A stretch of DNA of 40,820 bases. Origin: a virus. Positions 1 through 40,820 of the stretch are shown here, in pieces (position 1 is the first letter of the stretch; each line of letters starts with the position of its first letter). The position numbers and the translations under genes were made by a program. Location of the stretch: the IMG/VR virus record IMGVR_UViG_3300044980_000145, positions 1 through 40,820 of that record. One strand, 5' to 3'. A model generated the notes under the pieces. It worked only from the letters and a program-made list of their open reading frames with translations, was not told the origin of the DNA and did not search any database.

Positions 1-2
1 CT

Positions 3-62
3 GCTGAAGAGTTGATTATCCCTGAAGTTCCAGAGCAGGATCCTCCTGCTGATAGCGACTGA
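3..62 (+). CDS. C-terminal end of a truncated upstream gene
   Basis: An open frame enters from the left edge and stops at TGA 60-62. The visible 19 residues (AEELIIPEVPEQDPPADSD) are acidic and proline-rich, like a disordered C-terminal tail. The other two forward frames stop within the first 15 bases, and the next gene begins 43 bases downstream with its own ribosome-binding site, so this is most simply the end of the preceding virion gene. No function can be assigned. Confidence 0.55.
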   Translation, partial: AEELIIPEVPEQDPPADSD

Positions 63-105
63 GAGCTCTCATACAACTCCTAGAATTAAGGGAGCAGAGG
101 GGCCC

Positions 106-588
106 ATGCTAATCACTTTCAAGGTATCCGGTTTCTATGACTGGGAAGACGTCGACAAGCATCCTGGAACTCAGGTTACAGATGCGGACGTAAAGGCCCT
201 AAAAGCCAAGCAATTGATCAATGGCGGGTGGTCGATCAAGGTCGAGAAGACTTTGGACACCCACCACGACGTAAATATCCCGGAGATCTCCGTCTGCGCG
301 CACGTGGCTGCACAAGCCAGCGTAGGCAAGGAACTGACTCGCGAAGACGCAGTCTGTCACTTTCTCCGCGAGTCGAACAAGCACCACATCGCACGCCGTC
401 ACGTAAAGTCCGTGGAAGTCAGCGATGAGGGTCCGAATAAAGAACTGATGCAAAGCGCCCTGACGCGCTTCGGCGTGACAGGCGCAGTGGCAGATGCCGC
501 CATGGATCGCTACATGGAAGACAACGACGCTCAGACGTACATCGCTGGGCAGTTCGGGCCGAAGGCCTCGTCCAAGGGGAGCAAGTAA
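106..588 (+). CDS. hypothetical protein, 160 aa
   Basis: I do not recognise this soluble 160-residue protein. It has no signal peptide and no membrane segment; the middle is rich in histidine and charged residues (around residues 85-105), and the C-terminus is a lysine/serine tail. The ATG at 106 is preceded by a purine-rich AGGGAGCAGAGGGG stretch that serves as ribosome-binding site. The next gene starts one base after its stop codon, so the two are almost certainly translated from one message. Its place at the head of the appendage block suggests a virion or tail-assembly role, but that is inferred from context only. Confidence 0.75.
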   Translation: MLITFKVSGFYDWEDVDKHPGTQVTDADVKALKAKQLINGGWSIKVEKTLDTHHDVNIPEISVCAHVAAQASVGKELTREDAVCHFLRESNKHHIARRHVKSVEVSDEGPNKELMQSALTRFGVTGAVADAAMDRYMEDNDAQTYIAGQFGPKASSKGSK

Positions 589-589
589 C

Positions 590-1417
590 ATGGAGATTCT
601 TTACACCGCTCCAGGCGGCAAGAAGCGCAGCATTAGTCAGGCTAGCCGAGCTCGTGCTCGCGCGCCTGAGGGCAAGCACTCGCACTTCTACAGCGAAGTG
701 CGCGATCGCAACGGTAAGCTCAAGCGCCGCAACAAATCGTGGCGTCACAACCTGATCACGTCGACTGCCTCTGGTTATACCAACGTGTATGACTGGATGG
801 CGAAGGCGATGGCGGGCGGCCCGAATAACTTCTTCGGCTCGACTGCAACGGGTAACGCTACTGCAACGTCTTCGACGTCGCTGACCAACTCTGGCGCATC
901 GTTTCCGACCTCGGGTCAGGCGCTCGCGGGTTCGATCGTTTGCGCGGGTCCGAATAGCTCGGGTACTGGCGCAGTCGTGTGGGGCGTCATTGTCTCGAAC
1001 ACCGGTACCGTTCTGACTATTGATCAGTGGTACAACCCGGCAACTGGCGCAGCGGGCTCGACGCCGAACGCAACTGCGTCCTACCAGATCATCCCTGGCC
1101 AAGCGCCTGCGTATTACCTCGCGGTCTCTGCGACCTCGTTCTCACCGGCCACCTCGGATACCACGCTCAACGGTGAGCTTACGTCGAACGGTTTCACTCG
1201 TGCGCTTGGCACGTATGCTCACACGGCGGCTGCGACTACGTACACGCTGACGCATACGTGGACGGCTACAGGTACCGAGACCATCAACAACGAGGCCGTG
1301 TTTGGCGCTGTGAACACGACCGCGGGTGGTGTGATGCCTTTCGAGTCGGCAGAGCCTTCGCCGCCTACGCTTGTTAGCGGCGATACTTTGCAAAATACTT
1401 GTACGATTACCATGTAA
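590..1417 (+). CDS. putative virion appendage/tail protein, 275 aa
   Basis: The start is taken at ATG 590, one base after the preceding stop; an in-frame ATG at 494 would overlap the upstream gene by about 95 bases and adds only an arginine/proline-rich shadow. Residues 1-50 are strongly basic. The rest is a Thr/Ser/Gly/Ala-rich beta-type sequence with features I associate with tail-associated proteins of other phages: a Trp-Tyr segment near 'IDQWYNPATG', a 'YQIIPGQAPAYYLAVSAT' stretch and a C-terminal 'SGDTLQNTCTITM' strand. A structural role in the tail or its fibres is inferred from this and from the neighbouring appendage genes. The basic N-terminus is unusual and might contact nucleic acid or another virion protein. 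Confidence 0.8.
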   Translation: MEILYTAPGGKKRSISQASRARARAPEGKHSHFYSEVRDRNGKLKRRNKSWRHNLITSTASGYTNVYDWMAKAMAGGPNNFFGSTATGNATATSSTSLTNSGASFPTSGQALAGSIVCAGPNSSGTGAVVWGVIVSNTGTVLTIDQWYNPATGAAGSTPNATASYQIIPGQAPAYYLAVSATSFSPATSDTTLNGELTSNGFTRALGTYAHTAAATTYTLTHTWTATGTETINNEAVFGAVNTTAGGVMPFESAEPSPPTLVSGDTLQNTCTITM

Positions 1418-1436
1418 AAACAAGTACTTAGAGCCG

Positions 1437-1453
1437 CTACAAAATATTTGTAG
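1437..1453. other. inverted repeat after the 590-1417 gene
   Basis: CTACAAA (1437-1443) and TTTGTAG (1447-1453) form a perfect 7-bp stem with a 3-base loop, followed by a T-rich but interrupted run. A second 7-bp inverted repeat (TACTTGT 1396-1402, ACAAGTA 1420-1426) spans the preceding stop codon. The pair could end or attenuate transcription between the virion gene and the inserted HNH gene. Without a clean U-tract this is only a weak terminator candidate. Confidence 0.35.
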
Positions 1454-1474
1454 TTTATCTCTTTACAGGAAGCT

Positions 1475-2335
1475 TTGTGCGATATCGCATGCTATTTAAG
1501 CGATATGCTCAAAGACGATGAACCTGACAAAGTACGCCGCTCTAGCTCTTCGACGCGTAAATTACGGGATAGAATCCTAGCGTTACTAGGCGGCAAGTGT
1601 AGTCGCTGTGACGTAACAGATACTCGTTGTTTACAGATAGACCATGTCCAAGGCGGAGGGTCTGTTGAGCGCCGAGAATACAATAATCCGCATAAATATT
1701 TGAAAATGATTCTTGTTTCTGTGGAACTTGGCGAAGGTCGCTATCAATTACTATGCGCTAACCACAATTGGATCAAGAAATATGAGCAGCAACCTTTAAT
1801 TGAAGAATCGCCACTCCTCACTCCCGAAGAACGCAGTGCTATCGCGACAAGAGTTACTACAGAATCATGGACCCGGCTTGATGTTCGTGAAGCACGAACC
1901 ATTGGCGTTTTAACGGCGTGGCAAGCCAAAACCGCCGAAGAGCTCGCCGCGCACGGCGCAAAAGTAAGCGCCGGTAAAATCGCGGCTGGTAATCAAGGCA
2001 ACATAGAAAACCTTGCTAAGGGCTGGGCGGTTCGCGACAAGGCGATAGCTGCATCTGCAGATGCACGACGAGGCACACACGAAACAGAAGAACATCGTGA
2101 AGCCATCGGCGAGGGCCTCAAGCGCGCCTATGCAGAAGGTCGCCGCAAGCGCGGTCACAGCGAAGAGACCAAGCAGAAGATTCGCGACACTAAGGCTAAG
2201 AAAGCCAAGTTGACGGAACAGGACATCGTCAAGATCAAAGAAATGCGTGCAACCGGCATGTCGCAAGCCGTGATCGGTAAAGCGTTTAATGTAAGCGCAG
2301 AGACCGTCGCAAGAGCCATTCGCGGACACCGGTAG
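1475..2335 (+). CDS. HNH homing endonuclease with C-terminal HTH
   Basis: A free-standing HNH nuclease of 286 residues. The catalytic zinc-type module spans residues about 40-103: C42-x2-C45, the D56-H57 pair in 'LQIDHV', and C94-x2-H97-N98 in 'LLCANHNWIKK'. Residues about 215-235 (GHSEETKQKIRDTKAKK) resemble a NUMOD3 DNA-binding helix, and the last 45 residues look like a helix-turn-helix ('MSQAVIGKAFNVSAETVARA'). The start is TTG 1475, four bases after AGGAAG; ATG 1505 is the alternative. The 5' half is AT-richer than the flanking virion genes, consistent with horizontal entry. It separates two appendage genes and is followed by a new promoter-like site, as expected of an inserted selfish gene. 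Confidence 0.88.
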   Translation: MCDIACYLSDMLKDDEPDKVRRSSSSTRKLRDRILALLGGKCSRCDVTDTRCLQIDHVQGGGSVERREYNNPHKYLKMILVSVELGEGRYQLLCANHNWIKKYEQQPLIEESPLLTPEERSAIATRVTTESWTRLDVREARTIGVLTAWQAKTAEELAAHGAKVSAGKIAAGNQGNIENLAKGWAVRDKAIAASADARRGTHETEEHREAIGEGLKRAYAEGRRKRGHSEETKQKIRDTKAKKAKLTEQDIVKIKEMRATGMSQAVIGKAFNVSAETVARAIRGHR

Positions 2336-2360
2336 TCTCTCTGTAAAATACCTCGGCGGC

Positions 2361-2366
2361 TATAAT
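2361..2366 (+). promoter_or_regulatory. TATAAT promoter-like site
   Basis: TATAAT preceded by GGCGGC and followed by TATC lies 20 bases before the ATG at 2387. The same (G/C)CTATA(A/C)TT core recurs before several other genes here. No consistent -35 hexamer is visible. It would restart transcription of the appendage genes after the HNH insertion. Confidence 0.5.
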
Positions 2367-2386
2367 TATCATGGGATAGGTGACCC

Positions 2387-2746
2387 ATGAGCGCTCCAGG
2401 TCTTAAATATGCCGATCGTGTGCAGGAGACCACCACGACCTCCGGCACGGGAACGCTTTCTATGGCTGGGGCTGTAGCCGGCTTCCAGTCGTTCTCCTCA
2501 GCGTTCGTCACGGGACAGACCGTGTACTACGGGCTCACGGACGGCACGAACTGGGAAGTGGGCCAGGGCACGTACACGACGTCGGGCGACACCCTGTCCA
2601 GGGATGTCATCTTCTCCTCGAGCAACTCAGGCTCTGCGGTCAGTCTGACGGGCGCCACGACCAACGTGTGGTGTGACCTACCAGCACAGGTACTTGCCGA
2701 TAAGGCCGTCACAGTCGCTTTTGTGATGCGCATGGCTCCACAGTGA
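2387..2746 (+). CDS. tail-fibre accessory domain protein, 119 aa
   Basis: A single-domain protein matching a pattern I know from the ends of many phage tail-fibre proteins: an N-terminal 'ADRVQETTTTSGTGTLSM' strand, then a 'FVTGQTVYYGLTDGTNWEVG' hairpin, a 'GDTLSRDVIFSSS' strand and a terminal 'VWCDLPA' strand. The family assignment is by motif memory and its biochemical role is not established; here the domain stands alone as a gene instead of being part of a long fibre. The start ATG 2387 follows GGATAGGTG. It opens the appendage block that includes the three glycine-rich paralogues. Confidence 0.8.
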   Translation: MSAPGLKYADRVQETTTTSGTGTLSMAGAVAGFQSFSSAFVTGQTVYYGLTDGTNWEVGQGTYTTSGDTLSRDVIFSSSNSGSAVSLTGATTNVWCDLPAQVLADKAVTVAFVMRMAPQ

Positions 2747-2756
2747 GGAGATAGAT

Positions 2757-3230
2757 ATGGCTGTTGCAGGCAATGTACAACCACAGTTCACAAGAGCCGC
2801 GAATATCCAACCAGTCAAGTTCGGCGGAACTGCGCTAGCTACGAGCGACGGTTCTGGTGGAACCGTTGGCACCAGCATAATCCTGTTATTTACGCCTGGA
2901 GCCAACGATTCCTATGTCGAAGCGATACGCTGCATTCCTGTAGCAAGCAGTGCGGGCGCTACGTTTAGCGCTACGTGTATCCGTATCTATATCTCGACAG
3001 TCAACACCGGATCGCCAACGTCTTCTAACACGAACTGTATCGCAGAATTAGCGGTATCGGGAAGCACGGCTGATAACTCGACGTCAGCCGTGAACTGGTA
3101 CGACATACCGATCGGGATGCGTATCGCTGGCAGCAACGGCGGAACGCCGCAGTACCTGTTAATCAGCTCTCACGTCGTCAACGCATCTAACACTAACTGG
3201 ACGGGGATCGCCTTCGCCGCCGACTACTGA
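2757..3230 (+). CDS. putative virion appendage protein, 157 aa
   Basis: A Ser/Thr/Ala/Asn-rich, probably all-beta protein without signal or membrane segment. ATG 2757 is preceded by GAGGAGATAGAT, a good ribosome-binding site. Alternating hydrophobic strands ('TSIILLFTPGANDSYVEAI', 'ATCIRIYIST', 'QYLLISSHVV') and the terminal 'WTGIAFAADY' fit a small beta-sandwich like those of tail-fibre and decoration proteins. It lies 10 bases after the fibre-domain gene and 5 bases before the first glycine-rich gene, so it belongs to the same transcription unit. The exact role is unknown. Confidence 0.78.
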   Translation: MAVAGNVQPQFTRAANIQPVKFGGTALATSDGSGGTVGTSIILLFTPGANDSYVEAIRCIPVASSAGATFSATCIRIYISTVNTGSPTSSNTNCIAELAVSGSTADNSTSAVNWYDIPIGMRIAGSNGGTPQYLLISSHVVNASNTNWTGIAFAADY

Positions 3231-3235
3231 GGCAG

Positions 3236-4195
3236 ATGTTCGGCTCGGAGAACCTCTATAACCCTAGGCGCTGCAAATTCGTTTTCTTCCCCGGGAACAA
3301 CAGTGTCAGCGCTGACACTTTTACGCCGTGGGTTATTCCACGCAACGCCAGCATGCTCGCGATCATGTGCGTGGGTGGTGGAGGTGCAGGTGGTGGTGGA
3401 GGGACTGGAGGAGCTGGCGTTGCGGCAGGCGGGGGCGGGGGCGGCGGTTCAGGCGGGATAGCCCGACTCCTAATCCCTGCTCGTTTTCTACCCAGGACGC
3501 TTTACATTGGCCCTGGCCAGGGCGGTCAGCACAACGCCGCTGGGCAAGTCGGCGGTAGCGGGACCTCTTCTTGTGTCTCTGCAGTATCAGGTGCCACCGA
3601 CTCCACCGACGTGATTCTCCTCTCAGGCTCGGCGGTGGCTGGCGGCGGAAGTGGTGGAACGACATCAGGCGGCGGCGCATCAGGCACGGCAGAAACAGCC
3701 GCGACGAACACGCTGAACTCGCTTGGATCGCTGGGGCTGTGGGGGGCCAGTGTTGGAGGTACTGGAGGTGCCGGCGGCAGTACGAGCGGCGGTGCAGGAT
3801 CGTCGGTGACGTACGGAGGCATCCTCGTCCTCAGCGGTGGATCGGGCGGTGGTGGAGTGAACACGACAACAACGGCGGGTGCGGGTGGGGCAATCACTGG
3901 CGCAGGGCTCATCAACACGATCGCAGGTGGCGTGACTGCTGGGGGCAATGGCAATCCCGGTTACGCATCACATCAGTTGACCGCTTCTTTCTATAGCGAG
4001 CTGCCCAGAGCATTCTTTGCGTTTACGGGTGGCACGGGTGGTGGCGGGCATGCCAGCGGCACGGGCGGTATCGGTGGCCACGGCGCGTGGGGATGTGGCG
4101 GTGGAGGTGGCGGAGGTGGCGGAGGAACAAGCGGTGGTACAGGGGGTATTGGTGGCAACGGTGGACCGGGGTTCGTCCACATCGCGTGGTGGTGA
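3236..4195 (+). CDS. glycine-rich tail adhesin-like protein, paralogue 1
   Basis: First of three adjacent paralogues. About 40 N-terminal residues form a non-repetitive cap, followed by 'SMLAIMCVGGGG', long polyglycine segments, a hydrophobic 'ARLLIPARFLPRTLYIGPG' strand pair, more Gly/Ser/Thr-rich sequence, an 'AFFAFTGGTGGGG' segment and a C-terminus ending GGPGFVHIAWW. This is the hallmark of the glycine-rich beta/polyglycine-helix domains of phage tail tips (compare the T-even gp38 type adhesins, in which polyglycine helices carry receptor-binding loops). The variable loops between Gly blocks would be the receptor-contact regions. Its terminal Trp-Trp-stop sequence, TGGTGGTGA, also lies where a ribosome-binding site is needed for the next gene. 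Confidence 0.85.
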   Translation: MFGSENLYNPRRCKFVFFPGNNSVSADTFTPWVIPRNASMLAIMCVGGGGAGGGGGTGGAGVAAGGGGGGGSGGIARLLIPARFLPRTLYIGPGQGGQHNAAGQVGGSGTSSCVSAVSGATDSTDVILLSGSAVAGGGSGGTTSGGGASGTAETAATNTLNSLGSLGLWGASVGGTGGAGGSTSGGAGSSVTYGGILVLSGGSGGGGVNTTTTAGAGGAITGAGLINTIAGGVTAGGNGNPGYASHQLTASFYSELPRAFFAFTGGTGGGGHASGTGGIGGHGAWGCGGGGGGGGGGTSGGTGGIGGNGGPGFVHIAWW

Positions 4196-4198
4196 CTC

Positions 4199-5128
4199 AT
4201 GACATTTAATCCGCGCGTTAACCGCCATATGTGGCTCATGGGGCGCCAGCCTCTAGCTGAATCAGGCTGGACCGTCTGGGACATCCCGCGGGGCACTAGC
4301 ATGCTCCTGCTCTGCTGTATCGGCGGTGGCAGCGGTGGTGGTGGCGGAGCGTCATCTGGTTCTGCTGTCGCAGGCGCGGGTGGAGGTGGTGGAGGTGGTG
4401 GCGGGGCAGCAACGCTGCTCATTCCTGCGCGGCTTCTGCCGAGAACCCTTTATATGGCGCCAGGCCTTGGCGGAGTAGGAGGCGCCGCCGCGGGGACGGG
4501 TGGGGCGGGGGCGAAATCCTACATCTGCGCGGTGCCCAACAATACCCTATCCAATGTTGTGCTCGCTTCAGGAGCTTCTGCATCAACGGCAGGACACGCG
4601 GGCACTTCTTCGGCGGGTGGAGCCGCAGGAACAGGCGAAACTGTATTTGTTGGGACGGGCGCGGTGTGGCCTGTGCTTGGGGTAATGACAGCGCGGGCAG
4701 GGACAGCAGCCTCAGCCGGTAACGTGGGTGTTGCGGGAGGCGCCGGCTACAATGGGATTTGTACAACCGGAGGCGCAGGCGGAGGCGGCACATCGTCAAC
4801 AGGAACAACAGGCGGTGGCGGCTCCAACGGCGGTCAAGGGTCATTGATCGGATCAGTCGCTGGAGGTGTCGCTGGAGGCGGTGCCGGCCAACCAGGTTTT
4901 GGCTTCTTTTCTGGTCTAGGGTCAGGCCCCCAGTATGGAGATTTTCCATGGCAAGTTTTCGCATTTAGCGGAGGTAGCGGAGGCGGTAGCGCTGCGGCGG
5001 CTACAGGTGGTGTAGGCGGACCAGGTGCGATCGGCTCTGGAGGTGGTGGAGGTGGTGGCGCCGAGAACGGCACAGGCGGCAAGGGCGGCTCGGGTGGTCC
5101 TGGTTTCATTTACGCTGCGTGGTGGTGA
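4199..5128 (+). CDS. glycine-rich tail adhesin-like protein, paralogue 2
   Basis: Second glycine-rich paralogue, 309 residues, starting 3 bases after paralogue 1. It keeps the architecture: N-terminal cap, 'SMLLLCCIGGGSGGGG', the strand pair 'ATLLIPARLLPRTLYMAPG' (nearly identical to paralogue 1), long Gly/Ser/Ala runs, 'YGDFPWQVFAFSGGSGGG' near residue 248 and a 'GGPGFIYAAWW' end. Loop regions between glycine blocks differ from paralogue 1, which fits duplicated and diversified receptor-binding proteins. Proline/arginine-rich open frames on the opposite strand of this gene are artefacts of its glycine codons. Confidence 0.85.
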   Translation: MTFNPRVNRHMWLMGRQPLAESGWTVWDIPRGTSMLLLCCIGGGSGGGGGASSGSAVAGAGGGGGGGGGAATLLIPARLLPRTLYMAPGLGGVGGAAAGTGGAGAKSYICAVPNNTLSNVVLASGASASTAGHAGTSSAGGAAGTGETVFVGTGAVWPVLGVMTARAGTAASAGNVGVAGGAGYNGICTTGGAGGGGTSSTGTTGGGGSNGGQGSLIGSVAGGVAGGGAGQPGFGFFSGLGSGPQYGDFPWQVFAFSGGSGGGSAAAATGGVGGPGAIGSGGGGGGGAENGTGGKGGSGGPGFIYAAWW

Positions 5129-5131
5129 CCT

Positions 5132-6100
5132 ATGTTCGGCGCAGAATTCCTAAACCATGATCGCGAGTGTCAGCACTTTTGTCTGACTGGCGTGGTTGGC
5201 GCGTCTCGCTGGCAACCATTCGTCATCAAACGAAATACCAGTATGCTGTATATGCTGCTCGTCGCTGGCGGAGGCGGGGGAGGCGGGGGCGCATCGTCCG
5301 CGCTGAGTACCGCGGCATGTGGTGGTGGTGGTGGTGGATCTGCGAACTCTTGCGCTTTCTTATTTGTTGTCAGATTTCTTCCCTCCGTCATCTACTTGTC
5401 GCCGGGTAGCGGCGGACTTGGCGGGGCAGCTACGGCGGCTGGTGCAAATGGCGGCATCTCATACATATCGGCAGTATCCGGATCGACGACTGCCACGAAT
5501 CTAATCGCCCAGACTGGCGCCGTCAATGGCGCAGGCGGCGCAGGCTCGGCAACCGCGGGTGGCTCAGGTGGCTCGGGTGGCGTGACCGCAACGCAGCAGG
5601 CGTTTTCTGAATGGGGCGTGTATTACACAGGAACAGCGGGGCAGGCAGGCGGAACAGGTGGCACCACTGGACCCGGAACAGGTGGCGCTATTACGTGGAG
5701 TAGTTCGGGAACGCCGTTCTGCGCTGGCGGTGGTGGAGGTTCAGTTAGTTCTGGCAATGCGACATCTGCAGGTGGTGGTATTACCCAATCAGGTTTCGGT
5801 CCCGGCCTCAACTCCCTATCTGGCGGTGCTGCTGGCGGCGGAGCGGGCATTAACGGCGTCGGCGTAAATACTCTCTTGCCGCTTACTTCAACATATGGCG
5901 ACTTCCCGTGGCTATTATTCGCCACCACGGGTGGCACTGGCGGTGGTGGTAACACCGGCACAAGCCTTATTGGAGGAAAGGGCGGCCAAGGTGGTTGGGG
6001 GTCTGGTGGCGGTGGCGGTGGCGGTGCAAACGGTACCAGTGCAGTAGGCGGAGCGGGCGGTAACGGCGGTCCTGGTTTCATCTACCTATGCTGGTGGTGA
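5132..6100 (+). CDS. glycine-rich tail adhesin-like protein, paralogue 3
   Basis: Third glycine-rich paralogue, 322 residues, 3 bases after paralogue 2. Same plan: cap, 'SMLYMLLVAGGGGGGGG', strand pair 'FLFVVRFLPSVIYLSPG', Gly-rich body, 'YGDFPWLLFATTGGTGGGG' and a 'GGPGFIYLCWW' end. It is the most divergent in the strand-pair motif (paralogues 1 and 2 share LLIPAR-LPRTLY) but shares YGDFPW with paralogue 2, suggesting stepwise duplication with or without recombination between copies. It is followed 3 bases later by the giant repeat protein, so the four genes are likely made in fixed proportion. Confidence 0.85.
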   Translation: MFGAEFLNHDRECQHFCLTGVVGASRWQPFVIKRNTSMLYMLLVAGGGGGGGGASSALSTAACGGGGGGSANSCAFLFVVRFLPSVIYLSPGSGGLGGAATAAGANGGISYISAVSGSTTATNLIAQTGAVNGAGGAGSATAGGSGGSGGVTATQQAFSEWGVYYTGTAGQAGGTGGTTGPGTGGAITWSSSGTPFCAGGGGGSVSSGNATSAGGGITQSGFGPGLNSLSGGAAGGGAGINGVGVNTLLPLTSTYGDFPWLLFATTGGTGGGGNTGTSLIGGKGGQGGWGSGGGGGGGANGTSAVGGAGGNGGPGFIYLCWW

Positions 6101-6103
6101 CAG

Positions 6104-9100
6104 ATGAGCATCGGTACATCACAAGGTATTTCCAGCGGTCCCATCTCGGGTCCTACCGAGCCGTCGAGTCACGTATATCAGCAGTCAATTTCCGAGACTA
6201 TCGCCGCGCCCACGGACTCGGTCGCCCGATTCGTAGCCTACTCCAGGTCTATTGGCGAGACCGTAACGACGCCCAGCGACGTCGTGGCTCGAGTACAAGC
6301 CATATCTCGTGCAATCTCAGAAACAGTGCCCACGCCGAGCGATTCTGTGACGCGCATATACGCAGGCACGAGAGCAATTTCAGAATCGGCCTCGGCTCCT
6401 AGCGACGCGGTTGCTCGCGTGTTCGCCGGCGTAAGAAATATTTCTGAGACCGTAACTACTCCAAGCGACACGCTTACCAGAGTATTCGCGGGTACCCGAG
6501 CAATCTCGGAAACGGTACCTACCCCAACAGACTCCGTTACTAGAGCCTTCACAGCACTTCGCGCGATCTCAGAAACCGTACCGACACCAACAGATTCCGT
6601 TGCGCGCGTTTTCGTCGGAACTCGCGCCATACCAGAGGTCGTACCAACTCCAACGGATTCTGTAACTAGAGCCTACGTAGCCAGCCGTAACATATCTGAG
6701 ACCGTCCCTACGCCTTCAGACGCAGTTGCCCGAGTCTACGGAGGGCATCGTGCGATCTCTGAGAGCGTACCCGCTCCTACTGACGCAGTCTCCAGGGTCT
6801 ATGGGGGGAGCCGCGCTATATCAGAATCTGTCTCTGCGCCCAGTGACGCAGTTGCTCGCGTACTCACGAGCTCCAGAACCATATCCGAGACGGTACCCGC
6901 CCCTAGCGACGCTGTCTCCAGAGTCTATGCCGGTAACCGAACTATTTCTGAAAACGCTTCCGCACCAACGGATGCGGTATCACGTTTTGCTGTGTATCCG
7001 CGTGCGATTTCCGAAACGATATCGGCACCAACAGACGCCGTCGCTAGGGGCTTCACAGGTACCCGCGCAATCTCTGAAACTGTCACTACCCCAAGTGACT
7101 CAGTAGCCCGCGTTTATGCTGGCAATAGATCAATAACAGAAAGCGTTGGCGCGCCAACTGACTCTGTTACTCGCGCGTTTACGGGACATCGAGCAATATC
7201 AGAATCAGCCGTCGCGCCTACGGATGCGGTGGTTAGAGACTTCATCGGGAGTCGAACGATATCGGAAAGCGTGCCGGCCCCGACAGATTCTGTCAGTCGT
7301 CTGTACGGGAGCTTCCGCTCAATATCTGAGTCGGTACCATCGCCTACTGATTCAATCTCACGCGTATACTCTGGAACACGCGCAATATCAGAAACAATCT
7401 CTGCGCCCACCGACGCGGTATCGCGCGCTTACACGGCACAACGCGCGATAAGCGAGAACATCAGCGCTCCTTCTGACGCAGTAGCCAGGGCGTTTATCGG
7501 GACACGATCAATAAGTGAAAACGCGGTTACGCCTACGGATTCCGTAACGCGCTTGGTCGCACATCTTCGCGCTATCAGCGAGAATGCTTCTGCTCCGACG
7601 GACGCGATCACAAGGGCATTCGCGGGAACGCGCGCGATAAGCGAGGCCGTCTCTACTCCTGCGGATAGCGTGGCTCGGGTGTTCGACGGCGCTCGTGCGA
7701 TACCTGAAACTGTACCGACACCTACGGACGCGGTCTCCAGACTCCTCACTAACGTTCGGCAAATATCGGAGAGCGTCTCTGCACCAACAGACGCCGTTGC
7801 TCGAGACTTCACCGGCACTCGTCAAATATCTGAATCTGTCTCCTCGCCGACAGACGCTGTTCAGCGCGCAGTGGTCAACCATCGCGCTATTTCCGAAAAT
7901 GCGGGCGCTCCTATAGACGCAGTGTCCAGCATACTAGGCGCTACTAGAACTATTAGCGAGACGGTGTCTGTTCCCACAGACAACGTTGCTCGCGTGTTCA
8001 CAGGAACGCGAGGAATATCTGAGACGATACCCGCTCCGACCGACAGCGTATCGCGTGTACTAGGCGCACACAGTAACATCTCCGAGAGCGTAGCAGCACC
8101 TACCGACGCGGTTACCCGTGTATTCATCGGGGATCGCGTGATCTCTGAAACCGCGTCTGCTCCCACGGATGCGGTAACTAGGTTGTTCACAGGTAGCCGC
8201 AACATCTCAGAAACCGTCAGCGTTCCGATAGACGCAGTTACTCGCGCATTCATAGGTAGCCGCGATATTACTGAGACAGTCCCTACGCCTAGTGACTCTG
8301 TTAGTTATGGCGGCAACCAGAGCCGCACGATTTCTGAAACCGTTTCTGTTCCTGCGGATGCAGTCTCGAGACTCTACGCGGGATTCCGCTCACTATCTGA
8401 AAGCGTGCCTGCACCAACAGATGCTGTAACCCGTGATTTCACCGGCAGCAGAGCAATTACTGAAAACGTGTCTACGCCGTCTGACAGCGTTGTTCGCGAC
8501 TTCACGGGTGACAGAGCGGTCTCTGAATCGGCGCCTGCGCCTACTGACGCCGTCGCTCGCTTGTTCGAGGGATCGCGCTCACTATCTGAGACCGTTACAA
8601 CTCCGTCTGATTCTATCACTAGGGTGTATCGCGGTACTCGAGCTCTCTCTGAATCCGTGTCTACTCCGACCGATGCGGTATCTAGAGATTTCATAGGCTC
8701 TCGTGCGATTGCCGAGTCGATCACCATTCCTGCTGACGCGGTGTCTCGCGCGTATGCGGGCGCTCGCTCGTTGTCTGAGTCTATCGCTACTCCGACGGAC
8801 AGTGTTGTCGCGACCCAAGGCTACGCCCGTCAGCTATCTGAAACGCTAAGCGCTTTGTCGGATGCGATCGCGCGGGTGTACGCCGGGTCACGCAACCTTA
8901 GCGAGACGATCCCTGTTCTCAGCGACACGGTTACTCGATCTGCGATTCTATCGCGCCTCATTGCAGAAACAGTCCCGACGCCGTTCGATTCTGTCAGTCA
9001 ACAGAACAGCCATGGTTCTGGAACCTACTCTCGCTCAATCGGCGAATCACTGACGGCGCTCTCGGATGCCGTATCGCGCGCTGTTGTACTCAGCCGCGTG

Positions 9101-9778
9101 GAGACGGAATCGCTTTCTACTATAACCGACGCCGTTGCGCGAGTTAAGTCCTCGTCTAGAGCGCTGAGTGAAACGCTGTCTACGCCTACTGACTCTGTGT
9201 CTCGCTTGTTCGCCAGCAACAAGAATATCTCTGAAAGCTTGCCGACCCTGACAGACGATATTGTTCGCGCATTCGCCGGGTCTCGCAGCCTATCTGAGAT
9301 ACTAACTATCAGCGATGATGTTGCTCGTGTAATTAGCGCGTTCAGAGCAATCAATGACGTAGTTCCGACACCGATTGATTCTGTGTCGAACGCGCGTGCG
9401 GCCATAAAACAGATAAACGAGTCGCTACCCGCGGTACTAGACAACATCTCACGAAATTTCACAGGAGCTCGCGCACTATCAGAATTCCTGCCTCTCGTAG
9501 CAGACAGCATAGCCGCGTCGATCATATCGGTATCCGTTCCCGCCATAAGCGATTACATCCGAATGGGCATGTCTGTGGTCATTCCACTGGTGGCGGTGTC
9601 CTTCGGCAATATACAAGGCTACAGGGGCCTGATACCTTGGATACCGGGTAGCGCTGTGCCGATCATCAATGGTTTCATGCAGTACGAGGGGTGGACAGAA
9701 ATCAGTAATCAGATGATTGTGTTCAGCACGCCGCCTCCCGTAGGCGTTCCTATCGCGGCACTGATCCGCTACAGTTAA
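6104..9778 (+). CDS. giant 21-residue repeat protein, probable virion fibre
   Basis: A 1224-residue protein built mainly of about 52 tandem 21-residue repeats from residue 29 to about 1124, with consensus close to ISETVxAPTDAVxRxxxGxRx. A short Gly/Ser/Pro-rich leader (1-28) precedes them, and a non-repeat tail of about 70-100 residues follows, including 'GYRGLIPWIPGSAVPIINGF', which resembles fibre knob sequences and the start of the next gene. The first 40 or so repeats are well conserved; repeats 42-52 degenerate, with one 5-residue insertion (repeat 45) and one deletion (repeat 50). The spacing suggests a long extended or beta-solenoid-like stalk. Position directly after the adhesin-like genes supports a fibre or whisker role, which is inference. 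Similar S-E-S/D-S-V repeats occur in some surface proteins, but I cannot name the family. Confidence 0.85.
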   Translation: MSIGTSQGISSGPISGPTEPSSHVYQQSISETIAAPTDSVARFVAYSRSIGETVTTPSDVVARVQAISRAISETVPTPSDSVTRIYAGTRAISESASAPSDAVARVFAGVRNISETVTTPSDTLTRVFAGTRAISETVPTPTDSVTRAFTALRAISETVPTPTDSVARVFVGTRAIPEVVPTPTDSVTRAYVASRNISETVPTPSDAVARVYGGHRAISESVPAPTDAVSRVYGGSRAISESVSAPSDAVARVLTSSRTISETVPAPSDAVSRVYAGNRTISENASAPTDAVSRFAVYPRAISETISAPTDAVARGFTGTRAISETVTTPSDSVARVYAGNRSITESVGAPTDSVTRAFTGHRAISESAVAPTDAVVRDFIGSRTISESVPAPTDSVSRLYGSFRSISESVPSPTDSISRVYSGTRAISETISAPTDAVSRAYTAQRAISENISAPSDAVARAFIGTRSISENAVTPTDSVTRLVAHLRAISENASAPTDAITRAFAGTRAISEAVSTPADSVARVFDGARAIPETVPTPTDAVSRLLTNVRQISESVSAPTDAVARDFTGTRQISESVSSPTDAVQRAVVNHRAISENAGAPIDAVSSILGATRTISETVSVPTDNVARVFTGTRGISETIPAPTDSVSRVLGAHSNISESVAAPTDAVTRVFIGDRVISETASAPTDAVTRLFTGSRNISETVSVPIDAVTRAFIGSRDITETVPTPSDSVSYGGNQSRTISETVSVPADAVSRLYAGFRSLSESVPAPTDAVTRDFTGSRAITENVSTPSDSVVRDFTGDRAVSESAPAPTDAVARLFEGSRSLSETVTTPSDSITRVYRGTRALSESVSTPTDAVSRDFIGSRAIAESITIPADAVSRAYAGARSLSESIATPTDSVVATQGYARQLSETLSALSDAIARVYAGSRNLSETIPVLSDTVTRSAILSRLIAETVPTPFDSVSQQNSHGSGTYSRSIGESLTALSDAVSRAVVLSRVETESLSTITDAVARVKSSSRALSETLSTPTDSVSRLFASNKNISESLPTLTDDIVRAFAGSRSLSEILTISDDVARVISAFRAINDVVPTPIDSVSNARAAIKQINESLPAVLDNISRNFTGARALSEFLPLVADSIAASIISVSVPAISDYIRMGMSVVIPLVAVSFGNIQGYRGLIPWIPGSAVPIINGFMQYEGWTEISNQMIVFSTPPPVGVPIAALIRYS
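6188..9475 (+). repeat. 52 tandem 63-bp units encoding 21-residue repeats
   Basis: Every unit begins with an ISE-type triplet (first at 6188; the degenerate 53rd begins at 9476) and carries a P-(T/S)-D-(S/A)-V core at positions 8-12 and an Arg at 14 and 20. Unit length is 21 codons except units 45 (26) and 50 (20). The protein pattern is conserved while codons vary freely: ISE is written ATTTCCGAG, ATCTCAGAA, ATATCTGAG, ATAAGCGAG and others. This is therefore an old or selected protein repeat, not a recent DNA amplification. Confidence 0.9.
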
Positions 9779-9784
9779 CTAAGA

Positions 9785-10120
9785 ATGCCAAACGCGCAGG
9801 TCAGACTCGCGATAGGTCCTATCGATGGCACGAACGTCGTGTTCTACACGCCTGTGCCCTACGTGCCGAGCTCGACGGCGTACATCATCAACGGCAGAAC
9901 TTACAGCTCGCTGGCCCCTCGTGGATCCTTCAATCCGTACGGCTACTTCGAGAGCAATCCTGACGTCGGGCAGATAACGCTAGACTTTCCACCGCAACCT
10001 GGCGACGTCGTGCAGATACTGTTCTCTGATAGGCAGCCGTCTCCGACGCCGCCGCAGGTCCAGATATCAGGAAGCGTGTCGGTTAACTCCGGTATCGTTG
10101 GAACAGTGAGAGGGCAGTAA
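9785..10120 (+). CDS. putative fibre-knob/virion protein, 111 aa
   Basis: A small beta-rich protein. Residues 1-75 follow a pattern common in phage appendage proteins: 'IDGTNVVFYTPVPYVPSS', then 'YIINGRTY', 'ESNPDVGQITLDFPPQPGD' and 'VVQILFSD'. The C-terminal third is Pro/Ser/Val-rich and probably extended. The pattern is related in style to the C-terminal tail of the giant repeat protein immediately upstream, so the two may form one appendage. Its stop TAA overlaps the ATG of the next gene (TAATG), which implies translational coupling. Function is inferred from context. Confidence 0.75.
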   Translation: MPNAQVRLAIGPIDGTNVVFYTPVPYVPSSTAYIINGRTYSSLAPRGSFNPYGYFESNPDVGQITLDFPPQPGDVVQILFSDRQPSPTPPQVQISGSVSVNSGIVGTVRGQ

Positions 10121-10767
10121 TGGGCCGCATAATCGTCGTACAGGGAACGTCTCAGACCGTCAAGATCGACCTGACCAAGCCAGACGGTGATCCTCTTCCG
10201 ATGGGCCTGTTGGTTGGCGCAGTAGCGACGTTCACCGTTAGAACTGCGCCAACTGCGATAACAAACGCGATCTTCTTCACCACAGCCGCTAATCCACAGA
10301 GCCTTTATTTCGGGCAGTACGCCCCTGTTCTCACAGTTGCTCTAGCGCCTGGAGATACCTCGGGGTTGATGATCGCCGAGTACTTCTATCAGGTGCAGCT
10401 GACGCTAGCCGACGGCGCGGTCTCCGACGTCATCCCGTGGACGCCGTTCGACGTGACGCTCGGCGGAAGCGCGACGCCTCCACCGCCACCGTTTACCAAC
10501 ACGATCCAGATTGACGAGAACTATCAGATCCCAGGGCAGTACTTGTACGTGACGCCAGGCGGATCACCGATATGTAATGCGCAGATACGTCTGTACTACC
10601 AGAGCGACTACCTGGCGGGTAACTTAAGCTCACCGGTAGCGACGACCACGACCAACGCCTGCGGTGGGTTTACCAATCCGCTGCTCGTGAACACGGGGTA
10701 CTCCTACGTTCTACGCTGGGAGGATCCGGGGTTGTGGGGTCCTGATATCGCTACTGTTGTTGCATAG
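10120..10767 (+). CDS. BppU-like baseplate/appendage protein, 215 aa
   Basis: Residues 1-115 look like a BppU-type N-terminal beta domain: 'MGRIIVVQGTSQTVKIDLTK', 'PDGDPLPMGLLVGAVATFTV' and a later 'YQVQLTLADGAVSDVIPW' strand, the usual pattern of 'operator, polar property, gain' modules found on baseplate upper proteins. A proline linker (around 126-131, PPPPP) leads to a second beta domain ending 'SYVLRWEDPGLWGPDIATVV', which resembles carbohydrate-type or Ig-like fibre domains. The BppU assignment is by motif memory and is moderate at best. It starts inside the stop of the preceding gene. Confidence 0.7.
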   Translation: MGRIIVVQGTSQTVKIDLTKPDGDPLPMGLLVGAVATFTVRTAPTAITNAIFFTTAANPQSLYFGQYAPVLTVALAPGDTSGLMIAEYFYQVQLTLADGAVSDVIPWTPFDVTLGGSATPPPPPFTNTIQIDENYQIPGQYLYVTPGGSPICNAQIRLYYQSDYLAGNLSSPVATTTTNACGGFTNPLLVNTGYSYVLRWEDPGLWGPDIATVVA

Positions 10768-10788
10768 ATAGCTCGACCGTTGTCCTGC

Positions 10789-10794
10789 TACAAT
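10789..10794 (+). promoter_or_regulatory. TACAAT promoter-like site, possible leaderless start
   Basis: GCTACAATTG matches the recurring (G/C)CTATAATT core. Only six bases separate the hexamer from the ATG at 10801, and no ribosome-binding site is present between them, so a transcript starting at the usual distance would begin at or next to the start codon. Confidence 0.45.
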
Positions 10795-10800
10795 TGATAC

Positions 10801-11316
10801 ATGGCGAACCCGTCACTCGTATCCGTCGTCTCAAGGCAGGCCGCCTCGTACTCTACGGCGATCCAGCAGATAATCTCGGCCGGAGCTACGTCCAACGTAT
10901 TCAACGGGACGATTCCACTCAGCGGCGGGCAACGAGAAGACAGCCCACTCTACACGCCGGGCAACTGCATCTACAAGTACGCCACCAGCACAAATGGCGG
11001 TCTGTTCTTCTGGAACAATCAGGAGCCTGTGATCTGCTCGCAGTTCCACCTCTCGATGGGCTCGAGCGAGACGGTCACCTTATCGATCGTGAACATCGAC
11101 CCAACGACCGTCAACGCAGACGCACCGTCTATCTTGTCTGGCGAGCAGATCATCATCGAGTCAGCTACTGGCGTGAATTTCATCGCGCTTGACGAGAGCA
11201 AGTTCAAGGTTGTATTGCTCCCGTTCCAGGGGCTATCTCTCACGACAACAAACGCGGGTTCTGCAGCGCAGATCGCGCAAGCGGTGGCGTCGCTCGAGAG
11301 AACCTACGTTCGCTGA
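10801..11316 (+). CDS. putative virion protein, 171 aa
   Basis: An unassigned 171-residue protein with an N-terminal helix ('LVSVVSRQAASYSTAIQQII'), a beta-rich middle ('CIYKYATSTNGGLFFWNNQE', 'SETVTLSIVNIDP', 'EQIIIESATGVNFIAL') and a C-terminal helix ('AAQIAQAVASLERTY'). No membrane or signal segment. The ATG at 10801 has no Shine-Dalgarno sequence and sits just downstream of a TACAAT box, suggesting leaderless expression. The 12-base gap to the next gene, which has a strong ribosome-binding site, keeps it within the structural block. Confidence 0.75.
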   Translation: MANPSLVSVVSRQAASYSTAIQQIISAGATSNVFNGTIPLSGGQREDSPLYTPGNCIYKYATSTNGGLFFWNNQEPVICSQFHLSMGSSETVTLSIVNIDPTTVNADAPSILSGEQIIIESATGVNFIALDESKFKVVLLPFQGLSLTTTNAGSAAQIAQAVASLERTYVR

Positions 11317-11328
11317 TAGGAGGTCGTT

Positions 11329-11805
11329 ATGCCAGTAGTCGCCACACCGACGACGCCATTCGTAGTTAGTCGAGACCAGATCCGGATATTCATGCGCGAT
11401 TACGCGCGGAACAACATCTTGTTCGACGAGGTGCAGTTCTCCAACAAGGACCTGTGTCTCGCGATTGAGATGGCAGTCTCGGCCTTCAATACGATCACGC
11501 CACAGACGTTTCTTACGCCACAATCGTTTCCGCATCACCTGCGGTACCTGCTGCTCATCGGCACATCACGCTTCTTGATGATGAGCGAGAGCTTTCTACA
11601 AATTCGCAACCAGGTCAGCATCCAACAGGGCAACGTATCTCCTGCGCAACTATTTGAAAAGCAAGCACAATACTCTGCTTTAGCGCAACAGCTCCGTGAG
11701 GAATGGGATGCTCTCGCGCGTGGTGTCAAGACACAGAACAACATGGAGGGCGCGTACGCTACCCTCAACTCTGGCTACACAGACGTGAGTCGGTTTAATC
11801 GCTGA
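11329..11805 (+). CDS. conserved-looking virion/neck protein, 158 aa
   Basis: A mostly alpha-helical protein. The N-terminal part 'RDQIRIFMRDYARNNILF' followed by 'DEVQFSNKDLCLAIEMAVSA' reminds me of small structural proteins of large phages described only as virion proteins, but I cannot name the family. Middle helices (residues about 70-100) and the Gln-rich 'SPAQLFEKQAQYSALAQQL' segment fit an oligomeric connector or chaperone. TAGGAGGT seven bases before ATG 11329 is the best ribosome-binding site in this part of the window. It could be a head-tail connector-type protein, but this is a guess from size and composition. Confidence 0.75.
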   Translation: MPVVATPTTPFVVSRDQIRIFMRDYARNNILFDEVQFSNKDLCLAIEMAVSAFNTITPQTFLTPQSFPHHLRYLLLIGTSRFLMMSESFLQIRNQVSIQQGNVSPAQLFEKQAQYSALAQQLREEWDALARGVKTQNNMEGAYATLNSGYTDVSRFNR

Positions 11806-11813
11806 GTGCTGTT

Positions 11814-12134
11814 ATGCGTGCGGGCATAAAATATGCTGCTATCCGAGGCTCTCGAGCCGCTCTTGAGCGTTTCAAGTTAGCCGGCCCAATGGGCGCCGAC
11901 CACGGCGTCATGCCGACAGGGCCCGAGCTTTCCCACGGCACCGATCGCATTCAGTACGCAAAAAAGAACCAGGCGAGTCCGGTAGACAACGCCCTCGGTG
12001 TTGACGAGCACGGTAACCCGAGCCAGTGGCGAGATGCGATGCCCGACTATTTGTTTGATGTCCACGTCGCATATGACAGTGATCTAGCGCCAGGGGGCGC
12101 AGACGGCAGCTTTGGCAGCGAGAACTCATACTGA
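11814..12134 (+). CDS. small protein with shared N-terminal module, 106 aa
   Basis: Unrecognised as a family. Its first 25 residues, with 'YAAIRGSRAALERFKLAGP', match the pattern A-x3-G-x3-AL-x2-F-x-L seen at the N-termini of several other short proteins in this window. The remainder is polar and Gly/Asp/His-rich, predicted disordered, and ends in 'GADGSFGSENSY'. The start at 11814 is 9 bases after the previous stop; the Shine-Dalgarno is weak. The pattern of a short conserved helix and a divergent low-complexity body suggests a sorting or docking helix on a virion protein. Confidence 0.65.
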   Translation: MRAGIKYAAIRGSRAALERFKLAGPMGADHGVMPTGPELSHGTDRIQYAKKNQASPVDNALGVDEHGNPSQWRDAMPDYLFDVHVAYDSDLAPGGADGSFGSENSY

Positions 12135-12154
12135 CATCACGCACTAGGAGCCTT

Positions 12155-12382
12155 ATGAAGGACGAGGACGCAGTAGAGACCATCATCGATCTAGACGACC
12201 CTGGGATCACCGAGAGTCGTTGTGAGTTCTGCGGCAATCGCTACTGGATTGATTCGGACAAGTGCACGACAATGCACGAGCACCCCAGCTGCTCGGTTTT
12301 CGATGCTCTAGACGCCTTGTCCTTCGTAGTCGAGAATAACAAGATCAAAGAGAAGAAGCGCAAGAACCGCCCGCAGGCTTGA
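12155..12382 (+). CDS. small zinc-finger protein, 75 aa
   Basis: A 75-residue acidic protein with a likely zinc site in the middle: C23-x2-C26 ('CEFC'), C37, H41, H43 and C46 ('CTTMHEHPSC'). The last 15 residues are strongly basic (KEKKRKNRPQA). ATG 12155 follows TAGGAGCC, a clear ribosome-binding site. It may bind nucleic acid or stabilise a virion complex; sequence gives no more. It lies between two genes with the shared N-terminal module. Confidence 0.7.
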   Translation: MKDEDAVETIIDLDDPGITESRCEFCGNRYWIDSDKCTTMHEHPSCSVFDALDALSFVVENNKIKEKKRKNRPQA

Positions 12383-12386
12383 GCGC

Positions 12387-12392
12387 TATACT
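12387..12392 (+). promoter_or_regulatory. TATACT promoter-like site
   Basis: GCGCTATACTTT lies 18 bases before the ATG at 12411 and four bases after the previous stop codon. It has the recurring GCTATA(A/C)T core seen before 22113 and 29343. A good ribosome-binding site (TGAGGAGA) follows. No clear -35 element. Confidence 0.45.
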
Positions 12393-12410
12393 TTCTGAGG
12401 AGATCGACCA

Positions 12411-12584
12411 ATGAGTAACCACCTGCAAACAGCCAGAGAAATCGGTGTCCGCAAAGCCCTTAAGGCCGCGGGCTACGCCTCGATTGACGACGTCCGTAAG
12501 CAGGCCGAGGACTGCGGTCTAATTGAGAAGCCCGCCAAGACGGCTAGTCCCGTCGCAGGCCTTCTCGGCGCACTGAAGAAGTAA
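12411..12584 (+). CDS. small protein with shared N-terminal module, 57 aa
   Basis: A 57-codon gene supported by GAGGAGATCG 8 bases upstream and by tight spacing to the next gene (11 bases). The protein starts MSNHLQTAREIGVRKALKAA, the same helix pattern (A-x3-G-x3-AL) as in the genes at 11814, 12596 and 29724. It continues through a charged helix containing 'YASIDDVRKQAEDCG' and ends 'AGLLGALKK'. Entirely helical and charged; no known function. It is one of the clearest copies of the recurring N-terminal module because almost nothing follows it. Confidence 0.65.
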   Translation: MSNHLQTAREIGVRKALKAAGYASIDDVRKQAEDCGLIEKPAKTASPVAGLLGALKK

Positions 12585-12595
12585 GGACACAAGCC

Positions 12596-13018
12596 ATGAA
12601 CCTCAGGCACGCCGCTGCGTTAGGCGGCCGAGAGGCTCTTGCAGCGTTTGGTATTCCTAAGCCTCCGTCGCTTGGCTCAATCGGCGTGAAGATGCCCGAG
12701 ATGAAGGGCATGCCGAAACCCGGCAACGTGACTTCTCGTCTCTCTGTTGGCGGAGCCGGGGGCGCCGGAACACCCGCGCCATCTCCGGCCTTTGGTACGG
12801 GTGCGATGCCACAGGCAAAGCTCAGCCACCTGAAGATCTCGTTCAATGTCGGCATCGGGGCGTCTAACATGCCCGCGGGCGGGGCTGGCTCTGTACGCGG
12901 TGAGCCCGCGGACGAGGGACGCCGTCAGCGCAGTGTCATTGACAGAACGTTTCAAGTAAATGACGATGTTCATTCTTTCTCGGATTCCCCGGCGCCCGGA
13001 GCCGTTGTTTCTCCTTGA
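12596..13018 (+). CDS. small protein with shared N-terminal module; 3' end overlaps HEG
   Basis: N-terminus MNLRHAAALGGREALAAFGI is a close copy of the recurring module. After it comes a Pro/Gly/Ala/Met-rich disordered stretch (residues 20-75), then a short 'KISFNVGIGASNM' strand and a polar tail ('VIDRTFQVNDDV'). AAGGA lies upstream of ATG 12596. The last 49 bases overlap, tail to tail, the end of the opposite-strand GIY-YIG gene, so the final residues (about 125-140) may have been rewritten by that insertion. Function unknown; inferred virion-associated. Confidence 0.65.
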   Translation: MNLRHAAALGGREALAAFGIPKPPSLGSIGVKMPEMKGMPKPGNVTSRLSVGGAGGAGTPAPSPAFGTGAMPQAKLSHLKISFNVGIGASNMPAGGAGSVRGEPADEGRRQRSVIDRTFQVNDDVHSFSDSPAPGAVVSP

Positions 13019-13773
13019 CGTAGCTGCATAGCGCGTTTTCTGCCGTCAGCGGCTCGTTGTTTTTGTTCGGCTGTGCGTGCGAGGGCAACTTGTCGTATTT
13101 TCTCTCGCGTCTCATCTGTATGCTTGAATCCGCGCAATTTTAAGTTTGGTTTGCCTTTTTTACCTAAAGAAATATTCAAACACTCTTTCTCGGACTTTAC
13201 TCTTCCCTTACTGCTCGCGCTTATTTTGACTTTAGCTTCAGGAGTATGCGGTTTGCGCTTTTGTCCCTTTGTAGCGGCGGAAAACTTAATACGTTGTTCC
13301 GGCGTCCATGTATAATTTTTTCTTGCGTTTGCTCTTCTCTGCTCTGGCGTTAATTTGGATTTAACACCCTTCTTTGCCTTACTTATCTTTCTTCTACTTT
13401 CTTCAGAAAGAAGATGTCCTTTTTGCGCCTTAGACATCCTTTGGCGCGTCTCTGGTCGTGCTCTCCAGCCGAGGGTTCCTTCTCCGCCTTCAGTCGCATT
13501 AGTCAATGGACAGCCTTCTTGTCTAAAGAAAGCTATCCAATATTGTTCGGCTTGTTGCCAACAATAAAGCGGAATTTGTTGAACGACCCTGATCATCGGT
13601 TCGAGTTTGAGTTTCTTTAGTTTTCGTAGCCAACGAGCTCTATGCGTCTCATTGTTGTTCTTTTTGCGCTCCGATAAATGATCACGTCTACGAGTCTCTA
13701 AATCACCGGCCGTAAAACCAACATATCTAATGTCTCCGTTTCTAGGATCAACAAGAACATAAATCGTACCCAT
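12970..13773 (-). CDS. GIY-YIG homing endonuclease with NUMOD3 repeats
   Basis: Start taken at ATG 13773, because the GIY-YIG fold begins immediately ('MGTIYVLVDPRNGDIRYVGF'); an upstream in-frame ATG at 13812 adds 13 unrelated residues. Catalytic features: Y-V-L/Y-V-G strands (residues 4-18), an Arg-rich helix 'LETRRRDHL', the Glu of 'AEQYWIAFF' and the Asn in 'LTNATEGGEG'. Residues about 105-250 carry several NUMOD3-type helices ('SEESRRKISKAKKG', 'TPEAKVKISASSKG', 'TDETREKIRQ'). The gene is AT-rich relative to its flanks. A minus-strand TTGACA (13807-13812) and TAAGTT 16 bases further (13785-13790) could be its own promoter, overlapping the plus-strand site at 13800. Its end overlaps gene 12596-13018. 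Confidence 0.92.
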   Translation of the reverse strand: MGTIYVLVDPRNGDIRYVGFTAGDLETRRRDHLSERKKNNNETHRARWLRKLKKLKLEPMIRVVQQIPLYCWQQAEQYWIAFFRQEGCPLTNATEGGEGTLGWRARPETRQRMSKAQKGHLLSEESRRKISKAKKGVKSKLTPEQRRANARKNYTWTPEQRIKFSAATKGQKRKPHTPEAKVKISASSKGRVKSEKECLNISLGKKGKPNLKLRGFKHTDETREKIRQVALARTAEQKQRAADGRKRAMQLRQGETTAPGAGESEKE

Positions 13774-13799
13774 GATTGTCGCTAAACTTACGTAGAGAC

Positions 13800-13805
13800 T
13801 ATAAA
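13800..13805 (+). promoter_or_regulatory. TATAAA promoter-like site
   Basis: ACTATAAAATG lies 20 bases before the GTG at 13826. A TTGTCG hexamer (13776-13781) sits 18 bases upstream. It overlaps, on the other strand, a TTGACA that may serve the GIY-YIG gene, making this a compact divergent promoter. Confidence 0.45.
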
Positions 13806-13825
13806 ATGTCAACGGTAATTCTTCT

Positions 13826-15082
13826 GTGAGTTTCCTCGAAGCGGCATACGCCAGCGGTCAACTGGTAGGTCTGATGCTCGAGAAGAGGGCATGGCCTGCT
13901 GTAACGGACCCAACCGTTCAGAGCAGCAATCTATTACAGGCTACTAAGACTAAGGCACCTCCTGCTGCGCCACCACCGCCGGTTACTCCCGAGACCGTTG
14001 GAACAACGTTCGGTATGCAGGAGCAGGCCAAGACGAGACTAGAACCGCGTCGCAAACTGTCGGAGCTCGATTCACTCAAGGCGCTGACCGAGAGCATGTA
14101 CGCCACGCACGGCCCTCAGGGCGTGATGAACACGATAGGCGCTAATCCAGGTCTTCGAGGCCAGATGCTCGGTCATGTTAAAACGCTTGCCGGTGCAGCG
14201 TCTCCGAGGCCACAGCAGGGAATGTTCTCTGGTTTGATGCACACCCAGTCGCTACCTCTGCGAGCAGCCGTGTCCGGTAAGATCGGCGCTGAGATCTGCA
14301 CTACCTGTCGGAAGGCTAAGCACTACGGGTCGTGTACGGCGCCTAGACCAATTCCAGAGAAGATTGCTAACTTCAACCCGGGCCTCACCGCAGCCTCGTC
14401 AGAGGCCGGCATGGATACCGGAGCGACCAGCCCTCACTATCACTCCGCTACGCAGGCGGACTCGTCTCTCGCGCGAGCTAGGGACTCTCAGCCCGCTGAC
14501 GTTCAGGCGGGAACAGCCTTCGCTGATCTGTACAGACACCTGGGAATAACGAGCCAGACAGACGAGCCTGGCAGAATGTATGGCGGCCTGCACAAGGTAT
14601 CGATGCCTATCACGCCCGCGGGCATGCTTCTGTCTGCTGGAGTTCCCGCGGGAGTCGCGGCACTAAGCGGCGGAGACGCTGGAACGATCGCTGGCGCGGG
14701 CCTAGGCGGCCTGGCTGGTGGTCTAGCCGGTAGCGGTGCGTCGCCGCAGAGCGGGACGCTTACGCAACTTATGATGGCCTATCCAGCGTGGGCCGGTGGA
14801 TCTGCACTGGGCGGAGCTCTTGGTGGCTATGCCGGCAGCAAGCTCAGCGGTTGGCAGCTGTGGGGCACTGGCGGTCACTCTCGGTGGGAGGATCGCGGTC
14901 CTGGTTCCACACCTAACCCGTACGAAGAGAGATTGACAGTTAAGGGGCCGCCCGTTGGTTGGGGCGACGAGGGCGAGCAGAGAGTTCGCAGGACCTTCGA
15001 CGGCATCGACCAAGGTAGCGCCGTCGACAGTTCGAGCATCGAGAACGTGACGCCAGATCCTGGTCCGGCAGTCGGTCTTTAA
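13826..15082 (+). CDS. glycine-zipper virion protein with zinc motif, 418 aa
   Basis: GTG start at 13826. Residues 1-25 (MSFLEAAYASGQLVGLMLEK) are a weak version of the recurring N-terminal module. Residues 30-150 are Pro/Ala-rich and then helical; C158-x2-C161-x8-C170 with H166 ('CTTCRKAKHYGSC') looks like a small zinc site. Residues about 262-340 form a hydrophobic glycine-zipper region ('AGVPAGVAALSGG', 'GAGLGGLAGGLAG', 'GGSALGGALGGYAG') capable of membrane insertion. Proteins of this type in tailed phages are often internal or ejected virion components, an inference supported by similar genes at 19755 and 20633. The C-terminus is polar. Confidence 0.75.
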   Translation: MSFLEAAYASGQLVGLMLEKRAWPAVTDPTVQSSNLLQATKTKAPPAAPPPPVTPETVGTTFGMQEQAKTRLEPRRKLSELDSLKALTESMYATHGPQGVMNTIGANPGLRGQMLGHVKTLAGAASPRPQQGMFSGLMHTQSLPLRAAVSGKIGAEICTTCRKAKHYGSCTAPRPIPEKIANFNPGLTAASSEAGMDTGATSPHYHSATQADSSLARARDSQPADVQAGTAFADLYRHLGITSQTDEPGRMYGGLHKVSMPITPAGMLLSAGVPAGVAALSGGDAGTIAGAGLGGLAGGLAGSGASPQSGTLTQLMMAYPAWAGGSALGGALGGYAGSKLSGWQLWGTGGHSRWEDRGPGSTPNPYEERLTVKGPPVGWGDEGEQRVRRTFDGIDQGSAVDSSSIENVTPDPGPAVGL

Positions 15083-15097
15083 GAGGTACACTTAGTC

Positions 15098-15943
15098 GTG
15101 GCCTACGTCACGATAACCAAGACGCTTCCTCTGTATCCAAGTTCTGTTTTTTTGCAGTGGGAGATACACTCGCAGGAAACCGGAAACTTCTACGTAGACA
15201 TCGCCAGGTCTGGCGGGCCTGCCGGTCCCTGGGAGGTTCTCGCGACCGGGCTACTGGATGCCTATAACTTCGTCGACAACCAGTTCGGCCTGCCGCCCGC
15301 TCCGCCGTACGACAAGAACGGTAGAGAACCTCTGAACCTATTCTCGCTGTCCAGACAGATCTACTATCAGGTCACAGTCACGCCTCCGTCTGGAACTGCG
15401 AATCAGTTCGCGAGTCAACCTACGCCTATCGCGCCAACGCTCAATCGCGTGAATGCAGGCATCAAGCGGCGCCTGCAGCTCGACCTGCGAACGATCTACA
15501 AGAACCTGAACGGCATTCCTCTCGCGGTCATGAAGCGTAGACGCTGGGGGATTCGCTGCACCGAATGCTGGGATCCAGTGACGAAGGAAGTTACGCGCGA
15601 GCATTGTCCTGCCTGCTACGGAACATCGTTCCTAGGCGGCTACTGGGCGCCCGTGCAGATCCGGGGGCGAAAGGATGCCGCGGCCGTTCAGACGCGTCTA
15701 GAGGCTCACGGAGAGGTGGACATCAAGCTCGAGGAGTTCACGACACTTGACTATCCGCTGCTTGAGTACAAGGACGTCATCGTCGATCTGCACAGGAACG
15801 ATCGATACGAAGTTCAGCGCGTTGTCCCCGCAGAGATCAACACGGTCGTAGTTCACCAGGTAGTGACGGCGTCACTGCTGGGTAGGAACTCGGTTGAGTA
15901 CTCGTTCCTAGTCGACCCGCTGTCAACGCCGTCGCTGTACTGA
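15098..15943 (+). CDS. virion protein with FN3-like domain and zinc ribbon, 281 aa
   Basis: GTG start at 15098 after AAGAGG. Residues 1-100 resemble a fibronectin type III-like beta domain ('SSVFLQWEIHSQETGNFYV', 'GPWEVLATGL', 'IYYQVTVTPPSGT'). Residues 115-150 are basic helices, followed by a zinc ribbon: C154-x2-C157 ('CTECWDP') and C170-x2-C173 ('HCPACYGT') plus the 'GGYWAPVQI' strand, a combination I associate with structural proteins of large tailed phages. The last 90 residues are beta-rich. It lies in the block leading to the tail sheath, so a neck, tail-completion or baseplate role is plausible but unproven. Confidence 0.8.
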   Translation: MAYVTITKTLPLYPSSVFLQWEIHSQETGNFYVDIARSGGPAGPWEVLATGLLDAYNFVDNQFGLPPAPPYDKNGREPLNLFSLSRQIYYQVTVTPPSGTANQFASQPTPIAPTLNRVNAGIKRRLQLDLRTIYKNLNGIPLAVMKRRRWGIRCTECWDPVTKEVTREHCPACYGTSFLGGYWAPVQIRGRKDAAAVQTRLEAHGEVDIKLEEFTTLDYPLLEYKDVIVDLHRNDRYEVQRVVPAEINTVVVHQVVTASLLGRNSVEYSFLVDPLSTPSLY

Positions 15944-15950
15944 GGCAAAA

Positions 15951-16661
15951 ATGAAAGAGAAGACCTTCATACCGACGTATGTACCGAATCCTCAGCTGAC
16001 GCCGCACCCAGAGGAGAGACAGCAGAGGACGATCCTACCTGGGTCGCGCTTGGCCGTCATAGGCGTCTTCGTGGAGATCATTCGACGTCGCTTCGTGTTC
16101 CCGAATGCGCCTGAAGACTTTCAGTGGTACTGGAGAAAAGACACCGATAAGACGACGATCTTAGTTGAGAGCGCATTCTCGGAAGCGTCCACGGGTAAAA
16201 ATTTCAGGCCAGCAGTGATAGTAGATGCAGACGACCAGACTATCGGCAGAACAACGCTCGGAGACTTAGCGGGAAAAAACCTGCAGCGCGGACTAACTGG
16301 ATACTTCCATCTAGTTACTCTGCCGATAATGGTGGAGTGCATAGCGGCTACGCGCGGTGAGAGTTCGACTCTATCAGATACCGTCGGAATCTATCTTCAA
16401 GCGAGTAACCGCCTAATACAGGCAACATTTGGCCTACACGAGATGACGCCAATTACTATTGGGCGCACGCAACCCGCTAGTTCCGACAAGAACAAGTTCT
16501 TGACGCCGGTCACGTTCTCGATTCAGTCTGTGCTTCGCTATACAGAAGAGCCGAGTGCGCCGATAATGAGGGACATCGTCGCTAATATCGCGGCGTCGGG
16601 TGTTGAGCCAACAGAGTACCTAGAGGCTATTTCTCTTGGTCTGCCTTGTCCAGATAAGTGA
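15951..16661 (+). CDS. putative tail/neck virion protein, 236 aa
   Basis: A mixed alpha/beta protein with an N-terminal polar arm (1-25), 'LAVIGVFVEIIRRRF', 'GYFHLVTLPIMVECIAATRG', a helix 'TVGIYLQASNRLIQATFG' and 'PVTFSIQSVLRYTEEPS'. A strand-helix-strand layout with 'M-x-E-C' and a late 'I-Q-x-V' strand is compatible with a tail-terminator or neck protein placed just before the sheath, but I cannot name the family. The 3' end overlaps the end of the opposite-strand GIY-YIG gene by 35 bases, so the last 11 residues (EAISLGLPCPD) are shared sequence. Confidence 0.75.
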   Translation: MKEKTFIPTYVPNPQLTPHPEERQQRTILPGSRLAVIGVFVEIIRRRFVFPNAPEDFQWYWRKDTDKTTILVESAFSEASTGKNFRPAVIVDADDQTIGRTTLGDLAGKNLQRGLTGYFHLVTLPIMVECIAATRGESSTLSDTVGIYLQASNRLIQATFGLHEMTPITIGRTQPASSDKNKFLTPVTFSIQSVLRYTEEPSAPIMRDIVANIAASGVEPTEYLEAISLGLPCPDK

Positions 16662-17316
16662 AGATATAACCGCCGCACCGTCCTTTGCGTTTTATCGACG
16701 TCTGGACTGCGCCCGCTTTAAGCCCTAAAAATAAATCGGCCTCTCTTGGAGTCTCAAAGACGCATCCTGTATTGTCAATGACAGGACGTCCTCCGTTCGC
16801 CGTGGATATTTTCCGTCGCGTTTCTTTAGAAACGGTGTGCCCTCTTAAAGTTTGTTGAATTTTATTTCGAACTTCAGAAGGGCGTTTGCGTCCCGTTAAG
16901 CCGTTACCTTTGCCTTTTTTGCTACGACTTATCGCAGCACGATGTTCCGGTGAAAACGGTCTTCCTTTTCCGGCTGCACTTAACTTGGCTCTCGTTTCTT
17001 CAGTTGGGGAGAATCCCGAATGCCCTTCTCCACCATCCGTGCTGTTAACAAGATCTGCGCCTACGAAACGAAAATACGCGATGTAAAAACGTTCAGTCTC
17101 GTTAAGATGTTCTTCACTTTCGCATGTTTCAATAATATCTGACAAAGGCAACAAGCCATCTTTCTTCAAAGACTTTAACCAACAGGTCAAAGGTGTTCGC
17201 TTTTGAAGCGCGCTATTGCTCAAATGCCTGCTCAGTCGCTTGGAGAGGGTTGTCGTAGTCTTTCCAACATAGCGAAGTTGATTCGTATTTGGGTCGCTGA
17301 GTACGTAGATTATCAT
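16627..17316 (-). CDS. GIY-YIG homing endonuclease with NUMOD3 and NUMOD1-like tail
   Basis: Residues 1-90 form the GIY-YIG nuclease: 'IIYVLSDPNTNQLRYVGKT', the Arg/His helix 'LSKRLSRHLS', Glu in 'NETERFYIAYF' and Asn in 'LVNSTDGGEG'. Two NUMOD3-like helices follow ('TEETRAKLSAAGKG', 'SPEHRAAISRSKKG'), then 'RNKIQQTLRGHTVSKETRRK'. The last 50 residues ('GGRPVIDNTGCVFETPREAD' onward) match a NUMOD1-like helix-turn-helix. AT-rich like the other GIY-YIG genes. It lies between two virion genes, overlaps the end of the upstream one tail to tail, and begins 70 bases from the sheath start in the opposite direction. Confidence 0.92.
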   Translation of the reverse strand: MIIYVLSDPNTNQLRYVGKTTTTLSKRLSRHLSNSALQKRTPLTCWLKSLKKDGLLPLSDIIETCESEEHLNETERFYIAYFRFVGADLVNSTDGGEGHSGFSPTEETRAKLSAAGKGRPFSPEHRAAISRSKKGKGNGLTGRKRPSEVRNKIQQTLRGHTVSKETRRKISTANGGRPVIDNTGCVFETPREADLFLGLKAGAVQTSIKRKGRCGGYIFTYLDKADQEK

Positions 17317-17348
17317 TAACGTGATCCGTTACTTAGCACCGTGAACCC

Positions 17349-17354
17349 TATAAT
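17349..17354 (+). promoter_or_regulatory. TATAAT promoter-like site before the sheath gene
   Basis: ACCCTATAATTCAAG lies 32 bases before the sheath ATG. The hexamer is a perfect TATAAT and shares the CTATAATT core of the other sites. A ribosome-binding site (CTGGAGAT) follows. No clear -35 element, so a phage-modified polymerase or activator is possible. Confidence 0.55.
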
Positions 17355-17386
17355 TCAAGTGCGGGTTCGCCCTGGAGATTTAACAC

Positions 17387-19744
17387 ATGCCGATCAGACC
17401 GACAGTTTTGGTGTACGAGGACCAGGCGACGCAGACCATCACGCCAGATATCCCCGATTTAAATTGTTTGGTCGTTGGTCCCGCCTATCAAATTCTTGAT
17501 TATTTTCAACCGGGTAGTACTACTACCTACGCAGACAAAGCTAGCATACAACTATCTCAAACGTATGGCACACTATTCGGTAATCCTTCCACTGCAACGC
17601 CAACAGGTACGCCATATATAACAGTAGCAAGCCCTCCTGGAATTCTTCCGGGTGCGACTCTTGACGCTGCAACAGTTACTTTGTTTATGGATCAGGCTGA
17701 GGTGGTCATAGACCACGCGGCCACTGGCACCACGACCGCCTCGTCCAATGTCTTCACGTCCTCGGCTACTACATGGGCGACTGCTGGCGTAGACCAAGTT
17801 CTACCGGGCGATACTCTCATCGTTACTGACGGTACCAACGTCCTCACGGCGACTGTGTACCAGGTCACCAACAACACGAGCCTCCTCCTGACCTCGGACA
17901 TCCCGTCTTCGGGCTTTACGCCGGGTTCGGGACAGACCTACCGCATTGAGCGCAAGTTGCTCGATCAACAGGTCTCATCGAGCTTCTACACCGTGATGGG
18001 CAACGTCGTGAAGATCAACGGCAGCATCACGCTGCCGGTTCCTGGTCAGGGTAACAAACCCGTTGACTACGCGGTTCTGTACATGGCCTACACGGCCCTG
18101 CGTACGGACCTTACGCAGCTGAACACGGTCGCACAGGAATCTGACATCATCGCCAACGTTGGTCGCATCGACAGCCGTAACCCACTGGGTGCGGCTCTGT
18201 TCGTTGCTCTCCAGAACACGACGACGGTCGTGCAATACGTAGGCGTAACCTCAGACGACCTAGTCGGTCACACCGCGGTTCGCGATGCCATCTCGGCTCG
18301 AAGCGACGTCTACGCGATCGTTCCTCTGACAGCAGATGTATCCATCATCGAGATGTGGAACGTTGACTGTACCGAGCGGGCTATCCCCGACGAGACAAAC
18401 GGCTACCCGCAGAAGTTCCGGGTAGTTCTCGGCAGCTGCGCTCTTCCGCTGACGTCGACCATCGTCGCCCCCTCGGCTACTGGTGCGTCGTCGGTCGTAT
18501 CTAGCACGGCTCCCAGCTACATCACGCAAATCTCGTTGCCGAGCTTCCCGAGTCTCGTTACTAACAACGTTGTTCCTGGCGACTTCCTGGTCGTTACGCT
18601 TGACGCTGCTGGTACGTCCCGCAACGGGTCCTACCTAATTGCGGCTGTGCTGACTGCCACTACTCTAGAGGTGGATCCATCGACGCCGTTCCCCGCTGCT
18701 GAGACCGGCAACTTGTCGGCAGAGATCTTGGCGAGCAATGACAGTTCAGTTGTCATTGCCGTGACTGCTGTAACATCGGCAGTGACGTCTCAGTCGGCCA
18801 ATCTCTACCTGCAGCTGACTGACCCGAGCGGCACGTTCATCACGAGCGGTGTCACCGCGGGCGATATTCTGCAGATCCCGTCTGACCCGAACGCGACGAT
18901 CACCAGCTCGTCGGTGTTGACGAACTTGGTTGTAGCCTCGGTTCAGTCCAATCAGCGCCTCATGATCGTGAATAACGGTCAGGACCAGGCGGCTACTCAG
19001 AACGAGCTCCCGCACGGCGTTAAGCGCATCGGCGGGGCTCTCGTTAGTACCTCGACCATCAACTACCAGGTCATCCGAAATCTCTCGAAGGACCAGCAAG
19101 TTACTAACCTGGTCGCAGAAGCTCAGTCGTTCAACTCGAGCCGCACGATTCTCGTGTGGCCTGACAAGTGCGACGTGGCGGGTGTGACCAACGGCCTCGG
19201 CCAACCGGGCTACTACCTGTCGGCAGCCGTCGGCGGCATGACCGCGGGTCTACCTGCTCAGCAGGGCTTCACCAACCTGGGCATCGCCGGCATCAGCCAG
19301 ATCTACGACTCGAACGGCTACTTCAACGACACGGAGCTCACCAACCTGTCGAACGGCGGTCTGTACGTCATCGCGCAGGCCACTCCTCAGTCGCTGCCGT
19401 ACTGTGTCCACCAGCTGACGACCGACGTCCAGACGCTGCAGAGCGGCGAGTACTCCATTGTGAAGAACTTCGACTTCGTGTCGGTGTTCTTCCAGGAGAT
19501 CTTGCAGAGCTTCCTGGGCATCTACAACGTGACGCCGGATACTCTGACGCTCCTACAGAACGCTCTCAACACGGGCGGCGATTTGCTGAAGCTCAGGACG
19601 GTGGCGAAGATTGGCGCGCCCCTGCTCTCGTTCTCAGTGACGAGTGTCGCGGTGTCTACGGTCTCGCCAGACAGAGTCGTCGCCTACATGGCGGTTGGCC
19701 TGCCTGCGCCGCTGAACGTCATCGAACTCCACCTCGTGGCATAG
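17387..19744 (+). CDS. contractile tail sheath protein
   Basis: A 785-residue protein with the layout of Myoviridae-type sheath proteins. The N-terminus is 'MPIRPTVLVYEDQATQTITP' followed by 'NCLVVGPAYQIL'; a large variable middle (about 90-560) is Ser/Thr-rich. The conserved C-terminal fold is clear: 'PGYYLSAAVGGMTAGLPAQQ' (around 605-625), 'GFTNLGIAGISQIYDSNGYF', 'LSNGGLYVIAQATP', 'VKNFDFVSVFFQEILQSFLG' and the closing 'GLPAPLNVIELHLVA', the strand that completes the interlocking sheath mesh. The sheath contracts during infection to drive the tube through the host envelope. The gene has its own TATAAT box and ribosome-binding site, and uses more GC-rich codons in its second half than in its first 90 codons. 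Confidence 0.9.
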   Translation: MPIRPTVLVYEDQATQTITPDIPDLNCLVVGPAYQILDYFQPGSTTTYADKASIQLSQTYGTLFGNPSTATPTGTPYITVASPPGILPGATLDAATVTLFMDQAEVVIDHAATGTTTASSNVFTSSATTWATAGVDQVLPGDTLIVTDGTNVLTATVYQVTNNTSLLLTSDIPSSGFTPGSGQTYRIERKLLDQQVSSSFYTVMGNVVKINGSITLPVPGQGNKPVDYAVLYMAYTALRTDLTQLNTVAQESDIIANVGRIDSRNPLGAALFVALQNTTTVVQYVGVTSDDLVGHTAVRDAISARSDVYAIVPLTADVSIIEMWNVDCTERAIPDETNGYPQKFRVVLGSCALPLTSTIVAPSATGASSVVSSTAPSYITQISLPSFPSLVTNNVVPGDFLVVTLDAAGTSRNGSYLIAAVLTATTLEVDPSTPFPAAETGNLSAEILASNDSSVVIAVTAVTSAVTSQSANLYLQLTDPSGTFITSGVTAGDILQIPSDPNATITSSSVLTNLVVASVQSNQRLMIVNNGQDQAATQNELPHGVKRIGGALVSTSTINYQVIRNLSKDQQVTNLVAEAQSFNSSRTILVWPDKCDVAGVTNGLGQPGYYLSAAVGGMTAGLPAQQGFTNLGIAGISQIYDSNGYFNDTELTNLSNGGLYVIAQATPQSLPYCVHQLTTDVQTLQSGEYSIVKNFDFVSVFFQEILQSFLGIYNVTPDTLTLLQNALNTGGDLLKLRTVAKIGAPLLSFSVTSVAVSTVSPDRVVAYMAVGLPAPLNVIELHLVA

Positions 19745-19754
19745 TAGGGGCAAC

Positions 19755-20309
19755 ATGGCTGACGCGTTCATGGAGAAGTTCATCGCCGAGCTCATCAAAG
19801 GAGCCGAGATGAACTCTCGTGCCAATGGGGGTCCTGGCATCAACGTGATCGTTGATCGTGAGAACCACGGGCACGAAGAGAAATTAGCGGCACTGCGCAC
19901 GAACGCTATCGCCGAGAAACAAGAACTCGGTGCAAAAGCAGCCGCCGCGACCTTCGGCCTCGAGAAGTCCGCTTTCCTCGGCACCCTAATGGGCATCGGC
20001 GGGTCGCTCCTCGGTCCCGCTGCTGCCAAGTGGGGTCTCGGTCGCCTGGCTTCTGGTGCAGGCGGCAAGATGCTCGGTGGACTCGCCAGCAAGATTCTTC
20101 CACATGCCATGAGCAGCGGTCTCGCCGGTAAGGCGTTCGACATGGGCGCAGGTATGCTCGGCGGTGCTGTTGGTGGTCGTCTTGGTGGCGCGGGTCAGGC
20201 TCCTGGCCAAGATCGCCCGATGAATCCGGCGCTCGGCGCGATGGGCGGCCTCGCTGGCAGCCACTGGGGTCCACAGCCACAGATGCCTCAGGGCCCCTGG
20301 CAGGGCTAG
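19755..20309 (+). CDS. glycine-zipper virion protein, 184 aa
   Basis: Follows the sheath by 10 bases with AGGGGC as ribosome-binding site. Residues 1-70 are a charged helical region ('EKFIAELIKGAEMNSRANG', 'HEEKLAALRTNAIAEKQELG'). Residues 75-165 are hydrophobic Gly/Ala-rich, with zipper-like spacing ('LGTLMGIGGSLLGPAAAKWG', 'AFDMGAGMLGGAVGGRLGG'), suggesting membrane insertion or tight helix packing. No named family. With its two neighbours it forms a trio of similar composition that may be internal, ejected or membrane-active virion proteins; that interpretation is inferred. Confidence 0.75.
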   Translation: MADAFMEKFIAELIKGAEMNSRANGGPGINVIVDRENHGHEEKLAALRTNAIAEKQELGAKAAAATFGLEKSAFLGTLMGIGGSLLGPAAAKWGLGRLASGAGGKMLGGLASKILPHAMSSGLAGKAFDMGAGMLGGAVGGRLGGAGQAPGQDRPMNPALGAMGGLAGSHWGPQPQMPQGPWQG

Positions 20310-20312
20310 ACG

Positions 20313-20636
20313 ATGATCCAGCGGTTTCACAAGGCTGGATCTGAGGCGGCAGTCTCTCGCTTCGTGAAAGAAGCCATAGGGATTCATGATCTCCTCATGC
20401 ACTTGCCGAGTATGGCGGCGGGTCCTGTCGCGGGAGCTGCGGTGCAGCGCTATCTGCCAGGCGTATCTAAGGCGCTGTCTCGGTTTGGAACCGGAGCCCT
20501 AGATACGCTAGAGGCGGGTCCTCGCGCAGTAGCGGGCGCCTTGAAGAGGGCTCCGAGTCTCGGAGCGCCCTCAGCGCCGTCTACTGGGTTGTCGACGCCT
20601 AGCGCGCTTCCAAAGGAACCTACCTTTCTACGATGA
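20313..20636 (+). CDS. small virion protein with shared N-terminal module, 107 aa
   Basis: The N-terminus 'FHKAGSEAAVSRFVKEA' is a copy of the recurring helix module (G-x2-AA-V/L-x2-F). The body is Ala/Pro/Gly-rich ('MAAGPVAGAAVQRYLPGVSK', 'ALKRAPSLGAPSAPSTGL') with a short hydrophobic helix. It starts 3 bases after the previous stop and ends with an ATGA overlap into the next gene (20633), so the three genes are translationally coupled. Function unknown. Confidence 0.68.
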   Translation: MIQRFHKAGSEAAVSRFVKEAIGIHDLLMHLPSMAAGPVAGAAVQRYLPGVSKALSRFGTGALDTLEAGPRAVAGALKRAPSLGAPSAPSTGLSTPSALPKEPTFLR

Positions 20637-21277
20637 GTATCGAGCACCTAAAGATCAAGAGCGCTAGTCTGGCTTCCGTAATTCCAGCGGCAGCAGGTCC
20701 GGCTATCGGCGGTCTGGCAGGCCGTGCCCTCGGTGCCAAATTTCTCGGTCCAGTCGGCGGCATCACTGGTGCAGAGCTCGGAACGGCTCTAGGCGGTACT
20801 ACCGGTGCGGTCGGCGGACAGATGATCAAGGAGCGTGTCGAGGATCTCGAGAACGCTGCTCAACAGCAGGCGATGCCGATGGGCGCGCCGTATGCCATTG
20901 ATTCGACGTCTGAAGACATTCCTGCGTGGGCGCTTCAAGGAGCACAGCTGCTGCGTCCGCATTTGAAAACTGCTGGTCCGATGGATTGGCTTTTGGGTGA
21001 GGTTCCTGGCGCGCCGATGGCCCAAGCAGCTATTGGTGCTGAACCCGGTCAGCGATTACCGGCTGCTGGTAAAGCTTTCGCAGGAATGGCGGGAGGTGGC
21101 GTCGGCGGAGCAGCTCTGGGGATGGGGGTGGGGATGGGACTAGAGAGGCTGTTACACATGAACCCCAACTATCAACTGCCGTTCCTTCACATGAAGCCGC
21201 ACGAGCTCTTGGGAGCACTGGGCGGTTCTATCGGAGCGACTAAGGGGTTCAGGCACATGGTGCCTGAACAGGGCTAG
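20633..21277 (+). CDS. glycine-zipper virion protein, 214 aa
   Basis: ATG 20633 overlaps the preceding TGA. Residues 10-65 form a glycine-zipper pair ('AAAGPAIGGLAGRALGAKFL', 'GGITGAELGTALGGTTGAVG'), followed by a coiled stretch, a 'SEDIPAWALQGAQLLRPHLK' segment (about 92-111), and a second Gly-rich hydrophobic hairpin (about 147-165 and 193-205). No named family. Like 13826 and 19755 it looks able to insert in a membrane, which would suit a protein released from the virion during genome entry. The stop overlaps the end of the opposite-strand GIY-YIG gene by 4 bases. Confidence 0.75.
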   Translation: MSIEHLKIKSASLASVIPAAAGPAIGGLAGRALGAKFLGPVGGITGAELGTALGGTTGAVGGQMIKERVEDLENAAQQQAMPMGAPYAIDSTSEDIPAWALQGAQLLRPHLKTAGPMDWLLGEVPGAPMAQAAIGAEPGQRLPAAGKAFAGMAGGGVGGAALGMGVGMGLERLLHMNPNYQLPFLHMKPHELLGALGGSIGATKGFRHMVPEQG

Positions 21278-22008
21278 AGGTACCGAAAATGTCGACCTTT
21301 AACGCGCTTTAAACGTCCCTTAATTACGGCATATACGGACGAGTACGAGCAGCCGGTTGCCCGTGCGGCCTCTTTAATAGAGGCGTAAACATTTCCTTGA
21401 TCGTCTACCACCGCCTTGTTATTTTTACGAACGAGAGGGAAATCCTCACCTTCATAACGAAGGCGTACGCCTTTCATAGCGAACAATCTTCCGTACAACA
21501 AATGATGTACGGACTTTCTGTCTAAATTATGCGCTCTGGCCGCTTCCGCCTGCGTATCAAAATGCGTTCCGTTATGATCTACAACGGGGCGACCACCTTG
21601 GCGTCGCGAATTAGCGATTCGCGCATCCAGCGTCGTGTCAATTCGCCGGTGAATCTGTTTCATGCGAACCTTAGTTTCGTCGTTGTGACGAAACCCTATC
21701 GACCCTTCACCACCGTTAGTGGCATTTAACAACTCCCCGCCAGCGGCGCGAATAGATGAAATATGAAACATTTCGGCCGCGCTCAAACGGCCGGGATCGG
21801 CTTGGATTTCGATCGCCGCCACAATTACAGACAGTCGATTACGCTGTAAATGTTTCAACCAGTTATTTTTTCGTGTGGATGGCGCTTTAGCGCTAGTAGC
21901 CTCGCGTATGTGCCTTGATACCCGACGATCCAAGCATTCGACCGTTCTACCCACATATTTAATCGTGTCGGTCCTTGGGTCTATGAGAGCGTATACAACG
22001 CTCTTCAT
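21274..22008 (-). CDS. GIY-YIG homing endonuclease with two NUMOD1-like domains
   Basis: Start set at ATG 22008, where the nuclease fold begins ('MKSVVYALIDPRTDTIKYVG'); an in-frame ATG at 22059 would add 17 residues unrelated to the family. Nuclease features: 'VVYALIDP', 'IKYVGRTVECLDRRVSRHI', Glu in 'AAEMFHISSI' and Asn in 'LLNATNGGEG'. Unlike the other three it has few NUMOD3 helices and instead two NUMOD1-like helix-turn-helix units: 'RPVVDHNGTHFDTQAEAARA' (about 137) and 'KAVVDDQGNVYASIKEAARA' (about 192). It is AT-richer than the flanking virion genes and abuts the end of gene 20633-21277. Confidence 0.92.
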   Translation of the reverse strand: MKSVVYALIDPRTDTIKYVGRTVECLDRRVSRHIREATSAKAPSTRKNNWLKHLQRNRLSVIVAAIEIQADPGRLSAAEMFHISSIRAAGGELLNATNGGEGSIGFRHNDETKVRMKQIHRRIDTTLDARIANSRRQGGRPVVDHNGTHFDTQAEAARAHNLDRKSVHHLLYGRLFAMKGVRLRYEGEDFPLVRKNNKAVVDDQGNVYASIKEAARATGCSYSSVYAVIKGRLKRVKGRHFRYL

Positions 22009-22067
22009 GTCTTTGTCTTCTTGGTTTAAGTAGGCGATACCGTAAGTTGTTCTTCGCATATAGGCGC

Positions 22068-22073
22068 TATACT
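22068..22073 (+). promoter_or_regulatory. TATACT promoter-like site
   Basis: GGCGCTATACTTAGCC lies 39 bases before the ATG at 22113, with TTGTTC (22047-22052) 15 bases upstream. The same TTGTNN-15-TATA spacing occurs before 29343. It would restart virion transcription behind the GIY-YIG gene. Confidence 0.5.
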
Positions 22074-22112
22074 TAGCCTAGATCCGCTAGGGTCGTCAAG
22101 GGGTTTTCAAAA

Positions 22113-22910
22113 ATGGCTCTCGGCGTCACAAACAGCATATCAAACTGGGCCTTCGCTAACTCCTACGTTGAGCGGGCCATGGACAATGCCGCGTATACCG
22201 CGGCTCATCCGGATGATACTTTGGTCATGGCGGGACCTGCCCGTAAACAGAACGTTCAACAGGGCGGTGCCGCTAATCTGTTGCCAATAGGCATGGCACA
22301 AGCGTGGAACTTTACTTCGACTAAACCCACGCAACCCATGATGATGATTGGAAGTTCGCGGGCGTTTTTTTTGAGCGGGAAGTCGCAGGTTCAATGGACG
22401 TGTGGTCGCCTATTCGTAAACGGCCGTAATTTGCTCCGAGTCTTATACCACAATGCAGTCCTTGGCGGGGTAGATCCGTCTCAGTTCGACGATCCGGCTA
22501 CCGACACCGCGAACCCGCAATACTACATCAACCTCGATTCTGAGCTCTTTCTCGTTCCGTTCGGTCTAGGTTGCATCTTCCGCGACAAGACGCACAACTA
22601 CGTCGGCGGCTTCTACGCGGAGCTGTGCATGATCACGAGCTATGCAATCGGGTGGAACGCGGGCCAGAATCTCATTCTCGAGAACGTCTCGGGTATGGCG
22701 GATCGGCTCCTGCCATTCGGTGCTGTATCCCCGGCCGGTATTCAGCCAAACGGCGCCAGCCTGCTCATCTCCACAGAGCTTGACGCTGTACTCGGCTTTG
22801 TCGATAACGTCAGCACGAGTGACGGTGACTCGCCGGGTAGTGTTATCACGAGTAACGACGACCCTGGTGTCAACCCTGTCGTCTCTGTCGCGACGCCCCT
22901 CGGGGCCTGA
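22113..22910 (+). CDS. putative tail tube-like protein, 265 aa
   Basis: A beta-rich protein of the length usual for myophage tail tubes. Core features are 'SSRAFFLSGKSQVQWTCGRL', 'FVNGRNLLRVLYHNAVL', 'SELFLVPFGLGCIFRDK', 'YVGGFYAELCMITSYAIG' and a late 'ENVSGMADRLLPFG'. This arrangement resembles the tube or tube-like subunits of large contractile phages, but I recognise it only loosely. Its position between the sheath (with its three small followers) and the spike supports a tail tube or baseplate-hub role. The C-terminal 45 residues are Ser/Asp/Gly-rich and disordered. It has its own promoter-like site and an AAGGGG motif upstream. Confidence 0.75.
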   Translation: MALGVTNSISNWAFANSYVERAMDNAAYTAAHPDDTLVMAGPARKQNVQQGGAANLLPIGMAQAWNFTSTKPTQPMMMIGSSRAFFLSGKSQVQWTCGRLFVNGRNLLRVLYHNAVLGGVDPSQFDDPATDTANPQYYINLDSELFLVPFGLGCIFRDKTHNYVGGFYAELCMITSYAIGWNAGQNLILENVSGMADRLLPFGAVSPAGIQPNGASLLISTELDAVLGFVDNVSTSDGDSPGSVITSNDDPGVNPVVSVATPLGA

Positions 22911-22918
22911 GGCATAGC

Positions 22919-23278
22919 GTGGGGCGCGCACGCGACGATAAGCCGACCCTAAAGTCCTTGCACAAGGACTTAGATTCTTACGCGAAGAAAGACGCGGAGG
23001 ATCATGCGCGACTGTACACGGCCATTGGCGGCGTAAAGAAAGACGTCGACGACGTCAAGAAGCAAGTTGGTGGAATGAGTACCAGCTTTGCTGAGGCGTG
23101 CGGCAAGATAGAGATCATGTCCGGGATTCTCGAAGAGCAACGAGATGCTAGGGAGATCGAGCGCAAAGACAAACTCGACTCACACATGTTTCGCCGTAAG
23201 CTCATGCTAAAAGTCGCCGCCGTTGTAGCGCCACTAGCCGCCGGACTCACGCACCTAATTCACATTCTCAGCAAGTAA
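22919..23278 (+). CDS. coiled-coil protein with C-terminal membrane segment (XhlA-like layout)
   Basis: GTG start at 22919, 8 bases after the previous stop with TGAGGC upstream. Residues 10-95 are a charged coiled coil ('TLKSLHKDLDSYAKKDAEDH', 'GVKKDVDDVKKQVGG', 'REIERKDKLDSHMFRRKL'). Residues about 96-116 form one hydrophobic segment ('KVAAVVAPLAAGLTHLIHIL'). This coiled coil plus C-terminal anchor layout matches XhlA-type haemolysin/lysis accessory proteins and also fits an inner-membrane spanin-like or tail-chaperone protein. It sits between tube-like and spike genes, which argues against a dedicated lysis gene; the assignment is open. Confidence 0.7.
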   Translation: MGRARDDKPTLKSLHKDLDSYAKKDAEDHARLYTAIGGVKKDVDDVKKQVGGMSTSFAEACGKIEIMSGILEEQRDAREIERKDKLDSHMFRRKLMLKVAAVVAPLAAGLTHLIHILSK

Positions 23279-23280
23279 GC

Positions 23281-23309
23281 CATCTCTCTGCTACACCAGT
23301 AGAGAGATG
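23281..23309. promoter_or_regulatory. hairpin enclosing the spike gene start codon
   Basis: CATCTCTCT (23281-23289) pairs with AGAGAGATG (23301-23309), a perfect 9-bp stem with an 11-base loop. The right arm contains the purine-rich region and the ATG at 23307. The start of the spike gene would therefore be base-paired unless opened, for example by a ribosome finishing the upstream gene, whose stop is three bases before the stem. Confidence 0.6.
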
Positions 23310-24671
23310 TCTAACGATCCACTGCGCAGGCCAGGGGCCGCTAACTTAGGAGCCGCTGGCCTGTCACGTAATGCGCCGACCGGCGACACGCGCTGGGAGC
23401 TTGGCGTGGTCATGGCGTATAACTCAGCGACACATACCTCCATTGTAAAGACACACGGAGGGAGACCCCTGCGGGACGTTCCGCAGATGAAGGCGACGGC
23501 TAATGCCTTCGACCACCTAGAAACAGGAACAAACGTGGTTATATCTTATGACCTCGGGTTTCCCGTCATAGTAGGAGTCATTGACTTTGTGGGCGCGGAG
23601 CAAGCGGCGATCACGCCTCCTTCCCTCACGGGTCTCGACGGGTATGGAGATAACGACGCGACTCAGCCAACCGATGGTTTCAACAACTACAAACCTCCTA
23701 CCGCTCCAACCGACATGCAACAAGGAGACTGGGCACAAGTAGGAACTGCAGGAAACCACGTCGCCGTTCTAGCGGGCGGAGTGACTCTAATGGGCAGTCC
23801 AACTGCACAGGTTAGATCCATGGGCGTAGCCGGAACATTGCAAAGCGTTGCCAGGCGGGTTCAGACAGTGACGGACTGGGGGCAATGGCAGACGTTCAAT
23901 GATCAGGGCAAGACGTCTTTCATTCTACGTGCCGGTTCATCGCAAGCTACGGAGACAGGACAGGACGAGCAAAACTGGGGCATTCGACTAGACCTTGGTG
24001 CTACTGGTGACGTGCTCGATTTCTCGATAACGGAACCGAAGGGTCAGACGCTGTTCCGGCTTCACGCGGGCAGTGACGGCCGCGTACAGCTGTACGGGGA
24101 GGGCGGCGTTGATATATCATCGGGGCCCTCCGGCACTAACAAATACAACAACGACGTCGCTGGAAGTCGTTCTGTGTCCGTCGGTATAGAAGACTCATTG
24201 GACGTTGGAACTAATTCAACGACCAACATAGGCGGAAATGCGGTCGTGCAGATTGGCGGAAATTCTCAGACTACAGTAGCACAGGGCGCTATTTCGTTAG
24301 TCACGGGAGACAACGTCCAATCTACTGGTGGTGATAGTACGACTAGTGTCGTCGGAGACACTCGAGTTATAACCAGCGGTCTATACGAAGTAACGGCTGC
24401 TGATGAATTGAGCCTATCGACGCCCGTTAAAGCAACGCTTAGCGGATCCCAAGTAGTTCTTGGCACACAGGGGTCGCATCCTCTGCCAAAGTTCGACTCT
24501 TTCCTGACTGACTTGGCTACGTTTTTATCGACGATACTGCCTGATATAATCAGCGCTTTAGTGCCGTCTAACCCTATCGTACTCGTGAACGCAATGTCAC
24601 AACTAGCGGTATACGCTACCAAAGTTTCTTCTATGCAACTATACGTATCGCAGATAGCGTTCAATGACTGA
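23307..24671 (+). CDS. baseplate spike / gp5-gpV-like protein
   Basis: A 454-residue spike protein. Residues about 25-95 are an OB-like fold ('DTRWELGVVMAYNSATHTSI', 'VKTHGGRPLRDVPQMKA', 'TNVVISYDLGFPVIVGVIDF'), as in gp5/gpV spikes. A linker (100-135, Pro/Asp-rich) leads to a long beta region in which 'GNAVVQIGGNSQTTVAQGAI' and repeated Gly/Thr/Val-rich strands (about 290-370) fit the triple-stranded beta-helix needle. The C-terminal 70 residues are helical and hydrophobic ('FLTDLATFLSTILPDIISAL'), unusual for a plain spike and possibly a hub contact. The start codon lies within a hairpin. The last codons overlap the tiny gene at 24664. Confidence 0.82.
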   Translation: MSNDPLRRPGAANLGAAGLSRNAPTGDTRWELGVVMAYNSATHTSIVKTHGGRPLRDVPQMKATANAFDHLETGTNVVISYDLGFPVIVGVIDFVGAEQAAITPPSLTGLDGYGDNDATQPTDGFNNYKPPTAPTDMQQGDWAQVGTAGNHVAVLAGGVTLMGSPTAQVRSMGVAGTLQSVARRVQTVTDWGQWQTFNDQGKTSFILRAGSSQATETGQDEQNWGIRLDLGATGDVLDFSITEPKGQTLFRLHAGSDGRVQLYGEGGVDISSGPSGTNKYNNDVAGSRSVSVGIEDSLDVGTNSTTNIGGNAVVQIGGNSQTTVAQGAISLVTGDNVQSTGGDSTTSVVGDTRVITSGLYEVTAADELSLSTPVKATLSGSQVVLGTQGSHPLPKFDSFLTDLATFLSTILPDIISALVPSNPIVLVNAMSQLAVYATKVSSMQLYVSQIAFND

Positions 24672-24813
24672 TTGGAATAACAAGTCACCTGCTCTTGGTG
24701 AAGTCATAACCAAGTTGATGAATCTCAACGCGAGACTCTTGCGCTTAGAAGCCGCGAGACGTTTAAACACGCTGATTAAGATAAAACAGCTTACGGAGAA
24801 AACGCGTGGGTGA
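24664..24813 (+). CDS. tiny overlapping coiled-coil protein, 49 aa
   Basis: A 49-codon frame wedged between the spike and the next large gene. Its ATG 24664 lies 8 bases inside the end of the spike gene, and its TGA 24813 lies 8 bases inside the start of the next gene, so all three are coupled. After MTDWNNKSPALGEVITKLMN it is one long amphipathic basic helix with Leu/Ile every 3-4 residues ('LNARLLRLEAARRLNTLIKI'). Without it the sequence between the two genes would be an unexplained gap of more than 130 bases. It resembles a small assembly chaperone or coiled-coil linker in composition only. Confidence 0.65.
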   Translation: MTDWNNKSPALGEVITKLMNLNARLLRLEAARRLNTLIKIKQLTEKTRG

Positions 24814-26545
24814 TTGGTATTCGCTAAACCCAAACGAACTGATTCCGTCTTCGGTATTGGCAGCCGCACAAGGCGTAACTTCTCTAGTCAGCGAAGTGAT
24901 ACAAGCAGCTGAGCTAACACTGTCTACCCTGCCGTCGTTGCCCGCGGCGCCTTCTGTGCCTAATCCGTCTAGTGCGGTTGCCTCCCAGTTACTTGGAGCG
25001 CTGAGCGCACTGACCTCCGGCGTAAAGCTTAATGTTCTGGTTGTACCGATACAAAAAACGTTTCCCAATCAACCGTCGCCACTTCTGCCGGCCACTGCAA
25101 GTGACTTACAAAACTGGACTGGGAATAACGCGCCTGTAAGTACGGATGCTTCGTCTGCTTATCAGCATCTCGTGTCATCGAGTGCTAACGTTAGCGGCGG
25201 CAACGCAGGATTCTACAAAGCTTTCGTCAACTCACTTCTAGACATGACGAACGCAAACAGACCTTCGTTTGTGAAGACAACAGACGCCGTGACCGCGGCC
25301 GTGATAATGGTTGGAGACCCGAGCTTCTACAATACGGTTCAAGGCGCTTCTGGGCTCAACCAACTAATGAGGCCCAAGGCCGATCTTACTGCACGTACTA
25401 TTCCTATTCCTCAAAACGTGACGGCTACGCCTGCCGCGGGGCCTAGTGGGTCAACGGCTGCTGACGTTTCAATCGTCATTAATTGGGATCCGCCGTCTAC
25501 TAGCTACGGTCCTCAATATTTTCCGGGTGTAACGTTCTCAGTAAACAGATACGCGATCATTCGTTCCACTGACGTCACGGTCCGCTCTGCTAGAAGCGTT
25601 CTCGATTTATTTCCTACTCAAGCCCTTACCGCAGGAATGACTAGCGGAAACAACACGGTCGTAGCAGTAGGCACAGGAACCAATTCTACGTACGCGGATA
25701 CGGGTCTTGATCCTGACGAAGAGGGGCCGCTGTATTACTCAGTTGCGTGGGAAGTCAATATCACAGAGCAGTCTTCGACTGGGCCAACTACGTCTCTTGT
25801 TGGTTTTGACAAACTATCTGCCTTTGTAAGTGTCGATCCTTCTGCTCCTCCACCGGTAGTATCAGGATCCAGCGCCAACTGGGGATCAACTAGCCCTGGG
25901 CAGTCGCTGTTTCCACAAGTAGGCAGTACTGTTACTCAGCTGTCACAGCAAATACAGTACCTACAGGCAGGCGCACCGAGTACGGCAACCTTGATGCAGA
26001 ACGCGATGAATACGGCGAAAGCATCGGCCAATCAGCTATCCGCGGGGGCTGCTGCGCTGACCACACAAGTACAGAATCTTCAGGCGTCTCTCCAGCGACC
26101 GCTGCCCTCTATGTACGTTACTCGTATAACAGGTACTGGCGGGAACACGTTCCTGACTACTGAGTTTGCTCGTCGGCTCCAAGAATCAGACCCTAATCGG
26201 CCGCCGTTTGATCATAACGAGTATGTCTGCGGCATCGTCGTAATGGCCGGTGGTCCAACCTCAGCGAGCATTAGCAATGCGTCAGCGCTGCTTGATGCTT
26301 TGTTCGGCCCTGCGACTCCGGCTAATCCATTGATCGCGATTCTTGACGCGCTAGGAACTACTGTAACAAACGCAGAGACTGTGATGTTCGGACCCAATAT
26401 GCAGCCTCTACCAACAGGAACGGCGCCTGTCGTCACGCCTGTACTGCCTGTGATCAATGCGGCAGGCGCGCCTGTGGCGGGTGATGATCCTACTAATCCA
26501 AATATTGACTTTACTAACGATACGCCTCTCGAATCACTGTGCTAG
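24806..26545 (+). CDS. large baseplate-like virion protein, 579 aa
   Basis: GTG start at 24806, overlapping the tiny upstream gene. The N-terminal 80 residues are Ser/Ala/Leu-rich helix and linker. A middle region (about 215-350) looks like a fibronectin type III/Ig-like beta domain ('DVSIVINWDPPSTSYGPQYF', 'FSVNRYAIIRSTDVT', 'GPLYYSVAWEVNITEQSS'). Residues about 370-430 are a Gln/Ala/Ser-rich helix pair ('TVTQLSQQIQYLQAG', 'ALTTQVQNLQASLQ'), then a beta region and a Pro/Thr-rich tail. I know such modular proteins as structural components of large phage baseplates, without a fixed name. Location after the spike supports a baseplate wedge or hub role. Confidence 0.8.
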   Translation: MGDWYSLNPNELIPSSVLAAAQGVTSLVSEVIQAAELTLSTLPSLPAAPSVPNPSSAVASQLLGALSALTSGVKLNVLVVPIQKTFPNQPSPLLPATASDLQNWTGNNAPVSTDASSAYQHLVSSSANVSGGNAGFYKAFVNSLLDMTNANRPSFVKTTDAVTAAVIMVGDPSFYNTVQGASGLNQLMRPKADLTARTIPIPQNVTATPAAGPSGSTAADVSIVINWDPPSTSYGPQYFPGVTFSVNRYAIIRSTDVTVRSARSVLDLFPTQALTAGMTSGNNTVVAVGTGTNSTYADTGLDPDEEGPLYYSVAWEVNITEQSSTGPTTSLVGFDKLSAFVSVDPSAPPPVVSGSSANWGSTSPGQSLFPQVGSTVTQLSQQIQYLQAGAPSTATLMQNAMNTAKASANQLSAGAAALTTQVQNLQASLQRPLPSMYVTRITGTGGNTFLTTEFARRLQESDPNRPPFDHNEYVCGIVVMAGGPTSASISNASALLDALFGPATPANPLIAILDALGTTVTNAETVMFGPNMQPLPTGTAPVVTPVLPVINAAGAPVAGDDPTNPNIDFTNDTPLESLC

Positions 26546-26556
26546 GATAAACGCGG

Positions 26557-26811
26557 ATGCCGAGAATCGATGACTATACGTGTCAGTGCGGTGAGACCTT
26601 CGAGGCAATGAAGATGCTACCCGATGAGCTCGTTCACTGTCCCGTATGTAACAGTACAAGCGTAGAAGAACTCATGGGCAAAACAGTGTCATTTCACGTG
26701 ATCATACCAACACATCGAACGTCCAAAAAAATCAAAGCTGGATATTGTCATACACATGCCGATAGGCCAGCCGAAAAAGGCAGCGTAAGCGTTCCACGTA
26801 AAATTGATTGA
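26557..26811 (+). CDS. FmdB-like zinc-ribbon protein, 84 aa
   Basis: Residues 1-45 match the FmdB zinc-ribbon pattern: 'MPRIDDYTCQCGETFEAMK' with C9-x-C11, then C28-x2-C31 ('VHCPVCNSTSVEELM'). The usual CxxC is CxC at the first knuckle, a minor variation. The remaining 40 residues are basic and His-rich ('CHTHADRP'). FmdB-type proteins are proposed regulators or nucleic-acid binders in bacteria; in phages they are common and unassigned. It sits 11 bases after the baseplate gene and 10 before the holin, so it travels in the same message. Confidence 0.72.
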   Translation: MPRIDDYTCQCGETFEAMKMLPDELVHCPVCNSTSVEELMGKTVSFHVIIPTHRTSKKIKAGYCHTHADRPAEKGSVSVPRKID

Positions 26812-26821
26812 AGGATAAAAT

Positions 26822-27238
26822 ATGCAGAACACAATCGACACCATTCTTCTGACAGTTCTCAAGGACGTAGTTCTTCCGCTGGTGACTCTCGCGCTCACCT
26901 GGGCCTCCGCAAAGCTACCAGTGTGGATTACGGCGCACATCAAGAATGCAAAGATCGCTGGCATCATGACGCGACTCGAGCAGCTTGCCATGAGTGTCGT
27001 CCAAGAGATGGACCAAACGGTCATCCAGTCACTGGGCAATAACCCAACCGTCGAGCAGCTGAAGGCCGCACGGGACGCGGCTCTTGCTACACTCAAGTCT
27101 CATCTTGGAACCAACGGTATCCAAGAGATCGAGCAGGTTCTCGGCCTAGAGAACGAAGACGCGGTTATTAAACTCCTTATTACATTCATTGAATCGAACG
27201 TGCATTCTCTCAAACTAGTTGCTAAGGTGCCGGCATGA
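26822..27238 (+). CDS. holin, LLH-like single-TM type
   Basis: A 138-residue protein with one hydrophobic segment near the N-terminus (residues about 8-31, 'ILLTVLKDVVLPLVTLALTW') and a long charged, largely helical C-terminal part ('AKIAGIMTRLEQLAMSVVQE', 'TVEQLKAARDAALATLKSHL'). This layout matches phage holins of the LLH family, which form inner-membrane lesions at the lysis time. The next two genes encode lipoproteins, which supports a lysis cassette. GAAGGA precedes ATG 26822 and the stop overlaps the next ATG (ATGA). Lysis function is inferred; other small membrane proteins could look alike. Confidence 0.7.
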   Translation: MQNTIDTILLTVLKDVVLPLVTLALTWASAKLPVWITAHIKNAKIAGIMTRLEQLAMSVVQEMDQTVIQSLGNNPTVEQLKAARDAALATLKSHLGTNGIQEIEQVLGLENEDAVIKLLITFIESNVHSLKLVAKVPA

Positions 27239-27687
27239 TCAAAAACATCTCTGTTGTTCTTCTCGCTGCGGCTCTCGCGAGCTGCTCTCTTCTTAAGGCT
27301 GACGCGAAGGTGATGTCAGGCGCTTTTGTTGCCTGCGCTAAGGCGGACCTTGCGGCAGAGGTGGCAAACCTGCCATCGCAGGTTATCTCGGATATCGAAC
27401 TTGGCGGTGCAACCCTCATTGAGGGTCTGCTCTCTGACGTAAGCGCTCTTATTGCGGCGGACTTGCCGTCGCTAGAAGCGGACTTGACGAGTATCGCCGC
27501 TCAAGTAGGCCTTGACGCCGTTGACTGTGCGATCGCGGCAGTCGACGCTGTTATGAAGGGTACGGGCAGCGGGAGCGGCAGTGCCTCGACTACCGCTATG
27601 CCGCGCTTGATGACTGCTAGTGCAGCCCACGGCGTCGCCCGCGCCAAGGCGTGGTCGGTCAATGCGCACAAGATGGCGCACAAGTGA
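27235..27687 (+). CDS. lipoprotein, possible outer-membrane spanin subunit
   Basis: Begins MIKNISVVLLAAALASC: a short basic end, a hydrophobic helix and a lipobox L-A-S-C with Cys17 as the lipidation site, so it should be secreted and anchored to the outer membrane. The mature part (residues 18-150) is Ala/Leu/Asp-rich helix, then a Gly/Ser linker and a basic, His-containing tail ('ARAKAWSVNAHKMAHK'). This fits an outer-membrane spanin (o-spanin), although it is longer than usual and no inner-membrane partner is embedded in it. It is coupled to the holin (ATGA) and to the next lipoprotein (GTGA). Confidence 0.72.
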   Translation: MIKNISVVLLAAALASCSLLKADAKVMSGAFVACAKADLAAEVANLPSQVISDIELGGATLIEGLLSDVSALIAADLPSLEADLTSIAAQVGLDAVDCAIAAVDAVMKGTGSGSGSASTTAMPRLMTASAAHGVARAKAWSVNAHKMAHK

Positions 27688-27929
27688 AGAGTCTCGCAAT
27701 AGCGGCAGCACTGCTATGCGGGTGTGCCACGGTACACCAGCACCCGTTTGCTACGGCTCTTGCGGGTAATGCTGCGCTAACGGTTGGCGCAGGTGTGTGC
27801 GCTATCGAGTGCGGCGGCGACGTTCGTCGCGCGGCGGACGGCGTACTGATCGGTGAGCTTGCTCTAGCATCTGCTCTAACGGGTATCGTTATCGAAGTTG
27901 TTGCGGCATACGCAGCTGAAAAACACTAG
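27684..27929 (+). CDS. second lipoprotein, possible spanin partner, 81 aa
   Basis: The start is GTG 27684, overlapping the TGA of the previous gene; an in-frame GTG or ATG further upstream (27651) would only prepend sequence from the other frame. The protein starts MKSLAIAAALLCGC, a signal peptide with lipobox L-C-G-C and Cys14 as lipid site. The mature part is short and Ala/Gly/Val-rich with a hydrophobic C-terminal helix ('ALASALTGIVIEVVAAYAA'), which could be a second membrane contact. Two consecutive lipoproteins after a holin are unusual; one may be an o-spanin and the other an unassigned envelope protein. Confidence 0.7.
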   Translation: MKSLAIAAALLCGCATVHQHPFATALAGNAALTVGAGVCAIECGGDVRRAADGVLIGELALASALTGIVIEVVAAYAAEKH

Positions 27930-27938
27930 GAGGCTCTC

Positions 27939-28682
27939 GTGGCTCTAGACCTTGATGCTCCGAACATTGTAATTGTCGACGTAGACGCCGGAATCCCTCT
28001 GGCTGAGCGTCAGGCGGTTGCAGCAGCTTTGCAGATCCAAGTACGAAGGGACTTCGCGCCTCTGTGGGGTGTAGGTGATAACTGCACGGTTACTGTTGCG
28101 GTACCGGGCGGTGTCATCAGCCCAACAGCATGGCAGATGCAACTTCGCAAAGTGCCGACGATTCAAGGTGCTCTGGGGTATCACGATAGAACTTCTACCG
28201 GTTACCCGATCCTGTACATCTTCCCGGAACTTTGCGCGCAGGACGGTACCAACTGGAGCTCGTGCGCCTCGCATGAGGTTCTTGAAGCTCTTGCCGATCC
28301 AGAGCTACGGTGTTGCGAACAACTGACAGATGGTCTAATCGCGGCGCGAGAAGTTTGTGATCAAGTTGAAGCGCTCACCTACCTGATTAACGGCGTTGCC
28401 GTCTCGGACTTCAACACGGTTGATAACTTCGCTCCTCCGTCTACAGGGGCCAAGTATGATTTCCTCGGGAAGCAGGCCGCGCCATTTCAGAATCTATCTG
28501 GCGGTTATTCGCAAGTTTATGACTCGAGCACTGGCTGGCAGCAGATCATGGCTGACAAGATCAGCGGCTATCGCCAGAAGATGGCGGAACTTGGTCTGTC
28601 GAGAGGGGTTCGGCGTGCTCTCAAACGACCCGCTAAGAAGTCGCTCATTAAGCGAGTTCTAAGCGTGCTCAAGTTCTGGTAA
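27939..28682 (+). CDS. SHExxE-motif protein, possible zincin-like enzyme
   Basis: GTG start at 27939 after a strong AGGAGG. A 247-residue protein with 'SCASHEVLEALADPEL' at residues about 108-123 (H112-E113-x2-E116 and D120). This resembles a zincin HExxH helix with the second His replaced by Glu, and I recall it in uncharacterised phage and bacterial proteins. The preceding 'GYPILYIFPELCAQDG' and following 'GAKYDFLGKQ' regions fit a compact alpha/beta fold. The last 40 residues are very basic ('RRALKRPAKKSLIKRVL'). It lies at the end of the lysis-type genes, so envelope or peptidoglycan action is possible, but catalytic activity is not shown. Confidence 0.7.
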   Translation: MALDLDAPNIVIVDVDAGIPLAERQAVAAALQIQVRRDFAPLWGVGDNCTVTVAVPGGVISPTAWQMQLRKVPTIQGALGYHDRTSTGYPILYIFPELCAQDGTNWSSCASHEVLEALADPELRCCEQLTDGLIAAREVCDQVEALTYLINGVAVSDFNTVDNFAPPSTGAKYDFLGKQAAPFQNLSGGYSQVYDSSTGWQQIMADKISGYRQKMAELGLSRGVRRALKRPAKKSLIKRVLSVLKFW

Positions 28683-28689
28683 TAAATAA

Positions 28690-29298
28690 ATGTCTGCGCG
28701 CATTGATCTAACAGGGCAGAAATATGGCTTATTGGTCGTTATTGAACGATTGCCTGCGTCTAAATGGCGTTGTCAGTGCACCTGCGGGTGCGGAAAAATA
28801 ATTGTAGTAGCGGGCAACAATCTTAAGAGCGGAAACACTCGTTCATGTGGTTCTCTACAAAAGAAAGCAGTAGCAAAGCGTAATACTACGCACGGTTTAT
28901 CTAAAACGCCTACATATCAGATATGGAAAGGTATCAAAAATCGCTGCCTTAACCAGAACGATATGGATTATCATCACTATGGTGGTCGCGGCATCACGCT
29001 ATGTGACAGATGGGCAACTTCTTTTGAGGCCTTTCTAGAAGAAATGGGCGCCCGTCCCGCAAACCATTCGATTGATCGGATCGATGTTAACGGTAATTAC
29101 GAACCGTCTAATTGTCAGTGGGCAACACAATCAACACAAGTGCGCAATCGCCGCAACGCAAAACTTTCTATCAGGGACGTGGAATTGATTCGTTCTCTGG
29201 CAGGTCTCGCATCACACAACGCCCTAGCTAAACAATTCGGCGTAGCCAAATCTATGATCTACAGTATTCTCCGCGGCAAAACTTGGAAAACTGAGTGA
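28690..29298 (+). CDS. HNH (His-Me finger) homing endonuclease with HTH tail
   Basis: Residues 20-60 form a Cys-rich zinc-type module ('WRCQCTCGCGK', 'NTRSCGSLQKK'). Residues about 66-155 follow the phage HNH pattern: 'HGLSKTPTYQIWKGIKNRCL', 'YHHYGGRGITLCDRWATSFE', 'EEMGARPANHSIDRIDVNG' and 'NYEPSNCQWATQSTQVRNRR', with D129-R130 and N141/C142 as likely active-site positions. The last 45 residues are a helix-turn-helix ('SHNALAKQFGVAKSMIYSIL'). It begins 8 bases after the lysis-block gene without a clear Shine-Dalgarno and is AT-rich. It lies just before a TATAAT site and the next virion gene. Confidence 0.9.
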   Translation: MSARIDLTGQKYGLLVVIERLPASKWRCQCTCGCGKIIVVAGNNLKSGNTRSCGSLQKKAVAKRNTTHGLSKTPTYQIWKGIKNRCLNQNDMDYHHYGGRGITLCDRWATSFEAFLEEMGARPANHSIDRIDVNGNYEPSNCQWATQSTQVRNRRNAKLSIRDVELIRSLAGLASHNALAKQFGVAKSMIYSILRGKTWKTE

Positions 29299-29321
29299 GT
29301 TTGTCGTTACGGGAATGGCGC

Positions 29322-29327
29322 TATAAT
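29322..29327 (+). promoter_or_regulatory. TATAAT promoter-like site
   Basis: GGCGCTATAATTAGCG lies 15 bases before ATG 29343, with TTGTCG (29301-29306) 15 bases upstream, the same spacing as at 22068. It would provide transcription for the genes downstream of the HNH insertion. Confidence 0.55.
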
Positions 29328-29342
29328 TAGCGTAGAGGTCCT

Positions 29343-29717
29343 ATGGCTAGCCAAGTAATGACTGTTGCTGGAAATTTCCAGTGCCCTCTTGAAAATACTA
29401 CCTCTACGGCGGCCGTTAGTCTTGCTGCCACTTTGACGTTTACAAGCATGGCAGAGTTCACCCGAACTTACTCGGGTGCGATATCCGCAGATCCTGTTAG
29501 CCTTGGTACGCTGTCTGGATCCGGGGCTAAAGCCATTTTAGTCAAGTGTCTTTCTGGAAGCGTCACTATTGAGTTTAATAGTGACACCGCCACTCAATGG
29601 CCGCTAGCAGCTGCTGGTGGCTATCTACTTTGGTGCAATACATCCCAAGGTTTTATTACTAGTGCCGCAGTGACAACGACGGGTGCTGCCTCTGTAGTTT
29701 TTGTCGCGCTAGGCTAA
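29343..29717 (+). CDS. small beta-rich virion protein, 124 aa
   Basis: A 124-residue Thr/Ser/Ala/Gly-rich protein with alternating strands ('SLAATLTFTSMAEFTRTYSG', 'KAILVKCLSGSVTIEFNSD', 'QWPLAAAGGYLLWCNTSQGF'), no signal peptide. It resembles small decoration or tail-fibre components by composition, and the 'VTIEFNSD' strand followed by 'GGYLLW' is a pattern I know from single-domain phage structural proteins, without a firm family name. AGAGG precedes its ATG. It opens the last plus-strand virion group. Confidence 0.75.
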   Translation: MASQVMTVAGNFQCPLENTTSTAAVSLAATLTFTSMAEFTRTYSGAISADPVSLGTLSGSGAKAILVKCLSGSVTIEFNSDTATQWPLAAAGGYLLWCNTSQGFITSAAVTTTGAASVVFVALG

Positions 29718-29723
29718 CCTCCA

Positions 29724-29933
29724 ATGCTACCGAGCGCACATAGTGCTGGGTGCAGCGCTGCGCTGGTTCGATACGGCGTTAAGTCTGCAGGTCTCGAACT
29801 TCCTCTAATTGGAAAGATCGGGCCTGGCAAACTAATGGCAGCTGGTGCTCTGGGCTCCGTGCTATGGGATCGACACAAGCACCCGCAGCCTCAGGCGCAG
29901 AACATAGTCAACGCACCCGTCGGAGCATACTAA
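29724..29933 (+). CDS. small protein with shared N-terminal module, 69 aa
   Basis: MLPSAHSAGCSAALVRYGVK copies the recurring N-terminal pattern (A-x-G-x3-AL-x2-Y/F-G). The rest contains a short hydrophobic Gly-rich segment ('GKLMAAGALGSVLWDRH') followed by a polar Gln/Asn/Pro tail. It lies 6 bases after the previous stop and one base before the start of the next gene. The function is unknown; the shared helix groups it with the small proteins at 11814, 12411, 12596, 20313 and 29935. Confidence 0.65.
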   Translation: MLPSAHSAGCSAALVRYGVKSAGLELPLIGKIGPGKLMAAGALGSVLWDRHKHPQPQAQNIVNAPVGAY

Positions 29934-29934
29934 C

Positions 29935-30264
29935 ATGGTGACCTCGTATCTACGAGGTCGCGATGCGGCTCTAATCAAACTAGGGCTTGCTCCGTCTAAC
30001 ATGGACACGGGTCTCGCCGCCACAGAGCGAGGCCAGGACATACCACCAGACGCCGTGGTTCCTCCTATGTCACACGTTCCTGGGGATGTTCCAGCCGTAT
30101 GGGGAGGCGAAGCTCCTCTTCGCCTGCAGCTTCCTACGGCGTCCTCGCCGCACGTAACGTGCTCTCCTGAGACGCCGGAAGGCGCGGGCTCAACGGTAGG
30201 TGGGCCTCTACCGGGAGATCCTTCTCCTGAGACTAATCCCTCCATCAGAGCGCTGTCGGGGTGA
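29935..30264 (+). CDS. small protein with shared N-terminal module, 109 aa
   Basis: MVTSYLRGRDAALIKLGLAP again shows the recurring G-x3-AL-x2-(F/L)-G-L pattern within the first 18 residues. The body (30-109) is Pro/Gly/Ser-rich and disordered ('VPPMSHVPGDVPAVWGGEAP'), with little predicted structure. It overlaps the start of the next gene (GTGA at 30261). Function unknown; a virion association is inferred from context and from the shared helix. Confidence 0.62.
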   Translation: MVTSYLRGRDAALIKLGLAPSNMDTGLAATERGQDIPPDAVVPPMSHVPGDVPAVWGGEAPLRLQLPTASSPHVTCSPETPEGAGSTVGGPLPGDPSPETNPSIRALSG

Positions 30265-31565
30265 CCGTGGGCTGGGAGAAATTCGCCATATCAGGAGCGA
30301 CGTATGCCAGGGCACTGGGTAACGCGGCTCAAAGATCTGGCGCGTCTCTGCCCGGGAATGTAATGGGTGCAATAGGGCAAGCGCCACAGGCTCGCCTGGC
30401 TCCTGGCCTATCTACACGGGCGCGTGGCGGCATCGCTGGCGCGATTCAGCCGACGCCGATGCAGGCACAACTACAGCAACGTGCTGCAAAGATCCCACAA
30501 ACAGGTGAAGGTGTTCCTGGTCAATACGCGGGTGAAGGTCACGCCACGCAACGCTTCATGTTCAACCAGATGTTCGGCAACAAAGCGCAGATAGCGCAGA
30601 GTCCGAACATCCAACCCTTGAATCGTTGGATGAGTCAACGGGCACAGGGAGCGGGAACTAATGCTGCGACACCTGTCGCTCTTCGTGCGTCCACGCCCAA
30701 ACTAGCTGAGATTTTGCCTACTCTCGCGCAGGTAGGTATTCCTCTGGCCACGGCCGGCAGTGTTCTCGCCAGCAAGCCTGGCATCCGTGCTGACATCGCC
30801 AACTTATTCAGTGGTGGCGGCAACATTCAGCAAAAGGATCAGGCGTCGGAGATCCCTCAGCCTGTGCTTGGGCAGGCTCACCGCATGTCAGAGATCCTGC
30901 ACCGGCGCGGCCTGGACCCGATGAAACTGCGCTTCGCCGTTGACGCACCCGTGGGTGCGGGCAAGTCGACGCTGTCTCGCGCATTGGCACAGGAGATGGG
31001 CCTTCATCATAAGAGTCTCGACTACCGACCCAATCTTCGTCTGAACCAGATGATGGGCGGGGCGGATGTTGAGAACATGCCGATGAAGCCCGATCCCGGC
31101 GAAGTTCTCGAGCATCATCAGCTACTGAGGACCTATGACCCAGAGTCCTACGACGTGGCAATACACATACTCAAGAACTCAGACGCTCTTCGTCAACAGT
31201 TGATAAACCGGGGGCGTGGAGCTCGTGCTGCGGACATGGTCGACCTAGACAAATCTATCGATGTCGGTCGCAGAGCCTTCGATTCGCTAGGCGGCGACGT
31301 TATTGACATTGGCGACGGCGTCATGATGAAGGTCCGGCCACAAGAAGGCTGGGGTCACTTGCTCGACGATCAACTTGCACAGGCGCATATTGATCCGACC
31401 GGTTTGTCGCGACACGAGAAACTGCTGTCACTCAACGCAGGACACGCGGTTCACGGTGCGGGCTGGGTGCCGTATCAGAAGAATCCGTTCTCGCAGAAAG
31501 ACCAAGACAAGTTGCGCGACTCGATGTCTCTCGGGGCGACGGCCGCTAGGGCGTTGTCTCGATAG
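30261..31565 (+). CDS. P-loop virion-associated protein, 434 aa
   Basis: GTG start at 30261 overlapping the previous stop. Residues 1-215 are Ala/Gln/Gly-rich and weakly structured, with a hydrophobic helix ('QVGIPLATAGSVLA'). A P-loop follows: 'LRFAVDAPVGAGKSTLSRAL' with the Walker A Gly-Lys-Ser at residues 234-236. The sequence around it ('AQEMGLHHKSLDYRP') is like small nucleotide kinases or shikimate-type folds. Downstream helices contain 'EHHQLLRTYDPESYDVAIHI' and an Arg/Asp pair that could be a lid. This is unlike a virion stuffing protein and suggests ATP or GTP use. The GIY-YIG gene lies tail to tail 16 bases away. Confidence 0.75.
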   Translation: MTVGWEKFAISGATYARALGNAAQRSGASLPGNVMGAIGQAPQARLAPGLSTRARGGIAGAIQPTPMQAQLQQRAAKIPQTGEGVPGQYAGEGHATQRFMFNQMFGNKAQIAQSPNIQPLNRWMSQRAQGAGTNAATPVALRASTPKLAEILPTLAQVGIPLATAGSVLASKPGIRADIANLFSGGGNIQQKDQASEIPQPVLGQAHRMSEILHRRGLDPMKLRFAVDAPVGAGKSTLSRALAQEMGLHHKSLDYRPNLRLNQMMGGADVENMPMKPDPGEVLEHHQLLRTYDPESYDVAIHILKNSDALRQQLINRGRGARAADMVDLDKSIDVGRRAFDSLGGDVIDIGDGVMMKVRPQEGWGHLLDDQLAQAHIDPTGLSRHEKLLSLNAGHAVHGAGWVPYQKNPFSQKDQDKLRDSMSLGATAARALSR

Positions 31566-31581
31566 TTGTCATTTGATTCAG

Positions 31582-32535
31582 TTACTGAGGTTCTCTCGAC
31601 TTCCAGCGTTTCTTTCCAGCCGCGCTTAACTTCTGTCGCGTGTCTTCAGAATATCCGCGCGTTTTTTTAGTCGCGCTAATCTTGGCGCGCGATGTCGCGG
31701 ATTGCGAATGCCCAGGTTTACCTTTCTTCGACGCGCTGATTTTATTTCGCACTTCTTGCGAAAGCGTTTTTCCTTTGTGCGCTGAGCTTACTACTTGACG
31801 CATTTCTAAGGATTGGTTGCGCACGAGAAGTATTTCTCGTATTTTCTTAAGTTGCTCATCTGTGCGCTTAACCCCCGTCAGCGCCGCGCTAATCTTAGAA
31901 CGCGTCTTTTCTGTGAGCTGCTTACCCGTATTAACAATACGTAAGCGTTCTCGTTGTTCTATAGATATCTTCTTCCCTTTGTTCGCGTCGCTAATCTTGG
32001 CGCGAGTGCCCGCGGTATGTTTCCTGCCTTGCTGCGCTTTACTCATCGCAAGACGAGCGGCGTCTGACGCGCGCCGTCCTGTGTTTGCGACGCGCAACTT
32101 TTCTCGCGTATCAACAGAAATTTGTTTACCTTTATGGGCTGCACTGATCTTTGCTCGGCGTTCGGGCGTATGTTGCTGCATTTTTGCAGCGGCTGACATT
32201 TTCTTTCGCGATTCTTCCGTATGTTTGCCGCCCAAAAATCCATCGCCGCCCTCTGTACCGTTAACCAACGAACATCCTATTGATTTGAAATACTGGATCC
32301 AGTAACGCTCCGCTTCTCGGAGATCTGTTGCCACTAGTGATTGAACAGAAAGAATGTATGGTATGCGATCCTGGCGTTTTAGTGCTTTGATCCAATTAGT
32401 TCTATGGTTTGTTTGTTTATCATTACAATGACTTATTAGTCGACGAGACAGTGAAGTTGTTGTGTACCCAACATATCTGATTTCCCACTCCTCTGGGTCA
32501 ATCAACACATAAACGGTTCCTGCTTGTATTTTCAT
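31582..32535 (-). CDS. GIY-YIG homing endonuclease with a long NUMOD3 array
   Basis: A 317-residue member with nuclease residues 1-95 ('GTVYVLIDPEEWEIRYVGYT', 'LSRRLISHC', Glu in 'EAERYWIQYF', Asn in 'LVNGTEGGDG') and about nine NUMOD3-type helices in the remainder ('TEESRKKMSAAAK', 'TPERRAKISAAHKGK', 'TAGTRAKISDANKGK', 'SIEQRERLRIVNTGK', 'SQEVRNKISASKKGK' and others). Its ATG overlaps the stop of the upstream minus-strand biotinyl-domain gene (ATGA), so, unlike the others, it is translationally coupled into the minus-strand operon. It is AT-rich, and lies at the convergence point of the two strands. Confidence 0.92.
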   Translation of the reverse strand: MKIQAGTVYVLIDPEEWEIRYVGYTTTSLSRRLISHCNDKQTNHRTNWIKALKRQDRIPYILSVQSLVATDLREAERYWIQYFKSIGCSLVNGTEGGDGFLGGKHTEESRKKMSAAAKMQQHTPERRAKISAAHKGKQISVDTREKLRVANTGRRASDAARLAMSKAQQGRKHTAGTRAKISDANKGKKISIEQRERLRIVNTGKQLTEKTRSKISAALTGVKRTDEQLKKIREILLVRNQSLEMRQVVSSAHKGKTLSQEVRNKISASKKGKPGHSQSATSRAKISATKKTRGYSEDTRQKLSAAGKKRWKSREPQ

Positions 32536-32753
32536 TCACCGGTCTCAATGATTGCTACAGGATCATCCGCTTGTACGCTTGTTCCTGCAGAAGCCAACCA
32601 TATAATTTTCCCGTTATCCGTGCTTTCGATAGTAAGCTCTAACTTCATAGATTCTTGAATAAGTAAGACCTCGCCTATAGATACTTTTTGACCAACGCTC
32701 ATCATCTGAAGCCAAATGCTACCTGCACACGGGGCTTTCACGGTGATTTTCAC
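32532..32753 (-). CDS. biotinyl/lipoyl carrier domain protein (BCCP-like), 73 aa
   Basis: The whole gene is one biotinyl-type domain: 'ITVKAPCAGSIWLQMMSVGQ', then 'KVSIGEVLLIQESMKLELTI', 'GKIIWLASAGTSVQADDPVA' and a terminal 'IIETGE'. Lys37 lies in E-S-M-K-L, equivalent to the biotinylated lysine of EAMKM carriers, 36 residues before the C-terminus, exactly where biotin carboxyl carrier proteins place it. The paired glycine turns (A-G near 10-11, S-A-G near 54-56) also fit. The role in a phage is unknown: it may be a structural beta-sandwich, an attachment handle or a decoy for host biotin ligase. GTG start overlaps the previous stop (TAGTG). Confidence 0.82.
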   Translation of the reverse strand: MKITVKAPCAGSIWLQMMSVGQKVSIGEVLLIQESMKLELTIESTDNGKIIWLASAGTSVQADDPVAIIETGE

Positions 32754-33214
32754 TAGAACACGCTACCTCTTATATATATCCTGGTCGCCTTCGTCGGTGC
32801 TGTTCCTGTGTTAGTGACAGCTACGCGTACCCAGCGGCCGAAGATTACAAAAAACGCTTTACCTGTCGGTCCCTGTTTTGTGGGGTCATACACATGCCTT
32901 AGCGCCTCGGCATCGTAGTGGAGAGCTGGCATGGTCTCATCTGTGATATAATTACCCTGCTCGTCAACCTCATCGTTCGAGAAACTAGCTACGATGAGCA
33001 ACGGCTGATCACAAAAGAAGCTCCCAAAGAAGCGCGTGAACGAGATTCCATCGTGATACCCTACGACCATCTTTCCTGGTTCGATTGGTTCTCTGAACCG
33101 GTTCAACTCAGAGAATTTCGGCTGACTATGAAAGAGTTTGCCGTCGGGTGGCGCAGGTTGAACCCACGCCATCACGGTAGCATTTACCACCTTAGGGTAA
33201 TGCGTTAAAGGCAT
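32753..33214 (-). CDS. beta-rich virion/appendage protein, 153 aa
   Basis: An all-beta-looking protein with 'VNATVMAWVQPAPPDGKLFH', 'FTRFFGSFFCDQPLLIVASF', 'KAFFVIFGRWVRVAVTNTGT' and a terminal 'RIYIRGSVF' strand. It has no signal or membrane segment. AAAAGG precedes ATG 33214 on the minus strand, and its stop overlaps the next start. It lies between another beta protein and the biotinyl-domain gene, so the trio may be a secondary virion module expressed from the minus-strand promoter at 34158. No family recognised. Confidence 0.72.
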   Translation of the reverse strand: MPLTHYPKVVNATVMAWVQPAPPDGKLFHSQPKFSELNRFREPIEPGKMVVGYHDGISFTRFFGSFFCDQPLLIVASFSNDEVDEQGNYITDETMPALHYDAEALRHVYDPTKQGPTGKAFFVIFGRWVRVAVTNTGTAPTKATRIYIRGSVF

Positions 33215-33240
33215 GGAATTATTACCTTTTTAAGTGCTAA

Positions 33241-33567
33241 TCACTCGCAGGGTTGAAGTTCATCTTCAGTAGGCGGCGGAATCGCCGGGTCTTTATACGA
33301 CAACTGAAGAGCTACCACGACAAACGACGTTCTACCAGTCTGCGTCTTATACCAAAACCCATTGATACACACACGGTCATCTAGCGATGTTCCACACGCT
33401 ATGTCTACCCAATTCTCTCGATCAAAGGATATCCAGAGAACGTTCGTTCCCGTATTACGGAGCGAGATCTGTCGCGTAGCGACATCAAACTTATGATACT
33501 TAATCTGCGCTCGAGCGACGAGATCGGCCGGCATAGGCCGGCCAGTATCCGCGTGCTCAGCGGCCAC
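33241..33567 (-). CDS. beta-rich probable virion protein, 108 aa
   Basis: Residues 20-95 include 'ATRQISLRNTGTNVLWISFD', 'RENWVDIACGTSLDDRVC' and 'GFWYKTQTGRTSFVVVALQL', typical of a small beta-sandwich similar to tail or decoration proteins. The C-terminus is Pro/Glu-rich. The start is GTG 33567, with ATG 33534 as alternative; between them a strong inverted repeat (GGCCGGC 33526-33532 with GCCGGCC 33537-33543) would form a hairpin around the second start. It starts 5 bases after the end of the upstream gene. Confidence 0.68.
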   Translation of the reverse strand: MAAEHADTGRPMPADLVARAQIKYHKFDVATRQISLRNTGTNVLWISFDRENWVDIACGTSLDDRVCINGFWYKTQTGRTSFVVVALQLSYKDPAIPPPTEDELQPCE

Positions 33568-33572
33568 TTAAC

Positions 33573-34100
33573 TCAGCCGATGATCGTCCACGCGCTCGCG
33601 CCCGTTTTGAGCAGAGCAACGTGACCGTTATTCGAACTGATTACGTCGTTCGCGCCGCCGTTGATCGTGCCAGACGATGCAACCGTGATCGTGATGTGGT
33701 TGGTACCCGCATCACCCTTAGCATCAACGACATGGACTTCTTGACCGATCGGAGCAGCCGCAGACAGCACAACCGACACAGCGCCGGCCGACGTCAAGTT
33801 TGTCAAGATGATCTGATCGCCAGCCACCGCATCATACGGCGTCACAAGGACAGTCGTAATGTGACTCGGAATCTGATCCGACTCAAAGGCGGGATCAACC
33901 GAGGTCGACCACGTAAGGTTTCCAGCGGTCGCCTGTGCCTGCAGGGTAGGCTCCAAAGAAGCCAGCGTCTGCAACATGACGTAGACGTTAGAAACCGAAC
34001 CGCTCGCAGGAACGCGGAGGACAAGGCCACCGTACTCGCCGGTCTTCTCTTGGAGAGCGAGCACTTCCGATGTTAGATTATTTACAGTGAGAAGGGGCAT
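33573..34100 (-). CDS. tail-fibre/appendage domain protein, 175 aa
   Basis: The last 75 residues match a beta domain frequent at the tips of tail fibres: 'PIGQEVHVVDAKGDAGTNHI', 'TITVASSGTINGGANDVISS', 'NNGHVALLKTGASAWTIIG'. The N-terminal 100 residues are Ser/Thr/Ala-rich with 'GGLVLRVPASGSVSNVYVML'. The first gene of a minus-strand operon of three beta proteins and the biotinyl domain; its own promoter-like TATACT lies 53 bases upstream, and AGGAGA precedes ATG 34100. An appendage role is inferred from the C-terminal pattern. Confidence 0.78.
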   Translation of the reverse strand: MPLLTVNNLTSEVLALQEKTGEYGGLVLRVPASGSVSNVYVMLQTLASLEPTLQAQATAGNLTWSTSVDPAFESDQIPSHITTVLVTPYDAVAGDQIILTNLTSAGAVSVVLSAAAPIGQEVHVVDAKGDAGTNHITITVASSGTINGGANDVISSNNGHVALLKTGASAWTIIG

Positions 34101-34152
34101 CTCGTTGAATCTCCTGAAGTTCAGCGCGGCCTAGGGTACCGCAATCATTACA

Positions 34153-34158
34153 AGTATA
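34153..34158 (-). promoter_or_regulatory. TATACT promoter-like site, minus strand
   Basis: On the minus strand GACCCTATACTTG lies just after the endolysin stop and 53 bases before ATG 34100. It is the same core found before plus-strand virion genes (for example ACCCTATAATTCAAG at 17349), so the minus-strand operon appears to share the phage promoter class. Confidence 0.5.
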
Positions 34159-34161
34159 GGG

Positions 34162-35085
34162 TCAAACTGTCAGAGGAAGTTTAGCTACTGTCTGTGGGCC
34201 GCACTTGCCATCTGCCGTAAGTCCTTGGCTATATTGGAACTGACGCAACGCTGCATCCGTTCCTTGTCCGTGGACGCCGTCTACAGACACCTTTAGGCGC
34301 TGCTGCAGACCTTCTACATCTGGGCCCCTCATAGGAGGAACCGTGAGCTGTAGAATGCGCGTCGGCGGCCAGGAAGGCGTTGGGAGGGGTTGAGGCCACG
34401 CTGAGCCACCCGTTATAACGTCGTCCCCATAGTCGTGACAAACGAGGTTGATCTGTGGGTTACGGCTCTTATAGCCGCGCCAATCCATCCCATGTGTCTT
34501 TATTGTGTACTGCGCCGCGCCGAACCCCTGGTTATGACAAAGCGCTAGGTACGCGCGCATGGTGCCTGCTGGCCACAATGTGCCGTTTGTATCGATGTAA
34601 GAAGGATCAGGTTCTGACGCGTCCAAGAATCCTGGAGAGTTCGCGGGCAGGGCTGCCATGAAGGCGCGCATATCGGAGCGGTGCTTCTCCGCCAACTGCA
34701 CCATACAGTCAGTAGCCTTCTGCAGATCCAGAAGGTCTACAGGAGAGATACCAAACTCCTGTCCTTCTTCTTGGCTAATTTGATAGAGGCCGATCGATAC
34801 AAAACCTGTTGGATCGCTTTGCGTAGCCACCTCAGTGTCTATTTCGTTAGTAACACCGGCTTCGTGCATCGCCGTGCCTACAAAATATCGCGGGTCAATG
34901 TTGTGCATGTTCAAGCGCGTCTGCGATATCGCTACTGCGTCTATGACTTGCTGCCCCGTAACGTATATGCCATCTGCACGCCTGTTCTGTGTGGGTGGTT
35001 GTCCATCCCGCGCATATTCCTCTAGGCGAAGAGGTAGTACGTTACTCGGCCACTGTTGAACGTGTGTAGGAAATACCATCGCCAT
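34162..35085 (-). CDS. endolysin: lysozyme/transglycosylase with peptidoglycan-binding domain
   Basis: Two modules. Residues about 45-175 look like an SLT/lysozyme fold: 'ISQTRLNMHNIDPRYFVGTA', the likely catalytic Glu75 in 'AMHEAG', and 'SIGLYQISQEEG' (97-108) as the G-L-Y-Q-I motif of transglycosylases. Residues about 248-300 are a peptidoglycan-binding-1 domain ('GPDVEGLQQRLKVSVDGVHG', 'TDAALRQFQYSQGLTADGKC', 'GPQTVAKL'). No signal peptide or transmembrane segment, so release would depend on the holin on the plus strand about 7 kb away. Could instead be a virion-associated lysin, since it lies next to appendage genes. Start ATG 35085; second ATG two codons on. Confidence 0.85.
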   Translation of the reverse strand: MAMVFPTHVQQWPSNVLPLRLEEYARDGQPPTQNRRADGIYVTGQQVIDAVAISQTRLNMHNIDPRYFVGTAMHEAGVTNEIDTEVATQSDPTGFVSIGLYQISQEEGQEFGISPVDLLDLQKATDCMVQLAEKHRSDMRAFMAALPANSPGFLDASEPDPSYIDTNGTLWPAGTMRAYLALCHNQGFGAAQYTIKTHGMDWRGYKSRNPQINLVCHDYGDDVITGGSAWPQPLPTPSWPPTRILQLTVPPMRGPDVEGLQQRLKVSVDGVHGQGTDAALRQFQYSQGLTADGKCGPQTVAKLPLTV

Positions 35086-35091
35086 ACTATC

Positions 35092-35283
35092 TCACTTTGT
35101 CTTGGTGTTGCAGCACGGGCAGATCTCGTCGTCATCTTCGATCAAGCTATACCCACAGCAGGTGCACGCCTTCATCGTTGGATAACGATACTCCTCTTCT
35201 AATACATGCGCGATGCGTGCAACCTTGTTCACAAGTTCCTGGAGTACGCTAGTTAGTTGTTCAACGTCTTTCTTGTCGATCAA
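35092..35283 (-). CDS. small double-CxxCC zinc-ribbon protein, 63 aa
   Basis: TTG start at 35283, overlapping the TGA of the upstream gene (TTGA), preceded by AGGGACC. Residues 1-35 are a helix with leucine heptads ('EQLTSVLQELVNKVARIAHV'). The zinc ribbon is C40-x-C42-C43 ('CTCCGYSL') and C55-x-C57-C58 ('CPCCNTKTK'). Such short coiled-coil plus ribbon proteins are common in large phages, usually of unknown role. It lies between the HAD enzyme and the endolysin in the same operon. Confidence 0.7.
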   Translation of the reverse strand: MIDKKDVEQLTSVLQELVNKVARIAHVLEEEYRYPTMKACTCCGYSLIEDDDEICPCCNTKTK

Positions 35284-35834
35284 AGGTGGTCCCTAACCAT
35301 TGATACCAGGTTAGGCCAGTTTGACACTACAACTCCGCTCCATTTATCGTTCTTGTTATAGCTCCGCTGAAACAGAATCGCTGTGCCTAGCGGATTGTGC
35401 TCTTGCCACTTCACTAGCGTGGACGTCTTGTCGTCTACTAAGACGTCGCCTGTAACGATGTGCTTATCGATACAGTGAACTATGTTCTTGCGCGCGAAGC
35501 CAAAGTTTTTGAGCCACGCTTCGCGCTCAGACATCCAGTACTTACTGTCAAAAGGAGCGGTGACTGCGTACACGTCACCAAAATCACGAAGCCTATGAAC
35601 GCCCTCAGCGGCGCCCGGGAACGCTTGTATCGCAGCGCAGAATCCGGGTTCGACTGTAGAGTCGTAGATCTCTTTGCACGTTTTAGCGTCGAACCCAAGG
35701 CTCTCGAGCACGTCCCACTTAGAGACATCGTCTGGTTGAAACCTCTTCCCTGTCCGCTCATATACTCGGTCCAAAAGAGCCTGGACATACTGGGCCATCA
35801 CGCCATCACAATCTAAAAGGATTCTCGGTCTCAT
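35280..35834 (-). CDS. HAD-family 5'(3')-deoxyribonucleotidase-like enzyme
   Basis: Start taken at ATG 35834, where a GAGGAGAAC ribosome-binding site lies 6 bases upstream and the fold begins (M-R-P-R-I-L-L-D-C-D-G). Motif I is D8-x-D10-G-V; motif II includes the Thr in 'YAVTAPFDSKYW'; motifs III/IV include 'GDVLVDDKTSTLV' with the Asp pair. Length of 184 residues fits the NT5C family that dephosphorylates deoxyribonucleoside monophosphates, so it may adjust nucleotide pools for phage DNA synthesis. Substrate is not established. A 6-bp inverted repeat sits over its ribosome-binding site. Confidence 0.82.
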   Translation of the reverse strand: MRPRILLDCDGVMAQYVQALLDRVYERTGKRFQPDDVSKWDVLESLGFDAKTCKEIYDSTVEPGFCAAIQAFPGAAEGVHRLRDFGDVYAVTAPFDSKYWMSEREAWLKNFGFARKNIVHCIDKHIVTGDVLVDDKTSTLVKWQEHNPLGTAILFQRSYNKNDKWSGVVVSNWPNLVSMVRDHL

Positions 35835-35842
35835 GTTTTGTT

Positions 35843-35857
35843 CTCCTCGGAGAGGAG
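35843..35857. promoter_or_regulatory. inverted repeat over the ribosome-binding site of the HAD gene
   Basis: CTCCTC (35843-35848) and GAGGAG (35852-35857) form a perfect 6-bp stem with a 3-base loop. On the minus strand GAGGAG of this stem is the ribosome-binding site for ATG 35834, so the hairpin could limit translation. Symmetry alone could also be accidental at a purine-rich site. Confidence 0.45.
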
Positions 35858-35890
35858 ACGTTATTGCGCACAATGCAGACGTTGTCGAGC

Positions 35891-35923
35891 AAAAAAAAAA
35901 CGCACCCCCGAGGGCAGGTGCGT
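35891..35923 (-). terminator. rho-independent terminator
   Basis: Read on the minus strand, ACGCACC (35923-35917) and GGTGCGT (35906-35900) form a 7-bp GC-rich stem with a 10-base loop, and are followed by ten T (plus-strand A-run 35891-35900, the last A also pairing). It lies 17 bases after the stop of the membrane-protein gene at 35940, as expected for its transcript end. This is the only classical terminator I see in the window. Confidence 0.8.
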
Positions 35924-35939
35924 GTGTGGCTATCGACTA

Positions 35940-37322
35940 CTAACCAACCGAGTCAAGCGCAGAGTTTGCGCGAACCTCGGCAGCCGGTAGATCGATAGAC
36001 ACTTCCCTCACGATCTCGTGATCTTGGATCTCCTGGAGCGCGGCGTCGAACGTCGCCTTAGAGTCCGTCAGAGAGCGTGAAGCCGCCTCTTGAGCAATCA
36101 GTAACTTGGAGAATGGACCCTCCTTTGTGTTGTTACTGATAAGCGGCGTCGTGACGTAGAAACCTCTTCGAGACAGCTCGTGATCGTAGTTGATCACAGC
36201 AGCCACCTGCCCACCAACATAACCGTCCCACTGGCGAACGTAGCGCTTACCCCTCTTGTCGAACCACCACGCCGTTTCGGCCCAATAGATATTCGCGAGG
36301 TCCTTCGCGCTCTTCTCGACCTGCGGCAGCTGCTTCCGCATGTGTTCCGGAATCGACAGAGCTTTGTTCCGCGGAATAGCCACCGTCGCATACACCTTCT
36401 TGTCCGCGTGCATGTTCTCTGGCATCTCGATAGCGGCGTCGTCGTCTTCGTATCGACTGTTCCTCTTGCGTTCAGACTCACGCGCTTGTTCGCGCGCGAG
36501 AAGCGAAAAGCAGCCCTGACACAGCCCCCGATGCTTACCAAGGTTGAAGCGCGGACCATCCACGTCTTCACCGCAGGCCTGGCAATTGGGAAGTTTGACT
36601 CGAACGGTAACCTTACTAGCCGCGCTATTCGCGTCGACCGTTCGGTTCTCGAACTTCTCTCGTTTCGAGGACGTTAGCAACAGCAACGACAAGAACGCTA
36701 GTGACGAAACCCAATGGCCTGTAAGGAACGAGAAGACCGCTCCATAAGCCAGCAGAGCCTCGTCATTTGACGTTCCGTGCCGCCGGAGCACCAGTTCTAC
36801 GATCGAGCCAACGGCGGCTGGAGTCGAGAACACGCAGAGAAGCAGCGTTGCCGCTGCGGCTGCCGCGTACACCAGAAACGAGATCGCCGCGCGAACTGCG
36901 TTAAGCAGTTGGAACAGCGCGCGGTGCACATAGTGCTCTGACTCCTCGAGATAGGCGTGCGTGTACGCCGCGGCAACGACCGTAGCGCCAACCACGGCAA
37001 CCGCGATCAGCGTCGTAACGGGTGCCACCACGAGTCCCGCGGCGGCTCCCAAAATCGCGAGCATGAGCGCGCGAGCACGCAGAAAGGGGCGAACAGGATT
37101 CGCCCACACGGACTTGGTCGCTTGTTTGATCTTCTTCGTCGCGTTGTTCGTGCGATGAGCGATTTTGAGACCGAGCGTCTTGATCGTTGCGACAGCGCGG
37201 CTGACCGTGGTGCGAGCAGCGCCCCAGATCTTCGCCACGATGTGCAGCTTCACAGACGTGATGCCGTCATCGTCTGGTACAGTGGCTTCGAAGCCAACCT
37301 GACCTGCTTGTTCAGCACTCAT
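35940..37322 (-). CDS. membrane protein with cytosolic zinc finger, 460 aa
   Basis: The start is taken at ATG 37322, preceded by GGGGGTAACT; an in-frame ATG four codons earlier (37334) has no ribosome-binding site. The protein has a charged N-terminal helical region (1-80), hydrophobic segments at about 85-120 (probably two), 144-166 and 191-217, and a zinc-finger after the last one: C247-x2-C250 ('CQACGEDVDG') and C268-x2-C271 ('CQGCFSLLA'). The remaining 190 residues are a soluble alpha/beta domain ('YVRQWDGYVGGQVAAVINYD', 'LQEIQDHEIVREVSIDLPA'). No family recognised. It has its own promoter-like site upstream and a strong terminator downstream, so it is a single-gene transcript. Confidence 0.75.
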   Translation of the reverse strand: MSAEQAGQVGFEATVPDDDGITSVKLHIVAKIWGAARTTVSRAVATIKTLGLKIAHRTNNATKKIKQATKSVWANPVRPFLRARALMLAILGAAAGLVVAPVTTLIAVAVVGATVVAAAYTHAYLEESEHYVHRALFQLLNAVRAAISFLVYAAAAAATLLLCVFSTPAAVGSIVELVLRRHGTSNDEALLAYGAVFSFLTGHWVSSLAFLSLLLLTSSKREKFENRTVDANSAASKVTVRVKLPNCQACGEDVDGPRFNLGKHRGLCQGCFSLLAREQARESERKRNSRYEDDDAAIEMPENMHADKKVYATVAIPRNKALSIPEHMRKQLPQVEKSAKDLANIYWAETAWWFDKRGKRYVRQWDGYVGGQVAAVINYDHELSRRGFYVTTPLISNNTKEGPFSKLLIAQEAASRSLTDSKATFDAALQEIQDHEIVREVSIDLPAAEVRANSALDSVG

Positions 37323-37406
37323 AGTTACCCCCATTAACTTGATGCGTTACTACAAATTTCACTGACTAGTTTTTATGATCCTCTCCTATCTAATCAGAGC
37401 CGCCTG

Positions 37407-37412
37407 TATATA
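37407..37412 (-). promoter_or_regulatory. TATATA promoter-like site in the longest gap
   Basis: On the minus strand GTGGCTATATACAGG lies 84 bases before ATG 37322, in the 175-base region between the S4-domain gene and the membrane-protein gene. It shares the GGCTATA core of the other sites. Apart from this I see no gene or repeat of note in the region; possible frames there are 17 codons or shorter. Confidence 0.45.
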
Positions 37413-37497
37413 GCCACCCGACTACATACACCTGACTATTGATGACCGACCGGACCTCCCGCCATGACCACCCCTGACCATGGCTGCGAAGACATTA

Positions 37498-37734
37498 TTA
37501 ACCGATCAGCACTTCTATGACATCACGGTAGACGTCGATCTGTTGATCTGGGTCATATACCGTTACGCCGTTGACAGTTACCTTGCCCTGTTGAATAAGG
37601 AATCTCGCCTTTGTCTTAGAGATCTCGAGAACCGTCATAGCGATGTACTCGACAAGGCTAGACGTCTTTCGCGCCTCCTTTGCAACAGGCTTGTAGTTAT
37701 CCCATTTCCACGGGAGCTCGCTACTCGTCGGCAT
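37498..37734 (-). CDS. S4-type RNA-binding domain protein, 78 aa
   Basis: The last 45 residues form an S4-like domain: 'EISKTKARFLIQQGKVTVNG' followed by 'VTVYDPDQQIDVYRDVIEVL' and a final Ile-Gly, the K-x-A-R-x-L-I-x-Q-G-x-V-x-V-N-G signature of ribosomal S4, tyrosyl-tRNA synthetase C-termini and pseudouridine synthases. The N-terminal part is polar and Trp/Lys-rich. Start ATG 37734 lies 14 bases inside the end of the small membrane gene 37721-37825; an upstream GTG (37776) is possible. An RNA-binding role is inferred from the signature; in a phage it may touch tRNA or ribosomes. Confidence 0.68.
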   Translation of the reverse strand: MPTSSELPWKWDNYKPVAKEARKTSSLVEYIAMTVLEISKTKARFLIQQGKVTVNGVTVYDPDQQIDVYRDVIEVLIG

Positions 37735-37825
37735 TGGTGCCTGCTTCCCGGCCCTCCATGTCAGCCGTGATGACACCGCTGATCAGCACAACAAGTGCCA
37801 GCAGCAGGCCTAGTGATTCCCACAT
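37721..37825 (-). CDS. small single-span membrane protein, 34 aa
   Basis: A 34-codon frame, MWESLGLLLALVVLISGVIT followed by a charged tail (ADMEGREAGTNADE). The hydrophobic core (residues 5-20) is a textbook short transmembrane helix with a cytoplasm-type tail. GAGGGGGTAAAC immediately upstream of ATG 37825 is an excellent ribosome-binding site, which makes the gene credible despite its size. It lies between the BCS1-like ATPase gene and the S4-domain gene and overlaps the latter by 14 bases. Confidence 0.65.
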   Translation of the reverse strand: MWESLGLLLALVVLISGVITADMEGREAGTNADE

Positions 37826-37874
37826 GTTTACCCCCTCATTTTCTTTTACCAAAAAAGGAGGTCAGTCTTAGGGA

Positions 37875-39152
37875 CTACTTACTGAACCTATCTTCTATCG
37901 CGGCTTGAAAACAGATCTCTTGGAAGACTGCGGCACTAACCTTGTCGTGCTTCTGAGCCATAATTCGCGCCTTATTCTCGTCTCCCAAAATTCTGGTAGC
38001 CAGCTTCACGCGGCCTTCTGAAGAGAGGGGGAGAAACTCGATGCTCTTATCGATACGGCCAGGACGATTTATCAGGGCGTCGTCTAAGGTATTCACATGA
38101 TTAGTCGTCAAAACTAACAACACCCCATCACACTTTTGAACGCCATCTATACAATTCAGAAGGCAGTCAAACGTAAGCGAAGAACTTGAGGTATCTGAAG
38201 CTACGTTAGTACGCCCATGGAATACCGCATCTACGTCTTCGATGAGAGCTATGCAAGGAGTGTCATTGGCCATGAGCTCCCACGCGTGTCTGAACTCATA
38301 GTTAGACATAGAGGCAAGGTCAAACACGTGTACCGGGATTCGTAATTTTTCTGCTAGCGCACGTGTGAAGCTCGTTTTCCCTGTTCCCGGTTCACCGTGG
38401 AACACATACCCTCTTCGCCAGGGGATGCCGCACTTCTCGTACCACTTTCTAGACGCGTGCCAGAAGGCTGCTTCTTCCATCAAGGCCTCTAGAGAAGCGT
38501 CGAGAGAAAGCTGTTCGGCCGGTGGAGAAGGGGGGGACATTCTTAGATCCTCTTGTCGCCAACCTAGGAGTCTGATGCACGTGCCGAATGAGTCTGCGGT
38601 ACTTCCTCCTCCGTTTCTTCGCCTCTTATACGGGGGCGGTTGCATTTCTTCTGAACCACTAGTTCCTCTGGTGGATTCGTGCATTACTACGTTGAATCTC
38701 GTAGTCTCTTCGTTGCCAGCCTTGTTAACACGTTCAAGGGCTTCTAGGATCAACTTCTCCCATTTAACAGTCCCTCGAAAAAAGGAGAACTGACACGAAT
38801 ATTCTGTCAGAGAGGAGTTCATCTCACTATCCGGGATAGACTTAGAGGAGTACCACATCGGTCTCAGCCTTCGCCAGAAAATTTGTCGGGAGCCTGTCAG
38901 TACCTGAACGCCGACCATGGCGGTTTTCTCGAGTGGTATGATGTGGCGAAATTCCGCGCTATACGCTTCTCCTGGAACCTGGAGACGCTTAGAGGTGGCA
39001 TTTAGGTGCGCCAGTACTATCGTGCCGAGTAGATTGTTCGTATTCTTGGTGATGATTATCCAGCCCGTCAACCATTCTGCTATTGAGCGGGCTCGGCTCC
39101 ACAGAACGGCAACGAGCGTCATGGCGCCCGCGATGATTTCCCAGGTAGGCAT
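37875..39152 (-). CDS. BCS1-like AAA+ ATPase
   Basis: Residues 1-35 carry a hydrophobic segment ('IIAGAMTLVAVLW') like the N-terminal membrane anchor of BCS1. A beta domain follows (about 60-140). The AAA+ domain starts near 225: 'AAFWHASRKWYEKCGIPWRR', Walker A 253-260 (GEPGTGKT), Walker B 301-308 (IALIEDVD), the Thr-Thr-Asn sensor at 349-351, and 'DDALINRPGRIDKSIEF' with R363 and R366 as arginine-finger candidates. BCS1 proteins translocate folded proteins across mitochondrial membranes; bacterial relatives are mostly uncharacterised. Here it could act on a membrane-linked virion or host protein. The exact family fit is strong but the function in a phage is unknown. Confidence 0.8.
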   Translation of the reverse strand: MPTWEIIAGAMTLVAVLWSRARSIAEWLTGWIIITKNTNNLLGTIVLAHLNATSKRLQVPGEAYSAEFRHIIPLEKTAMVGVQVLTGSRQIFWRRLRPMWYSSKSIPDSEMNSSLTEYSCQFSFFRGTVKWEKLILEALERVNKAGNEETTRFNVVMHESTRGTSGSEEMQPPPYKRRRNGGGSTADSFGTCIRLLGWRQEDLRMSPPSPPAEQLSLDASLEALMEEAAFWHASRKWYEKCGIPWRRGYVFHGEPGTGKTSFTRALAEKLRIPVHVFDLASMSNYEFRHAWELMANDTPCIALIEDVDAVFHGRTNVASDTSSSSLTFDCLLNCIDGVQKCDGVLLVLTTNHVNTLDDALINRPGRIDKSIEFLPLSSEGRVKLATRILGDENKARIMAQKHDKVSAAVFQEICFQAAIEDRFSK

Positions 39153-39193
39153 CGATCGGATGCTAGCCCGAGATTTTGCAGCTGTCTAGGGAA

Positions 39194-39415
39194 TTACGTG
39201 TCGAGTGACGCGACAGCGATCTCGTCTGTTTCTTGTGCCACGAGAAAGGCGAGTTTATAGAACGATGGTAGCGTCAAACTCGACGGCTGCTGTGCTCGCA
39301 GATTACTTACGATGTTAGATGCAACGAGCATGGCGACGTCTTGTCCGGTCGGTGGCACGATTTGAATCGTGCTACTCGGTTTGACGTCTTTATTGAGATA
39401 CGGACCCTGCGCCAT
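39194..39415 (-). CDS. small hypothetical protein, 73 aa
   Basis: MAQGPYLNKDVKPSSTIQIV leads into 'GQDVAMLVASNIVSNLRAQQ' and a helix 'SFYKLAFLVAQETDEIAVA'. It is soluble, without cysteines, and not recognised. AAGAGGTACCC lies upstream of ATG 39415. It sits between the zinc-ribbon gene at 39431 and the BCS1-like ATPase, 41 bases before the latter, and is probably co-transcribed. Confidence 0.65.
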   Translation of the reverse strand: MAQGPYLNKDVKPSSTIQIVPPTGQDVAMLVASNIVSNLRAQQPSSLTLPSFYKLAFLVAQETDEIAVASLDT

Positions 39416-39430
39416 GTTTAAGGGTACCTC

Positions 39431-39646
39431 TTATGTGTCCTTCTTCCAATAGAGCTCGCCATCAACAACTTCGATGTCATCTGCGGTCCTCGTCTTTGGA
39501 ACGACATAGCCTAGCTCTTTAAGGCATGAAACGCACAGTAGTGAATAAGCGTGAGGAGTACCAGGTACTTTATACAGCCGCTTGTCCATGCACTTATTGT
39601 CACAGGTACCTAGAGCAACGTAAACGGGACGCGGAACATCGGCCAT
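39431..39646 (-). CDS. small zinc-binding protein, 71 aa
   Basis: Two Cys pairs form a likely zinc site: C15-x3-C19 ('CDNKCMDK') and C38-x2-C41 ('LLCVSCLKELG'). The remaining sequence is a compact beta-type scaffold with 'YKVPGTPHAYSLLC'. AGAGGTGGC precedes ATG 39646. One of five small zinc-ribbon proteins in this window. Function unknown. Confidence 0.68.
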   Translation of the reverse strand: MADVPRPVYVALGTCDNKCMDKRLYKVPGTPHAYSLLCVSCLKELGYVVPKTRTADDIEVVDGELYWKKDT

Positions 39647-39669
39647 TGAGCCACCTCTACGTTAATGGA

Positions 39670-40446
39670 TCATCGCGATCCGCCACCCGATGACATTGCA
39701 CCCTGCTGAACTGGACCAGAACCTACTACCGCCGACGTGTCCCCTTTACCGGGAGCTAGCCGGGGTTCCTTCCGAAGGTCTCTGGCGTTCATAACAAAGT
39801 CTGACGCGGCTTTTGCCAGGGCACTGGCGCCAGTCAGTGGAATTTCATGATGATCTCTTGCGGCAACGTGAAGCTTATCGATCATGAACTTATGCGCCAA
39901 CACTGGAAGATTATCGACCCGACCGCCGTGCTCGAGATAGCCTAGTGTTACGTGAGACACAAACCCGTGGTGGTCAGACGGACTAATGCCGTTATCTTGT
40001 AGGGCTCTAGCGGCGTCTACATGAATCTTCTGAAGACCCGGAGCGTCTACGAGCGCGACCAACGCCGTTCGCTTCTTGCCGCCTTTATCTAAAGCATCAA
40101 AGAAGGCCCAGCCCTGTAACCGCGCCGATATGGGTTCAGAAGACGCGCCGATTTCTGTAAGGCTTTCTAAGGCTCCGTGTGTTTTTTCAGGGTCGTGTTC
40201 GCTGCCGCTTGCTGGACTAGACGTATGCACGATCGTTACGTGATCAATGTCCGGATGGCGGGCTGCGTCAGGAATCAACTTAGCCTGAAGTTCACGTAGC
40301 GGCGCAGCTACGTGTTCAGGTAGTCGCGTGTAGACAAAAAATGTCCTTGGACCTGTCTTTATCTCTGCGACTTTCGTCGCAGCCCACGGCCTATCAGGGG
40401 CGCCCTCTATAGAGGCAGCAGCGTCAAAAAAAGAGGCGTGGGCCAC
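39670..40446 (-). CDS. 2H phosphoesterase (LigT/Acb1-like fold)
   Basis: GTG start at 40446. Two H-x-T motifs define the fold: H69-V-T71 in 'DHVTIVHTS' and H165-V-T167 in 'SHVTLGYLEHG', about 96 residues apart, as in LigT-type 2H phosphoesterases. The intervening sequence contains the expected 'FFVYTRLP' and 'RTALVALVDAPGLQKIHVDA' strands. Family members cut cyclic or 2'-5' phosphodiesters; phage versions include Acb1, which destroys CBASS cyclic nucleotides, and RNA-repair enzymes. The C-terminal 60 residues are polar and not part of the fold. Which substrate this one uses is not visible from sequence. Confidence 0.8.
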   Translation of the reverse strand: MAHASFFDAAASIEGAPDRPWAATKVAEIKTGPRTFFVYTRLPEHVAAPLRELQAKLIPDAARHPDIDHVTIVHTSSPASGSEHDPEKTHGALESLTEIGASSEPISARLQGWAFFDALDKGGKKRTALVALVDAPGLQKIHVDAARALQDNGISPSDHHGFVSHVTLGYLEHGGRVDNLPVLAHKFMIDKLHVAARDHHEIPLTGASALAKAASDFVMNARDLRKEPRLAPGKGDTSAVVGSGPVQQGAMSSGGGSR

Positions 40447-40482
40447 GCTTAAGCTTAGCCCCGCCTCTTATGCCGGTACCTA

Positions 40483-40662
40483 TTAGGATACCGTCAGCAC
40501 GAACGCCGCGACCAGCGCGTTGAAGTGCTTCAAGTGCGCCGTCTTATGCAAGAACAGCGTGTTCTTGCCGCACGCTTTACACGTCGGATACTCTTTGCCG
40601 TGTCCGGAAAGATCAATCCGAATGCGCTTATCCGTGCAGCTACACCAATCGTCCATAGGCAT
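40483..40662 (-). CDS. small zinc-ribbon protein, 59 aa
   Basis: A 59-codon frame, starting MPMDDWCSCTDKRIRIDLSG. The zinc site is C7-x-C9 and C28-x2-C31 ('CKACGKNTLFL'), with His residues after it ('HKTAHLKHF'). The start at ATG 40662 follows GCAGGGTGCGCT; ATG 40656 two codons later is possible. It lies between the truncated gene at the window edge and the 2H phosphoesterase. Function unknown. Confidence 0.65.
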   Translation of the reverse strand: MPMDDWCSCTDKRIRIDLSGHGKEYPTCKACGKNTLFLHKTAHLKHFNALVAAFVLTVS

Positions 40663-40673
40663 AGCGCACCCTG

Positions 40674-40820
40674 CTAGGGCTCGACTTTCTTGAGGGGCTT
40701 ACGCAAGCTGACCGTCGGTCGCTCGCTCATCGCGATCCTTAAACGGCTCTCCTGCTCGCGCCGTTCGGCGATACAGGTCTGTCCTGTTTCGTAGAACGAC
40801 TCTTGCGGCACGGGCTTGGT
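40674..40820 (-). CDS. C-terminal part of a gene running off the right edge
   Basis: An open minus-strand frame of 48 codons ending at TAG 40676-40674 and continuing past the window edge. The visible part is charged, with 'TCIAERREQESRLRIAMSE' and a basic end 'SLRKPLKKVEP'. An internal ATG (MSERP) would give an 18-residue peptide, so a truncated gene is more likely. No function can be assigned. Confidence 0.5.
   Translation of the reverse strand, partial: TKPVPQESFYETGQTCIAERREQESRLRIAMSERPTVSLRKPLKKVEP

Follow-up and report, generated by a model that had tools for sequence, protein, structure and literature searches.

A free-standing biotinyl carrier domain encoded in a conserved gene cassette of a tailed phage

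Biotinyl carrier domains and the phage that encodes one

The biotinyl carrier is the protein domain on which bacteria hold the vitamin biotin. The closest described systems to the phage gene analyzed here are BLAP/YngHB of B. subtilis (PDB 1z6h) and the other 70–75-aa bacterial carriers of the PRK08225 and PRK05889 types, which like the phage product are free-standing single biotinyl domains, and which adjoin carboxylase genes, including in the yngHB region (PMC4016012). In vitro, BirA attaches biotin to B. subtilis BLAP (PMC4016012); hence, an acceptor of such a size suffices for biotinylation. When expressed in E. coli BLAP was reported to be lipoylated, but the enzymes of B. subtilis were later found not to lipoylate it (PMC4016012). 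In E. coli, the biotin operon comes under BirA repression when no unbiotinylated acceptor is left (PMC4016012). The same fold of about 70 residues is found in BCCP domains, such as those of P. horikoshii (5gua and 2ejf, the latter being the BCCP chain of a structure solved in complex with its BPL) and of E. coli AccB (1bdo). Small stand-alone proteins of this superfamily are also present in two giant viruses, Edafosvirus (A0A3G4ZUT5) and Hyperionvirus (A0A3G5A815), but these are eukaryotic viruses, and their proteins are annotated as lipoyl rather than biotinyl and are only 18–21% identical to the phage carrier. They are its only matches in BFVD below E 0.001, with none from a tailed phage, and nothing relevant on a phage-encoded BCCP was found in the open-access literature.

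The window, i.e., the whole stretch of 40,820 nucleotides analyzed here, is a linear IMG/VR fragment and is part of a large tailed phage, a myovirus of about 188 kb. For its tail-sheath-like protein, alignments were obtained with structural proteins from Salmonella phage Arash (181 kb) and Vibrio phage D181 (187 kb), and this protein places the phage among myovirus-like relatives of ~170–198 kb. A search with this protein retrieved 48 viral contigs, the closest being G001 (187,862 bp) and G002 (145,212 bp), whose gene order matches that of the window over much of the latter. These two represent a single sister lineage, having an identical carrier gene and 99.995% identity over the 20 kb compared. 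Two neighboring genes of the window (39194–39415 and 39431–39646) have their counterparts at the two ends of G001 (624 and 185441); because of this gene order and of a short terminal repeat, G001 is probably near-complete. The features discussed in the text are the following.

17387–19744, plus strand: tail-sheath-like structural protein, aligned with structural proteins of myovirus-like relatives
31582–32535, minus strand: GIY-YIG/NUMOD3 homing endonuclease by profile matches, adjoining the carrier gene downstream
32532–32753, minus strand: stand-alone biotinyl carrier domain, 73 aa, GTG start
32753–33214, minus strand: 153-aa protein directly upstream of the carrier, with a homologue 59–60% identical upstream of the G001 carrier
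33241–33567, minus strand: 108-aa protein, cassette member, 60% identical in G001
33573–34100, minus strand: baseplate-like protein, 175 aa, first gene of the cassette, with phrog_20556 and HVTV-1 matches
34162–35085, minus strand: endolysin with a peptidoglycan-binding domain, by profile matches

Several other genes of the window have recognizable features. On the plus strand, 3236–6100 contains three tandem glycine-rich paralogues of about 310–320 aa, the first with weak tail-fibre/minor tail matches, and 6104–9778 codes for a 1224-aa protein in which an imperfectly repeated unit of ~20 residues (ISE-V-xPxDxVxR) recurs about fifty times and which may form a fibre-like rod; its G001 homologue is 44% identical over 781 aa. 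Two short ORFs in 27235–27929 (plus) look lipoprotein-like by eye; this would be consistent with spanin-like proteins and with an outer membrane in the host. On the minus strand there are an NT5C-type 5'-deoxynucleotidase (35280–35873; PF06941, E 9.6e-21; G001 homologue 35% identical), an AAA ATPase that presumably resembles the BCS1 family (37875–39152; PHROG 7485, E 6.4e-41; not found in G001), and a member of the 2'-5' RNA ligase/2H phosphoesterase superfamily (39670–40446; PF13563, E 1.3e-9; 54% identical in G001).

Domain type and acceptor lysine

The ORF codes for a genuine free-standing, phage-encoded biotinyl carrier domain with a modifiable lysine, confirming the reading of a complete BCCP-type domain made in the preliminary description. 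The Pfam Biotin_lipoyl profile (PF00364), proposed there as a check, matches residues 5–69 over profile positions 3–73 of 73 (E 1.3e-11), with 44.5 bits for a gathering score of 22.1. The other proposed check, structure prediction, gives a lipoyl-type barrel: the AlphaFold2 model built with 39 homologues has a pLDDT of 96.6, and K37 lies in it at the tip of a β-hairpin between strands 29–35 and 38–43. Its best match in the PDB is the BCCP 5gua (TM 0.90, Z 14.2, rmsd 1.1), the lysine positions being identical, and the best Foldseek/VIA matches are BCCPs, including the 2ejf chain. Unlike BCCP proteins, the phage carrier has neither an N-terminal docking region nor an associated enzyme.

The acceptor-type lysine, K37, lies in the motif E34-S-M-K-L-E39, which follows the biotinyl pattern E-x-M-K-[ML]-x. 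Length, the E-S-M-K motif, and the spacing after the lysine are shared with BLAP-type carriers. The latter spacing is 36 residues in the phage and 34–36 residues in 69 of the 80 closest bacterial homologues (range 33–47), so the distance to the C-terminus had correctly been called family-typical. The acceptor lysine was part of the motif used to collect these homologues, and conservation of the motif among them is therefore by construction. The phage carrier departs from the BLAP type in having Leu instead of Met at K+1 (MKL), in being less than 50% identical to any sampled bacterial carrier, and in missing the NCBIfam equivalog cut-offs of both PRK08225 (34 vs 95 bits) and PRK05889 (32.6 vs 75 bits).

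From its sequence, the domain is best classed as a carrier of biotin, not of lipoate. The highest-ranking NCBIfam models are those of biotin enzymes (urea carboxylase, 6e-11; OadA, 6.5e-10), followed by the BCCP-type PRK08225 (E 2e-8), whereas the best lipoyl E2 model reaches merely 0.0026, and the residue preceding the lysine is Met, not Asp. That the protein is instead lipoylated is thus very improbable, even though the two domains belong to one superfamily and BLAP was itself once reported lipoylated in E. coli; against this stands the later finding that the B. subtilis enzymes do not lipoylate it.

The conserved cassette and its distribution among phages

The carrier gene is tightly packed between its neighbors. 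Its GTG overlaps the stop codon of the 153-aa gene by one base (TAGTG), giving stop/start coupling of the two, and its 3' end overlaps the next gene via ATGA. The carrier and the 153-aa protein might have formed a fusion, but this was rejected, since each phage has stop codons between them. What is conserved is a cassette of four genes (34100–32532) coding for the baseplate-like protein, two further proteins, and the carrier. Its limits follow from the comparison with G001. The endolysin, on the same strand as the cassette in the window, is inverted relative to it in G001 and was rejected as a member, and the GIY-YIG gene, absent from the corresponding place in G001, is a mobile insertion outside the conserved system. 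This ORF is one of four on the minus strand that look GIY-YIG-like (12970–13812, 16627–17316, 21274–22059, and 31582–32535), located at or close to gene ends, inside the plus-strand structural cluster or next to it; 31582–32535, the one for which the family was searched, gave the GIY-YIG and NUMOD3 profile matches. Two more ORFs, 1475–2335 and 28690–29298, are possibly HNH-type by eye, the second without a clear Pfam match.

The neighbors of the carrier had been described as β-rich virion proteins, which stands in part. The first protein of the cassette matches baseplate families (phrog_20556, E 1.2e-8; the match with an HVTV-1 baseplate protein is weak), and is 175 aa long in the window and 301 aa in G001. 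The 108-aa and 153-aa proteins have no family match in Pfam and PHROG profile searches. The latter is all-β in a low-confidence model (pLDDT 53), with which a Foldseek run gave no readable result, and is possibly a β-rich virion protein on the strength of that model. The downstream neighbor is a homing endonuclease and not a virion protein.

The preliminary description had proposed a search for the same gene in related phages. A carrier is indeed present at the corresponding place in G001 and G002 (18113–18352). It is 33% identical to the window carrier and was detected by the whole-domain profile, not by the motif (PF00364, E 2.9e-10, 40.3 bits); since it is syntenic and significant, the domain match in the window is not due to chance. 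It keeps E-x-M-K-x-E, as ECMKME with the canonical MKM. Hence, neither of the observations named beforehand as contrary to the reading, a predicted structure lacking a lipoyl-type barrel or the loss of the lysine among homologues, has been made. The carrier has diverged faster than its cassette neighbors (33% vs 59–60% identity between window and G001), which fits both a decoy and a protein under relaxed constraint. In a tree of 40 domains the two phage carriers pair together, with a support of 83 that is not decisive given the long branches, and no bacterial donor is indicated. The carrier gene has 43.7% GC in the window, vs 50–57% in the three upstream cassette genes, but it is not similarly AT-rich in G001, so a foreign origin is unsupported.

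Outside these two lineages the gene was not found. Among 2.9 million IMG/VR contigs the carrier was found only in the window phage and in G001/G002; scans with the carrier, 153-aa, and 108-aa genes retrieved these two contigs and, in addition, only L177. This 26.7-kb viral contig, in which an EAMKME ORF resembling the C-terminal end of a host carboxylase subunit lies beside a Mu-like transposase, was read as a prophage flank and rejected. No carrier reaches the family cut-off in other relatives (38 records searched); the 153-aa gene was found in G001 and G002 only (14 records searched), and the 108-aa gene in G001 only (23 records searched). Single-protein scans of viral contigs with the carrier, the 153-aa gene, and the AAA gene gave no match, and no PHROG family matches the carrier (E up to 1). 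Seven tblastn matches in the phage collection were set aside as probable host sequence: one is annotated as a bacterial oxaloacetate decarboxylase, and six are in unannotated records, several of only 3–6 kb. Also set aside were PF00364 matches within proteins of roughly 600–1800 aa in the relatives, which fall below the cut-off and cover 16–21 positions only; these are perhaps the barrel-sandwich hybrid of an RNA polymerase subunit.

Possible roles of the carrier

Genes for partner enzymes sharply distinguish bacterial from phage loci. Among the 80 nearest bacterial carriers, 65 have a carboxyltransferase or biotin carboxylase match in the locus, some of these being carrier domains within larger carboxylases, and plasmid-borne stand-alone carriers also adjoin such genes. 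Searches at E 0.01 for BPL_LplA_LipB, Carboxyl_trans (PF01039), CPSase_L_D2 (PF02786), HMGL-like (PF00682), and Biotin_carb_C (PF02785) matched nothing in the window, in G001, or in G002, but gave matches in 12–14 of 14 control genomes. The absence of an accompanying carboxylase gene noted earlier thus holds for both the window and the near-complete sister genome, and in none of the three contigs were the partner genes expected of a carboxylase BCCP subunit detected in the genome or operon, although such partners may be supplied by the host. With neither a ligase nor a carboxylase partner detected in the phage, the carrier would act through host proteins, and it probably takes its biotin from the infected cell.

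The explanation we favor, with a probability of about 0.4 as a whole, is that of a BLAP-like acceptor, biotinylated by the host, produced late and abundantly, and acting as a sink for host biotinoyl-AMP/BPL. The carrier would fold as a BCCP barrel and present Lys37 at the hairpin tip to the host BPL, which would biotinylate it; modification by the host ligase is, in our analysis, quite likely. Because the first gene of the cassette is baseplate-like (phrog_20556), the cassette is probably expressed late and in abundance, and the carrier, at its end, would then be made in quantity late in infection. As a sink for biotinoyl-AMP/BPL it would relieve the BPL-mediated repression of biotin synthesis, compete with host BCCP for biotinylation, or both. 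Derepression requires a regulatory (group II) ligase in the host. The sink role itself is tentative and only weakly favored over its close rivals, a virion part and a subunit of a host carboxylase. Four observations count against the explanation: the carrier has diverged faster than its cassette neighbors, although a decoy might do so too; a virion role would account at least equally well for the tie to a baseplate-like cassette; K+1 is Leu; and the gene was found in two distinct phage lineages only.

The carrier may alternatively be a biotinylated component of the virion, assembled with the baseplate-like and other cassette proteins and carrying biotin or contributing just its domain. This would agree with a one-strand conserved cassette whose first gene matches baseplate families, with the coupling to the 153-aa gene, and with the conservation of the cassette as a unit in two lineages while it was not found in relatives. 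It is rather doubtful, as the carrier has no attachment or oligomerization region beyond the bare domain, two of its three cassette neighbors are only putative virion proteins, and it evolves much faster than these would-be partners. A specific form of it, a naturally biotinylated tailed-phage particle in which a host-ligase-modified domain sits with the cassette proteins within the baseplate or fibre region, is unlikely. Host enzymes can work with ferredoxins and thioredoxins of phage origin, and by analogy the carrier may be an auxiliary metabolic protein that replaces or supplements the BCCP subunit in an acyl-CoA carboxylase of the host. Bacterial stand-alone carriers of equal length do adjoin carboxylase genes, and the fold is identical to that of carboxylase BCCP domains, but the absence of detectable carboxylase subunits in the phages, the location in a baseplate-type cassette, and the low identity to bacterial carriers make this role rather doubtful too. 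Finally, the domain may serve a purely structural purpose and stay unmodified, like other domains with the barrel-sandwich hybrid fold. The cassette context and the fast evolution of the domain are compatible with this, and unmodified examples exist in HlyD/EmrA adaptors and phage RNA polymerases (weak matches). This use is disfavored because the sister lineage retains the lysine within a canonical MKM; both phage carriers keep E-x-M-K-x-E at 33% identity, and the profile matches are with biotin-enzyme families, so that we regard it as improbable.

The known stand-alone biotin acceptors are bacterial and lie beside carboxylases, and our searches found no other tailed phage with one. A phage having a biotin acceptor but no detected biotin enzyme would represent either a new route by which host biotin metabolism is tapped or hijacked, or a naturally biotinylated virus particle.
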